From Bradyrhizobium sp. WBOS07 (lineage in GTDB: Bacteria; Pseudomonadota; Alphaproteobacteria; Rhizobiales; Xanthobacteraceae): DNA of 64,000 bases. The position numbers and the translations under genes were made by a program. Shown here in pieces: positions 1 to 64,000 of this stretch; the first letter of the stretch is position 1; the number at the start of each line of letters is the position of its first letter. A model generated the notes under the pieces. That model saw only the letters and a list, made by a program, of their open reading frames with translations, was not told the origin of the DNA and did not search any database. The stretch is taken from positions 868,001-932,000 of the forward strand of contig NZ_CP029008.1 of the NCBI RefSeq assembly GCF_024585165.1, read 5' to 3'.

Positions 1-399
1 CGGCCTGTCGCTCTCGGCGAAGCGGCCGGTGATGCCCTGCCGCGGCAGAATGTGCGAGAGCAAAGTATGCGTGGTGCCGTAAAGCTGCGGCACGGAAACG
101 ATGTTGCCGCCGTGGTCGGCGACGTTGACGAAGGCGAAATGCAGCGCCGCCTGGCCGGTCGCGACCGCGAGCGCGCCGACGCCGCCTTCGAGCTGAGCGA
201 TGCGCTTCTCCAGCACCGCGCTGGTCGGATTGGCGATGCGGCTGTAGCGAAAGCCCTCGGTCTCGAGGTTGAAGAGCGCCGCGCCGTGGTCGGCGCTGTC
301 GAAAGCGTAGGCCGCGGTCTGGTAGATCGGCACGGCGACCGCATGCGTGGTCGCTTCGGGCTCATAACCGGCGTGAATAGCGATCGTCTCGTTTCGCAT
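1..399 (-). CDS. O-acetylhomoserine sulfhydrylase (MetY-like), 5' part only
   Basis: The first 133 codons of a Cys/Met-metabolism PLP enzyme; the rest lies beyond the left edge. The translation starts MRNETIAIHAGYEPEATT and continues through VPIYQTAAYAFDSADHGAALF and FRYSRIANPTSAVLEKRI, the typical N-terminal signature of this family. ATGQAAL and GGNIVS.PQLYGTT follow the O-acetylhomoserine (thiol)-lyase pattern rather than cystathionine synthase. Such enzymes make homocysteine from O-acetylhomoserine and sulfide in the cytoplasm. The ATG start has a strong GGAGGTGG ribosome site four bases upstream. The PLP lysine is not in the window, so the exact substrate is family inference. Confidence 0.85.
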   Translation of the reverse strand, partial: MRNETIAIHAGYEPEATTHAVAVPIYQTAAYAFDSADHGAALFNLETEGFRYSRIANPTSAVLEKRIAQLEGGVGALAVATGQAALHFAFVNVADHGGNIVSVPQLYGTTHTLLSHILPRQGITGRFAESDRP

Positions 400-784
400 T
401 ATGCCACCTCCGCGTGGAGCGGTCCGCACTTATTAGCCTGTATGAGGCATGTGCGTTGTCCGCCGTTCCTCTGTTAGAGGCGGGTGGTAAAGCGGACAAT
501 AATTCGCTTAGAGATCGAGGAAGTAACCCTAACCGTTATTGGCGAACTGGCCGGAATCCGGGTTAATTTGCATTAATCAAACGACGACGGTTTGCATCGT
601 TTCCTCTCGCGCAAGGCAAGGCCAGCGCACATGAACCGCGCGCGTTTTTTGGGCACGATAATCTCCACATCGTCATGGCCGGGCTTGTCCCGGCCATGAC
701 GACCTCTCGTGCAGGTGCAAATGCGACCATTCCTCTCCCCGTGACGGCGAGGATCACTGTCAACGCTGCGATCACTCGCGGGCC
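400..784. other. Intergenic region with one perfect palindrome
   Basis: No convincing gene. It carries the 5' leader of the sulfhydrylase gene and the 3' flank of the amidase gene. The only clear structure is the palindrome at 670-702. Short open frames here run through that repeat and lack ribosome sites. Confidence 0.6.
670..702. repeat. REP-like perfect palindrome
   Basis: Two 14-base arms (TCGTCATGGCCGGG and its complement) flank a 5-base loop CTTGT. The hairpin has no T-tract, so it looks like an intergenic REP-type element. It could still act as a transcript end for the amidase gene, which reads toward it. Confidence 0.7.
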
Positions 785-2341
785 CTACCCCATCCGCTCC
801 CACAAGCGATGAGCAAGCACGCCGGCGCGCTTCTCGATCGCGGCCGCGGCATCGAGCGCAAGATCCTCGCGATAGCGACCGGCAATGAGCTGCACGCCGA
901 TCGGCTTGCCGTCGTGGAGGGCCACCGGCACCACGGCGCCGGGCAGGCCCAGCACGTTGATCGCGGAGATGAAGCGGATCTCGCCCCAGAAGATCTCGCG
1001 CACGCGCTCGGCGCTGACCGCGTCCTCGCGCGGGCCCGGCGTCGGCTTCACCGTGGTCGGCGCCAGCACGACCGGATAGTCCTCGAAGAACAATTGCCAG
1101 GCGCGGATGTGGCCGTTGCGCGCGGCGGTCGCCTGCATCCAGCCCTTGAGATCGAGCACATTGGCCTTGGCCTTCATGCCGCCCCAGGCCTTGTGAAAGT
1201 CCTCCGAGGTCACCTTCAGCATGCCGGCTTCCTGCATCACCACGGTCTCGTTGGTGATGATGTCGCACCAGGTCTGCCAGACGCCGTCGATGTCGGGCAC
1301 CTCGACCTCGCTGACGCGGTAGCCGGACCGTTCGAGATGGTCCGCGGCCTGGCGTAGCGCCGCCGCGACGGACGGATCGACGTCCATGTCGTCCGGTATC
1401 TTGGCCAGCGCGACCTTGATCGGCCGCTTCGGCGTCACGCCGACCAGCGGCGCCGGCACCCACCAGGGATCGCGCGGATCGCGCTGGCTCATCGCCTCCA
1501 GCGCGAGACGCACGTCGGCGACGTGGCGGGCGAGCGGCCCCTGCGCCGACATCAGATGCGCCAGCATCGGCCGCTCGGCCGTAGCGCTGGCGTTGAACGC
1601 GGGGATGCGCCCTTGCGTCGGCTTGATGGTGGCAACGCCGTTGCAATGCGCAGGCCAGCGCAGCGAGCCGCCGATGTCGTTGCCATGGGCGATGGTGCCG
1701 ATGCCGGCCGCCACCGCCGAACCCGCACCGCCCGAGGAGCCGCCGCAGGTGATATCAGGGTCCCAGGGATTGAGCGTCAGCCCGTGCAGGGGATTGTCGG
1801 TGAAGCCGCGAAAGGAGAATTCCGGCGTGTTGGTGAGCCCGATGACGATCGCGCCCGCCTTCTTCAAGTTGCGGACCACGGGCGCATCCGACGGCGCGAT
1901 CAGGCCCTTGTTGGCGGGCACACCGTTGAAGTTCGGCCGTCCCTCGTAATCGACGTTTTCCTTGATCGTGATGGGTACCCCGTGCAGCAGGCCGAGCGCA
2001 GCACCCTTGGCGCGCTGCTTGTCTGCGGCATGCGCAGCCTTCAGCGCCTCCTCCGAGAGATCGACGACGACGGCATTCAGCTTCGGATTGACCGCGCGCA
2101 TCCGTTCGAGATGAGCCTCGACGGTCTCGACCGCGGAGATCGCGCCGGAGCGGATCGCGGCGGCAGTCGCCACCGCCGACCATTGCCAGACCGGCCCAGA
2201 CGGGCGCCGCGGCCTGGCCGGTTTGCCGGCGGCGGCCTTTGCGGCCGGCTTCGCGGCAGCTCCCTTGCGGGCCGCGGTCTTCGTCGCGGCTCGCGCCTTC
2301 TTCCCTGCAGTCTTGGTCCTGGTCGCCGTCTTCTTCGCCAC
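785..2341 (-). CDS. Amidase signature family hydrolase with Lys/Ala/Pro-rich N-terminal tail
   Basis: 518 aa from the GTG at 2341, chosen because GGGAG sits 7 bases upstream; a longer frame to 2413 exists but lacks a better site. The Ser-cisSer-Lys triad is visible: the lysine in ITIKENVDYEG, the glycine-rich GGSSGGAGSAVAAG stretch, and the nucleophilic serine in DIGGSLRWPA. Family members hydrolyse amides or act as GatA; no gatB or gatC is nearby, so a free-standing amidase is more likely. Its substrate cannot be read from sequence. The first ~47 residues are an unusual basic tail rich in AKK, AAK and KPA repeats, resembling histone H1-like C-termini, before the catalytic domain begins near PVWQWSA. 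Confidence 0.88.
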   Translation of the reverse strand: MAKKTATRTKTAGKKARAATKTAARKGAAAKPAAKAAAGKPARPRRPSGPVWQWSAVATAAAIRSGAISAVETVEAHLERMRAVNPKLNAVVVDLSEEALKAAHAADKQRAKGAALGLLHGVPITIKENVDYEGRPNFNGVPANKGLIAPSDAPVVRNLKKAGAIVIGLTNTPEFSFRGFTDNPLHGLTLNPWDPDITCGGSSGGAGSAVAAGIGTIAHGNDIGGSLRWPAHCNGVATIKPTQGRIPAFNASATAERPMLAHLMSAQGPLARHVADVRLALEAMSQRDPRDPWWVPAPLVGVTPKRPIKVALAKIPDDMDVDPSVAAALRQAADHLERSGYRVSEVEVPDIDGVWQTWCDIITNETVVMQEAGMLKVTSEDFHKAWGGMKAKANVLDLKGWMQATAARNGHIRAWQLFFEDYPVVLAPTTVKPTPGPREDAVSAERVREIFWGEIRFISAINVLGLPGAVVPVALHDGKPIGVQLIAGRYREDLALDAAAAIEKRAGVLAHRLWERMG

Positions 2342-2513
2342 GCCATATCTCCCAAAAATTGCGCGGCGGAGGTTAGGGACGGCTCCGATCCCTGTACAGG
2401 TGCGATTCTGCATCGCTCACCTCGGGATCAACATCGACATGGGAGACGGCTGGCTCGCGCTCGTGCTGCAAACCGGACGGGACCGGCAAGAGGACGTGGT
2501 GGCGTATAGCCAA

Positions 2514-2603
2514 TGGCGGAGAGAGTGGGATTCGAACCCACGGTACGGTTTCCCGCACACACGCTTTCCAAGCGTGCGCCTTAAGCCACTCGGCCATCTC
2601 TCC
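2514..2603 (-). tRNA. tRNA-Ser (anticodon GGA)
   Basis: A full cloverleaf read on the minus strand. Acceptor GGAGAGA pairs with TCTCTCC, the anticodon loop CTTGGAAAG carries GGA, there is a long variable arm typical of serine tRNAs, the T-loop is GGTTCGAATCC, and the terminal CCA is encoded. It reads UCC and UCU codons. It lies just upstream of the amidase gene on the same strand. Confidence 0.97.
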
Positions 2604-2794
2604 GGAGCGCCCTCTCTTGAAGGGGCGCCGACGATTTTGCAAGGGATCGCGAGGAAAACCGGCGAATTTTCCGCAAGCCGTTGTATTCACATGGTAAAAT
2701 TCGGCGCCGCGGCTCCGGTCGGCCTGCAGGTTGAACCCTTGACGGGTTTGCCGCGACGATTCAGGTGAGGATGCCGAGCACGACCGGGGGAGCC

Positions 2795-3136
2795 ATGACC
2801 ATCCGCAAGACCATTGTCGCCCTTGGCCTGATTTCGGCCCTTGGCTCCGCCCTCGCGGCGTCCGCCGCGGCCCAGGTCTGCACACGTCAAGGCGTCGACG
2901 TCAGCTGCGACGACGGCCGGCGCGGGATGCTGTCGGGCAATGCCATCATCTGGCCGGACGGGACGCGCTCGAGCTCGGCGCCGCATCCCACGGTGATCAT
3001 CGGCAACAAGAGCTCGGTGCATGTCGGCACCGGCGTGTTCGTCGGCCAGGGCAAGGGCATGGTGCCGATGGACGATCCCAATGCGCCCAACAAGCGGCAG
3101 TGCGCGATCCTGGAGGGGGTCTCGTATTGCCATTGA
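2795..3136 (+). CDS. Small secreted cysteine-containing protein, function unknown
   Basis: 113 aa from the ATG at 2795, preceded by GGGGGAG. Residues 1-27 form a clear Sec signal peptide (basic MTIRK, hydrophobic ALGLISALGSALAAS, cleavage near ASAAAQ). The mature part of about 87 residues has four cysteines (VCTRQ, SCDD, QCAI, SYCH), compatible with two disulfides in the periplasm. It is glycine- and valine-rich in the middle (VGTGVFVGQGKG). I recognise no family with confidence. It stands alone between the tRNA gene and the convergent otsA. Confidence 0.75.
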   Translation: MTIRKTIVALGLISALGSALAASAAAQVCTRQGVDVSCDDGRRGMLSGNAIIWPDGTRSSSAPHPTVIIGNKSSVHVGTGVFVGQGKGMVPMDDPNAPNKRQCAILEGVSYCH

Positions 3137-3186
3137 GGCATTCCACCGTCCCGCCCGGGCGCGTCTCCGGGCACGACGCCGGATCC

Positions 3187-4650
3187 CTAAATCAGCCGCA
3201 CGCCTGAGATCGCCGATTTCAGCCAGCGCAGCGCTTGCGGCGGTTGCGTCGCGAGCGGGGCGACGGCGACCTTCTCGGTCCGGCACTTCTCGAGCTCGGC
3301 GACGAAGTCGGCCGACCATTGCTGGATGGTGTGGCCGCGCAGCTTCTTCATCATCGCGTCCCAGCGCATCTTGCGCTCGGTCAGCGGCATTGCGGCTGCG
3401 ACCGCGATCGCGCGCGCCATGCCGTCGATGTCGTGCGGATTGACCAGCAAGGCGGTCTCGAGCTCGTTGGCGGCGCCGGCGAACTTCGACAGCACCAGCA
3501 CGCCGGGATCGGCCGGGTTCTGGGCTGCGACATATTCCTTGGCGACCAGGTTCATGCCGTCATGCAGTGGCGTCACCACGCCGACCTGCGCTGTCCGGTA
3601 GAGACCCGCGAGCACGGCCTGGCTGAAGCCCTTGTTCAAATAGCGGATCGGCGTCCAGTCGACCTCGCCGTGGCGGCCGTTGACGTCGGTGACGAGGCGC
3701 GCCACTTCGTTCTGGAGATTGCCGTAGGCCTCGATCGCACCGCGCGAGGGATTGGCGATCTGCAGCAGCGAGATGCTGCGCGCAAATTGCGGCTGCTCGG
3801 TCCAGAGCCGGTCGAACGCGCTGATGCGGTTGACGAGGCCCTTCGAATAGTCGAGGCGGTCGACGCCGATCGCGAGCCGCTCGCCGTTGAGGCTGCGCCG
3901 CAGCCGCGACACGTCCGGATGCGAGGCCGACTTGGCGGCATAGGCCGCGAACTTCTCCGCGTCGATGCCGATCGGAAACACTTCACAGCGCGTGCGGCCA
4001 TGCTGCGAGATCGCAACGCCATCCTCGACGGCAAGGCCGAGCTCGCCGCCGACATAACCAAGGAAATTCTGGCGATCCTCCTCGGTCTGGAAGCCGAGCA
4101 GATCGTAGGCCAGCATCGCCGTGATCAGTTCGCGATGGTTGGGCACGCCTTGCATCACCGCGGCGACGGGCCAGGGCGTATGCAGGAAGAAGCCGATCGG
4201 GTCGTCGACGCCGAGGTCGCGCAGCTCGGCGCCGAGCGCGAGGAAATGATAGTCCTGCACCCAGAACGCGGTTTTTGTTTTTCGGAAGCGCATCAGCGCG
4301 CGCGCCATGAAGGCGTTGACCTCGCGATAGCTGACATAATCTTCGCGCGAGACGCGAATGAGGTCGCTGCGCGAATGCAGCGCCGGCCACAGCGCCGAAT
4401 TGGCAAAGCCCTCATAATAGCCGCCGTAGTGCGCCGCCGGCAGATCCAGGGTCGCGATGGCACCTGCGCCGAGCGCCTCGATCTCAGCGAATGGTTCCTT
4501 CTGATGGCCGTCCCGTACCCGGCCCGACGACCCCACCCAGATCGCGCCCGAATGTTCCACAACCGGCAGCAGCGCCGCCGCGAGGCCGCCCGTCATGGGC
4601 TCATTAGGCTTGCCGCGGGCGACGCGATTTGAAACGACGACTAAGTTCAC
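3187..4650 (-). CDS. otsA: Trehalose-6-phosphate synthase
   Basis: 487 aa, normal length for a GT20 retaining glycosyltransferase joining a nucleotide-activated glucose to glucose-6-phosphate. Diagnostic features are the N-terminal LVVVSNRVARG, the donor-loop glycines in MTGGLAAALLP, the VQDYHFLALGAELR segment and the sugar-nucleotide region GVDRLDYSKGLVNRI. Together with otsB it makes trehalose, used in osmotic and desiccation protection. It is the last gene of an MFS-otsB-otsA series on the minus strand, 229 bases after otsB, a gap large enough for its own promoter. Confidence 0.95.
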   Translation of the reverse strand: MNLVVVSNRVARGKPNEPMTGGLAAALLPVVEHSGAIWVGSSGRVRDGHQKEPFAEIEALGAGAIATLDLPAAHYGGYYEGFANSALWPALHSRSDLIRVSREDYVSYREVNAFMARALMRFRKTKTAFWVQDYHFLALGAELRDLGVDDPIGFFLHTPWPVAAVMQGVPNHRELITAMLAYDLLGFQTEEDRQNFLGYVGGELGLAVEDGVAISQHGRTRCEVFPIGIDAEKFAAYAAKSASHPDVSRLRRSLNGERLAIGVDRLDYSKGLVNRISAFDRLWTEQPQFARSISLLQIANPSRGAIEAYGNLQNEVARLVTDVNGRHGEVDWTPIRYLNKGFSQAVLAGLYRTAQVGVVTPLHDGMNLVAKEYVAAQNPADPGVLVLSKFAGAANELETALLVNPHDIDGMARAIAVAAAMPLTERKMRWDAMMKKLRGHTIQQWSADFVAELEKCRTEKVAVAPLATQPPQALRWLKSAISGVRLI

Positions 4651-4879
4651 AGGTCGTCCCCTCCTGTTTCATTCCACCACGTTTAACTGCCGTTCATCAA
4701 TATGGTTCCTGATCATCGTTTCAACCAATTGAAACCAAAATCGGGCCTGCGCGTTGGAACTGGTTTCGCTTGCGGAACCCGAAGATTTCGTTGCAAGGAC
4801 AGCGGCTGCAGCAGATATCGCGGCGTCCAATACACCGTTCCGACCGGCATTATGTCTGCGACGGGGCGCTGCCTTGATT

Positions 4880-5698
4880 TCACCTTGGATCGAGCAGGCG
4901 CGCGAGGAAGGCCCGCACGTCGTTCGGCGTGTCGAAATGGCCGTTCACGCCCATGGCGCGGCGCCCGACCGAGAAGGCAAGCCCGTTCATGTCGGGCATG
5001 ATTGCGAATACGGTTTCATCGGTGACGTCGTCGCCGATGAAGATCGGACGCCGTCCCCTGAACGGCTCCCGCTTCATCAGTTCGCGCACGCCGGTCGCCT
5101 TGGTGAATCCGGAATGCTTGATCTCACACACGAACTTGCCGGGCAGCACCTCGATTGGCGCGTTGGGCAGATCGGCGCGGATCACCGAGACGGCTTCGTA
5201 GATCGCCTTCTCCGCATGCGGCGCGAGGCGGTAATGCAGAGCGAGCGAATAGCCCTTGTCCTCGAGCAGAATGCCCGGGCTGAGCTTGGCAATGGCCGCG
5301 AGCCGCCGCTTCAGCTCCTTGTCCAGCGGCGGCGCATGCACGGCATCGACCTCATTGTCCACCGACAGCCGCATCTCGGCGCCGTGGCCGGCGACGGCGC
5401 GAAATACCTCGGGCGCGAAGATCAGGTCGATGTCGTTGAGCGAGCGGCCGCTAACCAGCGCCAGCGCGCCGGACGTGCGCTCGGTCAACCGGTTCAGCGT
5501 CTCCGACAGGCCCGGCGGTACCCATACCTCGCGCGGCGTCGGCATCAGGTCGAGCAGGGTCCCGTCGATGTCGAGCAGAATTGCGGTCTCGTCGAGATGC
5601 GGCACCAGCGCATGCGGCACCGGCACCGTCTCGGGCGCCTCGTCGTCGAATATTGTGGGCTGCTGGTCCATCGCCATTTCTGCAAGTTCCGATTTCAT
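4880..5698 (-). CDS. otsB: Trehalose-6-phosphate phosphatase
   Basis: 272 aa from the ATG at 5698 (GGAG seven bases upstream), which lies just past the stop of the upstream MFS gene. HAD-superfamily motifs are present: motif I LLDIDGTLLDLMPTP with the nucleophile Asp, motif II LVSGRSLND, and motif IV FIGDDVTDETVF. The enzyme dephosphorylates the OtsA product to trehalose. A second in-frame ATG (MAMDQQ) is a possible alternative start. The order phosphatase before synthase and the tight join to the transporter suggest co-transcription. Confidence 0.93.
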   Translation of the reverse strand: MKSELAEMAMDQQPTIFDDEAPETVPVPHALVPHLDETAILLDIDGTLLDLMPTPREVWVPPGLSETLNRLTERTSGALALVSGRSLNDIDLIFAPEVFRAVAGHGAEMRLSVDNEVDAVHAPPLDKELKRRLAAIAKLSPGILLEDKGYSLALHYRLAPHAEKAIYEAVSVIRADLPNAPIEVLPGKFVCEIKHSGFTKATGVRELMKREPFRGRRPIFIGDDVTDETVFAIMPDMNGLAFSVGRRAMGVNGHFDTPNDVRAFLARLLDPR

Positions 5699-5702
5699 CA
5701 GT

Positions 5703-7187
5703 CTACTCCATAAAGGCGAGCGGCCGCGCGATTTGTTCGAGCGATTTGCGCTCCGCCGAGACGGCATAGCGCCACGCCACGATCGCGGCCGCGAGCATCA
5801 GGACTGCCCCCAGCAAATAGCCGGCGAACACGCTGGTGCGTGATCCCGTGTCGATCAGCGCGCCGAACAGCGCCGGCCCGATCACGCCGCCGATGCCGGT
5901 GCCGACGGCGTAGAACACCGCGATCGCCAGCGCGCGAACTTCGAGCGGAAAGGTCTCGCTGACGGTGAGATAGGCGGCGCTGGCGGCCGGTGAGGCAAAG
6001 AAGAAGATCACCATCCAGGCGACGGTCTGTCCCTGCGCACTGAGCACGCCGATCGAGAACAGATAGCCCGACAGCGCCAGCAGCAGGCCCGACATGCCAT
6101 AGGTGAACATGATCATGGTGCGGCGTCCCAGCGTATCGAACAGCCGGCCGAGCAGCAGGGGCCCGAGGAAATTGCCGGCGGCAAAGGGCAGCAGGTACCA
6201 GCCGACGTGATCGGCCCTGATGCCGTAGAAATCGGTCAGCACCAGCGCGAAGGTGAAGAAGATGGCATTGTAGAAGAACGCCTGCGCGCTCATCAGCACG
6301 AGGCCCACCACCGCGCGCTGGCGATACGCCGAGAACAGCGTGTGCACGACCTCGCGGATCGGCGTGTGATCACGCATCTTCAGCCGGATCTTGGGGAAGC
6401 GCGCCTCGTTGATATCCTGATCATGCCCGATCACGGAGCGTTCGATCTCGTCGACGATCGCATGAGCCTGGTCGGGACGGCCATGGATCATCAGCCAGCG
6501 CGGACTTTCCGGAATCCACATGCGCATCAGCAGCACGACGAGACCGAGGCCGGCGCCGATCAGATAAGCGAACCGCCAGCCGAGATCAGGCGTGATCACG
6601 GCGGGGTCGAGCAGCACGATGGCCGCGACCGCGCCCATCGCGGCGCCGATCCAGAAACTGCCGTTGATGACGAGATCGGTCCAACCGCGATAGCGCGCCG
6701 GCACCAGCTCCTGGATGGTCGAGTTGATCGCGGTATATTCGCCGCCGATGCCGGCACCGGTGAGGAACCGGAACAATGCGTAGCTCGCGACATCCCATGA
6801 CAGAGCGGTCGCGGCCGTGGCCGAAAGGTAGAGCGCGAGCGTGATGAAGAACAGTTTTTTCCGGCCGATGCGGTCGGTGAGCCAGCCGAAGCCGAGCGCG
6901 CCGAGCACGGCACCGGCGAGATAGGCGGAATTGGCGATGCCGAGATCGAGGTTGGAGAATTGCAGCGACGGACTCTGTTTCAGTGCGCCGGAGAGCGCGC
7001 CCGCCAATGTCACCTCGAGCCCGTCAAGGATCCAGGTGATGCCGAGCGCGAGCACCACGCGGGTGTGAAAGCCGCTCCACGGCAGCGCGTCGAGCCGTGC
7101 CGGAATACTGGTCTCGACGATGCGGTCGGTGACGGCCGCCGACACCGTCGGTGCGTAGTTCAGCGCTGGGCTTTGCTGCAATTCCAT
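5703..7187 (-). CDS. MFS transporter, sugar/organic-acid:proton symporter type
   Basis: 494 aa from the ATG at 7187; an upstream in-frame TTG at 7208 is the alternative and neither has a strong ribosome site. About twelve hydrophobic segments are seen. The MFS motif A appears as GWLTDRIGRKK between helices 2 and 3 and is echoed as GRLFDTLGRRT after the central loop. PESPRWL after helix 6 is the sugar-porter hallmark. The family moves sugars or aromatic and other organic acids with protons across the inner membrane. Its position directly before otsB suggests a link to trehalose or osmotic physiology, but the substrate is not readable. Confidence 0.85.
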   Translation of the reverse strand: MELQQSPALNYAPTVSAAVTDRIVETSIPARLDALPWSGFHTRVVLALGITWILDGLEVTLAGALSGALKQSPSLQFSNLDLGIANSAYLAGAVLGALGFGWLTDRIGRKKLFFITLALYLSATAATALSWDVASYALFRFLTGAGIGGEYTAINSTIQELVPARYRGWTDLVINGSFWIGAAMGAVAAIVLLDPAVITPDLGWRFAYLIGAGLGLVVLLMRMWIPESPRWLMIHGRPDQAHAIVDEIERSVIGHDQDINEARFPKIRLKMRDHTPIREVVHTLFSAYRQRAVVGLVLMSAQAFFYNAIFFTFALVLTDFYGIRADHVGWYLLPFAAGNFLGPLLLGRLFDTLGRRTMIMFTYGMSGLLLALSGYLFSIGVLSAQGQTVAWMVIFFFASPAASAAYLTVSETFPLEVRALAIAVFYAVGTGIGGVIGPALFGALIDTGSRTSVFAGYLLGAVLMLAAAIVAWRYAVSAERKSLEQIARPLAFME

Positions 7188-7365
7188 CAGGCTGTTGCGC
7201 TCGATCAATGGCTGCGGCCCCGGTCAGGATGTGAACGGGGTTGGTCCGATCGTCGGGGTGCGGCATTCCGCCTGCCCCTGCGACAACGCCTGCGGCGAGG
7301 TCGGGTTCCTGCAGGAACGGCTCCTGGGCCGGCTCGTTTCCGAAGCAGCCGCAGGGAGTTGACGC

Positions 7366-7752
7366 ATGGCTCAGGTCAGAAAGAGGACACATTCTCGAAA
7401 CAGCGGTCCACGCAAGTCCGTCCGCCGGAAGACGAGCACGCGGCGCAGCGCGGTTGCGCGCAAGAGCACCAAACGCGCGACGCCGAAGCGCTGGTCGCAA
7501 CGGGTGACGAAAGAGAGCGACGCGCTTGATCTCAAGCAGGGCGTGTTCAAGCTGACCAGCCCGAGGAAGATCGCGATCTCGTTGAAGCAATCGGCCGAGC
7601 ACAGCTCACGACGCAAGACCGGCGCCTATCGTTCGGCGCTGTCGATGCTGACCTTCTACATCAACCGTGCCGGCAAGACCTTGCCGAAAACACAGCGCGC
7701 GCGTCTGGAGAAGGCGAAGGTCGAGCTGAAGCGGGCGTTCGGGCGAGAGTGA
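7366..7752 (+). CDS. DUF3175-family small basic protein
   Basis: 128 aa, with AGGGAG upstream of the ATG. The N-terminal ~40 residues are strongly basic (RKRTHSRNSGPRKSVRRKTS), followed by the conserved block KRWSQRVTKESDALDL, LKQSAEHSSRRKTGAYRSAL and MLTFYINRAGKTL that marks DUF3175. The function of that family is unknown; the charge suggests nucleic-acid binding, which is only inference. It stands alone, divergent from the transporter gene. Confidence 0.8.
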   Translation: MAQVRKRTHSRNSGPRKSVRRKTSTRRSAVARKSTKRATPKRWSQRVTKESDALDLKQGVFKLTSPRKIAISLKQSAEHSSRRKTGAYRSALSMLTFYINRAGKTLPKTQRARLEKAKVELKRAFGRE

Positions 7753-7795
7753 GGCAGGAAGGGCGAGAGAGGCGCAAATGGCGATCCTTGCTCCG

Positions 7796-7990
7796 CTGTC
7801 GTCCCGGACAAGCGAGCGAAGCGGAACGCCGATTCGGGAACTCCGCGCGAGCGCTTTGCGCTCGTCGCGATAATCACAGGATAGGGTTGGACGAAGACTC
7901 GGAATGACCACCGTCCGACCCAAACTCTCCCTGGGAGTATGGGTCCCGGATCGGCGCGCGCCTTAAGGGCGAGCTTGTCCGGGACGACAG
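7796..7990. repeat. Long imperfect palindromic repeat
   Basis: Perfect 18-base arms at 7796-7813 (CTGTCGTCCCGGACAAGC) and 7973-7990 enclose a second nested pair built around GTCCCGGATC. It lies between the DUF3175 gene and the first chemoreceptor. A related copy sits at 10271-10441. Confidence 0.7.
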
Positions 7991-9098
7991 TGGAGGATGG
8001 AGCGATAGCGGAGCGTCTAACTCGCAACGAACCCGAGCAGCTTACGCCGCCCTGATATTCCCCATGAAGCGGTCGAGCTCGGCGCGCAGGCGGGTGCTTT
8101 CGGACGACAGCGTCTTGGCCGAGTGCAGCACCTCCTCCGAGGCCGAGCCGGTCTCGGCGGCGCCGCGGTTGACCTGACCGATATCGGTGGCCGCGGTCTG
8201 GGTGCCCTGCGCCACGGTCTGGACGCTGCGCGCGATCTCCTGCGTCGCCGCGCCCTGCTGCTCGACCGCGCTGGCGATCGACGTCGAGATCGACGAGATC
8301 TGGCCGATGGTCGCCCCGATCTCCTTGATCGCGGCAACCGATTCGGCGGTGGCGCCTTGCATGCCCGCGATGTGCGAGGAGATCTCGTCCGTCGCCTTCG
8401 CGGTCTGGCTCGCCAGCGACTTCACCTCACTGGCGACCACGGCAAAGCCGCGCCCGGCTTCACCGGCGCGCGCCGCCTCGATGGTGGCGTTGAGCGCCAG
8501 AAGATTGGTCTGCTCGGCGATCGCCGTGATCAGCTTGACCACTTCGCCGATCTGCTGGGCCGCATGCGAGAGCTTTCCGATGCGCCCGTCGGTTTCCTTG
8601 GCCTGGACCACGGCGGCCTCCGCGATGCGGCTGGAATCGCGGACCTGGCGACCGATCTCCTCGACCGAGGCGGACAGCTCCTCGGTCGCGGTGGCGACCG
8701 ACTGCATGTTGGAGGAGGCCTGCTCGGAGACGCCGGCGACCTGGCTCGACAGGCTCTGGGTGGTCTCGGCGGTGCGGGTCAGGGTGGAGGCCGCCGATTC
8801 CAGCTGCACGGCCGAGGCCGAGACGTTGGAGACGATGGCGCCGACCGCGCTCTCGAAATCGTCGGCGAAGCGGATCAGCTCGGCGCGGCGGCTTGCGGCC
8901 TGCTCCCGGTTCTGGACCTCGCTGGCGGCCGCATCGCGCTCGGCTTTTGCAACAGCCTGAACCTTGAACTCCTCGACCGCGCCGGCCATCTCGCCGATCT
9001 CATCCTTGCGGCCGAGGCCCGGCAGCACGACGTCGAAATTGCCCGAGGCGAGCTCCCGCATCGCCTTGCACATCGCGATCATCGGACGCGAGATGCCG
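7934..9098. repeat. Duplicated 1.17-kb block, copy A
   Basis: This stretch recurs at 10379-11543 with a constant offset of 2445 bases and no indels that I can see. It covers the 3' flank and the last 351 codons of the chemoreceptor gene. Differences are scattered single bases; inside the genes they are silent. Confidence 0.9.
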
Positions 9099-10075
9099 TT
9101 GCCGAGCATCAGGGCGAGCACGGCTCCGATGGCGAGGCCGCCGAGCGCCAACATCATCATCAGCCGCTCGGTATCCACAATCGTCGCATTGGCGCTCGCT
9201 TCGATGCGCTGCTGATCCGCAGTCAGCTCCGACCGCAGCTCGTCCGAGAGCTTGAGGATGGTCGCCGCGGTCTTGGTCATCTCGCCGTTCAGCTTGACGA
9301 TGATCTTCACGTTCTCCGACAGCTTGGTGAAGGAGCTGCGGTACTGCTTCAGCAGATTGCCGATCTCGGTCACGCGGTCGGTGATCTTCTGGTCGTTGGC
9401 ATAGATCGAGACCAGCAGCGTCTCCAGGAATTTGACGCGGGCGATCACGCCATCGGCGGTCTTGGGCTCCGGCTTGGCGACGAAGGCGCTGACCGAGGTG
9501 GAGACCGCCAGATATTGCGAGGTGATGTCCTTGGCCGTGGTCTGGACCGAGGCCAGCCCCGCCAGCGCGGCAGTATCGGCGAGATCGTCGAACTTGAACC
9601 GGATCTTGTTGCCGACGCTGTTGAGCTCGTCGGCCGCGATCTTGTTGTTGGCACGCGTCAGCGTGATGATCTCTCCGAACACCTTCGTGAATCGCTGGAA
9701 TTCGGCCTCGAGCTTGCCGACCTGCTCGCGGCGCGCGGCGCCGGTCGTGGCGGCGACCGACTTGGCGATGGCGCCCTTCAGATTTTCTTCGGCGGCCTTG
9801 GCTGCGGTCTCGTCGTCCGCCGCCCCGGTCAGGGTGTAGGCCCGGGCCAATCCTTGATAGGCGATCAGTTCGCGATCGACCGTCCGCGCGAGGTCGGCTT
9901 CCGAGACGCTGGTGCGATAGGAGGCCACGGCGCCGGCAATCCGCTCGAAGCCGAAATAGGCGAAGGCCATGCTGACGGCGAGGATGGCCAGCACCGCCAC
10001 GAAGCCGAGGATGATTTTTGCGCGAAACCGCAGAGTTGGCAGCTTCGATTGGTTCGACTTCGACTTGACCGACAT
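8042..10075 (-). CDS. Methyl-accepting chemotaxis protein (copy 1)
   Basis: 677 aa from the ATG at 10075, which has GGGGGA directly before it. A short basic N-terminus is followed by transmembrane helix 1 ([19 protein letters not shown]). Then comes a ~280-residue helical periplasmic sensor, transmembrane helix 2 ([14 protein letters not shown]), a HAMP domain starting at GISRPM, and the cytoplasmic signalling hairpin with its tip around [19 protein letters not shown]. It would report an extracellular cue to CheA/CheW. No CheR-binding pentapeptide is at the C-terminus (it ends MGNIRAA). From GISRPM to the end it is residue-for-residue identical to the next receptor, while the sensor halves differ. 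Confidence 0.93.
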
Positions 10076-10486
10076 TCCCCCACCCCATTCCATTCGCGGA
10101 AAACCAGGCGCAGCCCGAGAGCAGCCCGCTCCCTGACTCGCACGCACGGTAATCGGCAAAGGATAAGCTGTGGTAAATTTATGGCGCCACAACTGGCAGT
10201 TAGGTGACGCAGGGAATTTGTTAAGGCGGGCTTTCTCGCGCCGCTACAATTGAAGGGCCGGCGTGCAAACCCTCCACCGTCGTCCCGGACGAGCGAAGCG
10301 AAGATCCGGGATCCATAACCACAGGGAGTGATTTGGCGAAGACTCGGAGTTATCTGCTCCCTCCACAAGCACGTTCTTGGAGTATGGGTCCCGGATCTAC
10401 GCGCGCCTTAAGGGCGCGCTTGTCCGGGACGACAGTGGAGGATGGAGCGATAGCGGAGCGTCTAACTCGCAACGAACCCGAGCAGC
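10076..10486. other. Gap between the two chemoreceptor genes
   Basis: It holds the leader of receptor 1, the palindromic repeat 10271-10441, and the 3' part of duplicated block B. No gene is supported. The short translated stretches here are repeat-derived. Confidence 0.6.
10271..10441. repeat. Long imperfect palindromic repeat, second copy
   Basis: Arms at 10271-10290 (CCTCCACCGTCGTCCCGGAC) and 10422-10441 pair with one mismatch. Inner arms centred on GGGTCCCGGATC are also present. The right half matches that of the 7796-7990 element with three base differences. Confidence 0.7.
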
Positions 10487-11543
10487 TTACGCCGCCCTGA
10501 TATTCCCCATGAAGCGGTCGAGCTCGGCGCGCAGGCGGGTGCTTTCGGACGACAGCGTCTTGGCCGAGTGCAGCACCTCCTCCGAGGCCGAGCCGGTCTC
10601 GGCGGCGCCGCGGTTGACCTGGCCGATATCGGTGGCCGCGGTCTGGGTGCCCTGCGCCACGGTCTGGACGCTGCGCGCGATCTCCTGCGTCGCCGCGCCC
10701 TGCTGCTCGACCGCGCTGGCGATCGACGTCGAGATCGACGAGATCTGGCCGATGGTCGCCCCGATCTCCTTGATCGCGGCAACCGATTCGGCGGTGGCGC
10801 CCTGCATGCCCGCGATGTGCGAGGAGATCTCGTCCGTCGCCTTCGCGGTCTGGCTCGCCAGCGACTTCACCTCACTGGCGACCACGGCAAAGCCGCGCCC
10901 GGCTTCACCGGCGCGCGCCGCCTCGATGGTGGCGTTGAGCGCCAGAAGATTGGTCTGCTCGGCGATCGCCGTGATCAGCTTGACCACTTCGCCGATCTGC
11001 TGGGCCGCATGCGAGAGCTTTCCGATGCGCCCGTCGGTCTCCTTGGCCTGGACCACGGCAGCCTCGGCAATGCGGCTGGAATCGCGGACCTGGCGGCCGA
11101 TCTCCTCGACCGAGGCGGACAGCTCCTCGGTCGCGGTGGCGACCGACTGCATGTTGGAGGAGGCCTGCTCGGAGACGCCGGCGACCTGGCTCGACAGGCT
11201 CTGGGTGGTTTCGGCGGTGCGGGTCAACGTGGAGGCCGCCGATTCCAGCTGCACGGCCGAGGCCGAGACGTTGGAGACGATGGCGCCGACCGCGCTCTCG
11301 AAATCGTCGGCGAAGCGGATCAACTCGGCGCGGCGGCTTGCGGCCTGCTCCCGGTTCTGGACCTCGCTGGCGGCAGCGTCGCGCTCGGCCTTGGCCACGG
11401 CTTGAACCTTGAACTCCTCGACCGCGCCGGCCATCTCGCCGATCTCGTCCTTGCGGCCGAGGCCCGGCAGCACGACGTCGAAATTACCCGAGGCGAGCTC
11501 CCGCATCGCCTTGCACATCGCGATCATCGGACGCGAGATGCCG
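10379..11543. repeat. Duplicated 1.17-kb block, copy B
   Basis: Partner of 7934-9098. Identity ends abruptly just before the HAMP junction, at the codons preceding GISRPM, and on the other side inside the palindromic repeat. Confidence 0.9.
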
Positions 11544-12526
11544 GTACCGAGCACGAAGGCGAGAAACGCGCCGAGCAGCGTGCCGCCAACGGCGAGGATT
11601 AGAACCAGCCGCTCGGTCCGCCCGATGGTCGCTTCCGACTCCGAGTCGAGCCGTTGCTGTTCGGCGACGAGGTCCGCCTTCATGGCACTTGCGCCTTGCA
11701 GGATCGCACCGGCCGAGCCGCTCATCTCGGTGACGAGGTCGTCGACCAGCTTGGCTTTCGCGATCAGCTTTTCCAGCGCGTCGCGATAGGCGGCGAGAAG
11801 CGCCTTGGCCTCCTTCAGGCCGGCGACAACCTTTTCGTCCATGGAATAGACCGCGCCGAGCGAGTTCTCGACGAACTTCAGCCGCGCCATCGCGCTTGCC
11901 CCGACGGCCTGGTCCGAGTTGAGGATGAAGTTGCTCGCGGCTGCACTCGCGGTCTGGAATTGGGCGTTGACCTGCTTGGTGCCGAATTCGATCGCCTGCG
12001 CCTCGGAGTCGGAGGCGTTGTTGCCGATGTCGTCGAGCTTGTATTTCAGCAGGTTGGCGTTGCGCTGAAGCTGATTCTGGACCAGGAGCGCGCTGTCACG
12101 CTTGGCTTGCAGGATCTTGGCGAAGGTCGCCGAGAAGTTGGAGAATTCCTTCGCGAGCTTGTTGAGACTCTCCAGCCGCGCCGGGTTCTTGGCATTCTTG
12201 ATGGCCTGATTGATCGCATCCTTAAGGCTGGCCTCGGCGTCCAACGCCGCCTTGGCGTCGTCCTCCTTGCCGGTCACCACGAAATAGCGGGCCGCCGAAC
12301 GATAGCCGAGCAGCTCGCGATCGATATTGCGGGCGAGATCGGCCTCGGAGACGCTGCTGCGGTAGGATCCTACGCCTTCAGAAACGCGCTCGAAGCCGAA
12401 ATAGGCGAAGCCGAGGCTGACCGCGGAGATGGCGAGCACCACCGCAAAGCCCAGGATGATCTTGGCGCGGAACCTGAGCGTGGGAAATAGCGTGCGCTTC
12501 GACGGCGAATTGATACGCCCGGACAT
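10487..12526 (-). CDS. Methyl-accepting chemotaxis protein (copy 2)
   Basis: 679 aa from the ATG at 12526, preceded by GGGGGTGGGA; a longer open frame to 12730 has no good start. The layout matches copy 1: transmembrane helix 1 ([19 protein letters not shown]), a helical sensor of about 280 residues, transmembrane helix 2 ([18 protein letters not shown]), HAMP and the signalling hairpin. The sensor resembles copy 1 near the membrane ([22 protein letters not shown]) but differs in between, so the ligands probably differ. The C-terminal 351 residues are identical to copy 1. Both lie on the minus strand, each after its own leader. Confidence 0.93.
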
Positions 12527-12769
12527 TCCCACCCCCAGATCGGTTCTTGCAAAGTGCAGCACGGCCGGGAGCAGCCCCGCCCGACCCGGGATGAAAATTA
12601 GGGCAGATTCGTCAAGGGGCGGTAAATTCCCGCCCGAAGGTCGCCGGTCGCGGACACACGTTCCGCGGATTCGGCCGCAATGTTGCGACCAGACGAAAAA
12701 GGCCATACTCTTTGGGCACTTGTCAGGCACTCGGCATCAGACCGGGCGGGTCCTTCAGGGAGAAACGGA

Positions 12770-13936
12770 GTGGGGCAAACCGACTTTCGGTTTGGCGGTG
12801 CGGCCGGCGTTGCCGTCGCGAAGTCGAAGGCCGCGGGCGTCGCGCAAGCCGTTGCCGACCTCGCCGCTCAGCTGCCATCCGAGGAGCTGGCGCTCATCCT
12901 GCTGTTCCTCTCCCCATGCTACGATCCGCACCAATTCATCGCGGAGATCAGCCGGCAATTCGACGGCACCCAGGTCTGCGGTTGCACCACGGCGGGCGAG
13001 CTGGCGCCCGACGGCTGGGACGAGAACAGCGTCGTTGCTCTCGCCTTCAGCCGCGCCGACTTCTCGGCCGTGGTGCGGCCGATTCTCAATCTCGACGGTT
13101 TTCGCGTTGAGGACGGCCGCAGGATCGGCACCGAGCTTCGGCAGGAATTGCTGCGGGAATCGTCACAGGGCGAACGCGGAAATCCGTTCGGCCTGGTTCT
13201 GATCGACGGCTTGTGCCGCCGCGAAGAAGCCGTGATGTCCGCGATCTATGCCTCGCTCGACGACATTCCCATCGTCGGGGGATCTGCGGGCGACGGCATG
13301 CGCTTCGAGCGCACCTGGGTGTTTTTCGACGGCAAGGCCTACACCAATGCCGCCCTGCTGATCCTGTTGAGCACGTCGCTGCCGTTCCGGGTCTTCAAGT
13401 GTGACAATTTCGAACCGCGGCCCCAGAAGATGGTGGTCACCGAGGCCGACACCGAGAATCGAACCGTCAGGGAGCTGAACGCCGAGCCCGCGGCCGAGGA
13501 ATATTCCCGCGTCGTCGGGATCATGGACGAAAAGCTCGACCCGTTCTCGTTCGCTTCGCATCCCGTTCTGGTCCGGGTCGGCGGCTCCTATTACGCCCGC
13601 TCGATCCAGCGCGTCGAACCGGACGGCTCGCTGCACTTCTTCTGCGCCATCGACGAAGGCATGGTGCTGACGGCGGCGACGTCGCGCAGCCTGGTCGGCA
13701 CGACGCGCGAGGCCTTCGCGGAGACGCGCGACCAGATCGGCGAGGTCTCGCTCTATATCGGTTTCGAATGCCTGCTGCGCCGGCTCGACGCCGAGCAGCA
13801 CCAGCTCGCCCGCGACATGTCCGAGCTCTACCGCCAGAATCGCGTCGTCGGCTTTCATACCTACGGCGAGCAGTTCGGCTCGATGCACGTGAACCAGACC
13901 TTCACCGGCGTCGCCATCGGCAGGCGTCCCGCGTGA
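12770..13936 (+). CDS. FIST-domain sensor protein (NosP-like)
   Basis: 388 aa from a GTG with AGGGAGA upstream. The FIST N-terminal domain is seen as ILLFLSPCYDPHQFIAEI, GTQVCGCTTAGELAPDG and NSVVALAFSRADF. The FIST C-terminal domain covers the second half, including GRRPA at the end. FIST proteins sense small ligands; some (NosP) bind haem and nitric oxide and control a partner kinase. The stop overlaps the kinase start by four bases (GTGA), so the two are translationally coupled and very likely work as a pair. No transmembrane segment is present, so it is cytoplasmic. The NO role is family inference; the haem ligand is not identifiable here. Confidence 0.85.
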   Translation: MGQTDFRFGGAAGVAVAKSKAAGVAQAVADLAAQLPSEELALILLFLSPCYDPHQFIAEISRQFDGTQVCGCTTAGELAPDGWDENSVVALAFSRADFSAVVRPILNLDGFRVEDGRRIGTELRQELLRESSQGERGNPFGLVLIDGLCRREEAVMSAIYASLDDIPIVGGSAGDGMRFERTWVFFDGKAYTNAALLILLSTSLPFRVFKCDNFEPRPQKMVVTEADTENRTVRELNAEPAAEEYSRVVGIMDEKLDPFSFASHPVLVRVGGSYYARSIQRVEPDGSLHFFCAIDEGMVLTAATSRSLVGTTREAFAETRDQIGEVSLYIGFECLLRRLDAEQHQLARDMSELYRQNRVVGFHTYGEQFGSMHVNQTFTGVAIGRRPA

Positions 13937-15291
13937 CCGGGCCGTGGCAGGACCCCGATGCGGTCGAGCAGCTGCAGCGGGAAGCCGCGAAGCTGAAGAA
14001 GATCAATGCCGCGCTGATGTCGCGCGTCGAGCGCTCGATGGACCAGCAGCTCAACGCCTTCTCGCTGTTCGAGACCGCCATCGCGCTCGACCGGCAGGTC
14101 CGGGACCGGACCTACCAGTTGCGCGAGGCGCTGCATTCGATCGAACGCGCCAATGAGGGTCTGTATCGCGCCAAGCAGCAGGCCGAGGCCGCCAGCTCGC
14201 TCAAATCGTCCGTCCTGATCTCGGTCACCCACGATCTGCTGCAGCCGCTGAACGCGGCGCGCCTGACGCTGTCGGCGCTGGCCGAGATGATGGAGGCGCA
14301 GGACGCGGGCCTGCTGATCGATCAGGTCGACCGCTCGCTGGTGACGCTGGAGGATCTGTTGCGCTCGTTGCTGGAGATCGCCAAGCTCGATGCGGGCGCG
14401 CTCAGGCCCGACGTGCGTCCGCTGGCGCTGGCGCCGCTGTTCGAGCAGCTTCGCAACGAATTCGCGCCGCTCGCTGCGCGGCAAGGCCTGTCCTTGCGCA
14501 TCCGCAGCGCGCCGGTCGCGGTGTCGTCGGACGCGATGATGCTGCGGCGCGTGCTGCAAAATCTGCTCGCCAATGCCATCCGCTACACCCGCAGCGGCGG
14601 CGTCGTGATGGGGTGCAGGCGACGGGGCGACCGCATCTGCGTCCAGGTCTCCGACACCGGGCCGGGAATCGCGCAGACGCAACAGGAGGCCATCTTTCGC
14701 GAATTCCAGCGCGGCGAAGCCAGCGCGACCGACCAGGCCGGCTTCGGGCTCGGTCTCTCCATCGTTCGCCGCTTCGCAACCGTGCTCGGACACGAGGTGC
14801 GGCTGTCGTCGCAGGTCGGCAAGGGATCGACGTTCGTCCTCGAGCTCGAGCCGGCCGATCTCGCCGAGGTCAGCGACGAGGTGCACGAGCCCAAGCTCAG
14901 CGAACGTCAATATGGCGGGCTCGAAGGCGCCAAGATCCTGCTGGTCGAGAACGATCCGTCCGGCTCCGAGGCCATGGCCGCCCTGCTGGAAGGGTGGGGA
15001 TGCGACGTCGCGACCACGCCCTCGGCTGCGGACGCGCTGCTGCGCCTCAGCGAGCTGGGCGGAGCGCCCGACGCGGTCATCGCCGATCTTCATCTCGATC
15101 ACGGCGAGAGCGGATTGTCGGCGATCGCCGACATCCGGGCGCAGCTGAAGCTCGACGTGCCCGCGATGATCATCACCGCCGATTATTCCGAGAAGGCCGC
15201 CAAGCAAGCGAGCCTCTCCGGCCTCGAAGTCTTGAAGAAGCCGGTCAAGCCCGCCGAGATGCGCGCGCTGTTATCGTTCCTGCTGAGCTAG
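13933..15291 (+). CDS. Hybrid histidine kinase, FIST partner (NahK-like)
   Basis: 452 aa, GTG start inside the FIST stop codon. Residues 1-90 are a charged coiled coil without a transmembrane helix or obvious PAS domain, so the sensor input probably comes from the FIST protein. The phospho-acceptor is His100 in SVTHDLLQPLNA. The ATPase domain has the N box (ANAIRYT, Asn214), G1 box DTGPGI (241-246) and G2 box GFGLGLS (270-276). A C-terminal receiver has Asp385 (VIADLHLD) and the conserved lysine in LKKPVKP. All catalytic residues look intact. NahK proteins of pseudomonads usually have a PAS domain, which this one lacks. Likely targets are the two response regulators encoded next door. Confidence 0.88.
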   Translation: MTGPWQDPDAVEQLQREAAKLKKINAALMSRVERSMDQQLNAFSLFETAIALDRQVRDRTYQLREALHSIERANEGLYRAKQQAEAASSLKSSVLISVTHDLLQPLNAARLTLSALAEMMEAQDAGLLIDQVDRSLVTLEDLLRSLLEIAKLDAGALRPDVRPLALAPLFEQLRNEFAPLAARQGLSLRIRSAPVAVSSDAMMLRRVLQNLLANAIRYTRSGGVVMGCRRRGDRICVQVSDTGPGIAQTQQEAIFREFQRGEASATDQAGFGLGLSIVRRFATVLGHEVRLSSQVGKGSTFVLELEPADLAEVSDEVHEPKLSERQYGGLEGAKILLVENDPSGSEAMAALLEGWGCDVATTPSAADALLRLSELGGAPDAVIADLHLDHGESGLSAIADIRAQLKLDVPAMIITADYSEKAAKQASLSGLEVLKKPVKPAEMRALLSFLLS

Positions 15292-15316
15292 CGCCGCACG
15301 GACGCGCTCACTCAAA

Positions 15317-15344
15317 TATCGAAAAACAACCCCATGCACAGTAG
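15317..15344. repeat. Short dispersed repeat, copy 1
   Basis: A 28-base unit containing ACAACCCCATGCACAGTAG lies between the convergent kinase and response-regulator genes. A copy with one base fewer is at 49662-49688, also between convergent genes. It is not palindromic. Confidence 0.6.
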
Positions 15345-15439
15345 CGGTAATAAATTACATGCCGCCAATGGCATGACTTGTTTGTCCACTCACCGAGGTA
15401 GTGGCACCGGCCTGCGACACGGGACCGGTGAAATCCGCA

Positions 15440-16135
15440 TCACTGCTGATCCGACTGTGCGCGATCGTGCTTGGCCCGATTCCCGTCGCTCGCCAGCGTC
15501 GCGAAATCGATTCGGGACATCTCGACGATCGCCTTGGTGCGGCTCACGACGTTCAGCTTGCGCAGGATGTCCGAGACATGGACCTTCACGGTGGTCTCGG
15601 AAATCTTCAGCTCATAGGCGATCTGCTTGTTCTGAAGACCGCGCTTGAGCATTTCCAGGACCCGCAATTGCTGCGGCGTCAGGTCATGCAGCCGCTTCAG
15701 CAGATCATGGGCCGGACTTGGGGCCCGCTGCGGCCGCAATGCGCGATAGGCATCCGGAAGACAGACGAGACCCTGCAGCGCCTCGCCGATCGACTGGGCC
15801 AGTTCCTGCTTGGAGCAGGATTTGAAGATGTAACCGGCGACGCCCAGCGACAGCGCGCCGGAGATGATTCTGGGATCCTGATGTCCCGACACGATGACGA
15901 CGGGGACCTTCGGGAAGGCCTTGCGGATGCGAACGATGCCTGAGAGGCCGGTCGTGCCCGGCATCGACAGATCAAGCAGCAGGAGATCGAGCTCGGCACC
16001 CGCGGACAGCTGCTCCAGCGCTCCGTCGACCGAAGTCGCCTGCAGGATCTCGGCTCCGGGCGCCACCATTTGCAGCGCGCCTTCGAGCGCCTCGCGAAAC
16101 AACGGATGGTCTTCGACAATCAGAAATCGGGTCAC
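15440..16135 (-). CDS. LuxR/NarL-type response regulator 1
   Basis: 231 aa. Receiver domain at residues 1-120 with acidic pocket VEDH, phospho-acceptor Asp55 (LLLLDLSMPG) and lysine in IFKSCSK. The DNA-binding LuxR helix-turn-helix is at about 145-205 (LTPQQLRVLEMLKRG, NKQIAYELKISETTVKVHV). It is convergent with the FIST/kinase genes and in the same orientation as a second, paralogous regulator and the PQQ-dehydrogenase genes. That makes it a likely target of the kinase and regulator of the dehydrogenase, by analogy with AgmR/ErbR-type regulators of ethanol oxidation in Pseudomonas. The gene link is seen; the regulatory link is inferred. Confidence 0.88.
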   Translation of the reverse strand: MTRFLIVEDHPLFREALEGALQMVAPGAEILQATSVDGALEQLSAGAELDLLLLDLSMPGTTGLSGIVRIRKAFPKVPVVIVSGHQDPRIISGALSLGVAGYIFKSCSKQELAQSIGEALQGLVCLPDAYRALRPQRAPSPAHDLLKRLHDLTPQQLRVLEMLKRGLQNKQIAYELKISETTVKVHVSDILRKLNVVSRTKAIVEMSRIDFATLASDGNRAKHDRAQSDQQ

Positions 16136-16247
16136 GCGTCAGCCATCCTCAAAACGTTGCCGGATGTCGAGCTTGGTCCGAGACTGTAGCGGCCGGCGCG
16201 CGCCGGCTTGATCGAGGTCAACAACGGCAAGACCGATCCAAGGCCGA

Positions 16248-16934
16248 TCATTGCGGCCTGCCGCGGTCGGCCCGCGCATAGGGCCGGTTCCTGGGGTCGG
16301 GCAGGTCCATCTTGCCGATCTCGATGATCGCCTTGTTGCGGCTGAACAGACCGAGCTTGCGCAGGATCTCGGTGATGTGCGCCTTGACCGTGGATTCGGC
16401 GAGCTGCAGCTCCTGCGCGATCTGCCGGTTCGGGTAGCCGCGGCGCAGCAGGTCCAGAACCCGGATCTGCTGCGGCGTGAGCTCGCGGAGCTTGACCTCG
16501 AGGGCCTTGCTGGTCTCGGCCTTGCGCCGCTGCGGCGTCGCCACGAAATCCCGCGGCACCGACACCGATCCTGAGAGCACGCCCTCGATCGAGGCGGCCA
16601 GCTCGCGCTTCGACGTCGACTTCGGCAGGTAGCCGGCCGCGCCGAGCGCCAGCGCTTCGCGGACCACGTGCTGGTCCTCCTCGCTCGATACGATGGCGAC
16701 CGGCAGGCGCGGATAGGTTTCGCGCAAGCGGAGGAAACCGGAGAAGCCGGTCGCATCCGGCAGCGACAGATCGAGCAGCGCAAGGTCGATCCCCTGTTCG
16801 GCCGACAGGATGTCCAGCGCGTCCTCGATCGACATCGCCTCCAGGATGCGGGCCTCCGGCAAGGCCAGCCGCACGGCGTTGCCCAGAGCTTCGCGAAACA
16901 GCGGATGATCGTCGATGATCAGGAAGCTGGCCAT
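16248..16934 (-). CDS. LuxR/NarL-type response regulator 2
   Basis: 228 aa from the ATG at 16934; the reading frame stays open to 17129 but without a convincing start. Receiver with IDDH, Asp55 (LALLDLSLPD) and lysine in LPKSTSK. LuxR helix-turn-helix with LTPQQIRVLDLLRRG and NRQIAQELQLAESTVKAHI. It is a close paralogue of the regulator at 15440-16135 (same MASFLI/MTRFLI start, same FSRNKAI/VSRTKAI end), so the pair arose by tandem duplication. It ends 112 bases from the start of regulator 1 and begins 114 bases after the end of the cytochrome fusion gene. Confidence 0.88.
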   Translation of the reverse strand: MASFLIIDDHPLFREALGNAVRLALPEARILEAMSIEDALDILSAEQGIDLALLDLSLPDATGFSGFLRLRETYPRLPVAIVSSEEDQHVVREALALGAAGYLPKSTSKRELAASIEGVLSGSVSVPRDFVATPQRRKAETSKALEVKLRELTPQQIRVLDLLRRGYPNRQIAQELQLAESTVKAHITEILRKLGLFSRNKAIIEIGKMDLPDPRNRPYARADRGRPQ

Positions 16935-17047
16935 GGCGCCTTCCAAAGGATCCGCCGCACCCGGCGGCGGCAGCGCACCCACCCGTGCCGGTCCGACGCC
17001 AGAGAGATGCAACATGGATGCTACCACATCTTGCCCGTCCCGTCCGT

Positions 17048-18238
17048 TCAGTCGTTCGATTCGACCTGCACCGTCAGCAGGAAGGAATAGATGCTGTCGA
17101 ACTGGTTGTCGGTGAAGACCTCCTTCCACGCCGGCATGCCCTTGGCCGGTCGCCCGTCATGCACGGTCCTCAGGAAGGTGTCGCGCATGTCGTCGCCGTA
17201 GCGGTGACGCAACAACCGCAGGTCGATCTTCCGCTCGCTCTGGATGGCGTCAGGGCCGTGGCAATGCCCACAGGTTCCGTTGAAGATCTCCTTGCCTGCA
17301 CGCGCAGTCTCCGCATTCGGCGCTGCTGCATCGCCCTTGGTCTCGGTCGCCACTACATTTGCGACCTGTCCTACGGCCGCGCCGGGCCCCGCTCCGGTCG
17401 TGGTTCCCGCCGCCACGGCCTCTGCCGTGCCGAAGCGGACCGGCTGCCCGGCCGGCAAGCCGTATTTCACCGCGAGACCGGCGATTGTCGTCTGAAGCGT
17501 CGGCAGGATCGCATCGACGCGATCGCGGAGCTCGGTCGATCCCTTCGCGAAGCCGATGGCGGCATCCCATGACAGGCCTTCGCCTTCGGTGAGCCGGATC
17601 TGATAGCGATCGTTGTAGACGGTCATGTTCAGCCAGCCGGCGACGGGCCCCCAGATGAAGGCGACGTCCGCCCGGCCCTGGTCGAGCGCCTGCATGGCCT
17701 CCTCGGGTGACAGCACGGTCACCTTCCGGATGTCGTCACGCGTCGCGAGCAGGTTTTGCGGCGTGCTGGCGTACTGGACGGCGACGCGCTTGCCTCTGAG
17801 GTCGTCCACGCCGCCGATCGCCTGACCTTTCGCGGCGACCAGCGCATAGCCCTCCTTCGCGATGGTGTCGGAGAAGATCACGGCCGGCCCCATGAAATCC
17901 TCGGAACGCGGCAAGCCGATCATGGCGTCGCATTGCCTGCCCAGCAGCGTGACCCGCACGGTCCGCTTGCCGAAATAGGATTTGTACCAGTCGTACGTGA
18001 TCGGTTGGCCGAGCGCCTGCGCCAGCGCCTGGCCGATTTCGACATAGAAGCCCGGCTGCGCCGGATTATCGCTCGAGAACGGCAGATTGGTCGGATCGGC
18101 GCACAGGCGGAACGGCTTCGTCTCGTCGGCATGAACGGCCGGGGCCGATGCAATCGTCGCGGAGATTGCGGCCCATGCGAGCCATCCCGCGATACTGTGA
18201 TGTCGGCGCTTGCCGTTCCCTGGATTGATCGGACGCAT
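17048..18238 (-). CDS. Fusion of quinoprotein-associated substrate-binding protein (XoxJ-like) and cytochrome c
   Basis: 396 aa with an N-terminal signal peptide ending near PAVHA-DE (residue 37). Residues ~40-270 form a family 3 periplasmic binding-protein fold of the type found beside PQQ dehydrogenases (FRLCADPTNLPFSSDN, GFYVEIGQALAQALG, RVAVQYASTPQ). After an Ala/Gly/Thr linker (~272-305) comes a monohaem cytochrome c: haem motif C323-GH-C326-H327 and a likely axial Met368 (AKGMPAW). In methylotrophs these are two proteins, XoxJ and XoxG, serving the lanthanide methanol dehydrogenase. Here they are one polypeptide. It follows the PQQ dehydrogenase on the same strand and is its probable periplasmic electron acceptor. 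Confidence 0.9.
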   Translation of the reverse strand: MRPINPGNGKRRHHSIAGWLAWAAISATIASAPAVHADETKPFRLCADPTNLPFSSDNPAQPGFYVEIGQALAQALGQPITYDWYKSYFGKRTVRVTLLGRQCDAMIGLPRSEDFMGPAVIFSDTIAKEGYALVAAKGQAIGGVDDLRGKRVAVQYASTPQNLLATRDDIRKVTVLSPEEAMQALDQGRADVAFIWGPVAGWLNMTVYNDRYQIRLTEGEGLSWDAAIGFAKGSTELRDRVDAILPTLQTTIAGLAVKYGLPAGQPVRFGTAEAVAAGTTTGAGPGAAVGQVANVVATETKGDAAAPNAETARAGKEIFNGTCGHCHGPDAIQSERKIDLRLLRHRYGDDMRDTFLRTVHDGRPAKGMPAWKEVFTDNQFDSIYSFLLTVQVESND

Positions 18239-18337
18239 CCTCGTCTCCGGCAGTTGGGAATGGGTGGATCAGGCGTTGCGGCGTGGGGTCTGAGCCAAGG
18301 TCAGACCGATGCCGTCGCCGCGCGATGTCGAGAAAGC

Positions 18338-18372
18338 GCGCGCGTATCCCGTCTCCTTCGGGATACGCGCGC
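18338..18372 (-). terminator. Strong hairpin after the PQQ dehydrogenase gene
   Basis: Two perfect 13-base arms (GCGCGCGTATCCC and its complement) enclose a 9-base loop and begin six bases after the dehydrogenase stop. Only a short pyrimidine run (CTTTCTC) follows on the minus strand. It may be a partial terminator or 3' stabiliser that sets dehydrogenase above cytochrome expression. Confidence 0.6.
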
Positions 18373-18378
18373 GAGTCG

Positions 18379-20094
18379 TCACTGGACGGAGAACACGAAG
18401 AGAGAACCGCCCTCGGGAGCTGCGGCCGTCATCTTCTTCCCAATATCGCCCAGGAACGCAGGTATCGAGGCCGTGCGACCGACGACGATGGCGACGTATT
18501 GCTTGCCTCCGACCTCATAGGTCACCGGGCCCGCGCCGATGCCGGAGCCGAGATTTCTGCTCCACAGCACCTTGCCGCTCTTCGCATCGATGGCGCGGAA
18601 GTCGCCGTGAAGGTTGCCGGCGAACACCAGGCCGCCGCCGGTGGTCAGCGTGCCGCCGTTGAACGGCAGGTCTTCCTTGATCGACCAGACCTTCTTCTGC
18701 GCCACCGGATCCCAGGCCACGAGCTCGCCGAGGAAGCCGCCGGGACCTTCCTTGGTCGGGAATTCGGCGCCGAGATAGAACACGCCGCGCTTGTAGGAGA
18801 CGTCGGAGACCGACCAGTCCATGCAAACGTTGTTCGAGGGAATGTAGACGAGCCCGGTCTGCGGATTGAAGGACATCGGCTGCCAGTTCTTGCCGCCGAT
18901 CAGGTTCGGGCAGATGTCCTTGGCGGGATGGCCCGGCCCCGGCCGCTTGTCCGGGTCTTCCACCGCGCGCATGGTGTTGACGTCCCACTTCGTCGCCCAG
19001 TTGGAGAAGACGTATTTCTCCGCCGAGAGCACCTTGCCGGTCTCGCGGTTGGCGACGAAGAAGTAGCCGTTGCGATCGGCCTTCATCAGCGCCGGAACAT
19101 TGTTGCCGCCGATCTTCAGGTCCGCGAGCACGGCCTCGTTGACGCCGTCATAGTCCCAGGCGTCGGCCGGCGTGGTCTGGATGTGCCACTTGATCTTGCC
19201 GGTGTTGGGATCGAGCGCGAGCGTCGAAGCGGTGTAGAGGTTGGTCAGCTTGCCGAAATTGCCGTCGCCGGTCGAACGGACGCCGGTGTTCCACGGACCG
19301 GGATTGCTGGTGCCCCAATAGACGGTGTCGGTCTTGGGATCGTAGGAGCCGACCAACCAGGCCGCGCCGCCGCCATGCTGGGCGGAATCGCCCTTCCAGG
19401 TGTCGCCGCCCGGCTCGTCCGGACTCGGGACCGTGAAGGTCTGCCACAATTGCTTGCCGGTGTTGATGTCGAAGGCCTGCAGCGAGCCGCGCACGCCGTA
19501 TTCGCCGCCGCCGAACCCGGTGATGACCTTGTCGCGCACGACCAGCGGAGGCGAGGTGATGACCGAGCCCTGCTTGTAATCGACGACCTTGGTGGTCCAC
19601 AGCGACTTGCCGGTGGCGGCATCGAGCGCCGTCAGCTTGCCGTCGAGACGGCCGACGAAGATCTTGCCGTCCGCATAGGAGACGCCGCGATTGTTCACGT
19701 CGCAGCAGGCATATTGCAGCACGTCCTCGGGAATCTCGGGCTCCCAGGTCCATTTGCGCTGCCCGGTCGCGGCATCGAGCGCATAGACGTATTTCGGGCC
19801 CCAGGAGCTCGACACGTACAGCGTGTTGCCGATGACGATCGGCGAGGATTCGTTCGAGCGCAGCGACGCCAGCGAGAACGAATAAGCGAGCGTCAGCTTG
19901 CCGGCGTTCTCGGTGTTGATCTGCCTGAGCGGGCTGTAGCGCGTATTGGCGTAGTCGTGGCCGGCAACGGCCCACTGGCTTGACTCGGATTGCGCCTTGA
20001 TCACCGAGTCGTTGGCGCGAACGCCTGAGTTCACGGCGACCAGCACCGCAATCATCGAGATGCCAGCCAAGAATCCCTTCGTTCCAAAGGTCAT
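18379..20094 (-). CDS. PQQ-dependent alcohol dehydrogenase, lanthanide-type
   Basis: 571 aa from the ATG at 20094 (GGAGGG five bases before it). Signal peptide at residues 1-27, then an eight-bladed propeller with repeated LDAATG/FDINTG tryptophan-docking motifs. Adjacent cysteines C130-C131 (YACCDVNNRG) form the vicinal disulfide over PQQ. Metal-site residues are seen in GGGEYGVRG and GTSNPGPWN. The catalytic Asp314 lies in DAWDYDG, where the second Asp (316) is the residue that marks lanthanide-dependent XoxF/ExaF enzymes in place of Ala in MxaF. The enzyme would oxidise an alcohol in the periplasm and pass electrons to the downstream cytochrome fusion. The N-terminus does not match the XoxF5 sequence I remember, so methanol versus other alcohol is open. 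Confidence 0.92.
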   Translation of the reverse strand: MTFGTKGFLAGISMIAVLVAVNSGVRANDSVIKAQSESSQWAVAGHDYANTRYSPLRQINTENAGKLTLAYSFSLASLRSNESSPIVIGNTLYVSSSWGPKYVYALDAATGQRKWTWEPEIPEDVLQYACCDVNNRGVSYADGKIFVGRLDGKLTALDAATGKSLWTTKVVDYKQGSVITSPPLVVRDKVITGFGGGEYGVRGSLQAFDINTGKQLWQTFTVPSPDEPGGDTWKGDSAQHGGGAAWLVGSYDPKTDTVYWGTSNPGPWNTGVRSTGDGNFGKLTNLYTASTLALDPNTGKIKWHIQTTPADAWDYDGVNEAVLADLKIGGNNVPALMKADRNGYFFVANRETGKVLSAEKYVFSNWATKWDVNTMRAVEDPDKRPGPGHPAKDICPNLIGGKNWQPMSFNPQTGLVYIPSNNVCMDWSVSDVSYKRGVFYLGAEFPTKEGPGGFLGELVAWDPVAQKKVWSIKEDLPFNGGTLTTGGGLVFAGNLHGDFRAIDAKSGKVLWSRNLGSGIGAGPVTYEVGGKQYVAIVVGRTASIPAFLGDIGKKMTAAAPEGGSLFVFSVQ

Positions 20095-20354
20095 GTATTC
20101 CCTCCACGATGCTGTTGTGCACGCCACGTTGGACGCCGGAGCGCATTGCGCTCGCGATGCGCAGTTGGTCTGCGAACCATCGTTGGAAATTACAGCATCG
20201 GCTTCTCGCGCTTAGTATAGGCGGAAGGTAGTAGTGCAAATCAGTGGCGGCTTTCGCCGCTCATCTCATTGTCGCGCCTCGCGTCTTGCCCTTGTTTTGC
20301 AGCTCGAAACGCATGATCGGATCGAGGCGGCATCGCGCCGCAATCGCGCATCGG

Positions 20355-20804
20355 TCACGATGACGGCGCTACCAATGCGGCGAAGTTGTCGAAGAAGCTC
20401 GCGGCAAGTTTTCGCGATGTCGACTCGATCAACCGCGCGCCGAGCTGCGCGAGCTTGCCGCCGATCTGCGCGTCGGCTTCGTAATGCAGGATGGTGACGT
20501 CCGGCGTCTCTTCGGCGAGCCTGACCTTCGCGCCGCCCTTGGCAAAGCCGGCGACGCCGCCGGCGCCCTCGCCGACGATGCGGTAGCCGTGGGGCGCATC
20601 GATATCGGTCAGCGTGACCTTGCCGCTGAACGTCGCCTTCACCGGGCCGACCTTCAGCACGACCGTCGCCGTCATTTCAGTGGGTGATACCATCTCGAGC
20701 GATTGGCAGCCGGGAATGCAGCGCCTCAGAATCTCGGGATCGTTGAGCGCAGCCCAGACCTTCGCTTTCGACGCCGGGATGCGCTGGCTGTCGTTCATCT
20801 GCAT
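20355..20804 (-). CDS. coxG: CoxG-family SRPBCC protein
   Basis: 149 aa; GGAGGG lies upstream of ATG-CAG-ATG, so either Met1 or Met3 starts the protein. The START-like fold of CO dehydrogenase subunit G is recognisable from RIPASKAKVWAALNDPEIL, CIPGCQSLE and FSGKVTLTDIDAPHGYRI, and from YEADAQIGGKLAQLGARLIE. The C-terminus keeps the family stretch FFDNFAAL but lacks a long membrane tail. CoxG tethers the molybdenum hydroxylase to the membrane. It is transcribed away from the coxSLM-like operon, 508 bases distant. Confidence 0.88.
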   Translation of the reverse strand: MQMNDSQRIPASKAKVWAALNDPEILRRCIPGCQSLEMVSPTEMTATVVLKVGPVKATFSGKVTLTDIDAPHGYRIVGEGAGGVAGFAKGGAKVRLAEETPDVTILHYEADAQIGGKLAQLGARLIESTSRKLAASFFDNFAALVAPSS

Positions 20805-21312
20805 CGTTCCACCCTCCGTTGTGCTTGGTTAGCGCGGATAGGGCGGCACAAGCCGTCGAACAATCGCCAGGAAGGAGGAGGCGAGCGGACGCCGTGTGAG
20901 CCGCGGCGCCGCAATGTCCGTCACCTGAAAATATCGCCAGCAAAATCAATTACTTAGATTTCAGCCGCATACTACCAAGATCGCGATTACAAAGCCGCGG
21001 GCACGTGCTCCTATTCACGCCAAGGAACAAGACAGCGAGGGGAGAACGACGTGCGACAGGGTTGAACTCGCGCGCGAGCGGCGGTGATACGCGGCATCGA
21101 CGCTGCGATATCGCCGAGGAGGCGATGCCAAAACTTTCCAGACCTGCCTTGCGGCTGCGCCACGTGTTGGCGACGGCTTGAAGCGTCATGACCGAATCGC
21201 GCGCCGCGACGATGACCACTCCGTGACGCCGGATCATCAAAATGCCAGTTGCAAAGTTCCGTTGCGCTGTTTCTAATTAGAACCAATCAAAATCACTTTG
21301 GGAGGACTTCAA
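20805..21312. other. Divergent intergenic region between coxG and coxS
   Basis: 508 bases with no supported gene. It must contain the promoters for both coxG (minus) and the coxSLM-like operon (plus). The only defined site I can point to is GGGAGGA just before the coxS GTG. Confidence 0.5.
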
Positions 21313-21798
21313 GTGTCTACAGTCAAACTGACGGTGAACGGCAAGGCCGTTGCCGTCGATGTCGAGGACCGCACGCTGCTGGTCCAACTTCTGCGCGATC
21401 ACCTCAACCTCACCGGGACCCATGTCGGCTGCGACACCAGCCAGTGCGGAGCCTGCGTGGTCCATATGGATGGCAAGGCGGTGAAATCCTGCACCATGCT
21501 GGCGGGCCAAGCCGACGGCGCCACCATCACCACCATCGAGGGCATCGCCAAGGGCGACGAGCTGCACCCGATGCAGGCGGCCTTCCGCGACAATCATGGT
21601 CTTCAATGCGGCTATTGCACGCCGGGCATGATCATGTCGGCGATCGACATCGTGCATCGCCATGGTGGTCAGCTCGACGAAGCCACCGTCCGCAGCGAGC
21701 TGGAAGGCAATATCTGCCGCTGTACCGGCTACCACAACATCGTCAAGGCCGTGCTGGATGCAGCCGGGCGCATGAAGGTCTCGCAGGCGGCCGAGTAA
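21313..21798 (+). CDS. coxS: Xanthine-oxidase-family small subunit, [2Fe-2S] protein (CoxS-like)
   Basis: 161 aa from the GTG at 21313, six bases after GGGAGGA. An N-terminal plant-type ferredoxin domain binds one cluster through Cys40, 45, 48 and 60 (CDTSQCGAC...C). The C-terminal four-helix domain binds the second through Cys99, 102, 135 and 137 (CGYC...CRC). It carries electrons from the molybdenum site of CoxL to the FAD of CoxM. First gene of the S-L-M operon; the next gene begins 85 bases later. Confidence 0.93.
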
Positions 21799-21883
21799 AG
21801 CGGCGCGCCTCGAAAGAAGAATCACCGCCTGCTGCTTTCGAAGGAAAGCGCAGCCATAAAAATTCCGGTCGGGAGGACCAGAC

Positions 21884-24226
<2,343 letters not shown>

Positions 24227-24241
24227 GAGGGAGCATCAAAG

Positions 24242-25042
24242 ATGTACCAGACCACCTATCATCGCGCCTCCTCGGTCGACGAGGCCGTCAGCCTGTTCGG
24301 CAAGAGCAGCGAAGCGAAGTTCCTTGCCGGCGGCCAAACGCTGCTGCCTGTGATGAAGCAGCGCCTCGCAAGCCCCTCCGACGTCATCGACCTCGGCAAG
24401 ATCAAGGAGCTGCAGGGCGTCGAATTGTCAGGCGACACGCTGACCATCAAGGCCGCCACGACCTATTACGACATCATGACGAATGCCGACGTGAAGAAGG
24501 CTATCCCTGCGATCGCCCATCTCACCTCGGTGCTGGGCGACCCTGCCGTACGCTATCGCGGCACGATCGGCGGCTCGATTGCCAACAACGATCCCGCCGC
24601 GGACTTCCCGGCCGCGCTGCTGGCCCTCGGTGCCACCGTCAAGACCAACAAGCGGTCGATCGCGGCGGATGATTTCTTCAAGGGCCTGTTCACCACGGCC
24701 CTGGAGGACGGCGAGCTCATCACTGCCGTGTCGTTCCCGGTGCCGGCGAAGGCAGGCTACGAGAAGATGCGCCATCCGGCCTCGCGCTTCGCGCTGACCG
24801 GGGTGTTCGTGGCCCAGACCAAGGCGGGCGAGGTTCGCGTCGCCGCGACCGGCGCCTCGCAGAGTGGCGTGATGCGGGTCCCCGCCATCGAAGCCGCGCT
24901 GAAGGCGAACTGGTCGCCGTCGGCGGTCGACGGCGTCAGTATCTCGGCCAACGGATTGCTGGCCGACATCCACGGCTCGGCGGATTATCGCGCCAATCTC
25001 ATCAAGGTGATGGCGCAACGCGCGGTGGCCGCTGCGCGCTGA
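24242..25042 (+). CDS. coxM: FAD-binding medium subunit (CoxM-like)
   Basis: 266 aa; GAGGGAGC lies before the ATG, 15 bases after coxL. The FAD-binding motifs are clear: FLAGGQTLLPVMKQRL near the N-terminus, and RYRGTIGGSIANNDPAADFP in the middle. It is the typical VAO/PCMH fold with the CO-dehydrogenase flavoprotein C-terminal domain. It accepts electrons from CoxS and passes them to the respiratory chain. No maturation genes such as coxD, coxE or coxF are nearby. Confidence 0.93.
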   Translation: MYQTTYHRASSVDEAVSLFGKSSEAKFLAGGQTLLPVMKQRLASPSDVIDLGKIKELQGVELSGDTLTIKAATTYYDIMTNADVKKAIPAIAHLTSVLGDPAVRYRGTIGGSIANNDPAADFPAALLALGATVKTNKRSIAADDFFKGLFTTALEDGELITAVSFPVPAKAGYEKMRHPASRFALTGVFVAQTKAGEVRVAATGASQSGVMRVPAIEAALKANWSPSAVDGVSISANGLLADIHGSADYRANLIKVMAQRAVAAAR

Positions 25043-25252
25043 CAGTTTCGATTTAGCGTCTCGACACAAATTTTCCGCGGCGCGCACTTCGGTGCGCGCC
25101 GTTTTATTTTGACCATGCGGCATGAAAACCGCTTGCCTCGCTGGCGCGAAGGCGAGAAAAGTTAATCGGCCGATTAACTCGCTCAACAGAAGAAACGTCA
25201 GAGGCGATTGCCGCATCAGGCGCATGCGCCCGCGACCCGAGGAAACAACAAC

Positions 25253-26368
<1,116 letters not shown>

Positions 26369-26452
26369 GGGTCCGGCGGAAATCGAGGGAACTACGTCAT
26401 TCGCGATCTCCGCGCGATCTGCGATGATCGCGGTCGATCCCGGAGATTTGCC

Positions 26453-26764
26453 ATGGCCCTCCAGCTTCGGCCGAATTGCGAATATTGCGACCGCGACCTG
26501 CCGCCAACCGCGACGGACGCCCGGATCTGCTCCTACGAATGCACGTTCTGCGCGGACTGCGTCGAGACCAAGCTGTCCAACGTCTGCCCGAATTGTGGCG
26601 GCGGCTTTGCGCCGCGCCCGATCAGACCGACGCAGGAATGGCGGCCGGGCGTCTGCACCGCGAAGCAGGCGCCGTCCGACAAGCGGGTGCATCTGAAATA
26701 CAGCCTCAAGGACGTCGCCGCGCATTGCGCGCGCATCAAGGACGTGCCGCCGGAGAGACGATAG
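26453..26764 (+). CDS. DUF1272 cysteine-rich small protein
   Basis: 103 aa. A dense cysteine pattern occupies residues 8-46 (CEYC, C..EC..C..C, CPNCGG), which would hold one or two zinc ions. The sequence LQLRPNCEYCDRDLPP and YECTFCADCVE is the DUF1272 signature. The function of that family is unknown. It stands alone between the racemase-like gene and a long palindrome. Confidence 0.85.
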   Translation: MALQLRPNCEYCDRDLPPTATDARICSYECTFCADCVETKLSNVCPNCGGGFAPRPIRPTQEWRPGVCTAKQAPSDKRVHLKYSLKDVAAHCARIKDVPPERR

Positions 26765-26878
26765 GTCTCGTAGGGTGGGCAAAGGCGCTCTTGCGCCGTG
26801 CCCACGTGACAGACAGCGTGGGCACGCATCCGACTTCGCTCTTCGAGCGAAGCGGAGGCTTTGCCCACCCTACGAGAC
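26765..26878. repeat. Long palindromic repeat with 20-base perfect arms
   Basis: Arms at 26765-26784 (GTCTCGTAGGGTGGGCAAAG) and 26859-26878 are perfect complements. Inner arms around GTGCCCACG pair as well. A related element is at 59077-59165. It lies between convergent genes and could serve as a two-way transcript end. Confidence 0.8.
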
Positions 26879-26890
26879 CTCGCGCGCGGC

Positions 26891-28162
26891 CTACTCCGCC
26901 GGCAGAATCGTCCCCTCGACCTCGCCGAAGCCGACGCGGTAGCCGTTGCCCTGGCACCAGCCGCGCATGATGAGGCTGTCGCCGTCCTCCAGGAACGAGC
27001 GCTTGGTGCCGCCGGGAAGCTCGACCGGCTCGGTGCCGTTCCAGCTGATCTCGAGCAGGCTGCCGCGCTGGTTCTTCTCCGGGCCGGAGATGGTGCCGCT
27101 GCCGAGGAGATCGCCAACATTCATGGCGCAGCCTGAGGAGGCGTGGTGCATCAGCTGCTGCACCGAGGACCAGTACATGTACTTGAAATTGGTGTGGCTG
27201 ATGCTGGCGGGCGCGTTGGCGCCGGCGGCGCGCAAGGCGACGTCGAGCTCGACATCGTAATTCTGCGGCTTGCTCTGCTTGAGATAATCGAGCGGCACCG
27301 GCTCCTGCTCCGGTCCCTTCAGCCGGAACGGCTCCAGCGCCTCGCGCGTCACCACCCAGGGGCTGATCGAGGTCGCGAAGGCCTTGGCGAGGAACGGGCC
27401 GAGCGGCACATATTCCCATTGCTGGATGTCGCGCGCGCTCCAGTCGTTGAGCAGCACGAAGCCGAAGATCATCTCCTCCGCCTGTTGCTCGCCAAGCATG
27501 CCGCCCATCGGCGAGGGCTGGCCGATCACGACGCCCATCTCCAGCTCGAAATCGAGCCGCTTGCACGGCGCAAAGCTCGGCACCTCCACATTGGGCGGTT
27601 TCAGCTGCCCGCGCGGGCGCTTCACCTGGGTGCCGGAGACCACGACCGTCGATGCGCGGCCGTTATAGGCGATCGGCATATGCAGCCAGTTCGGTTGCAG
27701 GGCGTTGTCCTTGCCGCGGAACATCACCCCGACATTGGTGGCGTGCTCCCTGGAGGAATAGAAATCTGTGTAGCCGGAGACGGCGAACGGCAGATGCAGC
27801 CTGGCATCGGCCATCGGCACCAACGCCTGCTTGCGCAGCTCCTCGTTGTCGCGCAGCTCCGGATGATCGTGGCGCAACAGCTCGCTGATCCGTGCCCGCG
27901 TCCTGGCCCAGACCTTCGGCCCCAGCGCCATGAAGGGGTTGAGCGACGCCCCGGAGAACACGCCGAGCGGACCGACGTCGAGCCGGGAATCCTGCTCGAG
28001 CACCCAGAGATCGAGCACGTAATCGCCGATCGCGACGCCGACGCGCGGGGTCGGATTGGCCGCGGTCGAGAACACGCCGTAGGGCAGGTTCTGGATCGGG
28101 AAGTCGGACGAAGGATCGACCTCGATGAAGGAGCGGAGGCTGGGGTCGTTGGGGTGGGGCAT
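26891..28162 (-). CDS. fahA: Fumarylacetoacetase
   Basis: 423 aa, full length. It hydrolyses fumarylacetoacetate to fumarate and acetoacetate, the last step of tyrosine/homogentisate breakdown. The N-terminal FAH domain is seen as FPIQNLPYGVFS and RVGVAIGDYVLDL. The catalytic domain contains the metal-binding acidic residues in DFELEMGVVIG and the segments FGFVLLNDWSARDIQ, GTISGPEKNQRGS and GDSLIMRGWCQ. It is the last gene of the homogentisate operon. Maleylacetoacetate isomerase, the step before, is not in the window. Confidence 0.96.
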   Translation of the reverse strand: MPHPNDPSLRSFIEVDPSSDFPIQNLPYGVFSTAANPTPRVGVAIGDYVLDLWVLEQDSRLDVGPLGVFSGASLNPFMALGPKVWARTRARISELLRHDHPELRDNEELRKQALVPMADARLHLPFAVSGYTDFYSSREHATNVGVMFRGKDNALQPNWLHMPIAYNGRASTVVVSGTQVKRPRGQLKPPNVEVPSFAPCKRLDFELEMGVVIGQPSPMGGMLGEQQAEEMIFGFVLLNDWSARDIQQWEYVPLGPFLAKAFATSISPWVVTREALEPFRLKGPEQEPVPLDYLKQSKPQNYDVELDVALRAAGANAPASISHTNFKYMYWSSVQQLMHHASSGCAMNVGDLLGSGTISGPEKNQRGSLLEISWNGTEPVELPGGTKRSFLEDGDSLIMRGWCQGNGYRVGFGEVEGTILPAE

Positions 28163-28199
28163 GGGTTTCCTGCCGGATATCTTCTGACGGTTTCTCCAC

Positions 28200-28297
28200 C
28201 GTCATTCCGGGGCGCGCGGAGCGCGAGCCCGGAATCCATACTCACGATCGTGGCTATGGATTCCGGGCCTGCGCCTTCGGCGCATCCCGGAATGACG
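28200..28297. repeat. REP-like palindrome between hmgA and fahA
   Basis: Arms CGTCATTCCGGG at 28200 and its complement ending at 28297 enclose a second pair around CCGGAATCCATA. It sits inside the operon, in the only sizeable gap. Confidence 0.75.
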
Positions 28298-28303
28298 CAG
28301 TAA

Positions 28304-29650
28304 CTACGGCTTGCTCGGATCGAACTTCTTCTCCAGGCCCTTCCAGCAATCCGCATAATCGTCCTGCAGCGTGGACGCGTTGGCCGCATGCGCGGTGACG
28401 CGCTGCGGGAAGCGGGTCTCGAACATGAAGGCCATGGTGCCGGTCAGCTTCACCGGCTTCAATTCGCCATTGCTGGCGTGCTCGAAGGCGTCGCGGTCGG
28501 GGCCGTGCGGCAGCATGCAATTGTGCAGGCTCATGCCACCGGGGACGAAGCCTTGCGGCTTGGCGTCGTAGACGCCGTAGATCAGGCCCATGAACTCGCT
28601 CATGATGTTCATGTGGTACCAGGGCGGGCGGAAGGTGTTGTCGGCCACCATCCAGCGCTCAGGGAAGATCACGAAGTCGATGTTCGCGGTGCCCGCGGTC
28701 TCCGACGGCGAGGTCAGCACCGTGAAGATCGAGGGATCGGGATGATCGAAGCCGATCGCGCCGACCGGCGAGAAGGTACGCAGATCATATTTGTAAGGCG
28801 CGTAATTGCCGTGCCAGGCGACGACGTCGATCGGCGAATGCGGCAATTGCGTCCTGAACAGCGAACCGCCCCATTTCACGAACAGCTCGGTCGGCGTGTC
28901 CTTGTCCTCGTAATGCGCGACCGGCGTGAGGAAATCGCGCGCATTGGCGAGGCAATTGGCGCCGATCGGGCCGCGCTCCGGCAGCGTCAACGCACCGCCG
29001 TAATTCTCGCAGAGATAGCCGCGCGCCGGGCCGTTCGGAATCTCGACGCGGAACTTGACGCCGCGCGGGATCACCACGATCTCGCCGGGCTCGGCATCGA
29101 TGCGGCCGAACTCGGTGACGAGCCGAAGATTGCCCTGCTGCAGCACGAACATCAGCTCGCCGTCGGCATTGTAGAAATGCTGGTCCACCATCGACTTGGT
29201 GATGAGGTAGACATGCGCGGCCATGCCGGCCTGCGTGTTGACATCGCCGGCGGTTGTCATGGTCTGCACGCCCTGCACGAAGGTGACGTCCTCCTTCGGC
29301 AGCGGTGTCGGATCCCAGCGCAGCTGCGCGATCGGCAAATCGTATTCGTGGCACGGCGCCGAGCGCCACAGCCCGGCATCGACCTTCTCGAACCGTCCGG
29401 AATGCTTCACCGAGGGGCGGATGCGGTAGAGCCAGGAGCGCTCGTTGCTGCCGCGCGGCGCGGTGAAGGGCGAGCCGGACAATTGCTCGGCATAGAGCCC
29501 GTAGGCGCAGCGCTGCGGCGAGTTGCGTCCGATCGGCAGCGCGCCGGGCAGCGCCTCGGTCTCAAAGCTGTTGCCGAAGCCGGACATGTAGCCCGGCGTC
29601 ACCTGCGCCGAGCTGCGGATGATCTGATCGGGCGAGGCGTTGATGTTCAT
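28304..29650 (-). CDS. hmgA: Homogentisate 1,2-dioxygenase
   Basis: 448 aa from the ATG at 29650 with AGGAGGAGG upstream. The iron enzyme opens the homogentisate ring to maleylacetoacetate. Family hallmarks are [34 protein letters not shown], the metal-ligand region [18 protein letters not shown] and the nearby CMLPHGPD. The cupin core holds the iron through two histidines and a glutamate. The gene begins three bases from the stop of the upstream MBL gene, so they are co-translated. Confidence 0.97.
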
Positions 29651-29652
29651 GA

Positions 29653-30609
29653 CTATCCTCCTCCTTGCAGGGCGGCCCACATCTCCTGGTCGCGCTTGTC
29701 GGTCCAGATCACGGGATCGTCGATCCCCGACGCCTCGTCATAGGCGCGCGACACGTTGAACGGCAGGCAGTGCTCGTAGATGGCGAAGCTGGAGAACTTC
29801 GGATCCATCACCTCGCGCGTCGCCGCCATCGATTCCTTCAAGCTGCGGCCCCTGGCGACGGAGATCTCGGCGGCGCCGTAGAGCGAGGTGACGAAATCGC
29901 GCGTCATCGCGATGGCCTCGCGCACCGTGGCGGTGCCCTTCAGCGCGTCGCCGCGGCCCGGCGCGATGGCCTTGGGATTGAAGTTCCGGATTTCGTTCAG
30001 CGTCATCGGCCATTCGCGCAAATGCGCATCGCCGCAATAGCAGGCCGAGTGATATTCGATCAGGTCGCCGGAGAACATGACCTCGGCATCCGGCACCCAG
30101 GCGACGATGTCGCCCGAGGTGTGGCCGGCTCCGAGCTGCATCAGCCGCACCTCGCGCTTGCCGAGAAAGATCGACATCTCGCCCTCGAAGGTCAGCGTCG
30201 GCCAGGTCAGGCCGGGGATGCTCTGCGCGTCCTGGAACAGACGCGGGAAGCGGCCGTATTCGGAATCCCAGTCCTGCTTGCCGCGCTCGGCGATCAGCCG
30301 ATAGGTCTCCTGCGAGGCGACGATGCCCTGCGCCTTGTAGGCCGAGGCCCCCAGCACCCGCACGGCGTGATAATGCGACAGCACGACATATTTGATCGGC
30401 TTGTCGGTGACGGCACGCACGCGCTCGATCACCTTGTTCGCCATCGCCGGCGTCGCCTGCGCGTCGAACACCAGGCAGCCGTCGTCGCCGACGATGACGG
30501 CGGTGTTCGGGTCGCCCTCGGCGGTAAAGGCATAGAGATCGGTGCCGATCTCGGAGAAGGTGATCTTCTTCTCGGTGAGATCGCCGGTGGATGCGAAGTT
30601 CTTCGCCAT
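29653..30609 (-). CDS. MBL-fold protein of the homogentisate operon
   Basis: 318 aa from the ATG at 30609, with AAAGGA upstream. The overall beta-lactamase fold is present ([46 protein letters not shown]). The first metal motif, normally HxHxDH, reads [11 protein letters not shown], so the Asp and third His are missing, while later metal positions (GHTSGD, SGDLIE) remain. It may bind one metal or act differently from classic hydrolases. It lies between the DUF2783 gene and hmgA, so a role in aromatic or quinone-intermediate handling is likely; the substrate is unknown. Confidence 0.85.
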
Positions 30610-30633
30610 CAATTCGTCCTTTGAGTCCTGAGG

Positions 30634-30858
30634 TTATTGCTGCTGTTGTTGCTGCTGCTGGCCGTCGATCATGCGGCGCTTGGCGAGCCCGATCGCCTCG
30701 CGCAGCACGTCGATGTCGCCGATATGGTTGGCGAGGACCAGCACCAGCGCCGCGTCGAGATCGGCGCTCTGCTCCTCGGTGAGCCCGCGATGCGCTTCGA
30801 CGACGGCGCGAAAGGCATCGTCAGGCCGCGCGAAATTGGAGTCGGTGGAGAGCGGCAT
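30634..30858 (-). CDS. DUF2783 small protein with polyglutamine tail
   Basis: 74 aa. The body (residues 1-66) is helical, with LTEEQSADLDAALVLVLANHIGD and VLREAIGLAKRRMIDG, matching the DUF2783 family that accompanies homogentisate operons. It ends in eight consecutive glutamines, from a CAG/CAA repeat that could slip in length. Function unknown; its constant position beside the monooxygenase suggests an accessory role there. Confidence 0.85.
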   Translation of the reverse strand: MPLSTDSNFARPDDAFRAVVEAHRGLTEEQSADLDAALVLVLANHIGDIDVLREAIGLAKRRMIDGQQQQQQQQ

Positions 30859-30878
30859 GCAAACCTCGATTCAAGCTG

Positions 30879-32510
30879 TCAATTCAAACCTTGAGCGCGC
30901 GACAGCGCTGCAGCGACGGCTTCGCGTGTGGGATGACGGAAGCGCGCCGTGACGTAGCCGTCGGGCCTGAGCAGATAGGCCGTGCCGGGCCCAGCATCAT
31001 AGCGCTTGGCGACGAGGCCGGAGGGATCGGCAAGCCCGCCCTGACCGCCGATCCGGATCGCCTTGACGCCGGCGGGCGGATCAATCGCGGCGCCATTGCT
31101 GAACGACAGCAGGGTGAAGTCCGTTCCACCCTTGCGGAATGCATCCGTCAGGTAGGCCTGCCCGGCGATCGGCGCATCGAGCATGGAGCAGCCGGGAGGC
31201 GGCCCGCCGTGCCAGGCATCGGCATCCGGCGACGACAACGGGGAGTCGTAGCTGCACGGCACCGACAGCCGGCCGCCATTGACCATGCGCTTGCCGAACT
31301 CGGTCTCCTTGGCGAGCGACAGCACGGCCTTGCGCAGCCGCGCTTCCTGATGCGAGTTCGGCGCCATGAAGTCGGTGGAGCGGGTCGATTGGCGGATGTT
31401 CTCGTCGGCCGCCATGCTGCGCTCGGCATGATAGCTTTCGAGCAGGCTCGCCGGCGACGTGCCGCGCAGCACGCGGTCGAGCTTCCACGAGAGATTTTCC
31501 GCGTCCTCGAGCCCGGAATTGGCGCCCCGCGCGCCGAACGGCGAGACCTGGTGCGCGGAATCGCCGGCGAAGATCACCCGGCCGTGGATGAAGCGGTCCA
31601 TCCGCCGGCACTGGAATTTGTAGAGCGAGATCCACTCGAACTCGAACTTGTCGTGGCCCAGCATGCGCGTGATCCGCGGCCGCACGTTCTCGGGCTTCTT
31701 TTCGACCACGGGATCGGCGTAGCGATTGAGCTGGAGATCGATGCGCCAGACGTCGTCGGGCTGCTTGTGCAGCAGCGCGGAGCGGCCGGCATGGAACGGC
31801 GGATCGAACCAGAACCAGCGCTCGGTCGGGAATTCCGCTGTCATCTTGACGTCGGCGATCAGGAACTGGTCCTCGAACACCTGCCCCGCGAACTCGGCGC
31901 CGACCATCTGCCGCAGCGAGGACCGCGCGCCGTCGCAGGCGATCACATACAGCGCATGCAGGCGATAGGCGCCCTCCGGCGTCTCGATCGTCAGCGCCAC
32001 GCCGTCGTTGCGCTGCTCCAGCGCCGTCACCTTGTTGCGCCAGCGCAGGTCGACCTCGGGAAGCTCGCTGACGCGATCGACCAGATAAGCCTCGGCGTAA
32101 TATTGCTGCAGGTTGATGAAGGCCGGCCGCTTGTGGCCGTCTTCGGGCAGGAGGTTGAACTGGTAGAGCTGGGACTCCCCGTGAAAGATGCGGCCGACGC
32201 TCCACACCACGCCCTTGGCGACCATGCGGTCGCCGACGCCGAGCCGGTCCCAATATTCCAGCGACCGCTTCGAGAAGCAGATCGCGCGCGAGCCCTCGCC
32301 GATTCGGTCGGCGTCATCCAGCAGGACGACGCGCTGGCCGCGCTGGGCCAGATCGATCGCAAGCGACAGCCCAACCGGGCCGGCGCCGACAACCACGACC
32401 GGATGCTCGGCCGGGCTTTGGCTGGCGCGGTCCTGATCGGGATGGCGGCGATAGCCGAACTGGGCTTTCGCCGGATGCGCCTTGACCTCAAATGTCCTGG
32501 CCTGCGCCAT
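30879..32510 (-). CDS. FAD-dependent aromatic hydroxylase (PheA/TfdB family)
   Basis: 543 aa, GAGG seven bases upstream of the ATG. The Rossmann motif VVVVGAGPVGLSLAIDLA binds FAD. ACDGARSSLR and the FAD-ribityl motif FAGDSAHQVSPFGARGANSG follow, as in MhpA- and TfdB-type hydroxylases. A C-terminal thioredoxin-like tail ends LLRPDGYVTARFRHP. The operon leads to homogentisate cleavage, so a hydroxylase feeding that ring, for example on 3-hydroxyphenylacetate, is plausible but inferred. First gene of the operon, divergent from the MarR regulator. Confidence 0.88.
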   Translation of the reverse strand: MAQARTFEVKAHPAKAQFGYRRHPDQDRASQSPAEHPVVVVGAGPVGLSLAIDLAQRGQRVVLLDDADRIGEGSRAICFSKRSLEYWDRLGVGDRMVAKGVVWSVGRIFHGESQLYQFNLLPEDGHKRPAFINLQQYYAEAYLVDRVSELPEVDLRWRNKVTALEQRNDGVALTIETPEGAYRLHALYVIACDGARSSLRQMVGAEFAGQVFEDQFLIADVKMTAEFPTERWFWFDPPFHAGRSALLHKQPDDVWRIDLQLNRYADPVVEKKPENVRPRITRMLGHDKFEFEWISLYKFQCRRMDRFIHGRVIFAGDSAHQVSPFGARGANSGLEDAENLSWKLDRVLRGTSPASLLESYHAERSMAADENIRQSTRSTDFMAPNSHQEARLRKAVLSLAKETEFGKRMVNGGRLSVPCSYDSPLSSPDADAWHGGPPPGCSMLDAPIAGQAYLTDAFRKGGTDFTLLSFSNGAAIDPPAGVKAIRIGGQGGLADPSGLVAKRYDAGPGTAYLLRPDGYVTARFRHPTREAVAAALSRAQGLN

Positions 32511-32619
32511 ACACGAACCTCGGCTCTGGTCAGAAGGGGACCAATCTGCTAGATAGTCTCACGTGCAACTATTTTGGACCGGAGCCGGCCGGCCGTCAAC
32601 TGGAATTCGGAGCACTCCC
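32511..32619. promoter_or_regulatory. Divergent control region of the homogentisate operon and its MarR regulator
   Basis: This 109-base gap separates the start of the monooxygenase gene from the start of the MarR gene. It is the natural place for both promoters and the regulator's operator. I could not identify a convincing operator palindrome by eye. Confidence 0.5.
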
Positions 32620-33162
32620 TTGGCGAGGACATCCAGCGACACCGCACTGAAGGCGCGCGAGGCCGATCAGGCCTCAGTGCAGCGAGAGGCGCGGCTCGAC
32701 CTGTTCAAGTTCGTGCCGTTCCGGCTCAACCGGCTCGCGGCCGAAGTCAGTGCCGCGCTCTCGGTCGAATATCAGGAACGCCACGGTCTCGATATCCCGG
32801 CCTGGCGCGTGATCGCCACGCTCGGGTTCCGCGTTGATGCCTGCAGCGCGCAGTTCATCGCGCAATGCACCCGCACGCACAAATCCACCATCAGCCGCGC
32901 CGTGACCACGCTGCTCCACCAGGATCTGATCGAGCGCGTCGAGAACCAAGCCGACCGCCGCGAATTCCGCCTGCGACTGACGGCGAAGGGCCGCGCCCTC
33001 TACGAGCAGCTGTTCCCGCAATTGCTGCGGCGTGAAGACGAAATCCTCGCCTGTCTCTCGGCGCAGGAGCGCAAGCAGCTGTCCATGCTGCTCAGCAAGA
33101 TCGAGCAGAGCCTCGATCTGATCCAGACCAGCGAAGAGGCCGACGCCAAGCAGGCGTATTAA
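32620..33162 (+). CDS. MarR-family transcriptional regulator of the homogentisate operon
   Basis: 180 aa from the TTG at 32620, chosen because GGAG lies seven bases upstream; an in-frame GTG at 32563 has no ribosome site. The winged helix is seen in LDIPAWRVIATLGFR, SAQFIAQCTRTHKSTISRAV, LIERVENQADRREFRLRLTAKG. The wing residues Asp-Arg-Arg are typical of MarR proteins. It is divergent from the flavin hydroxylase gene, so it probably represses the operon until an aromatic intermediate binds. An HmgR-like role is inferred. Confidence 0.87.
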   Translation: MARTSSDTALKAREADQASVQREARLDLFKFVPFRLNRLAAEVSAALSVEYQERHGLDIPAWRVIATLGFRVDACSAQFIAQCTRTHKSTISRAVTTLLHQDLIERVENQADRREFRLRLTAKGRALYEQLFPQLLRREDEILACLSAQERKQLSMLLSKIEQSLDLIQTSEEADAKQAY

Positions 33163-33369
33163 CGCGTGTGCCCATAAAGCGGACATCGACGAAGCACGCC
33201 CACGTCCGCGATGGGCCAAATGCTGACGTGGCCACTGCTTCAGCCTGTCCCGATTCCGCTACTGGCTTCGCTGCGCATTGAGGCATTCCCGGCCCGCCGA
33301 TGACTGCGCGTGTGAAGGCCGCGAAGCAAAAGCGAGACCTCCTGATGAGCTATCACCACCAGACAACAA

Positions 33370-33395
33370 AAAGCCCCGGACGAGGCCGGGGCTTT
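33370..33395 (-). terminator. Rho-independent terminator of the outer-membrane protein gene
   Basis: A 10-base perfect stem (AAAGCCCCGG with its complement, loop ACGAGG) is followed on the minus strand by TTTTTGTTGT. It lies 31 bases after the stop codon of the beta-barrel gene. Confidence 0.9.
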
Positions 33396-33425
33396 GAGCT
33401 GCTGATGTTGATTAGGTTTGCCAGA

Positions 33426-34154
33426 TCAGTACTTCGCGACCACCGGGCCGCCGAAGCGATAGCTGACACCCGCACGCACCGTGTGGAACACCGGATCATG
33501 CTCGTACGAGAAGGCGGGGAACGCCACGGTCGAGTTGTTCCGGAAGTTGCCGAAGTCGGTGTAGCGATACTCGACACGAGCCGACCAGTTGGGCGTGAAA
33601 CCGTACTCCCAGCCGGCGCCGACGGTCCAGCCGGTGCGGGTGGTGGAGACGGTCTCAAACAGAGTGTTCGCGAGCACGTAGGTGTGGTCCATATTTGCCC
33701 AGGCAACACCGCCGGTCACGTAAAGCAGCGAATTGTTGAAAGCTACACCGAGGCGACCGCGGATAGAGGCCTGAGCATCGATCCGGAAATCGGTGCCGTT
33801 GAGGTTTGCCAGGCGATAACCACCGTTGACGTCGGCGGCTTCGAGGTCGCCCTCGAGACCGAATACGAATTGGCTAGCCTGCCAATTGTAGCCAATGTGA
33901 CCACCGCCAACGACGCCATCAGCATTGAAGCCCTGGACGAAGCCGGTGGGAAGGCCAGTTGCGTCGGTGAACTCACGGGTGCTGTTGTCTCCCCAGGCGT
34001 AACCGACCTGCGCACCGATGTAGAAGCCGGTCCAGTTATAAACGGCGGCGACGGGCGCGGGCGCCTTCGTGTAGGGCCGGGCGGCGAGATCGGCGGCTGA
34101 CGCGCCGGCGGTGCCGAGGACGAGAGCGGCAGCTGCGATGACGAGCTTCTTCAT
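33426..34154 (-). CDS. Outer-membrane beta-barrel protein (Omp25/Omp31-like)
   Basis: 242 aa from the ATG at 34154, with GGGGAAG just upstream. A signal peptide (KKLVIAAAALVLGTAGASA) precedes an Ala/Pro-rich segment and then an eight-strand barrel with alternating aromatic residues. The start YNWTGFYIGAQVGYAWG is typical of this alphaproteobacterial family, as is GLEGDLEAADVNGGYR. The barrel ends VSYRFGGPVVAKY, so the C-terminal residue is Tyr rather than Phe. It sits in the outer membrane as a structural or small-pore protein. It is followed by a strong terminator and is monocistronic. Confidence 0.9.
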   Translation of the reverse strand: MKKLVIAAAALVLGTAGASAADLAARPYTKAPAPVAAVYNWTGFYIGAQVGYAWGDNSTREFTDATGLPTGFVQGFNADGVVGGGHIGYNWQASQFVFGLEGDLEAADVNGGYRLANLNGTDFRIDAQASIRGRLGVAFNNSLLYVTGGVAWANMDHTYVLANTLFETVSTTRTGWTVGAGWEYGFTPNWSARVEYRYTDFGNFRNNSTVAFPAFSYEHDPVFHTVRAGVSYRFGGPVVAKY

Positions 34155-34469
34155 TGTCTTCCCCAATTTACAGGCATCGAATTCGAACAATTATGATGAC
34201 GCAGTATAGCCCATGAGTCGCACTAGGGATGTCACCCGCAAGCCACAGCTGCCCGCAATTTGAGCAGTGGCCCCGCGCATTGGTCGATCTGTATCCTCTC
34301 GCGGGGAAACTTCTAAGCGCCGGGAAGGTGCGCGGTGTTGCACGCGCCTCGACTGCCTTTCGTAACGCAGACTTTCCCGACTAGCCGCGTTGATCCATGG
34401 TTGCTGCCCCACCCGGTCACTGATCTCGCCTGCTTAGAAGCTGAAACAGTTTAAAAGCTGGAGACTGAC
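34155..34469. other. Intergenic region upstream of the outer-membrane protein gene
   Basis: It holds the leader of the minus-strand barrel gene (a possible -10 reads TATACT on that strand) and the leader of the small plus-strand gene at 34470. I see no gene or repeat in it. Confidence 0.45.
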
Positions 34470-34694
34470 TTGAAGATCAACCTACCCGATACGGACCTCA
34501 AAACCGTGCAAACCATTGTCAGCCATGAGCTCAAAGACGAGCGCGACCGGCCCGTCGGCCAGTACCTTTTCGGAAAGGGGCAGGGTCGAACCGTCTTCCT
34601 ATTTGGGAAGTACAAGGGGACTTTTAAGACACACGCTGAATGCCAAGCCTTCATCGATGGCGTGCTTGCGGCTATCCAATCGCCACTCTCGTGA
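34470..34694 (+). CDS. Small hypothetical protein
   Basis: 74 aa from a TTG with GGAG six bases upstream. The sequence begins MKINLPDTDLKTVQTIVSHE and contains YLFGKGQGRTVFLFGKYKGTFKT, a beta-rich, basic segment, then a short helix. No family is recognised. Codon use is less GC-rich than that of the neighbours, which may mean recent acquisition or a relaxed gene. The coding assignment is moderate only. Confidence 0.5.
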   Translation: MKINLPDTDLKTVQTIVSHELKDERDRPVGQYLFGKGQGRTVFLFGKYKGTFKTHAECQAFIDGVLAAIQSPLS

Positions 34695-34976
34695 CTTTGT
34701 TTGCACTCGTTGCGCAGTCACGACTAAACACCGGGCGCCTCAGGTCGACTTCGGATCACTAGGCGACGTCCCGTGGGTATGGCTGCGTGTCCGTTCGCCC
34801 CTCGAAAGCCGGCATCCAGGATCTATGAGCATGAACCCAAGTCGATCGCGGGGGTGCGTAAGCGCCGTCTCGCGGTCGATGCTTCGCATCGCCGCGAGAA
34901 CCATGAAGGCCCGGCTGCTGCATCTCGGCCTTCATCCTTCGAGACGCGTGCGAGGGCGCGAGACACTGATGCCACG

Positions 34977-35783
34977 CTATTTCGCAAACGACCGCGACGG
35001 CGGCAGGTGCAGCGCGAAGGCGTCGACCTTGTCGCTGGCACGCGGATAGATCTGCGTCACGATCGGATCGTGACCGGGAATGAACCGATCAGGATGGCCG
35101 GCGAGGCGCTCGATCGTCTCCCAGCCCACCGCCATGTCGCCGACATTGTAGACGATCGGGAACGGGCTTCTGCGCTGCAGATTGGCGTAGTAATGCGCGG
35201 CATCGGATGCCAGCACCACCGGGCCGCGCGCGGTTTCGACCTTGACCACCTGCAAGCCGTCGGAATGGCCGCCGACACGATGCACGGTGATTCCAGGCGC
35301 GACCTCGCCGTCACCCGAATGGAACGTGACGCGCTCGCCATAGACATGGCGCACCATCTGCGTGACATGCTCGACCGAGAACGGATGGCGCAGCAGGCCG
35401 TTGCACATGCAGCGGCCGGTCGCGTAGGCCATCTCGCGCTCCTGCAGATGGAAGCGCGCCTTGGGGAAACGGTCGAGATTGCCGGCATGGTCGTAATGCA
35501 GATGCGTCACGATGACGTCGCGGATGCTTGATGCCGCGACGCCGAAGCGCTCCAGCGCATCGACCGGGTTGAGCGTCAGCTTGCGCGCGCGCGCGCTCGC
35601 CTCCTCGGCATTGAAGCCGGTGTCGACCAGGATGTCGCGGCCGCCGCCGCGGACCAGCCAGACGAAATAGTCGAGATCCTGCGCCGCGCTGTCATGCGGA
35701 TCGGGCGCCAGGAAGTTCATGCTGGGGGTGCGCGGCGACATCGTCGCATAGCGCAGGGCGTAGATCTCGTAGGCGGTTCCCAT
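34977..35783 (-). CDS. AHL-lactonase-like MBL-fold hydrolase
   Basis: 268 aa. The intact metal motif HLHYDHAGNLDRF, the later His in GGHSDGLQ, Asp in LASDAAHYY and His in FIPGHDPIV give the full two-zinc site of the metallo-beta-lactamase lactonases. The N-terminus (YEIYALRYATM) and DYFVWLVRGGGRDILVDTGFN match the N-acyl-homoserine lactonase family (AttM/AiiA-like). Such enzymes open the ring of quorum-sensing signals; other lactones are possible. No luxI or luxR quorum pair is nearby. The gene appears monocistronic. Confidence 0.83.
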   Translation of the reverse strand: MGTAYEIYALRYATMSPRTPSMNFLAPDPHDSAAQDLDYFVWLVRGGGRDILVDTGFNAEEASARARKLTLNPVDALERFGVAASSIRDVIVTHLHYDHAGNLDRFPKARFHLQEREMAYATGRCMCNGLLRHPFSVEHVTQMVRHVYGERVTFHSGDGEVAPGITVHRVGGHSDGLQVVKVETARGPVVLASDAAHYYANLQRRSPFPIVYNVGDMAVGWETIERLAGHPDRFIPGHDPIVTQIYPRASDKVDAFALHLPPSRSFAK

Positions 35784-36153
35784 GGTTCTTGCTTTTCTGA
35801 GTGGGTTTTAGGGGACGATCCAGCGCAGCAAGCCATTGTCCGCAGCAAAGGTCAAACCGCGCGCGCGGCGCGACCGAGGCGGGCCTTCAATGTGAGACCC
35901 GTCACGTTTTCGGCGGCGGGCTTGCCCTACCATGCTGCCGATAGGATCGAGCCCGATCCCGACGAGGACAGCCATGACACCCTATTTATTCCCCTTGCGG
36001 CGCAGCCGGGCGTTGCGGTCAATCGTCGCGATAACGCCGAATCTCCAAGCGGTTGACGCCCCCCGCCCCCGGTTTGATAATGAATGAAGCGTAAGTTAAG
36101 GTCGCCGCGGCGCAAGCTGGGAACGGCGCCTTTTTGGCTGGACCGCGCTGATT
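35784..36153. other. Intergenic region between the lactonase and caspase-fold genes
   Basis: Divergent gap of 370 bases that must hold both promoters. The caspase-fold gene has only a weak ribosome site. No gene, repeat or hairpin stands out. Confidence 0.45.
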
Positions 36154-37698
36154 ATGAAAATTCGCTTCTTTTTTCTTCTGTCCTTGCTCATCTCGCTCGT
36201 CCCGACTGCGCCCTCGCTTGCGGCCGGTGAGCGTTTTGCGCTGGTCATCGGCAATGCCAAATATCCGGACGCGGATGCTCCGCTGAGGGAACCGATCAAT
36301 GACGCGCGCAACGTCGCCGACGAGCTCAAGCGCGACGGCTTTGCGGTCGATATCGGCGAGAATCTGACCGGCGACGGCATGCGCCGCGCCTTCGACAAGC
36401 TCTACAGCAAGATCAAGCCGGGATCGGTGGCGCTGGTGTTCTTCAGCGGCTTCGGCATCCAGTCGGCGCGCCAGAGCTACATGCTGCCGGTCGATGCGCA
36501 GATCTGGACAGAATCCGACGTGCGCCGCGACGGTTTCAGCCTCGAGACCGTCCTCGGCGAGCTCAACACCCGCGGCGCCGGCGTCAAGATCGCACTGATC
36601 GATGCCTCCCGGCGCAATCCGTTCGAACGCCGGTTCCGCAGCTTCTCGGCCGGCCTGACCCCGGTCATCGCGCCGAACGGCACGCTGGTGATGTATTCGG
36701 CGGCGCTGGCCTCGGTGGTCTCCGACGCCGGCGGCGATCACAGCCTGTTTGTCCAGGAGCTCCTGAAGGAAATCCGCGTCCCCGACCTCATGGCCGAAGA
36801 GACGCTGAACCGCACCAAGATGGGCGTCACAAGGGCTTCGCGCGGCGAGCAGGTGCCGTGGATATCCTCTTCATTGGCCGAAGATTTCTCGTTCAGCCCG
36901 GGAGCCGGCGGATCGCGTCCGACACCTGGCGCGTCGCCCGCGCCGCCGCCGGTCGCCGTCAACAACCCGCCGCCGACGCCGCCCGCGCCGCCGACATCGC
37001 CTCCGCCGCCGAAGCCGGCCGACAACATTGCCGCAGCACCCGCGCCTGCTTCTCCGCCTGCGCCCGCCCCCGCGCCGGCTCCCACGCCGAAGCCGCAGGT
37101 CGAGGCGGCCCTTCCCCCGCCGCCACCGCCACCGCCGGTGACGCCGATCGATCCGGCGCCCGCGCCGAGCGCGGGCAGCGGGCCGAGTGCCGCGGTCCTG
37201 GCCGACGATCCCACGATCAAGAGTCTCACCTCCAAGATTGCCGCCAATCCTGATGACGTGAACGCGCTGTACCGACGCGGCCAGGTCTACGCCAGCAAGG
37301 GCGCCTACAACCTCGCCATCAAGGATTTTGACGATACGCTTCGAATCAACTCGAAGGACGTCGAGGCGCTGAACAATCGTTGCTGGACCCGCACCGTGGT
37401 CGGCGACCTCCAGGGAGCCTTGAAGGATTGCAACGAGGCGCTGCGGCTGCGGCCGAATTTCGTCGATGCGCTGGACAGCCGGGGGCTCGTCAATCTCAAG
37501 TCGGGCGCGGTCAAGAACGCCATCGCCGATTTCGATGCGGCCCTGAAGATCAACCCGCGCCTGACCTCCTCGCTCTACGGACGCGGCCTCGCCAAGCAGC
37601 GCAACGGCTCCGCCCAGGAAGGGGCACTCGATATCGCCAATGCCAAGGCGATGGATCCGAACATCGTTCAGGAATTTGCAAGCTACGGAGTGCGCTAG
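36154..37698 (+). CDS. Secreted caspase-fold protein with degenerate dyad, proline-rich linker and TPRs
   Basis: 514 aa. A signal peptide (residues 1-24) precedes a peptidase C14/p20 domain (25-245): RFALVIGNAKYPDADAPL, INDARNVADELKRDGF, SYMLPVDA. The catalytic His of the usual SGHG is Phe100 (FFSGFGIQ) and the Cys of DACR is Ser152 (IDASRRNPF). Both catalytic residues are therefore gone and it should be a pseudo-protease. A Pro/Ala-rich linker (~250-350) leads to four tetratricopeptide repeats (~365-505), a protein-binding module. It probably works as a periplasmic scaffold. An OmpA-family gene and an RND adaptor/pump follow on the same strand. A paralogue with the same losses is at 59193-60041. 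Confidence 0.88.
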   Translation: MKIRFFFLLSLLISLVPTAPSLAAGERFALVIGNAKYPDADAPLREPINDARNVADELKRDGFAVDIGENLTGDGMRRAFDKLYSKIKPGSVALVFFSGFGIQSARQSYMLPVDAQIWTESDVRRDGFSLETVLGELNTRGAGVKIALIDASRRNPFERRFRSFSAGLTPVIAPNGTLVMYSAALASVVSDAGGDHSLFVQELLKEIRVPDLMAEETLNRTKMGVTRASRGEQVPWISSSLAEDFSFSPGAGGSRPTPGASPAPPPVAVNNPPPTPPAPPTSPPPPKPADNIAAAPAPASPPAPAPAPAPTPKPQVEAALPPPPPPPPVTPIDPAPAPSAGSGPSAAVLADDPTIKSLTSKIAANPDDVNALYRRGQVYASKGAYNLAIKDFDDTLRINSKDVEALNNRCWTRTVVGDLQGALKDCNEALRLRPNFVDALDSRGLVNLKSGAVKNAIADFDAALKINPRLTSSLYGRGLAKQRNGSAQEGALDIANAKAMDPNIVQEFASYGVR

Positions 37699-37840
37699 TA
37701 TTTTTTTGAGCCGAGGCCGGCGGCGCCTCGAACCCTGGGGGGCCCAGGCAAGACTAACGAACGGATGCCGCAGGCGCCCCCGGGGGGCTCATTGCAGGAA
37801 TTTCGAACAGCGCGAGCTGGCTGCACAGGAGGGACTGGCT

Positions 37841-38512
37841 ATGAAATCGGCTGCAAAAGGACTTACCGCGATCCTGTCCATCATCGCTCTTGGCGCCGCC
37901 CTGTCGCTGCCGGCTGCGCCCGCATTCGCCGGCGATGACGGCAACAGCAAGAACGTCACCGAGGACGACATCGTCCGCGCGCTGGCACCGGCGCCGAAGA
38001 AGCCTCTGACCCGCGGCCTCTCGATCGCCCCGCCGGCCAATCCCGCGCCTAACGCGGCGGAGACCAAGCTGATCCAGTCGGTGCGCGGCCGCTCGACGCG
38101 GTCGCTGTCGTCGACCGAGCGCGAGGAGATCGCGTCGGTCGCCAAGGACAAGCCGAACATCGATCTCGAAATCACGTTCGACTACAACTCCGCCAATATC
38201 AGCGCCAAGTCGATGCCTTCCGTGCAGGCGCTCGGTCGCGCGCTGACCAGTCCCGACCTGAAAGGCTCCACCTTCGTGGTTGCCGGTCATACCGACGCCG
38301 CCGGCGGCGAAGCCTACAATCAGGACCTGTCGGAGCGTCGCGCGGACGCGATCAAGCGCTACCTCGTCGACAAGTACAGCATCTCCGCGACCGATCTCGT
38401 CACCGTCGGCTACGGCAAGAGCAAGCTGAAGGATGCGAGCCAGCCGATGGCGGAGGTCAACCGCCGCGTGCAGGTCGTCAATATGGAAAACAAGACCACC
38501 GCATCGAAGTAA
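37841..38512 (+). CDS. OmpA-family peptidoglycan-binding protein
   Basis: 223 aa from the ATG at 37841, with AGGAGGG upstream. Signal peptide at residues ~1-33 (AILSIIALGAALSLPAAPAFA). A disordered middle leads to a C-terminal OmpA domain: ITFDYNSANISAKSMPSVQALG, VVAGHTDAAGGEAYNQDLSERRADAIKRYL and VGYGKSKL. The Asp and Arg that grip meso-diaminopimelate are in HTDAAG and SERRA. There is no beta-barrel, so it is a periplasmic or lipid-free wall-binding protein. It lies 142 bases after the caspase-fold gene and probably shares its operon. Confidence 0.88.
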   Translation: MKSAAKGLTAILSIIALGAALSLPAAPAFAGDDGNSKNVTEDDIVRALAPAPKKPLTRGLSIAPPANPAPNAAETKLIQSVRGRSTRSLSSTEREEIASVAKDKPNIDLEITFDYNSANISAKSMPSVQALGRALTSPDLKGSTFVVAGHTDAAGGEAYNQDLSERRADAIKRYLVDKYSISATDLVTVGYGKSKLKDASQPMAEVNRRVQVVNMENKTTASK

Positions 38513-38670
38513 GCACGACGCAATCCTTTGAAGTGACCGGTCGTGATGTGGTGTAAAGTCTCGCTTCCAGAGCGCGTCCCGCAGCCTTGCGGGACGCCGC
38601 TTCGTTTCAGGGAAACGTTCTCGATGGGCCTCGCGCGGACGGCCGTGTGCCAGGCCAGGATGATCCGGCG

Positions 38671-39603
38671 ATGAAGCTCTCCGAATACCTCAAGCCTGCC
38701 GGAACCGTGGTGTTCGTCGCGGCACTCGGCGTCGGCTATTATCTGTTCGAGCATCGCAAGCGCCCCGAGCCGAAGGAGACGCAAAGCGAGGCGCTCGTCA
38801 TCGTGACGAAGTCGACCAATGCCTGCTTCTCCGACCTGGTGCGTGTCACCGGCTTCTTCGTGCCGCGCCGCGAGGCGGTTGTGATCGCCGACCAGGAAGG
38901 CTCCAGGGTCACCGACCTCCTGGTCACCGAGGGCGCAATCGTCGCCGACAACCAGGAGCTGGCGCGCCTGACTGCGCCGCCGCAGATCCCGGGCCAGCCG
39001 CAGCGGCCGGGCCCGCAAGGCCCGATTTCGCTGAAGGCGCCGGCGCCGGGCCTCGTCACCGAGGTCCGCACCATCGTCGGCGCGCCGGCCTCGCCGCAGG
39101 CCGGTCCGATGTTCCGCATCGCCGTCAACAACGAGATCGAGCTCGATGCTCAGGTCCCGGCGGTGCACATGCCCAAGCTCAATTCCGGTGCCACCGTGCG
39201 CATCAGCCGCGACGACGCGCCCGATCTGATCGGCCGGGTCCGGTTGGTCGCGCCCGAGATCGACCGCGCCACGCAGCTCGGCCGCGTCCGCATCAGCGTC
39301 ACCAACAATCCCTCCCTGAAGGTCGGCGTGTTCGCGCGCGCCTCGATCGACGCCAAGCGAAGCTGCGGCGTCTCGATTCCCAAGACAGCGATCGACCATC
39401 TCACCATTCAGGTCGTCAAGGGTGGCAACACCATCGAGACGCGCAAGGTACGGGTCGGGCTGTCGTCCGACAGTGCCACGGAAATCCTGGAAGGGCTCCA
39501 GGTCGGCGAGATCGTCGTCGCCGATGCCGGCTCTTCGCTCCATGACGGCGACCAGATCAAGACCATGTTCGCCGATGAACTCGATCGCACGCGGGTACGC
39601 TGA
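38671..39603 (+). CDS. RND efflux periplasmic adaptor (HlyD/MFP family)
   Basis: 310 aa from the ATG at 38671, with AGGA upstream. One N-terminal anchor helix (AGTVVFVAALGVGYYLF) is followed by the adaptor core: barrel-sandwich halves around VVIADQEGSRVTDLLVTEGAIVADNQ, a short hairpin, and the membrane-proximal domain ending GLQVGEIVVADAGSSLHDGDQI. The sequence CFSDLVRVTGF near residue 50 is shared with the lone adaptor at 58130-59020. It bridges the inner-membrane pump to an outer-membrane channel. Its stop overlaps the pump start by one base (TGATG). Confidence 0.9.
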   Translation: MKLSEYLKPAGTVVFVAALGVGYYLFEHRKRPEPKETQSEALVIVTKSTNACFSDLVRVTGFFVPRREAVVIADQEGSRVTDLLVTEGAIVADNQELARLTAPPQIPGQPQRPGPQGPISLKAPAPGLVTEVRTIVGAPASPQAGPMFRIAVNNEIELDAQVPAVHMPKLNSGATVRISRDDAPDLIGRVRLVAPEIDRATQLGRVRISVTNNPSLKVGVFARASIDAKRSCGVSIPKTAIDHLTIQVVKGGNTIETRKVRVGLSSDSATEILEGLQVGEIVVADAGSSLHDGDQIKTMFADELDRTRVR

Positions 39604-42600
39604 TGGCTCTCAATATCTCGGCATGGTCGATCCGCAATCCGCTGCCGTCGGTCGTCTTCTCGATCATCCTGCTGATCCTCGGCTGGGTCTCCTTCACCAA
39701 GCTCGCAGTGACGCGGCTGCCGTCGGCCGACATTCCCGTGATCTCGGTCGTGGTCTCGCAATTCGGCGCGGCACCCGCCGAGCTCGAATCCCAGGTCACC
39801 AAGACGGTCGAAGACGCCGTCTCCGGCGTCGAGGGCGTGCGGCACATCACCTCCTCGATCACCGACGGCGTGTCGGTCACCACGATTCAGTTCGCGCTGG
39901 AGACCAACACCGACCGCGCCCTCAACGACGTCAAGGACGCCGTGACGCGGGTGCGCTCCAACCTGCCGCAGAACGTCACCGAGCCGCTGATCCAGCGCGT
40001 CGACGTCATCGGCCTGCCGATCGTCACCTATGCCGCGATCTCGCCCGGCAAGACGCCGGAGCAGCTCTCCTACTTCGTCGACGACGTGGTCAAGCGTGCG
40101 CTGCAGGGCGTCCGCGGCGTCGCCCAGGTCGAACGCATCGGCGGCGTCGAGCGCGAGATCCTGGTCTCGCTCGACCCGGACCGCCTGCAGGCCATGGGCC
40201 TGACCGCCGTCAATGTCAGCCAGAGCCTGCGCGGCACCAATGTCGACGTTGCCGGCGGCCGCGCCGAGATCGGCAAGAACGACCAGGCGATCCGCACGCT
40301 CGCGGGCGCCAAGACGCTGGGTGACCTTGCCGGCACCATGATTCCGCTGTTCGGCGGCGGCGAGGTCCGGCTCGACGATCTCGGCACCGTCACCGACACC
40401 ATCGCCGATCGCCGCACCTTCGCCCGCTTCAACGGCGAGCCGATCGTCGCGCTCGGCATCAAGCGTTCCAAGGGCGCCAGCGACGTGAAGGTGGCCGAGG
40501 CCGTTCAGAAGCGCATCGACGCGCTCAAGGCCGCCTATCCCGACGTCGACCTCAAGGTGATCGACACCTCGGTCGAATACACCAACGGCAATTACCACGC
40601 GGCGATCTCGACCCTGTTCGAGGGCGCCATCCTCGCCGTCATCATCGTGCTGCTGTTCCTGCGCGACCTGCGCGCCACCATCATTGCCGCGATCTCGTTG
40701 CCGCTGTCGATCTTCCCGGCGTTCTGGGCGATGGACCTGCTCGGCTTCTCGCTCAACCTCGTCAGCTTCCTCGCCATCACGCTGTCGACGGGTATCCTGG
40801 TCGACGACGCCATCGTCGAGATCGAGAACATCGTCCGGCACATGAACATGGGCAAATCGCCCTATCGTGCCGCGCTCGAGGCGGCCGACGAGATCGGCCT
40901 CGCGGTGATCGCGATCTCGCTGACCATCATCGCGATCTTCGCACCCGCAAGCTTCATGTCGGGCATCGCCGGGCAGTTCTTCAAGCAGTTCGGCATCACC
41001 GTCTCGGTGCAGGTGTTCTTCTCGCTGCTCGCCGCGCGTTTCGTCACGCCGGTGCTGGCAGCCTACTTCCTCAAGCATGGCAAGCACGAGGAGCCGCCGC
41101 CGGGGCGCATCCTGCGGTCCTATCACCGGATCGTGGCGTGGTCGGTGAAGCACTATTTCATCACGGTGCTGATCGGCTTCGGCGTCTTCGCCGCCTCGAT
41201 CTGGAGCATCACGCTGCTGCCGCAGGGCTTCCTGCCGGCGCAGGACAGCGCCCGCTCGCTGCTGGCGCTCGAGCTGCCGCCGGGCACCCAGCTCGCCTAC
41301 ACCGAGAAGGTCACCGAGGACATCGTCGCGCGCCTGCGCAAGCGGCCCGAGGTCAAGAGCATCTTCGTCGACGGCGGGCGTGTTCCGCCGGGGACGCAGG
41401 AAGTGCGGCGCGCCGCCCTGATCATCAACTACACGCCCAAGGGCAGCCGCGACATCACCCAGCGTGAGCTCGAGTTCTCGATCAGCCAGGAGCTGGAGAA
41501 CGTTCCCGACATCCGCTTCTGGTTCCTGGACGAGAACGGCCTGCGCGCGATCTCGCTGGTGGTGACCGGCGTCGACCCCAACATCGTCAACAACGTCGCG
41601 AGCGAGCTCGCGACGCAGATGAAACGCATTCCCACCATCGCCAATGTGATCTCGGAGACCTCGCTGGAGCGTCCCGAGCTGCGCATCGAGCCGCGCGCCG
41701 ATCTCGCCGCACGGCTCGGCGTGTCCACCGAAAGCCTGTCGCAGACCATCCGTGTGGCCACCATCGGCGACGTCGGCCCCGCACTCGCCAAATTCGACGT
41801 CGGCGATCGCCTGGTACCGATCCGGGTGCAGCTCGAGGACACCGCGCGCGGCAATCTGAAGACGCTCGAACAGTTGCGCGTGCCGCTCGGCGAGCGCGGC
41901 GAGAAGGGCGGCGTGCCGCTCTCGGTCATCGCCGACGTCAAGCTCGACCAGGGTCCGACCAGCATCAACCGCTACGACCGCGAGCGCCAGGCCACCGTCG
42001 CCGCCGACCTCGTCGGCTCCGCCGCGCTCGGCGATGCCACCAAGAAGATCTACGACCTGCCGGTCATGAAGACCCTGCCGAAGGGCGTGAAGGTCTCGCC
42101 CTCCGGCGACGCCGAGAGCTTGAACGAATTGTCCGAGGGCTTCGCCACCGCGATCACGGCCGGCCTGATGATGGTCTATGCCGTGCTGGTGCTGCTGTTC
42201 GGCACATTCCTGCAGCCGATCACCATCCTGTTCTCGCTGCCGCTCTCGATCGGCGGCGCCATCGCGGCGCTGCTCCTCACCGGCAAGCAGCTCACCACGC
42301 CGGTGTGGATCGGCATCCTGATGCTGATGGGCATCGTCACCAAGAACGCGATCATGCTGGTGGAGTTCGCGATCGAAGCCATTCACGCCGGCAAGCCGCG
42401 CGAGGAGGCCATGATCGACGCCGGCATGAAACGCGCCCGGCCGATCGTGATGACCACGATCGCGATGGCCGCAGGCATGATGCCGAGCGCGCTCGCGGTC
42501 GGTGCCGGCGGCGAGTTCCGCTCGCCGATGGCGCTCGCGGTGATCGGCGGCCTGATCTTCTCGACCATCCTGTCTCTGGTGTTCGTGCCCGCGATGTTCA

Positions 42601-42752
42601 TGGTGATGGACGATTTCGGCGCGCTGATCTGGCGCTTCGCCAAGCGGCTGATCGTGCATAGCGACGACGCCGAGACGGACGGCCATCACGGGGCAACGCC
42701 GGCGGAAGCTGGGCCAGCGCCGAGGAACATCGTGCATCCGGCGGCGGAGTAG
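39603..42752 (+). CDS. RND multidrug efflux permease (AcrB/HAE1-type)
   Basis: 1049 aa, normal for the family, with twelve membrane helices and two large periplasmic loops. The first helix is PLPSVVFSIILLILGWVSF. The proton-relay acidic pair is in TM4 (STGILVDDAIVEIENIV). The second repeat carries GIVTKNAIMLVEFAIE and the end MALAVIGGLIFSTILSLVFVPA. It exports hydrophobic drugs or other compounds by proton antiport. No outer-membrane TolC gene is in the operon, so a shared channel is likely. Co-translated with the adaptor. Confidence 0.95.
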   Translation: MALNISAWSIRNPLPSVVFSIILLILGWVSFTKLAVTRLPSADIPVISVVVSQFGAAPAELESQVTKTVEDAVSGVEGVRHITSSITDGVSVTTIQFALETNTDRALNDVKDAVTRVRSNLPQNVTEPLIQRVDVIGLPIVTYAAISPGKTPEQLSYFVDDVVKRALQGVRGVAQVERIGGVEREILVSLDPDRLQAMGLTAVNVSQSLRGTNVDVAGGRAEIGKNDQAIRTLAGAKTLGDLAGTMIPLFGGGEVRLDDLGTVTDTIADRRTFARFNGEPIVALGIKRSKGASDVKVAEAVQKRIDALKAAYPDVDLKVIDTSVEYTNGNYHAAISTLFEGAILAVIIVLLFLRDLRATIIAAISLPLSIFPAFWAMDLLGFSLNLVSFLAITLSTGILVDDAIVEIENIVRHMNMGKSPYRAALEAADEIGLAVIAISLTIIAIFAPASFMSGIAGQFFKQFGITVSVQVFFSLLAARFVTPVLAAYFLKHGKHEEPPPGRILRSYHRIVAWSVKHYFITVLIGFGVFAASIWSITLLPQGFLPAQDSARSLLALELPPGTQLAYTEKVTEDIVARLRKRPEVKSIFVDGGRVPPGTQEVRRAALIINYTPKGSRDITQRELEFSISQELENVPDIRFWFLDENGLRAISLVVTGVDPNIVNNVASELATQMKRIPTIANVISETSLERPELRIEPRADLAARLGVSTESLSQTIRVATIGDVGPALAKFDVGDRLVPIRVQLEDTARGNLKTLEQLRVPLGERGEKGGVPLSVIADVKLDQGPTSINRYDRERQATVAADLVGSAALGDATKKIYDLPVMKTLPKGVKVSPSGDAESLNELSEGFATAITAGLMMVYAVLVLLFGTFLQPITILFSLPLSIGGAIAALLLTGKQLTTPVWIGILMLMGIVTKNAIMLVEFAIEAIHAGKPREEAMIDAGMKRARPIVMTTIAMAAGMMPSALAVGAGGEFRSPMALAVIGGLIFSTILSLVFVPAMFMVMDDFGALIWRFAKRLIVHSDDAETDGHHGATPAEAGPAPRNIVHPAAE

Positions 42753-42782
42753 GGTTCGGGTGCAGCCGCCAAGCTGGCTTAC

Positions 42783-43121
42783 ATGACGATGCATTTGCCC
42801 AATGGCGCCCATGCTATAGTCGACATCCGGAAGATCGAAGACTATTGCCTAAGTCCATCGCATCCGCGCGGGCGACACAAAGCGAGAGTTTTTCGGGACG
42901 CGCTCGATCTTCAGCGTGGAGATGCCCTCTGGCTTCGCGATGCCCTTCTTCGGGCTGCACCTGCCGGCGTTGCGTCCCATATTGCCACTGACCGCTGGGG
43001 TAGCCATTGGCGTATGGATATTCTGCTTAGGCGACATCCGAAGCAAGCCGTGGTAAGAACGGCGTGGATCATTCGAGCCGGTGACGACCGACCGACATTT
43101 GTCACTTGTTGGGTGCTATGA
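42783..43121 (+). CDS. DUF6883-domain protein
   Basis: 112 aa. The conserved pattern MHLPNGAHAIVDIRKIEDYCLSPSHPRGRHKARVF is the DUF6883 signature, with the basic GRHKARVF block and a following helix LWLRDALLRAA. It ends with a strand-rich VVRTAWIIRAGDDRPTFVTCWVL. The function is unknown. The stop codon overlaps the start of a DUF4926 gene by four bases (ATGA), so the two are co-translated. I infer a two-protein complex, possibly toxin-antitoxin-like, though no catalytic motif is recognisable. Confidence 0.8.
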   Translation: MTMHLPNGAHAIVDIRKIEDYCLSPSHPRGRHKARVFRDALDLQRGDALWLRDALLRAAPAGVASHIATDRWGSHWRMDILLRRHPKQAVVRTAWIIRAGDDRPTFVTCWVL

Positions 43122-43351
43122 TGACTGCAGCAAACGAAGATGGGACGCCGCGCGCCCTAGACGTCGTCGCATTGCTGGAAAACCTTCCCGAGCACCGGTT
43201 GGCGCGGGGAAACGTCGGCACGATTGTCGAAGAGCTCGACGACAAGACGGTGCTTGTCGAATTCAGTGACGACGATGGCCAACCCTATGCCATCGCCCCG
43301 TGTCTGCGAGCCGAGTTGCTGACATTGCACTACGTGCCGGAAGCGGCCTAG
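43118..43351 (+). CDS. DUF4926-domain protein
   Basis: 77 aa from the ATG at 43118, embedded in the stop of the preceding gene; a second ATG follows directly. The sequence ALDVVALLENLPEHRLARGNVGTIVEELDDKTVLVEFSDDDG is the DUF4926 signature, a small SH3-like beta-barrel with an acidic face. It is the obligate-looking partner of the DUF6883 gene. Acidic small partner and basic larger protein, overlapping genes: this resembles toxin/antitoxin or effector/immunity layout. That reading is inference. Confidence 0.82.
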   Translation: MMTAANEDGTPRALDVVALLENLPEHRLARGNVGTIVEELDDKTVLVEFSDDDGQPYAIAPCLRAELLTLHYVPEAA

Positions 43352-43360
43352 CCCACTTTG

Positions 43361-44035
43361 CTACTCGTTGCGCGCGATCGCCGTCAGCTTGGTCATGTTC
43401 CTGAGCAGAATGCGGCCGCGCTGGAGATCCAAAATCGCCTCCTTGCGCCAGGCCTGCAACTGACGGTTGACGCTTTCGCGGGCGGCGCCGACGAAGACGC
43501 CGAGCTGCTCCTGCGAGATGTGCACCTCGGAGCCGAAATCGGCGGCGAGCGCGCAGAGCCGTCGCGCCAGCCGCACCGGCAGCGGCTGCAGCATGGATTC
43601 CTCCATGCGCTCGCTCTGCCAGCGGATGCGCTGGCACAGCAGCGCGATGATCTTGATCGCGACCTTCGGCTCGCGTTCGAGGAAGCTGAGAAAATCTTCG
43701 CGCCGCAGCACGAACAATTCGCTGACCTCGCCCGCGGTCGCATCCGCGGTGCGATTCTGGCCGTCCAGCACCGCAACCTCGCCGAACAGGTCGCCCGGTC
43801 CCATGAAATTCAGCGTCAGCCGGCTGCCGTCGGCGGCGCCGGTCTCGATCCGGACCTGGCCACGGCGCACGCCGAACAGCGCGTCCCCGGGGTCCCCCTT
43901 CTGGAACAGCACCTCGCCATTGCCCAGATGCTGGGTGTGGCAGAGGTTGGACAGCCGCTGGAGCTCGTCTGCACCGAGATCCGCGAACATCGCGTTCATC
44001 TTCAGAATGACCGCAAATTCGGCCTGCTTGCTCAT
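43361..44035 (-). CDS. Crp/Fnr-family transcriptional regulator
   Basis: 224 aa from the ATG at 44035 with AAGGA upstream. The cyclic-nucleotide domain (1-125) keeps the phosphate-binding cassette GDLFGEVAVLDGQNRTADATA with its Glu and Arg, so cAMP binding is possible. A long dimer helix and a Crp-type helix-turn-helix (VHISQEQLGVFVGAARESVNRQLQAW) follow. No Fnr-type cysteine cluster is seen. A class III cyclase is encoded two genes away, so a local cAMP circuit is likely. It diverges from the asmA-like gene across 236 bases. Confidence 0.9.
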   Translation of the reverse strand: MSKQAEFAVILKMNAMFADLGADELQRLSNLCHTQHLGNGEVLFQKGDPGDALFGVRRGQVRIETGAADGSRLTLNFMGPGDLFGEVAVLDGQNRTADATAGEVSELFVLRREDFLSFLEREPKVAIKIIALLCQRIRWQSERMEESMLQPLPVRLARRLCALAADFGSEVHISQEQLGVFVGAARESVNRQLQAWRKEAILDLQRGRILLRNMTKLTAIARNE

Positions 44036-44271
44036 TTCAATGTCCTTGTGAACGTTCCGGTGCGTTGTCTCGGCAAAGTGCTTGAAACCATCACCATCAG
44101 GATCGCGTAAAACCGCGCCAGAGAAGTGTGTCATAAGTCACATAACTTTGCAGCACCCCCTGACTATTTTTACGCGCTTGGAGCCGCTTCCCGTCCGGGG
44201 ATAAACTCAAGGCGCGAAGGATGGGTGGCCGGCGGGATTCGACGCCGACTGTCCGTCGTTGGAAAGTCGAC

Positions 44272-46338
44272 ATGAGAGCAGTGAAATTCGCCGGCGCGGC
44301 TTTGGCCGCAATCATCATCGTGATCGCGACCCTGCTGGTGATCGGGATCCCATCGGGCTTCCTGACCTCGACGATCGCCTCGCGGGTCGAGAATGCGACC
44401 GGCTACCGGCTGTCGATCGGCGGCACCACGAAGATCAGCCTGTGGCCGGCGCTGAACGTCACCCTGAACGACCTCACGCTTGCCGACCCCAGGGATCGCA
44501 GCGGCATCACGCGCCTGACGGTCGACAGCGTGCAGGCCGAGATGTCGCTCTCCAGCCTGTGGTCGGGCCGTCCCGAGATCGGCGAGCTCATCGTCACCCG
44601 TCCCGTGCTCTACCAGCCGCTGCTGCGGGAGCGCCTGCCGAATGCCGGATCTTCCTCGAAGGCGCCCGCGCTCAAGCTCGACGGCGCGTCGATCGACCGC
44701 GTCAAGGTCACCGACGGCGAAGTCGCCTTCTCCCGCCTGCGCGATCGCGTCGAGGGCCGCATCAGCGCCATCAACGCCGAGGCGATCGTCGGCCGCGACC
44801 GCAAGGTCGACGTCACCGGCACCGCGCGCGTCGGCGACCACCCGACCAAGTTCGACATCAAGGCGACCGCGCCGGCATCGTCCACCGACCGCCCGACCAT
44901 CCCGGTGGATTTCGCCATCGACATGCCTGATGTGCTGAAGTCGCAACTCACCGGTCACGCCGAGATGCGGATGAACGGCGACGTCGTGATGATCAACGGC
45001 GTCAACGGCCGGCTCGGCGACGGCGCGTTCAATGGCTGGGCGTCGGTCGACATCGCGAGCAAGCCGTTGGTAAAGGTCGATCTCGACTTCCAGCGGCTGG
45101 CGATTCCGCTGGCCAAATCGCCGCAGGGTGCATCCGGGCAGCCCTGGAGCAATGCGCCGATCGACGTCTCCGGGCTCAATTATGTCGATGCGCAGGTGAG
45201 GATTTCCGCTAACGAGGCCGTGATCGGCGATGCGCGCATCGCGCCGCTGGCGCTCGATGGCAAGCTCGCCGGCGGCGTGTTGAAGGCCGGCACCGCCAAT
45301 CTCGGCGCCTATGGCGGCCAGGTCTCGGGCGAGGTGATCCTGGATGCGACCACGGGCGCGCCCAGCTTTGCCATGCATTCCGATCTCGTCGGCGTGCGCG
45401 CGCTGCCGCTGCTTCAGGGCCTTGCCGAGTTCGACCGCATCGACGGCAAGCTGCAGGCCAAGCTCGCGTTGCGCAGCGCCGGCACCAGCCAGCGCGCCCT
45501 GATGGCGAACATGCAGGGCACCGCCTTCGTCAATTTCCAGGACGGCGCCATCCGCGGCATCAACGTCGCGCAGATGATCCGCTCGCTGACGTCGGGCACG
45601 CTGTCGGGCTGGCAGGACAGCCCGAGCGCCAGCCAGGAGCAGAGCACGGACCTGTCGCAGCTCTCCGCCTCGTTCCGCATCGACAAGGGGCAGGCGGTGA
45701 CGACCGACCTCAATCTGATCGGGCCGCTGGTGCGCGTCACCGGCGCCGGGACCATCGCGCTCGACACCAAGATGATGGGCTTTCGGGTGGAGCCGAAGCT
45801 GGTGATGACCACCGAAGGCCAGGGCCGCACCAATGAGCCGGTCGGCTTCGGCATTCCCGTGATGATCCAGGGCTCCTGGTCGCAGCCGCGGATCTACCCT
45901 GACATGGCCGGCATGCTGGACAATCCGGATGCCGCCTATGCCAAGCTGCGCGAGATGGGCAAGGGCCTGTTCGGCCCTGACGGCGCCGGGCTCGGCAACA
46001 TTCTGGGCGGTCTCGGTCTTGGCGGGGCCAATGCGCCGGGCGGCGGCAATGCGGCCGGCAACGCCAATCCGCAGGCGCAGCAGCCCGGGCAGAACAATCT
46101 GCTCGGCGGCCCGCTGGGCGAGGCGCTCGGCAATTTGATCCAGCAGGGGTTGTCCGGTGGCGCGGGAAGCAGCACCGGCGCCGCGCCAGGCAGCGGCCGC
46201 AGCCGCAGCTTGCCGGGCACGCCCTCCACGCCGGCGCCGCAGGCTTCGCCCGCAGCCCCTGCTCTGGACGACCCGCCGGTCGCGCAGCAGGACAGTCAGC
46301 CAATGAACGACGTGCTGCGGCAGCTCTTCAACCGCTGA
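44272..46338 (+). CDS. AsmA-family protein
   Basis: 688 aa from the ATG at 44272, with GGAAAG upstream. A single N-terminal membrane helix (GAALAAIIIVIATLLVIGI) leads into the AsmA domain (PSGFLTSTIASRVENATGYRLSIGG, ISLWPALNVTLNDLTLADP) and a large periplasmic beta-rich body. AsmA2 elements (GINVAQMIRSL, GQAVTTDLNLIGPLVRVTGAG) lie at ~440-530. A low-complexity Gly/Asn/Gln/Pro tail follows (~570-670). AsmA proteins are thought to bridge the periplasm and help move lipid to, or order, the outer membrane. It lies between the Crp-like and cyclase genes. Confidence 0.9.
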   Translation: MRAVKFAGAALAAIIIVIATLLVIGIPSGFLTSTIASRVENATGYRLSIGGTTKISLWPALNVTLNDLTLADPRDRSGITRLTVDSVQAEMSLSSLWSGRPEIGELIVTRPVLYQPLLRERLPNAGSSSKAPALKLDGASIDRVKVTDGEVAFSRLRDRVEGRISAINAEAIVGRDRKVDVTGTARVGDHPTKFDIKATAPASSTDRPTIPVDFAIDMPDVLKSQLTGHAEMRMNGDVVMINGVNGRLGDGAFNGWASVDIASKPLVKVDLDFQRLAIPLAKSPQGASGQPWSNAPIDVSGLNYVDAQVRISANEAVIGDARIAPLALDGKLAGGVLKAGTANLGAYGGQVSGEVILDATTGAPSFAMHSDLVGVRALPLLQGLAEFDRIDGKLQAKLALRSAGTSQRALMANMQGTAFVNFQDGAIRGINVAQMIRSLTSGTLSGWQDSPSASQEQSTDLSQLSASFRIDKGQAVTTDLNLIGPLVRVTGAGTIALDTKMMGFRVEPKLVMTTEGQGRTNEPVGFGIPVMIQGSWSQPRIYPDMAGMLDNPDAAYAKLREMGKGLFGPDGAGLGNILGGLGLGGANAPGGGNAAGNANPQAQQPGQNNLLGGPLGEALGNLIQQGLSGGAGSSTGAAPGSGRSRSLPGTPSTPAPQASPAAPALDDPPVAQQDSQPMNDVLRQLFNR

Positions 46339-46509
46339 TGGGGCTGCGACCATCCCTCCTTCCACCCGCCCCGGCGTCCGCAGCGGGTAACCACGCCGGC
46401 TCGTCCCCGGGCCGCGTCGCGGTCCTTTGGCCCAAATTGTGATAGAACGACCCCGCAAGGGCCTTGCGGCCCGTGGCGCCGGCGTCGATGGCGGCGCGAG
46501 AGGATCGGG

Positions 46510-48957
46510 ATGGCAGGAGCGAACGACAAGACACGGTTTCTGCGCGAGGGCCTGTTCGCCAAGTACGTCGTCTCCCTCGTCGGCCTCGTCGTGTTCGTCC
46601 TCGCGGTCAACGGCGCAATGGAGACCTGGATCTCCTACCGCGCCACCAGGACCCAGCTCACCGACGGCCTGGAGGACAAGGCGCAAAGCGCCGCCCGGCG
46701 GATCGAGCAGTCGATCTCGGAGCTCGACCGCCAGATCAGCTGGGTGACGCGGGCGAGCCAGGACACGCTCGAGAAGCGCCGCGCCGACTACGCCTCGCTG
46801 CTGCACCAGGTTTCGGTCGTCAACCAGCTGTTCCAGCTCAACGGCGAGGGCCGCGAGGTGCTGCGGGTCTCGCGCCAGTCGACCACGATCGGCAGCAACG
46901 CCGATCTCTCCCGCGACATCCGCTTCACCGAGACCGTCGCCCGCGGCGTCAGCTACGCGCCGGCCTGGTTCGCCGAAGGCACGCCCATGATGTCGATCTC
47001 GGTGGCGCATTCCGGCTTCAATGCCGGCGTCACCGTGGCCGAGATCGATCTCGGCTTCCTCTCCGACTTCCTGTCCGATGCGCAGGTCGGCAAGGCCGCC
47101 TTTGCCTATGTGGTCGATCCGCGTGGCCGCGTGCTGGCGACGTCGTCGAAAGGGCCCGAGGTCGGCAAGGACCTGTCGAAGCTGCCGCAAGTCGCGGCGG
47201 CGATCGCGCCCGGCCACGCCGCTGAGACGTCCGGCACCGACTTCAACGGCCATGCGGTGATGAGCGCCGCGAGCATCGTGCCGAAGCTCGGCTGGAGCGT
47301 GCTGTTCGAGCAGCCGACCACGCAGGCCCTGATGCCGATCCGCGACCAGCTGGTGCGCATCGCGCTTTTGATCGGGATGGGCCTGATGGTCGCGATCCTC
47401 GCCGGCACGCTGCTCGCCCGCCGCATGATCATCCCGATCACGGCGCTGCGCGACGGCGCGCATAAGCTCGGCGAAGGCGATTTCAGCCACCGCATCGACG
47501 TGCACACCTCGGACGAGCTGGAGGACCTCGCCAGCCAGTTCAACCGCATGGCCGACCAGATCCAGGAGACCTATTCGAACCTGGAGACCAAGGTCGAGGA
47601 GCGCACCCGCGATCTCGCGCAATCGATCAACGAGCTGAAGGTGCTGGAGGAGGTCGGCCGCGCGCTCGCCGCCTCGCTCGATCTCGACGCCGTGCTGCCG
47701 ACCATCGCCGCGCGCGCGATCGAGATCACCCATGCCGATGCCGTGCTGATCTACGGCTTCGACGCCGAGCGGCGCCGCTTCACCCTGGTCGAGGCCGGCG
47801 GCATCGACAGATCGGCCGACGGCGCGCATGTCACCATCGACGAAGGCGACAACATCCTGAGCGATGCCGCCAGAAGCGGCGAGCCGATCGCGCTGGCCGA
47901 TCTCGACCACGCCGCCGAGCAGCCGCTGCGCGAGGCCGCGCTCGCGGCCGGCTTCCACTCGGTGCTGGTGGTGCCGCTGGTCGACCAGCAGGGCACGCTC
48001 GGCTCGCTGGTGGTGCTGCGGCGCGCCGGCGGCGAGTTCGCGCCCAGCCTGATCGGCCTGATGCGCACCTTCGCCAACCAGGCGGTGCTGGCGATGCGCA
48101 ATGCGCGCCTGTTCACCGAGGTCGACCACAAGGGCCGCGAGCTCGAGGCCGCCAACGCGACCGTTCGCGCCCAGGCCGACAAGCTGCGGATACAGACCGA
48201 GCAGCTCAAGGACTGGAACAAGTCGCTGGAGGAGCGCGTCAAGACCCAGCTCGGCGAGATCGAGCGCATCCGCAAGCTCGAGCGCTTCCTGGCGCCGCAG
48301 GTGGCGCAGCTGATCGCCTCCTCCGACAGCCCGGAAGGGCTGCTCACCAGCCAGCGCCGCGAGGTGACGGTGGTGTTCTGCGACCTGCGCGGCTTCACCG
48401 CGTTCACCGAAGCCACCGAGCCGGAAGAGGCGATGAACGTGCTGCGCGAATACCACGCCGCGCTCGGCGGGCTGATCTTCAAATACGAGGGCACGCTCGA
48501 CAAATATGCCGGCGACGGCGTGATGATCCTGTTCAACGCGCCGATCCAGTTCGAGGACCACACCAAGCGCGCCGTGAAGATGGCGGTGGAGATGCGCGAC
48601 ACGATCGGCCCCCTCACCGAGCGCTGGCGCAACCGCGGGCACAGCCTCGGCTTCGGCATCGGCATCGCGCTCGGCTACGCCACGCTTGGCCAGGTCGGCT
48701 TCGAGCAGCGGCTGGAATATGCCGCGATCGGCAGCGTCACCAACCTCGCCTCGCGCCTGTGCGGCGAAGCCAAGCCCAACCAGATCGTGGTCAGCCGCCG
48801 CGTCTACGGCATGGTCGAACCTTTCGTCGAAGCCCGCGCCCTCGACGATCTCCAGCTCAAGGGATTCAACCATCCCGTGCTGGCGATGGAGATCCTGAGC
48901 TGGAACGAGGATGCGGAGAACGTGGTGGATGCATCAGCGCTGCGGATGCGGGGGTAG
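46510..48957 (+). CDS. Membrane class III adenylate/guanylate cyclase with Cache, HAMP and GAF domains
   Basis: 815 aa. Transmembrane helix 1 (VVSLVGLVVFVLAVNG), an extracytoplasmic Cache-like sensor (~45-280), transmembrane helix 2 (ALLIGMGLMVAILAGTLLA), HAMP (~300-355), a coiled coil, GAF (~385-530), a second coiled coil and a C-terminal cyclase (~610-780). Metal-binding aspartates are in VFCDLRGFTAF and GDGVMILF, the base-selecting Lys in LDKYAGDG, and the transition-state Asn and Arg in SVTNLASRL. The usual Thr or Asp of the YTAIG element is Ala (EYAAIG), so base preference is uncertain; cAMP is most likely. It would feed the nearby Crp-like regulator. Confidence 0.92.
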   Translation: MAGANDKTRFLREGLFAKYVVSLVGLVVFVLAVNGAMETWISYRATRTQLTDGLEDKAQSAARRIEQSISELDRQISWVTRASQDTLEKRRADYASLLHQVSVVNQLFQLNGEGREVLRVSRQSTTIGSNADLSRDIRFTETVARGVSYAPAWFAEGTPMMSISVAHSGFNAGVTVAEIDLGFLSDFLSDAQVGKAAFAYVVDPRGRVLATSSKGPEVGKDLSKLPQVAAAIAPGHAAETSGTDFNGHAVMSAASIVPKLGWSVLFEQPTTQALMPIRDQLVRIALLIGMGLMVAILAGTLLARRMIIPITALRDGAHKLGEGDFSHRIDVHTSDELEDLASQFNRMADQIQETYSNLETKVEERTRDLAQSINELKVLEEVGRALAASLDLDAVLPTIAARAIEITHADAVLIYGFDAERRRFTLVEAGGIDRSADGAHVTIDEGDNILSDAARSGEPIALADLDHAAEQPLREAALAAGFHSVLVVPLVDQQGTLGSLVVLRRAGGEFAPSLIGLMRTFANQAVLAMRNARLFTEVDHKGRELEAANATVRAQADKLRIQTEQLKDWNKSLEERVKTQLGEIERIRKLERFLAPQVAQLIASSDSPEGLLTSQRREVTVVFCDLRGFTAFTEATEPEEAMNVLREYHAALGGLIFKYEGTLDKYAGDGVMILFNAPIQFEDHTKRAVKMAVEMRDTIGPLTERWRNRGHSLGFGIGIALGYATLGQVGFEQRLEYAAIGSVTNLASRLCGEAKPNQIVVSRRVYGMVEPFVEARALDDLQLKGFNHPVLAMEILSWNEDAENVVDASALRMRG

Positions 48958-48980
48958 CTTCGTCGACTGCCTCTAGTGCC

Positions 48981-49063
48981 GTAGCCCGGATGGAGCGCAG
49001 CGAAATCCGGGTCGTGCACAAGCGACGGCGGTCCCGGATTGCGCTTCGCTTCATCCGGGCTAC
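48981..49063. repeat. REP-like palindrome
   Basis: GTAGCCCGGATGGAGCGCAG at the left is matched by its near-complement ending ATCCGGGCTAC at 49063, with a second CCCGGATT/AATCCGGG pair inside. It lies just after the cyclase gene. Confidence 0.8.
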
Positions 49064-49148
49064 GGGCCTTTGTATTCCGATAGCCTATCGCGATCCCGCG
49101 GCGGAATGCGCCCGGGTTTTGCTTCGTCGAGCCCTTCGAAATGGAAGG

Positions 49149-49261
49149 GCGCAGGGAAGGCCGGGCACCGGCTGGCACCCGCAAGACCCCTGTGCATGAG
49201 TGCGTGATAGTCGCTCACAGGGGAGAAACAGGTGTGGCCGAATGCCCGGCCTTCCCTGCGC
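49149..49261. repeat. Inverted repeat with 19-base perfect arms
   Basis: Arms 49149-49167 (GCGCAGGGAAGGCCGGGCA) and 49243-49261 are exact complements around a 75-base loop. The loop contains TCGCTCACAGGGGA, which recurs 247 bases downstream. It may be a small mobile or folded-RNA element. Confidence 0.75.
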
Positions 49262-49661
49262 GATGGTTGAAACGGCTTATGTCGCGCTCTCGCCGGTGAG
49301 ACGATTTCCCGTTGCCACCGTCGCCTTGCAGCTTTCATCGGATGCGCCGTCCGGTCGGACCAGCGCACCGCTGCAAGACTTGACGCCGGAATGTCGGGCG
49401 TCACGACCACACGATTTTGCCGTACGCGTTCGACGTCGTCGTACACGCGCCCGCTGATCGCTCACAGGGGACTACCCCGCCCTGCGACCGCATCTGGCGC
49501 CGACGCCGCCCGCGTCCACCGCTCCTCACCCCACGAACCCTGACGATCGCGATCCGTCCCTTACCATGGGATGAGTTGAAGCGGATCATAGGGTGTGTCG
49601 TTTTTCTTGTAAAGCGAAATTTTGATTATTCGAAGAGGAGCGACGAGAGCCTTCTCAAAAG

Positions 49662-49688
49662 TATCGAAAACAACCCCATGCACAGTAG
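49662..49688. repeat. Short dispersed repeat, copy 2
   Basis: Matches 15317-15344 apart from one base in the A-run. Like copy 1, it lies between convergent genes. Confidence 0.6.
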
Positions 49689-49738
49689 ACGGGGCTAGCG
49701 GGATCAAGGGGTTATGAGAGGGGGGCGGAACTCACAAG

Positions 49739-49912
49739 TCAGCGCGGCGGATCTTCGCGCAGACCGTCAACCTTGTTCTTGATCTCGGCTGTGGTCGCAC
49801 TCCGATCCCTGGCGACGATTTCGATTTCGTCACCGTCTTTGAGTGCAAGTCCGTCGATCAGCTCCTGGGGAAGAACCCCAGCCAGATCGTCATCCCATTT
49901 GAACACCTTCAT
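49739..49912 (-). CDS. Orphan AbrB/MazE-like antitoxin-type protein
   Basis: 57 aa, read by hand from the minus strand. The ATG at 49912 has a strong GAGGAGG five bases upstream. MKVFKWDDDLAGVLPQELID and LKDGDEIEIVARD fit the swapped-hairpin AbrB/SpoVT/MazE DNA-binding fold, in which a strand, a helix (PQELIDGL) and LxxGDxIEI follow each other. These are usually antitoxins that bind their own promoter. No toxin gene (PIN, MazF, HicA) lies on either side, so it appears to be solitary. The tail (NKVDGLREDPPR) could be a toxin-binding remnant. Confidence 0.78.
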   Translation of the reverse strand: MKVFKWDDDLAGVLPQELIDGLALKDGDEIEIVARDRSATTAEIKNKVDGLREDPPR

Positions 49913-50146
49913 CGCGGCCTCCTCTCAAACCACAGCGCTGTCGTCATCTCGCAAATGTGCTGAGGAGACGGATGGCCTTGGCTCCATCGAACAGATGCTC
50001 CGGCCCCCGCAATCACTTGCCGGACGAGTTATAGCGCAGCAGAGGCATGCCGCGCCGCGGGTCTCTCGATTTCCCCGAACCACATCCCCGTTCCGCGCGA
50101 CTAACCCTCGCCTCAACGGCGAGGCTATTTCGATGGGAGACGGTCT

Positions 50147-51013
50147 GTGGCGTTTGCCTTGCCTTCGCGTGCGTATGATCTGCAGATGCTGGACCGTCCG
50201 GTCGACCGCGCGCGCGACCAGGGCTGGGTGTTTGGGCTGCCGCCGGGCATCGCAAGCGAGCAATGGCCGCTCGATCCCGTCACCGGATATCCGCTGATGC
50301 ACGGCTTCACGCTGGAGCTGCCGGAGGATTACCGCGTGCATGGCGCGGATATCGTCGCGCTGTCGTTCTTTGCCACGGCGCCCGACCACAATGACGGCGG
50401 CGCGCCCGATGATCCTGAAGTCCGCGAAGCCATGAAGGCGCGCCCCTTGCATCCGCGGCTGTCGCGCATGACCGACATTCTCGACTACGAATATGCCGCG
50501 CTGCTGCTGACGCGAGCCGAATACGAGGGCCCGTTCGCGATGCCGCCGGAGCCGCTGGCGCTCGCGACCGCCGACCGGCCGCGCTGGCTCGATGTCGGCG
50601 GCGCCAGCGCTTTCTTCGAGGCCGCAGCGCCCTACGCCAGGAAGCTATTTGCGGCGCCGCCGCGCGCCGATCTCAGCGAGACCCGCGCGATCGGCATGAC
50701 GCCGCGCGCAAACGACCCTAACGCCGGCAAGGAACCGCAGGACGAGCACACCCGCAGCAATCCGCCGACCGGCTATCAGCCGTATTATTACTATGTGGGC
50801 GGCGTCCCTAGCCGCGACAATTTTCGCCTGCACGAATGGAGCAAGGATCACGCCCACAATCATCTCGGCGGCACCATGCGGCCGTGCCAGGCGGTGCCGG
50901 AGATGAGCCCGTTCTACATCGAGTTCGAGGAATATTTCGGCGGTTACAATTTCGGCGGCGGCAACGCGCAGCTCGACTTCAGGGACATGAAGTTCGACTG
51001 GGCGTGCGGGTGA
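50147..51013 (+). CDS. Hypothetical protein, cytoplasmic, function unknown
   Basis: 288 aa from a GTG with GGGAGA six bases upstream. No signal peptide or membrane segment is seen. The sequence is rich in aromatic and proline residues with conserved-looking blocks RARDQGWVFGLPPGIASEQWPLD, TGYQPYYYYVGGVPSRDNF and YFGGYNFGGGNAQLDF. The last glycine-rich block recalls proteins that show surface loops, but I cannot assign a family. It is convergent with, and abuts, the LTXXQ gene. Confidence 0.7.
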   Translation: MAFALPSRAYDLQMLDRPVDRARDQGWVFGLPPGIASEQWPLDPVTGYPLMHGFTLELPEDYRVHGADIVALSFFATAPDHNDGGAPDDPEVREAMKARPLHPRLSRMTDILDYEYAALLLTRAEYEGPFAMPPEPLALATADRPRWLDVGGASAFFEAAAPYARKLFAAPPRADLSETRAIGMTPRANDPNAGKEPQDEHTRSNPPTGYQPYYYYVGGVPSRDNFRLHEWSKDHAHNHLGGTMRPCQAVPEMSPFYIEFEEYFGGYNFGGGNAQLDFRDMKFDWACG

Positions 51014-52360
51014 TCACGCCCCCCGCTTCGGCCCGATCGCCTCGAAGCCCGCCTTCTGCTCGTCGCTCAGATCCGCCTCGAAATCGTCGAGCGCGTCGGT
51101 GACGCCGTTCACGGCCGCAAGCATCGCTTCCAGCCGCGCCTTGGCGGCGGCGAGGCGGGCTTGGGGCGTGGCGGCTGACACCGCCGGGCAGGCGCTGAGC
51201 GTCTGCATGGTGCGCAGGGCGGTGTCCTGCAGCACCTCGAAGCGGGCGCGGGCGATCTCGTCGAGGCGCAACGTGGCGGCGATGTCGTTCGCGGGCCATT
51301 GCTGCTGCACCAGCTGCTCGTATTGACGCTGCAGCTTTTCATCGTAGCGGGGATCGCTGTCGGCATCGCAGGCGGCCGCCGCCGGCGCATCCCTGCTCGA
51401 ATCCTTGCTCGCTTCCTTGCTCGAATCCTTGTTCGAATCCTTGTTCGAATCCTTGCGTTGCATCGAGGCCAGCGCGGCGCGGCGCTCGCCCCCGAGCGCA
51501 TTGAGCCGGGCCTTCTGTTCGTCGTCGAGCAGATCCGTGAACTTCGCAAGCGGCGGCGCGACGGCGTCGATGGCCTCGATCATGGCCTCCAGGCGCTCGC
51601 GCATCAGGCCGAGGCGCTCGGCGGCAGCAGTCGGCGCCTGCGCCGGGCAGGCGGCGCGAATGATGTCGCGCGCATTGCTCCAGGCGGAGGCGAGCTCGTC
51701 GAGCGCGGTGCGCTGCAATTCGTTGGGGGCGACGGCCGCAGCGATGCGGTCGACCGGCAGGCCCCCGGTGTCGCTGGCCTCGCACAGGGCCTCGGCGGTG
51801 GGGACGCGCCGGCCGCGGCGGCCTTGCGGGGCGGTGTAGGCCGCGAGCTCGGTCGCCGCATAGGGCGCGAAGATCGCGGCATAGACGTCGCCATAGCCGT
51901 AGAGCGAAAGGCTGGTGGCATCGCCGAGGATGATGGCGTTGGTGAGGTCGTCGTGCGCGAACGGCCAGAACACCGGGCCGGTCCAGCCATAGCTGCCGTC
52001 GGGATGGCGCCACCAGCCTTGCATGCGGCGGCCGCCCTGCCAGCCCGCAAGCGCGGCCTGCGCGGTAAGCGCCGCGCGGAGCATATAAGGGTTCGCAGGC
52101 TGGCCGCGCTCGGCGCCGCGCGGATCTTGCGAGCGCAAGGCCGCGGAGCGGTAGCGGCTGCCCCGCACCGCCATGCGGGAATGGCGCAGGCGCGACATGC
52201 CGAGCATGTGGCCGACGGCGAAACGCGCCACGCCGAGCGGACCGCCGCGGATTCCGAATTGCGCTTCGGCTCTCTCGGGCAGCAGCACGGCCGCAATCAG
52301 GAGGGTCGCGCCGGTCAGCGCCAGTCCCATGCGTCCCGACATGACCGCCGACCTGACCAA
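51014..52360 (-). CDS. Periplasmic Spy/CpxP-like (LTXXQ) protein
   Basis: About 448 aa from the TTG at 52360, five bases after GGAGGAGG; the ATG at 52342 is an alternative. A signal peptide (ALTGATLLIAAVLLPERAEA) precedes a ~150-residue unique region (RHPDGSYGWTGPVFWPFAHDDL). Then two copies of the LTXXQ/Spy helical unit follow, near residues 225-305 and 360-445, each with the pattern LxxMxxRLEAM and LLDDEQKARLNAL / LSDEQKAGFEAI. A Ser/Asp/Lys repeat, KDSN, sits between them. Spy-type proteins are ATP-independent periplasmic chaperones that sense envelope stress. The doubled domain is unusual. Confidence 0.78.
   Translation of the reverse strand: MVRSAVMSGRMGLALTGATLLIAAVLLPERAEAQFGIRGGPLGVARFAVGHMLGMSRLRHSRMAVRGSRYRSAALRSQDPRGAERGQPANPYMLRAALTAQAALAGWQGGRRMQGWWRHPDGSYGWTGPVFWPFAHDDLTNAIILGDATSLSLYGYGDVYAAIFAPYAATELAAYTAPQGRRGRRVPTAEALCEASDTGGLPVDRIAAAVAPNELQRTALDELASAWSNARDIIRAACPAQAPTAAAERLGLMRERLEAMIEAIDAVAPPLAKFTDLLDDEQKARLNALGGERRAALASMQRKDSNKDSNKDSSKEASKDSSRDAPAAAACDADSDPRYDEKLQRQYEQLVQQQWPANDIAATLRLDEIARARFEVLQDTALRTMQTLSACPAVSAATPQARLAAAKARLEAMLAAVNGVTDALDDFEADLSDEQKAGFEAIGPKRGA
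51394..51456 (-). repeat. 12-base tandem coding repeat (KDSN)
   Basis: The unit TCGAATCCTTGT occurs about five times with small changes, encoding a KDSN/KDSS/KEAS chain in the linker of the LTXXQ gene. In-frame units can be gained or lost by slippage without breaking the protein. Confidence 0.85.
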
Positions 52361-52519
52361 CTCGGCCTCCTCCCAGCTGCCACGCGCACACTGCGTCACA
52401 GGGGACATGACGCGCCAGGGAACCAATTGTTCCGGGGAGACACAGGGCAAAGCGTCGCGGGCGACCTATGGCCGGGCCGCACAATGACGCTTCGGCAGCG
52501 GCCTGCGCGCGCGCCTCGT

Positions 52520-52634
52520 CCTTCGAGACGCTTGCTGCGCAAGCTCCTCAGGATGAGGCTAAGCCACCGTCGAATTTGCCGCCACACACTCAGTCCTCAT
52601 CCTGAGGGCCCGCCAAAGGCGGGCGTCTCGAAGG
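52520..52634. repeat. REP-like palindrome
   Basis: Arms CCTTCGAGACGC (52520) and its complement ending at 52634, with an inner CCTCAGGATGAGG/CCTCATCCTGAGG pair. It fills most of the gap between the LysM and LTXXQ genes, both on the minus strand. Confidence 0.8.
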
Positions 52635-52656
52635 ATGGCCGCGGGAAAGCTCCCGC

Positions 52657-53769
52657 TCACTCCGGCTTTTGCGGCACCACGAAAGTCTGGCCGGGATAGA
52701 TCAAATTGGGGTTGCTGATCTTGTCGCGGTTGGCGTTGAAGATGACGGCGTAGCGGGCGCCGTCGCCGTAGGCGAGCCGGCTGAGCGCCCACAGGCTGTC
52801 GCCGCGGGAGATCACGCGGCTGGCGCCGGCCTCCGCCGGAACCGTGTGAAGCACCTCGGCCGGCGAGGCCGATGCCACCGTCGTGGTGGCGGCGGGCACC
52901 CGCGCCATCGCCCGGGGTTTCGGCCGGGGCGCTGGCCGGTCGGGCGCTGAGGCCAGACGCGGCGAGGCCGACGGCAGGGCCGCCACGACGTCCGACTTGT
53001 CATCGGCCTTCTCGGCCTGCTTCGGCTCCGGCTTGATCTCCGGCTTCGTCTCTTGCCGCGCGACCTGAGCCGGGCGCGCGGGCGGCGGTGCCGCCTCGGC
53101 GATGGTCACCGGCATGGTCTTGCCGGATTGCGTGACCGTGCCATCCGGCGCCTTGGCCCGCAGCGTCAATTCATAAGAGCCGGCGGGAAGCTGCGGCGGG
53201 GTCATCACGAACTGGCCCGAGGCGTCGGCGGTCACCGTATCGAGCGGCTTGCCGTCGCGCAGCAGCTCGACCTTGGCTCCCGGCGCGGCCCGGCCCGCGA
53301 TCACCGCCGCCTCGCCGTGATCGTCGACGCGGGCGACGTCGAAACGGGGCCCGGTATCGGCGGCCGCCGCCGGCGGCTTGACCGGCGCGAGATCGGGCAG
53401 CGCCGCGACCTGCTTTTGGATCTCGGCCAGCGGGGCCGGCTTCGGCTCGGGGGCCGGCACCGGGACCGCCGCCGGCGCTGGCTCAGCTGCGGGCGGCGCG
53501 ACGGCAGCCAGCTTTGGCTGATCCGGCTTGGCCTGATCCAGTTTCGGCTGTTCCGGTTTCGGCTCGGCCTTGAACTCGGCCTTGGCCTCGACTTTGGGTT
53601 CGACCTTGGTCTCCGGCTTGGCTTCCGGCTTAACTTCCGGCTTGGCGGCGATTGCGGTCTTGGCCCCGTCCGGCAGCATGCGGCGCAGCTCGGTCGGGCC
53701 GATCACCAGCACCGTGCCGACCAGTGCGAGCAGGCAGAAAGCAATGAAGGCCTTGGATGCGGTGATCAT
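52657..53769 (-). CDS. LysM-domain envelope protein with Ig-like module
   Basis: 370 aa from the ATG at 53769. One N-terminal membrane helix (FIAFCLLALVGTVLVIG) anchors a Lys/Pro/Glu-rich spacer with short PKPE/KVEPK-type repeats (~45-110). An Ig-like beta domain follows (~165-240: VIAGRAAPGAKVELLRDGKPL, GQFVMTPPQLPAGSYELTLRA), then a second disordered linker. A C-terminal LysM module binds peptidoglycan (ISRGDSLWALSRLAYGDG, NPNLIYPGQTFVVP). The arrangement fits a periplasm-spanning protein between inner membrane and cell wall. Confidence 0.88.
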   Translation of the reverse strand: MITASKAFIAFCLLALVGTVLVIGPTELRRMLPDGAKTAIAAKPEVKPEAKPETKVEPKVEAKAEFKAEPKPEQPKLDQAKPDQPKLAAVAPPAAEPAPAAVPVPAPEPKPAPLAEIQKQVAALPDLAPVKPPAAAADTGPRFDVARVDDHGEAAVIAGRAAPGAKVELLRDGKPLDTVTADASGQFVMTPPQLPAGSYELTLRAKAPDGTVTQSGKTMPVTIAEAAPPPARPAQVARQETKPEIKPEPKQAEKADDKSDVVAALPSASPRLASAPDRPAPRPKPRAMARVPAATTTVASASPAEVLHTVPAEAGASRVISRGDSLWALSRLAYGDGARYAVIFNANRDKISNPNLIYPGQTFVVPQKPE

Positions 53770-54004
53770 CGGAAAAACCTTGGATGGCAAATCAACCGAG
53801 GCCGGCAAGGTGCGCCGATTTGGCCGCGGCAGCAAGCCGGTCGAAGGGATGATCGCCCGGCTTTACCGTCACCGACGACGTCGACCTCGCCTTCACCTCG
53901 CCCGACGGCGCAACCAGGCGCGCGAACAGCGCGCCTTTGCCCACCCGACGCGCTTCCGCTTCACCAGCGACTCACTTTTCCGGATCAGGCTTTGGCGGAC
54001 GCGA

Positions 54005-54982
54005 TCATTCCGGAACGCGGGCGAAGACGGCGTCGGCTGCGACAGGCCCGGCAGGCTGCATTCGTTCATCCGCCAGGCGGGCGAGCGCGCGTTGCACGGC
54101 GAGCCAGCTCAACAGCGCGATCGCCAGGCCAGCGATGACGTCGCAGAAATAATGGCTTCCATCCACCGGCGTCGCCGCGATCATCGCAACGTTGAGCAGG
54201 GCGGCGATGCCGCCGATATATCTCACCGGCCACAGCGCCAGCAGGAACAGCAATCCGAGTGCGGCATGCAGGCTCGGGAAGCTGATGATGCCGTCGGCGC
54301 CCTCCGCGACCAGCTGACGGATGGTTCCGTCGCGCAAGCCAAAGAACACGGGCAGCGGCAGATCCCGCGTGACCGGCACGATCGCCGGCGAGTTGACCGA
54401 CGACAGATCCAGATAGCCCCAGACGCCCTGCGCCGGCATCAAGGTCGACACGCCGATGGTCAGAAGCGTCGTCAGTACGAAGCTCAGCATGAAGACGCGC
54501 AACCGCAGGGCATGCCCCGCGGCGGCCAGGACGAGGACGATCGCGGTCGCCTGCACGGCAAAGCTCGCATAGGCGAGCGCCAGCGTCCGATGCAGAAGCG
54601 GCGCGGCGTTCATGGCATCGAGCCACGACATCCAGTCGAAGCCGAGCCGCCGGTCCAGCGCGGCGAACTCGCTGTCCCACAGCGGCAATGCCGCGCTCGC
54701 CGCGACATAGGACAGGGGCGCGGCGACGGCTGCGAACGCAATGAGCTGGGCCGCCGCGATCAACGCGCTGGCAAGAGCCGCGTCCTTGCGGACCGTCGCG
54801 TAGAACCAGCTCAGCGATATGAGCAGGCCGCCGACGAGGGCAGGTTTCCAGAACGAGATCCATTCGATCCGGAACGGCCCCAGCATCGCCGCGATCAGCA
54901 CGACAGCGGCCGTGGACCCGATCGCGAGCCAGGCGATGCGATCGGCGTGCTTCGACTGATCAGGGGCGATGGGCTGGCTCAT
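54005..54982 (-). CDS. PAP2-superfamily membrane phosphatase/transferase
   Basis: 325 aa with about eight membrane helices. The acid-phosphatase motifs are partly visible as SFPSLHAALG (PSxH) and SHYFCDVIAG (the final xHxxxD). The first KxxxxxxRP motif is not obvious, as in PAP2 proteins related to inositol-phosphorylceramide synthase. Such proteins cleave or transfer lipid phosphates on the outer face of the inner membrane. It is transcribed alone; a 235-base gap separates it from the LysM gene. Confidence 0.85.
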   Translation of the reverse strand: MSQPIAPDQSKHADRIAWLAIGSTAAVVLIAAMLGPFRIEWISFWKPALVGGLLISLSWFYATVRKDAALASALIAAAQLIAFAAVAAPLSYVAASAALPLWDSEFAALDRRLGFDWMSWLDAMNAAPLLHRTLALAYASFAVQATAIVLVLAAAGHALRLRVFMLSFVLTTLLTIGVSTLMPAQGVWGYLDLSSVNSPAIVPVTRDLPLPVFFGLRDGTIRQLVAEGADGIISFPSLHAALGLLFLLALWPVRYIGGIAALLNVAMIAATPVDGSHYFCDVIAGLAIALLSWLAVQRALARLADERMQPAGPVAADAVFARVPE

Positions 54983-55201
54983 GGGCGGCGATCGTCCGGG
55001 GCGGCAACAGGAACGACCGGCGGGATGAGGTATGACAATGCCCCCGCCAGATGGGCCAGCTTTATCGGACGAAGATTAAGAGAGTCGTTCTCCGGACCCT
55101 TCAATTGCCTTCAGCCGGCCGTGCTCGACCGGAGCCGCCGTCCGAAAAATGGGGTCAAACCGCTGGAGATGCGGGATCCTGCTTGATGATAGCTCGCGGA
55201 C

Positions 55202-55324
55202 TCAGAGCTTCTGTTTTGCCGCGGTGATTTCGACGAACTCGGCGTCGGGATGGCTGACGATGGTGGCGACCCAGATGCCGCTGATGATCAGCGACCAGGC
55301 AGTGTTCCAATAGATCCAAAACAC
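55202..55324 (-). CDS. Small single-helix membrane protein
   Basis: 40 aa, read by hand. A GTG start at 55324 has GGAGG seven bases upstream. The sequence VFWIYWNTAWSLIISGIWVA gives one hydrophobic helix, followed by a short acidic/basic tail ending KQKL. The ribosome site and helix argue for a true small inner-membrane protein. No family assigned. Confidence 0.45.
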   Translation of the reverse strand: MFWIYWNTAWSLIISGIWVATIVSHPDAEFVEITAAKQKL

Positions 55325-55411
55325 GAGCCAGCCTCCATTTCGATCGCCGTCCGCAGCATCAGGATCGCGACACGGCCGTCGGCGCTATCCTCGGCGCTAT
55401 TTTGACTTGGT

Positions 55412-55588
55412 CTATTTTGACTTGGTCGCCGGCGGGGCACGATCGGTTTGGCCGCTGTGGCGCTTTGCCACGACGTCCTCATCGCGCTCGCCCAGGTTCG
55501 GGCGCGGCGGCGACTTGGGGAGGCCGGCCTGGCCGCCATGCTTGCCGCCCATGTCGGGCTTACCTTCAAGATCGTTTTCACGGGGCAT
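55412..55588 (-). CDS. Small hydrophilic disordered protein
   Basis: 58 aa, read by hand from the ATG at 55588. The sequence MPRENDLEGKPDMGGKHGGQ, with later SPPRPNLGERDEDVV, is highly charged and Gly/Pro-rich, without hydrophobic core. The ribosome site is weak. A duplicated 16-base unit (TATTTTGACTTGGTC) spans its stop codon. Moderate support only. Confidence 0.4.
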   Translation of the reverse strand: MPRENDLEGKPDMGGKHGGQAGLPKSPPRPNLGERDEDVVAKRHSGQTDRAPPATKSK

Positions 55589-55825
55589 GCGGGTTCAATG
55601 CGCTCGCGCGGCTTTGGTTCGCATGGCGCCCGCCATTTTGGCTGCGCGCGATCGCATGGGATGGCCGCACCTTGCGTTGCACGACGGAATGCCGGGGACG
55701 TCCACGCGGCTACCGATACGATTTCGGCATCGATCAATTCCCATTCGAATTTGGTGCGGCGGTGCGCCGCTCGCTATCCTCATGGGCAAGAGCACAAGGC
55801 CGCGACGCAGCCACAGGAGGAGCCC

Positions 55826-56968
55826 ATGTCGAGACTGCCCCGAGGCAGCGCAGCCACGGCGTTCCGCGCCGCGATTGCCGTCACTCTGTTCGCGTCCCTC
55901 ACCCTGTTTTCTGGAGCCCGCCCCGGCATGGCCGAAACGTTCATTTATGTCGGCAACGCCGACAGCAACGACATCAGCGTGTTCAAGCTGGCGGAGAGCG
56001 GCGAGATGATTGCGGTGCAGACGGCCGCCTTCAAGGGCGTCGACAAGCCCGGCTCCTCGACACCGCTTGCGATCACGCCCGATCGCCGCGTGCTGCTGGC
56101 CGGCGTCCGCTCGCAGCCATACGTCGCCGTGAGCTTCGCGATCGATCCTGGAACGGGCCAGCTCAACCCTGTCGGCAGCGGGCCGCTCGCCGACAGCATG
56201 GCCAACATCGCCGTCGACCGCAGCGGCAAGTTCCTGTTCAGCGCCTCCTATGGCAGCAACAAGGTCGCGCTGAATCCATTGCACGCAAGCGGCGTCGCCG
56301 GCGAGCCGAAACAGGTGATCGCGACCGGGCTGAACGCGCACGCCTTCCTGCCCTCGCCCGACAACCGCTTCGTGTTCGCGACCAATCTCGGCTCCGACCA
56401 GGTGCTGGCCTTCGCGTTCGACGCCGCGACCGGCACGCTGACGCCGGGCAACCCGCCGGCCTACAAGATGCCGGACAAATCAGGACCGCGGCACTTCGTA
56501 TTCCACCCCAACGGCAAGTTCGTCTATCTCGTCCACGAGCTCAACGGCGACGTCGCCGCGTTCGCCTATGCGGCGGAGAGCGGCGCCTGGAACGAGATCC
56601 AGCGCACCACCGCGCTGCCGGAGGGTTTTTCCGGCAAAGAGCCTGACAAGAAACCCTGGGCCGCCGACATCCACATCACGCCGGACGGCCGCTTCCTCTA
56701 CGCCTCCGAGCGCACCACCAGCACGCTCATCGCCTACAAGATCGACGCGAGCAGCGGCAGGCTGACGACGATCGGCAGCGTGCCGACCGAGAAGCAGCCG
56801 CGCGGCTTCCAGATCGATCCCTCCGGCCGTTATCTCGCCGCGGTCGGCGAGCTCTCCGACAGCATGACGGTCTATGCGATCGACCGGAGCAGCGGCGCGC
56901 TGGCCAAGCTGAAATCCTATTCCACCGGCAAGAAGCCAAACTGGGTGGAGTTCGTGACCCTGCCGTGA
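55826..56968 (+). CDS. Secreted seven-bladed beta-propeller lactonase (YkgB/Pgl family)
   Basis: 380 aa from the ATG at 55826, with AGGAGGAG upstream. A signal peptide (FRAAIAVTLFASLTLFSGARPGMA) precedes repeated propeller blades with DRSGKFLFSASYGS, SPDNRFVFATNLGSDQVLAF, HPNGKFVYLVHEL, TPDGRFLYASERT and DPSGRYLAAVGELS. This is the bacterial 6-phosphogluconolactonase/lactonase family, but the secretion signal rules out the cytoplasmic sugar-phosphate role. It probably acts on, or binds, an extracellular lactone. It stands alone. Confidence 0.85.
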   Translation: MSRLPRGSAATAFRAAIAVTLFASLTLFSGARPGMAETFIYVGNADSNDISVFKLAESGEMIAVQTAAFKGVDKPGSSTPLAITPDRRVLLAGVRSQPYVAVSFAIDPGTGQLNPVGSGPLADSMANIAVDRSGKFLFSASYGSNKVALNPLHASGVAGEPKQVIATGLNAHAFLPSPDNRFVFATNLGSDQVLAFAFDAATGTLTPGNPPAYKMPDKSGPRHFVFHPNGKFVYLVHELNGDVAAFAYAAESGAWNEIQRTTALPEGFSGKEPDKKPWAADIHITPDGRFLYASERTTSTLIAYKIDASSGRLTTIGSVPTEKQPRGFQIDPSGRYLAAVGELSDSMTVYAIDRSSGALAKLKSYSTGKKPNWVEFVTLP

Positions 56969-57053
56969 GAGGGCGCCCCACGGCCTACGTAAACATCCGT
57001 AACGTAAACATCCGCAATTTCGGAGAGCGCGCCTTGCCGTCATATCATCGGCC

Positions 57054-57224
57054 ATGGACCGTCACATTGTCTTCAAATGCCCGCAGACGGGCATGAACGT
57101 GCAGCATCGGCTCAGCAACGAGCCGACCGACCGCACGCATGAGTCGGTGTCCTGTCCGGCCTGCACGCGGCTGCATCTGATCGACCGGGCCAGCGGCAAG
57201 CCGCTGGGCGAGCGCCGCGGCTGA
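57054..57224 (+). CDS. Tiny zinc-ribbon-like protein
   Basis: 56 aa, read by hand. MDRHIVFKCPQTGMNVQHRL and SVSCPACTRLHLIDRASGKP carry Cys9, Cys34 and Cys37 with His41, a plausible half-ribbon metal site. The ribosome site is weak. Function unknown. It is convergent with the PAS gene, six bases away. Confidence 0.65.
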   Translation: MDRHIVFKCPQTGMNVQHRLSNEPTDRTHESVSCPACTRLHLIDRASGKPLGERRG

Positions 57225-57230
57225 AGGCGG

Positions 57231-57842
57231 TTACCGCCCTCTCGTGACTTGCGCCGTGACGTCCTCGACGTGGTGCAGCAGGTAGAGCAGACGGCCCGCC
57301 GGGTCGTGGATCGGCGAGTTGATCGGCTGCCAATGGCGCTCGACGAAGACGCCGCCGGGATTCCGGATGTCGTAGCGCTGGATCGCCATGGCGTGCGCCT
57401 GCCCCGTCTCGGCCACGATCCTCAAGCTGCCGTAGAGATTGCTGACGCCATCGGCGAGCGGATCGTCGGGATTGTCAGGAAATATCTCGAACAGCGACCG
57501 GCCGACGATTTCGGCCCGGTCGGTCAGGGTCGCCGCGGCATAGGCATCGTTGATGTCGACGATCAGCAGGCCCGGCCCCGGGTCCAGCAGCATGTAAGGA
57601 TGCGGCGAGGCATCGAATTCGGGCTGGAATTGCCGCCGCATCGTATCGGCGTCACCGTGCTGCCGGCGCCGCTGTTCAAGCGGCGTCGCATCGGCGCCTG
57701 ACTCCGCCGAGCTCAGCAGCGCCAATTGGCGCTTGGCCGATGCCAGCAACCCCCGCACCGTGTTCTGGACCGTTGAATCGGTCGCCTCATGGAGCAGCCG
57801 CTCGAAATGAGCGATATTCTGCTCGCAAACGAACCGTTGCAT
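57231..57842 (-). CDS. PAS-domain protein without effector
   Basis: 203 aa, with GAGGTGGA just before the ATG. An N-terminal helical stretch (CEQNIAHFERLLHEATD, NTVRGLLASAKRQLALL) is followed by one PAS fold (~75-200): HPYMLLDPGPGLLIVDINDAY, IVGRSLFEIFPDNPDDP, HWQPINSPIHDPAGRLLYLLHHVEDVT. No kinase, cyclase or DNA-binding domain is attached, so it must signal through a partner, or regulate by binding. The N-terminal helix looks like those of stand-alone general-stress PAS proteins. Confidence 0.83.
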   Translation of the reverse strand: MQRFVCEQNIAHFERLLHEATDSTVQNTVRGLLASAKRQLALLSSAESGADATPLEQRRRQHGDADTMRRQFQPEFDASPHPYMLLDPGPGLLIVDINDAYAAATLTDRAEIVGRSLFEIFPDNPDDPLADGVSNLYGSLRIVAETGQAHAMAIQRYDIRNPGGVFVERHWQPINSPIHDPAGRLLYLLHHVEDVTAQVTRGR

Positions 57843-58129
57843 TCCACCTCAACCATGAGCTGTGCGGCGGCGATGCCGCCTCATCCTGATCCTAATCCCA
57901 TACAGGCGGCTCTCGCATGTGAGAAGACCGTGATAGCCGCACTTTGGAAGTAGGGCCGAGCGCGCGCCCGCCCGGCAAAAAGGCGAACCTGTTCTCCAAT
58001 CCTGCGACTAATCAAGGACTTGCTGCGACGGCCCGGGCGGCACGGCCTGCTTTTTGGAGACAACGCTGCCGTAGTCCGCGACCCTGCCATCTGCTATCGA
58101 TTGGAGCCATAGAACCCGTGGAATTTCCG

Positions 58130-59020
58130 ATGCGTCGTTTGCCCCGTGCCGTTGTTCGAAGCCTGTGTCCCGCAGCCGTCGCCGGCGTGCTTGCCCTTGG
58201 TTCATGTCCGGCCAGAGCCGCCGATGACGAGGCGCCCAAGGGGCCGGCGGTCACGGTGCTGAAAGTCGCAAAATCCTGCTTCTCCGACATCGTCGAGGCC
58301 ACCGGCACGATCATCGCGCGGGAGGAGACCTCGGTGCGGCCCGAGCGTCCGGGCCTGAAGGTCACGGACGTGCTGGCGGAAGCCGGCGACACCACCACCG
58401 CCGGCCAGGTGCTGGCGCGGCTGGCGCTGCCCGAGGGCGGCACGCTGCAGGTCACCGCTCCCGTGGCGGGCGTGATCGCGACATCGACCGCCCAGATCGG
58501 AAATTTCGCCTCGGCCAAGGGCGAGGCGCTGTTCACGATCGTGGCGCGCAGCGAATACGATCTCGTCGGCCTCGTGGCGACCTCCGACGTGCGCAAGCTC
58601 GCCGTCAATCAGCCGGCGACGGTGCGGATCGCAGGCAGCGGCGACATCGACGGCAAGGTGCGCCGTATCGGCCCGACCATCGAGCCCAACATCCAGCAGG
58701 GCATGGTCTATATCGGCATCTCATCGCAGAAGCGGCTGCTGCTGAAGGCGAGCGGGCGCGCGCTGATCAAGACCGGGCAGAGCTGCAACGTTGCGGTGCC
58801 GCTGACATCAGTGCAATATTCCTCCGCCGGCACCGTGGTGCAGGTGATCCGCCGCAACCGCGTCGAGACCAAGCGTGTCGAGGTCGGCTTGATGTCGGGC
58901 GGCAATATCGAGATCCGCGACGGCCTCAACGAAGGCGATGTCGTCGTCGCCCGCGCCGGCGCACTGCTGCGTGAAGGCGATCCGGTCCGCCCGGTGATGG
59001 CCGCGGAAGCGGCGAAGTAG
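58130..59020 (+). CDS. RND-type periplasmic adaptor without a pump
   Basis: 296 aa from the ATG at 58130 (a GTG at 58118 is an alternative). A signal sequence (AVVRSLCPAAVAGVLALGSCPARA) precedes a membrane-fusion fold: KSCFSDIVEATGTIIAREE, LKVTDVLAEAGDTTTAGQVLARLALP, IEIRDGLNEGDVVVARAGALLREGDPV. It is a clear paralogue of the adaptor at 38671-39603, sharing CFSD near the start and the same C-terminal domain. No permease gene follows; the next gene is the convergent second pseudo-caspase. Confidence 0.83.
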   Translation: MRRLPRAVVRSLCPAAVAGVLALGSCPARAADDEAPKGPAVTVLKVAKSCFSDIVEATGTIIAREETSVRPERPGLKVTDVLAEAGDTTTAGQVLARLALPEGGTLQVTAPVAGVIATSTAQIGNFASAKGEALFTIVARSEYDLVGLVATSDVRKLAVNQPATVRIAGSGDIDGKVRRIGPTIEPNIQQGMVYIGISSQKRLLLKASGRALIKTGQSCNVAVPLTSVQYSSAGTVVQVIRRNRVETKRVEVGLMSGGNIEIRDGLNEGDVVVARAGALLREGDPVRPVMAAEAAK

Positions 59021-59076
59021 CAGCCACGCCCGTCATTGCGGTGCAGAGGCAAACGTGCGTCACACACGCATGCCGC

Positions 59077-59165
59077 AGGGTGGGCAAAGCGAAGCGTGCC
59101 CGCGTCTTCTGTCGAGATGATGGAGAGAATGGTGGGCACGACGCTTACGCGTCTTTGCCCACCCT
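59077..59165. repeat. Palindromic repeat related to 26765-26878
   Basis: Arms AGGGTGGGCAAAG (59077-59089) and its complement at 59153-59165, with an inner GCGTGCCC/GGGCACG pair. It shares the 13-base outer arm with the 26.8-kb element and lies between convergent genes. Confidence 0.8.
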
Positions 59166-59192
59166 ACGAGAGCTCGCGAGCCCTTAAAAAAA

Positions 59193-60041
59193 CTAGCCGC
59201 CGGCTTCGCCGAAACGGACGTCTTCGAGCAGCGAGGAGGAGACGGTCGGGACCTGGTCGCCTTCGCTGGCGCGGGAGATGGCGAGGCGGGTCTTGTTAAA
59301 GACGCTTTCGGCGCTGCCCTTGGCATTGAGGTTGCTAAGGAACTCGCTGACCAGCACGCTGTGCTCGCCCTTGCCGTCGTCGACGACCTTGCCGGGCGAG
59401 GCCGAGGAGAGGATCAGCGCGTTGTCGGACGCGCTGATCGGCGCGAGACCGTGGCTGTAGGAGCGGAAGCGGCGCTCGTAAGGGTTACGGCGGGAGGCGT
59501 CGACGACGACGAGCTTGGCCTTGGCGCCCTGCTCCTTCATCATCTCGAGCACGCCGTCGATCGAGACGCCCTGGCGGCGGACGTCGCTTTCCTTCCAGAT
59601 CGCGGCGTCGACCGGCAGCATGTAGCTCTCGCGGCCGGCCTGCACGCCGTAGCCGCCGAAGAACAGCATGACGACGCTGTCGCGCTTGATCCGGGACTTG
59701 AGGCGGTTCACGGCGCGGACCATGTCGTCCCGGGTCGCATCTTCCACCATGTCGACGTCGAAGCCGTCCTTGCGCAGGGACGAGGACAGCGCGCGGGCGT
59801 CGTTGATCGACTGCGTCAGCGGCGCGCTGGCGTCGGGATAATGTCCATTGCCGATGACCAGCGCGAGGCGCGAGGATTGGCCGATCGAGCCGGTGATCTG
59901 GTCGGTCGAGACGGCCTTAGCGGCATCGATCGCACGCATGTTGAGAGCAGCATGGGCGCCGATCACCAGCGAGACCGTGCCGATCAGGGCCGCGGCCACC
60001 GCGATGGTGCGTCGGGAAAGGTCGAGCTGCTTTACATTCAT
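59193..60041 (-). CDS. Membrane-anchored caspase-fold protein with degenerate dyad
   Basis: 282 aa from the ATG at 60041, with AGGAAACG upstream. One membrane helix (TIAVAAALIGTVSLVIGAHA) leads to a p20 domain: SRLALVIGNGHYPDASAPL, INDARALSSSLRKDGF, ESYMLPVDAAIWKESDVRR. As in the paralogue at 36154-37698, His is replaced (Tyr131 in FFGGYGVQ) and Cys is Ser (Ser183 in VDASRRNPY). It lacks the TPRs. The same two losses in both copies suggest a conserved non-proteolytic role. It is convergent with the lone adaptor gene. Confidence 0.88.
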   Translation of the reverse strand: MNVKQLDLSRRTIAVAAALIGTVSLVIGAHAALNMRAIDAAKAVSTDQITGSIGQSSRLALVIGNGHYPDASAPLTQSINDARALSSSLRKDGFDVDMVEDATRDDMVRAVNRLKSRIKRDSVVMLFFGGYGVQAGRESYMLPVDAAIWKESDVRRQGVSIDGVLEMMKEQGAKAKLVVVDASRRNPYERRFRSYSHGLAPISASDNALILSSASPGKVVDDGKGEHSVLVSEFLSNLNAKGSAESVFNKTRLAISRASEGDQVPTVSSSLLEDVRFGEAGG

Positions 60042-60473
60042 CTCGGTTCGTTTCCTGTGCCAAAGACCAGCCAAGCGCGCGCACACTGTTTGAGTAGCGC
60101 GATAGCGTCTTTAGGTTTGAGGGATTGGCCGGGGATGTGCCCCCGAATTGCGCGCAATTTGCGGCGCCGCACCAAACAAACCTTTAACCGGATATAGGGG
60201 GCCCGGCAACAGATTGCTCAATATTTCAGCTAAGACACTGAAGATACTTGATGATTCCACTGCCTCAATGCCTGCATTTTCTGCTCTCCCCGTAGCCTTC
60301 CGGGTCCGATCATGCAGCCTTCGTGCCGGCTTCTTCCGTGACTCTCATCACATTTGTTTTTCCTGCGAATCCGGGTAGCCTTTTCAACGACTTGCAGGGG
60401 GTGGCGCGCGGCTGGGAGCGCGCTGGCCGGCCCCTGGCCGAACCCCGCCAAAGTCCCCGCGACCGAGTACTTC
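60042..60473. other. Intergenic region between the second pseudo-caspase and the 575-aa protein
   Basis: 432 bases, divergent. It holds both promoters but no supported gene or repeat. An open frame extending the downstream gene to 60354 lacks a ribosome site. Confidence 0.45.
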
Positions 60474-62201
60474 ATGAGCTTTCATTATTTTGCCGGCGCC
60501 GCCTGCCGGGCGCTGCTGGCGCCGAAGGACGGCCCCTCGCTTTACGACGTCTGCGATCCCGTCCTCTCGGGCCCGGCCGGCGGCGATCCGCATCTCGCCA
60601 AATTCTACAAGACCGCGCTCGGCAATCCCGCGCTGCGGGTGCTGCTGCGGCGGGCCGGGCTGCCCGAGCTGCGCGACGAGGCCAGGCTGACGGCGCTGCG
60701 CGAGGCGCTGGCGCGCGCCCGCGACGAGGCTGAGCCGGACTGGGCGGCGGTCGGCCAGCCGGTCGCCGATCTCGTCGACAGTATCGCGCTCGACCATCCC
60801 AAGCCGCCGCCGGCAATGCTCACCGGCGCCGCGCCGCCGCAAGCGCAGATCGACGCCGTGATCCGCGACTGCGCGCAGCATCTGCTCGGCTCCTACCGCA
60901 AGAACGGCTTCCTGCCGACCTATGCCGCCTTCAACCTGATCGGCGATCCCGATTTCCGCGGCCGCGAGCTGATCATGGCGCTCACCGGCCTCAATGCCCG
61001 CGGCTACAAGAATTCCTCGCTGCTGTTCAACCTCGCCCGCGTCTTCATCGCGCGCTCGAAGGCCGCGGCCGTCGTCAATCCGCCCTGGCGGGGAATCGCC
61101 GAGCCGATGTGGGAGCCGGTGCAGATCCGGCACCGCTCGGCCTATTACGATGCGTTCTTCATCGAGGCGCTGCTGAGCTACGGCGAGAGCGGCCTCGCCT
61201 CGCAGGCCGACAAGATCGCGGCGGAACGCGCCATCGCCGACATGGTGAATTTCTGCGTCAACATCAGCCGCGAGGAGGTCGAGGGCATCGACGGCGCGCG
61301 CTTCAACGTCGTCACCGCGCTGGCGCCGGCGCCGCATCCGCGCTTCTCGCGCTATTTCGCGCAGATCAAGCAGGATCTCGGTTTCGGCATCTACGTGCCG
61401 GATTGCGACACCACGGCGTGCTCGATCTCGGCAGCGACGCAGGCCGGCTGTCTTGATCCGATCATCGACCAGCCGCTGCTCGACTTCTATTCCGGCTACC
61501 AGGTGCGCGCCGGAATCAACGCAGCGCGCGTGACCGTGCCGCTCAACGACAACATCGATTACGAGGGCGGGGTCGCGACCTGGATCGACAACCTCGCGGG
61601 CGAGCGGCCCTATGGCAACGATCTCGATCCGACGCTCAATCTCGACATTCTCGAGGTGAGCTTTCGCAACCTGACGCGCTGGAAAGTCCTGGAGACGCCG
61701 GCGCGGCTCGCCACGGTGCATCGCATCATCGGCTTCCAGAAGCGGCTGGCGGCGAGTGGCGCCTTCGCCAATCCGCGTTCCCACATCTATTACCTGCCGG
61801 AACTCTACAGCGCCTATTTCGGCCGCTGCTATGCGGCCTTCCTGGCGCTGCCGCCGGCGGCGCAGGCCGCGATCGATCCCGCCGGCGATTTCGACTTCAT
61901 CCGCCATCGCGTGCTGTCCTACGTCAAAAGCGAGCTGATGGCCGCGGAGATGAACGCGTTCGACGCCGCGCTGGCGCTGATCGCGCTCGGCCATCTCGGC
62001 GCCGCCCCGCGCGACTTCGCGCCGGCACTGAACGTGATCGTCGGTGCCGTCGGCGAAGGCGGCCGCCGCGGCCCGTTCCGCGCCTATGAGTGGAACAAGA
62101 TGAAGACGCCGACGCGGATCCTGGTGGGCGGGCCGGAGGTGACGTCGGCCTTCGTGCTGATGGGGCTGGCGTTGGCGAAGCGGGCGATGGCGCGGGGGTA
62201 G
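60474..62201 (+). CDS. Large helical protein of unknown function, terpenoid-cyclase-like motif
   Basis: 575 aa from the ATG at 60474. It looks all-helical, without signal peptide or membrane helix. Conserved-looking stretches are FRGRELIMALTGLNARGYKN, SRYFAQIKQDLGFGIYVPDCDTTACSISAA and NLDILEVSFRNLTRWKVLETPARL. The DCDTTA element (residues 310-315) resembles the DxDDTA and DxDTTA motifs of alpha-toroid class II terpene cyclases and prenyltransferase-like repeat proteins. I do not claim that activity. It lies alone between the divergent pseudo-caspase gene and the thermonuclease-like gene. Confidence 0.7.
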   Translation: MSFHYFAGAACRALLAPKDGPSLYDVCDPVLSGPAGGDPHLAKFYKTALGNPALRVLLRRAGLPELRDEARLTALREALARARDEAEPDWAAVGQPVADLVDSIALDHPKPPPAMLTGAAPPQAQIDAVIRDCAQHLLGSYRKNGFLPTYAAFNLIGDPDFRGRELIMALTGLNARGYKNSSLLFNLARVFIARSKAAAVVNPPWRGIAEPMWEPVQIRHRSAYYDAFFIEALLSYGESGLASQADKIAAERAIADMVNFCVNISREEVEGIDGARFNVVTALAPAPHPRFSRYFAQIKQDLGFGIYVPDCDTTACSISAATQAGCLDPIIDQPLLDFYSGYQVRAGINAARVTVPLNDNIDYEGGVATWIDNLAGERPYGNDLDPTLNLDILEVSFRNLTRWKVLETPARLATVHRIIGFQKRLAASGAFANPRSHIYYLPELYSAYFGRCYAAFLALPPAAQAAIDPAGDFDFIRHRVLSYVKSELMAAEMNAFDAALALIALGHLGAAPRDFAPALNVIVGAVGEGGRRGPFRAYEWNKMKTPTRILVGGPEVTSAFVLMGLALAKRAMARG

Positions 62202-62342
62202 TCTCGTGCCCCGGACGCAGCGCAGCACGCAGTGATGCGCTGCTGAGCCGGGGCCCATATCACCAAGACCTGCACCCGCGATTGTCTGGGTCCCGGCTCT
62301 GCGGAGCGGCGTTACACGCCGCACCGCGTCCGGGACACGAGC
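62202..62342. repeat. REP-like palindrome
   Basis: The outer arms CTCGTGCCCCGGACGC and GCGTCCGGGACACGAG pair almost perfectly across ~140 bases, with an inner AGCCGGGGCCCA/TGGGTCCCGGCT pair. It follows the 575-aa protein gene. Confidence 0.75.
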
Positions 62343-62461
62343 ATCAGATCCGATGACGGGAAGTTGAAAGCGTCTCGGCGAAGCATAAGCTGGCCGAGCG
62401 GACAAAAGCCGACCACAATTGCGCGTTCTATCGAGACTTTCATCACACGCGGACCGGCACG

Positions 62462-63181
62462 TTGCGAAAATTATTGATTGCGCTGGCTTTCCTCGCCCCC
62501 TCGCTCGCGCACGCCGCCGACATCACCGGCACGGCGAAGGTTCGCGCCGGCGATGCCGTGGTGATCGGCAACACGCGGATCCGGCTCGGCGGCATCGACG
62601 CGCCTGCGATCGACCAGCTCTGCCTCAACACCAGGACCGAGCGCTGGACCTGCGGGATCGCGGCGCGCGACGAGCTCGCCAAGCATGCCGACGGCAAGAC
62701 CTGGACCTGCCACACGAGGTCGATCGACCGGCGCGGCCGCACCGTGGCGCGCTGCGAGGTCGGCGGCGAGGACATCCAGAAATGGCTGGTGCGCAGCGGC
62801 TGGGCGCTGGCCTACACCCGCATGTCCCATGATTACGAAGCGGACGAAAAGGCCGCGCGCGAGGCCAAGGCCGGGATGTGGCAGGGCGCGTTCATCGCGC
62901 CCTGGGACTGGCGCGTCCGCAACAAGAAGACCGTGATACTGGGTGCCACCAAGGCGCCCGACGGGGCGCATGCGGTGCTGCTCGCCTCGGCTTCGGGGCC
63001 GGTCGCCCCCTCCCCGGACTGCACCATCAAGGGCAACGTCAACAGCGCCGGCGAGTGCATCTTCCACCAGCCGACCAGCCGCTGGTACACCCAGATCAAG
63101 ATGAAGATCAGCAAGGGCACCCGCTGGTTCTGCTCGGTCGAGGAGGCCGAAGCCGCCGGCTGCCGCGAGACCAAGCGATAA
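62462..63181 (+). CDS. Secreted thermonuclease-fold (SNase) protein with altered active site
   Basis: 239 aa from a TTG; the ribosome site is weak. Signal peptide LLIALAFLAPSLAHAA. The SNase OB-fold is recognisable (VRAGDAVVIGNTRIRLGGID, DRRGRTVARCEV, WALAYTRMSHDYEADEKAAREAKAGMW). Compared with staphylococcal nuclease, catalytic Arg35 and Arg87 are kept (Arg41, Arg93), and so is the Asp of the D-x-P turn (Asp46). The catalytic Glu43 position is Ala49 (IDAPAIDQ). Four or more cysteines suggest disulfides. Activity is therefore uncertain. The C-terminal ~90 residues are an unassigned extension. Confidence 0.82.
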   Translation: MRKLLIALAFLAPSLAHAADITGTAKVRAGDAVVIGNTRIRLGGIDAPAIDQLCLNTRTERWTCGIAARDELAKHADGKTWTCHTRSIDRRGRTVARCEVGGEDIQKWLVRSGWALAYTRMSHDYEADEKAAREAKAGMWQGAFIAPWDWRVRNKKTVILGATKAPDGAHAVLLASASGPVAPSPDCTIKGNVNSAGECIFHQPTSRWYTQIKMKISKGTRWFCSVEEAEAAGCRETKR

Positions 63182-63281
63182 CCAGACCTGCGTTTTACGT
63201 GCTTTTCTCGAACCCGGGCCGCGCGTAAAATGTAATTCAGCAACCCACCATCCTGTTCTCTGGCAACAAGGACCGACAGCA

Positions 63282-64000
63282 ATGACCGTTCGCGCGGGCC
63301 GGGAGTTTCTGGCCATCCCCGGGCCCACCACGATGCCCGACGAGGTGCTGCGGGCGATGCACCGTCCGGCGATCGACATCTATTCCAAGGAGATGCTCGA
63401 CCTGACCGAGAGCCTGCTCGGCGACATCTCCAAGCTGTTTGCGACCAAGGGCAAGTCCTACATCTACATCGCCAACGGTCACGGCGCCTGGGAAGCGGCG
63501 CTCAGCAACGTGCTGTCACGCGGCGACAAGGTGCTGGTTCTGGAGAGCGGGCGCTTTGCGATCGGTTGGGGCAATGCCGCCGCGCTGATGGGCGCCGAGG
63601 TCGAGGTGCTCAAGGGCGACTGGCGCCGCGCGGTGCGGCCGCACGAGGTCGAGGAGCGCCTGCGCCGCGACAGGGAGCACACCATCAAGGCCGTCGTCGT
63701 GGTCCAGGTCGACACGGCCTCGGGCGTGCAGAACGACATCGAGGCGATCGGCAAGGCGATCAAGGCGAGCGGCCATCCCGCGCTGTACATGGTCGACACC
63801 GTGGCCTCGCTCGGCTGCATGCCGTTCGAGATGGACAAATGGGGCATCGATGTCGCGATGTCCGGCTCGCAGAAGGGCCTGATGACGCCGCCCGGCCTCG
63901 GCTTCGTCGCCGCCAATGCACGCGCGCTCGAGGTGCACAAGAAGGCCAACATGTCGACGCCCTATTGGAGCTGGAGCGAGCGCGAGGGCACCGAGAATTA
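63282..64000 (+). CDS. Class V aminotransferase (serine/alanine-glyoxylate type), 5' part
   Basis: The first 239 codons from the ATG at 63282, with AAGGA upstream; the gene continues past the right edge. The N-terminus FLAIPGPTTMPDEVLRAMHR and YIANGHGAWEAALSNVLSRG match the alanine/serine-glyoxylate family. The PLP lysine is in MSGSQKGLMTPPGLGF and the PLP aspartate in YMVDTVASLG. It moves the amino group between serine or alanine and glyoxylate. SgaA-like serine-glyoxylate activity is plausible; the C-terminal substrate residues are missing. Confidence 0.88.
   Translation, partial: MTVRAGREFLAIPGPTTMPDEVLRAMHRPAIDIYSKEMLDLTESLLGDISKLFATKGKSYIYIANGHGAWEAALSNVLSRGDKVLVLESGRFAIGWGNAAALMGAEVEVLKGDWRRAVRPHEVEERLRRDREHTIKAVVVVQVDTASGVQNDIEAIGKAIKASGHPALYMVDTVASLGCMPFEMDKWGIDVAMSGSQKGLMTPPGLGFVAANARALEVHKKANMSTPYWSWSEREGTEN

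What the first reader, a model, noticed from the sequence alone, without database searches (positions are those of the whole stretch)
58130..60041. Second pseudo-caspase again beside a paralogous RND-type adaptor
The protein at 59193-60041 has the same double loss (Tyr131, Ser183). Its neighbour at 58130-59020 is a paralogue of the adaptor at 38671-39603, which itself lies close to the first pseudo-caspase. Two independent copies of the same pairing within 64 kb suggest that pseudo-caspase and adaptor work together, an association I do not know to be described.
Basis: inference. Interest (0 to 1): 0.7.

Follow-up and report, generated by a model that had tools for sequence, protein, structure and literature searches.

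The report
Dead caspases beside an RND pump
The gene pair is real, but it is the seam between two conserved gene blocks rather than a second copy of a module; what it belongs to is an efflux-pump cluster with two short adaptor proteins and catalytically dead caspase-like proteins, seen across a bacterial family.

Summary
Confirmed: 59193-60041(-) is a caspase-fold protein without the catalytic dyad (Tyr131/Ser183); 58130-59020(+) is an RND adaptor, paralogue of 38671-39603. They are convergent, not an operon. "Two independent copies of one pairing" does not hold. In relatives the parts form one cluster, FS-pseudocaspase-OmpA-adaptor1-RND-adaptor2, with RND and adaptor2 overlapping or 9-40 bp apart in four loci. 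The YS-pseudocaspase belongs to a neighbouring block (up575-nuclease-aminotransferase). YS-adaptor2 adjacency holds in 91 of 91 genus genomes with both on one contig, but YS's other neighbours are kept as well. In the family it is absent in 12 of 39 genomes, five of these on separate contigs. Adaptors duplicated before the caspases. The real association is the first pair: in 44 of 44 family genomes with both on one contig they lie within 2.4 kb, same strand. The pseudocaspase subfamily is in 57 of 159 genomes, adaptor1 in 54 of those; photosystem genes are in only 15 of the 57, against a published hypothesis. Both adaptors lack the alpha-hairpin (BesA is the best fold match). Most likely: a two-adaptor, hairpin-less RND envelope system with pseudocaspases as periplasmic scaffold or regulatory subunits; that role is inferred.

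The parts
36154..37698 (+). FS-type pseudo-orthocaspase: signal peptide (read by eye), caspase p20 domain without His/Cys, proline-rich linker, TPR repeats (first pseudocaspase)
   Evidence: Peptidase_C14 125.5 bits and TPR; FFSGFG / LIDASRRNP
37841..38512 (+). OmpA-domain (peptidoglycan-binding type) exported protein
   Evidence: PF00691 78.8 bits
38671..39603 (+). RND periplasmic adaptor 1, hairpin-less, N-terminal hydrophobic segment (read by eye)
   Evidence: HlyD_D23 51.5 bits; alignment A1; RND_mfp 91.1 bits, just under its cut-off 94.9
39603..42752 (+). RND permease (HAE1/MdtB-like), start overlaps the stop of adaptor 1 by one base
   Evidence: ACR_tran 759.6 bits; best solved relative MdtB; gap -1
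43361..44134 (-). Crp/Fnr-type regulator, convergent to the RND gene; within 1.5 kb after RND in 29 of 56 named loci with RND
   Evidence: ORF; NCBIfam Crp/Fnr models, all under cut-off; neighbours; count
44135..58129 (.). About 14 kb that separate RND/Crp from adaptor 2 here; absent in compact relatives
   Evidence: RND-adaptor 2 gap 15377 bp here, 9 bp in L182, -4 in L199; PAS and lactonase genes from this stretch found in 0 of 20 diverged genus genomes, PAP2 in 1
58130..59020 (+). RND periplasmic adaptor 2 (gene of the finding), signal peptide (read by eye), hairpin-less, BesA-like fold
   Evidence: model pLDDT 90.6 all beta, Foldseek ranks 1-8 BesA
59193..60041 (-). YS-type pseudo-orthocaspase (gene of the finding): N-terminal hydrophobic helix, then p20 domain with Tyr131/Ser183
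   Evidence: model helix 11-48 in a stretch of pLDDT under 50, then a caspase fold; best fold match MALT1 paracaspase
60474..62201 (+). Conserved 575-aa protein of unknown family, divergent from the YS gene; stable neighbour of YS
   Evidence: no Pfam or NCBIfam match; beside YS in 20 of 20 diverged genus genomes
62462..63181 (+). Thermonuclease-like gene (label recalled from the sequence, no family search made), part of the YS-side block
   Evidence: ORF; present in 19 of 20 diverged genus genomes
63282..63998 (+). Aminotransferase-like gene running off the window (label recalled from the sequence, no family search made), part of the YS-side block
   Evidence: ORF; present in 18 of 20 diverged genus genomes

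Best explanation
The pair is the junction of two conserved blocks. Block A is one envelope transport system: FS-pseudocaspase(TPR) - OmpA - adaptor 1 - RND permease - adaptor 2. Block B is YS-pseudocaspase <-> up575 - nuclease - aminotransferase. In this genome about 14 kb separate adaptor 2 from RND/Crp, which makes it look like an orphan. Proposed working: a proton-driven RND trimer carries two different short adaptors, as TriC carries TriA and TriB. Neither adaptor has the alpha-hairpin that docks TolC, as in BesA. The OmpA-domain protein anchors the assembly to peptidoglycan. The exported FS-pseudocaspase, a dead p20 fold plus TPR, acts as a non-catalytic periplasmic scaffold or sensor of the assembly. 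The YS-pseudocaspase arose later, by duplication inside the family, and is probably a membrane-anchored modulator of the same kind. Shown here: gene order, operon-like overlaps in some relatives, loss of the dyad, absence of hairpins, relative age of the duplications, purifying selection. Inferred: ancestral order, assembly of the parts, scaffold role, any role of YS in the pump.
For: Gene order and strand in relatives. Gap RND to adaptor 2 of 9, -4, 40 and 15 bp in L182, L199, L210 and L217; pseudocaspase to adaptor 1 of -14, 38 and 42 bp in L214, L213 and L215. FS within 2.4 kb of adaptor 1 on one strand in 44 of 44 family genomes with both on one contig, and ahead of adaptor 1 in 61 of the 80 best named loci. 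Caspase subfamily in 57 of 159 family genomes, adaptor 1 in 54, both in 54. Dyad absent in 13 of 13 rows of A2 and 22 of 22 of A3. YS under purifying selection, dN/dS 0.11-0.30 in four comparisons. Hairpin absent in 29 of 29 adaptor rows (loop of 8-34 residues in its place) and in the model; BesA best fold match. Adaptor split older than the parting from family f42; YS nested within the family.
Against: No interaction or expression data. RND and adaptor 2 are not contiguous everywhere: same strand but 950 to 6028 bp apart in L183, L187, L191, L192, L200 and L201, convergent in L193, adaptor 2 divergent from adaptor 1 in L190, 15377 bp in the window. A terminator-like hairpin (10 pairs) lies between OmpA and adaptor 1 here at 38574-38597. 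In Rhodoplanes-type genomes (g120) FS and adaptor 1 are on different contigs in 6 of 6, with no adaptor 1 in the four g120 FS loci fetched. G432 has FS-OmpA without a detected adaptor. G048 has lost FS and a full OmpA but keeps adaptor 1-RND-adaptor 2-YS. A further FS-TPR paralogue stands alone (17 of the 80 loci; L203). The YS model has pLDDT 76.9 from 13 sequences, its first 55 residues under 50. Some tree forks that matter have moderate support (82/85, 84/80). Co-occurrence p-values ignore kinship.
Confidence: 0.55

Rival explanations
1. Pair 2 is only a synteny neighbour: the YS-pseudocaspase has nothing to do with the RND system, and its partner is the divergent up575 block or none. Only FS belongs to the pump.
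For: up575 in 20 of 20, nuclease in 19 of 20 and aminotransferase in 18 of 20 diverged genus genomes next to YS. In five YS loci away from adaptor 2, four keep up575-nuclease-aminotransferase and the fifth keeps nuclease and aminotransferase. The genes converge, so no shared operon. Extra YS copies in L204 and L205 have no cluster adaptor in the fetched stretch.
Against: Each of 39 family genomes with YS also has adaptor 2, while 12 genomes have adaptor 2 without YS, so YS is nested inside the cluster's range. YS is a close relative of the cluster's own FS. In G048 YS is the only match of the YS query (E to 0.001) and sits beside adaptor 2-Crp-RND-adaptor 1.
Confidence: 0.4
2. A duplicated two-gene module (pseudocaspase + adaptor) works as a unit at both sites.
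For: Both halves are paralogous, and convergent adjacency is kept in 91 of 91 genus genomes with both on one contig.
Against: The adaptor split predates the separation of families f1 and f42, the caspase split does not. Strand arrangement differs between the pairs. Adaptor 2 follows RND in several relatives.
Confidence: 0.05
3. Pseudocaspases of this group serve photosynthesis, as proposed for bacterial pseudo-orthocaspases (PMC6426788).
For: The published correlation at the level of orders (sections 12, 13 and 18 read). A weak association remains here (phi 0.29, Fisher P 0.0005 without regard to kinship).
Against: 42 of 57 genomes with this subfamily have no Photo_RC match, this complete genome among them. 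6 of 21 phototrophs lack the subfamily.
Confidence: 0.05
4. Decayed or chance neighbours: dead proteases without function.
For: Lost catalytic dyad; chance level not excluded within one genome at short distance.
Against: dN/dS 0.11-0.30 for YS. Open frames in the listed YS orthologues of the genus; 11 of the 96 rows show one stop inside the match, which in the one such case I could place (L304) lies in the last three residues. Conserved DASRRNP-ERRFR stretch.
Confidence: 0.03

Closest known systems
Bacterial pseudo-orthocaspases of Rhizobiales (Klemencic et al. 2019, PMC6426788)
   Same: Caspase p20 domain; Tyr-Ser, Tyr-Ala and Phe-Ser substitutions; the Phe-Ser type carries C-terminal TPR repeats, as here (section 13)
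   Different: That text holds no occurrence of operon, neighbour, genomic context or efflux and proposes photosynthesis; here the tie is to an RND cluster in mostly non-phototrophs
Metacaspase operons with OmpA genes (Asplund-Samuelsson et al. 2012, PMC3501461)
   Same: OmpA domains reported in 14 metacaspase operons, and transporters among cell-surface operons (passages)
   Different: 'efflux' occurs 0 times in the text; dead-dyad members not treated apart in the passages seen
BesA of Borrelia burgdorferi BesABC (PMC3807786)
   Same: [quoted passage not shown] best fold match to adaptor 2
   Different: BesA is one adaptor, with a lipidation site and a TolC-type BesC in its operon (passages); here two adaptors, no conserved lipidation Cys (A1), no outer-membrane channel gene seen in the cluster, pseudocaspase and OmpA instead
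TriABC-OpmH of Pseudomonas aeruginosa
   Same: Two adaptor genes with one RND permease (passages of PMC8277102, and PMC4446572); 6vej, an RND adaptor fusion chain, is among the sequence matches of adaptor 2 (that 6vej is TriAB is recalled)
   Different: Tri adaptors have hairpins (recalled); no pseudocaspase or OmpA partner known to me
SyOC, pseudo-orthocaspase of Synechocystis (PMC7889975)
   Same: A dead-dyad orthocaspase with a reported role (attenuating oxidative stress; title and abstract start in the listing only)
   Different: Cyanobacterial; whether it has any transporter context was not checked

Membership tests
Pseudo-orthocaspase (YS and FS types) | Caspase p20 domain | tested here: met
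   PF00656 131.9 and 125.5 bits; fold match MALT1 caspase domain for YS
Pseudo-orthocaspase (YS and FS types) | His-Cys dyad substituted | tested here: met
   YS 10 and FS 3 of 13 rows of A2; FS 10, YA 8, YS 2, VS 1, FA 1 of 22 rows of A3. Two g120 paralogues outside A3 (L212, L219) keep His and have Ala for Cys
Pseudo-orthocaspase (YS and FS types) | No p10 domain | tested here: inconclusive
   No separate p10 model matched, but no p10 profile was run
Pseudo-orthocaspase (YS and FS types) | No proteolytic activity | not testable with these tools
   needs purified protein
RND periplasmic adaptor (PAP/MFP) | Family profile over its cut-off | tested here: met
   adaptor 2: RND_mfp 108.0 against 94.9; adaptor 1: 91.1, just below, but HlyD_D23 51.5 against 30
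RND periplasmic adaptor (canonical, TolC-docking) | Alpha-helical hairpin between the lipoyl halves | tested here: not met
   absent in 29 of 29 aligned adaptors, loop of 8-34 residues instead, and in the model of adaptor 2, pLDDT 90.6
BesA-like hairpin-less adaptor | Lipoyl, barrel and membrane-proximal domains without hairpin | tested here: met
   Foldseek ranks 1-8 are BesA, E 8e-17 to 4e-15, TM-score on the query 0.58-0.68
BesA-like hairpin-less adaptor | N-terminal lipidation | tested here: not met
   no conserved Cys at the signal-peptide end in the 16 adaptor 2 rows
TriABC-like two-adaptor RND system | Two adaptor genes in one operon with one RND permease | tested here: met
   met as gene order in relatives L182, L199 and L210; in the window itself adaptor 2 lies 15.4 kb away; transcription not tested
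TriABC-like two-adaptor RND system | Both adaptors needed for function | not testable with these tools
   needs deletion mutants
Anti-phage caspase system | Match to a defence caspase model with a defence partner | tested here: not met
   weak match of the p20 domain only (PDLC02987, 28-33 bits); the one other match among the six proteins scanned, SIR2 for up575, is 17 bits

The most novel reading that the evidence does not exclude
Catalytically dead caspase-fold proteins are structural or gating subunits of a hairpin-less, two-adaptor RND machine. They and the peptidoglycan-binding OmpA protein do the job that hairpins and TolC do in known pumps, and the FS and YS forms pair as a hetero-complex inside it.
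Probability: 0.2. Interest if true: 0.8.

Novelty: new variant of a known kind. Interest (0 to 1): 0.5.

Why it matters
I know of no established function for the alphaproteobacterial pseudo-orthocaspases; the published guess is photosynthesis (a cyanobacterial one is linked to oxidative stress by a title). A stable tie to an envelope transporter, in mostly non-phototrophic genomes, gives a different and directly testable hypothesis. The RND side matters too: hairpin-less adaptors challenge tip-to-tip models of pump assembly, and the BesA authors could not exclude an unidentified factor that compensates for the missing hairpin (PMC3807786, passages). This cluster offers named candidates for such a factor in genetically tractable soil bacteria.

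Tried and rejected
Duplicated-module reading: rejected by the order of duplications. Photosynthesis reading: weakened by counts. Defence-system reading: only weak matches. Chance in one genome: not excluded by itself at short distance, superseded by the comparison. A seeming counter-example, G041 with YS but no adaptor 2, and likewise G096, turned out to be contig ends. Promoter and terminator scan of 58900-60500 gave nothing above shuffles; in 36000-43400 one promoter-like site upstream of FS (0.7 expected) and 7 terminator-like sites against 3.5 expected. A broad protein search with adaptor 2 listed near-identical proteins (90% or more) among its best 120, the named ones Bradyrhizobium or Bradyrhizobiaceae, and added little. 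Literature: searches returned no paper; 50 (50 papers, 15 listed) and 85 (103 papers, 12 listed) showed none on this subject in the rows listed; most subscription papers are not in the library. No search for an outer-membrane channel gene elsewhere in the genome was made, and no complex prediction was possible.
Full report
1. The observation. The two genes are where the finding puts them. The caspase-fold gene is on the minus strand and the adaptor on the plus strand, so they converge, 172 bp between stop codons. Pfam calls them Peptidase_C14 and HlyD_3. Tyr131 and Ser183 replace the catalytic His and Cys. The genome is a 6.73 Mb single contig; close relatives of its adaptor are named Bradyrhizobium in the databases. 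It holds 19 C14 hits, 12 of which showed both an intact His and an intact Cys motif in my pattern scan, 31 HlyD_3 rows and 18 ACR_tran hits, 17 of them over the cut-off. With so many of both, two caspases within 3 kb of an adaptor gene (midpoints) is only a P of about 0.08 event; at 8 and 12 kb the excess is larger (4 and 7 caspases, P about 0.04 and 0.003), and a pair of caspases 23 kb apart is expected by chance. The argument 'twice in 64 kb' is therefore weak by itself.

2. Conservation of pair 2 in the genus. Of 98 genomes searched, 96 listed a YS orthologue and 94 an adaptor 2 orthologue. On one contig: 91, all 91 convergent, gaps 78 to 2322 bp; 3 were on different contigs; G006 and G035 had neither; G041 and G096 had YS only, and in both the contig ends there. 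This looks like strong linkage, but the control cancels it. In 20 of the more diverged genus genomes (chosen by me from those at 68-73% identity of YS) the neighbours on the YS side are kept just as well (up575 20 of 20, nuclease 19 of 20, aminotransferase 18 of 20, the stretches fetched being 14 to 19 kb), while the PAS and lactonase genes on the far side of adaptor 2 are found in 0 of 20 and PAP2 in 1 of 20. Adjacency of YS and adaptor 2 is thus block synteny.

3. Beyond the genus. In 159 genomes of the family, drawn evenly (47 genera), YS is in 39. Adaptor 2 is within 1.1 kb of it, convergent, in 27 of the 39. The other 12: seven at a measured distance (G413 6.6 kb, G349 15.6 kb, G475 248 kb, G474 684 kb, G389, G444 and G460 over 1 Mb along the contig) and five on different contigs (G347, G367, G405, G490, G439; in G439 adaptor 2 starts at base 19 of its contig, for the others the contig ends were not examined). 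In nine of the 12 (G347, G349, G367, G389, G405, G413, G444, G460, G474) adaptor 2 lies 3.1 to 9.3 kb from adaptor 1 on the same strand; in the other three they are on different contigs. In the five of the 12 whose YS locus I fetched, YS sits beside up575-nuclease-aminotransferase in four and beside nuclease and aminotransferase in the fifth. There the break falls between the two genes of the finding.

4. Where adaptor 2 belongs. In eight family genomes (G330, G353, G404, G425, G443, G459, G474, G489) adaptor 1 and adaptor 2 are on one strand 3.1 to 3.2 kb apart, the size of one RND gene; I confirmed RND between them in the three fetched (L182, L199, L210). Gene calls give RND-adaptor 2 gaps of 9 bp (L182), -4 (L199), 40 (L210) and 15 (L217, RND cut by the contig end). 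Elsewhere the two are not contiguous: same strand, 950 to 6028 bp, in L183, L187, L191, L192, L200 and L201; convergent, 56 bp, in L193; adaptor 2 divergent from adaptor 1 in L190. The compact form occurs in three genera (g3, g122, g115), so I take FS-pseudocaspase, OmpA, adaptor 1, RND, adaptor 2 as the ancestral order (inference). In this window about 14 kb lie between RND/Crp and adaptor 2.

5. Where pseudocaspase and adaptor really go together. Of 54 family genomes with adaptor 1, a pseudocaspase other than YS lies within 939 to 2382 bp on the same strand in 44, on another contig in 9, and is not listed in one. In the best 80 named genome loci of 508 found, 61 show FS followed by adaptor 1, 56 of them with OmpA between and 56 with RND right after. 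Of the 19 without, one is cut by a contig end, one is Rhodoplanes, and 17 (56-65% identical to the window's FS, 16 of them from records named Bradyrhizobium) look like a further paralogue that stands alone. In L214, L213 and L215 the pseudocaspase overlaps adaptor 1 by 14 bp or ends 38 or 42 bp before it. The order FS-OmpA-adaptor 1-RND also occurs in a second family, f42 (L184, L186). Co-occurrence in the 159 genomes: caspase subfamily (YS query, E to 1e-40) 57, adaptor 1 (E to 1e-30) 54, both 54, adaptor only 0, caspase only 3 (G419, G432, G477, the last on a 5.6 kb contig). By genus the tallies are 18 and 16 of 47. The Fisher value of 2e-39 ignores kinship and depends on these thresholds.

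6. History. In a tree of 49 caspase domains the 42 pseudocaspases split from 7 other caspases of this genome with support 100/100. YS is one clade (100/100) inside the family; the fork that puts it among the family's FS has 82/85, and the one that leaves the f42 members outside 84/80. In the adaptor tree (37 rows, 36 different) adaptors 1 and 2 separate at 100/99 with f42 members on both sides. So the adaptors duplicated before the two families parted and the caspases, with moderate support, afterwards; no pair was copied as a unit.

7. Proteins. Both adaptors lack the alpha-hairpin: the lipoyl halves are joined by a loop of 8 to 34 residues in 29 of 29 rows. The model of adaptor 2 is all beta at pLDDT 90.6 and its eight best structural matches are BesA, the known hairpin-less adaptor. 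Two cysteines (Cys50, Cys219) are conserved in 90% or more of the rows of both adaptors and lost together in L215, which suggests a disulphide. YS starts with a hydrophobic stretch that the model draws as a helix (11-48), but with pLDDT under 50; the caspase fold after it best matches the MALT1 paracaspase. No row of 13 YS and 22 FS sequences keeps His or Cys; two further g120 paralogues keep His. YS is under purifying selection, dN/dS 0.11 to 0.30 in four comparisons.

8. Photosynthesis test. Klemencic et al. 2019 (PMC6426788; abstract and sections 12, 13, 18 read) tie alphaproteobacterial pseudo-orthocaspases to anoxygenic phototrophs. In the same 159 genomes Photo_RC is found in 21. Of the 57 with this caspase subfamily 15 have it and 42 do not (phi 0.29, Fisher P 0.0005; against phi 0.96 for adaptor 1); 6 phototrophs lack the subfamily. 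This complete genome has none. Dyads were read only for the fetched loci, not for all 57.

9. Function. Shown: gene order, dead dyads, missing hairpins, relative age of the duplications, selection. From family knowledge (recalled): RND permeases are proton-driven exporters, OmpA domains bind peptidoglycan, TPR repeats bind proteins. Inferred: one envelope assembly with the pseudocaspase as scaffold or sensor. YS may be a modulator of the same assembly or belong with up575; G048, whose only match to the YS query is YS itself, beside adaptor 2-Crp-RND-adaptor 1, favours the former, its stable up575 neighbour the latter.

10. Novelty. The proteins are members of described families. OmpA in metacaspase operons is in print (PMC3501461, passages). 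The tie of dead caspases to a two-adaptor, hairpin-less RND cluster appeared in none of the searches made (the last four terms of each listing limited as told above; word counts).

Noticed in passing
L190 (G346), L213 (G492), L215 (G453), L206 (G419): In several genera the pseudocaspase carries a formylglycine-generating-enzyme-like C-terminal domain (label recalled; L190 matches PvdO at 203.8 bits, under its cut-off; the others by alignment) instead of TPR; in L190, L213 and L215 it lies beside the adaptor/RND genes.
   Followed up: partly
L203 (G021:C1:6716000-6731000) and 17 of the 80 loci L222-L301: A further FS-TPR pseudocaspase paralogue, mostly in Bradyrhizobium, stands alone, without adaptor, RND or OmpA of this cluster in the fetched stretch.
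   Followed up: partly
L204 (G031), L205 (G001): Extra YS copies in the genus with no adaptor of this cluster in the fetched stretch.
   Followed up: partly
L183 (G048:C22:215500-235000): Natural loss: no FS and only a 44-residue OmpA match, while adaptor 1-RND-Crp-adaptor 2-YS are kept; YS is the only match of the YS query in that genome.
   Followed up: partly
window 60474-62201: up575, a conserved 575-aa protein without Pfam or NCBIfam match, holds a DCDTTA motif that recalls class II terpene cyclases (recalled, not tested).
   Followed up: no
window 43361-44134: A Crp/Fnr-type regulator convergent to RND lies within 1.5 kb after RND in 29 of 56 named loci with RND and may regulate the cluster.
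   Followed up: partly
window 38574-38597: A terminator-like hairpin (10 pairs) between OmpA and adaptor 1 may split the cluster into two transcripts here.
   Followed up: no
adaptors, Cys50 and Cys219 of 58130-59020: A cysteine pair conserved in both adaptors and lost together in L215 suggests a disulphide.
   Followed up: no
G000:C1:2506806-2507465: A further caspase-fold gene of this genome without His/Cys in my pattern scan (YLAGYG / VLDSAR), not close to the FS/YS pair (31% to FS).
   Followed up: no
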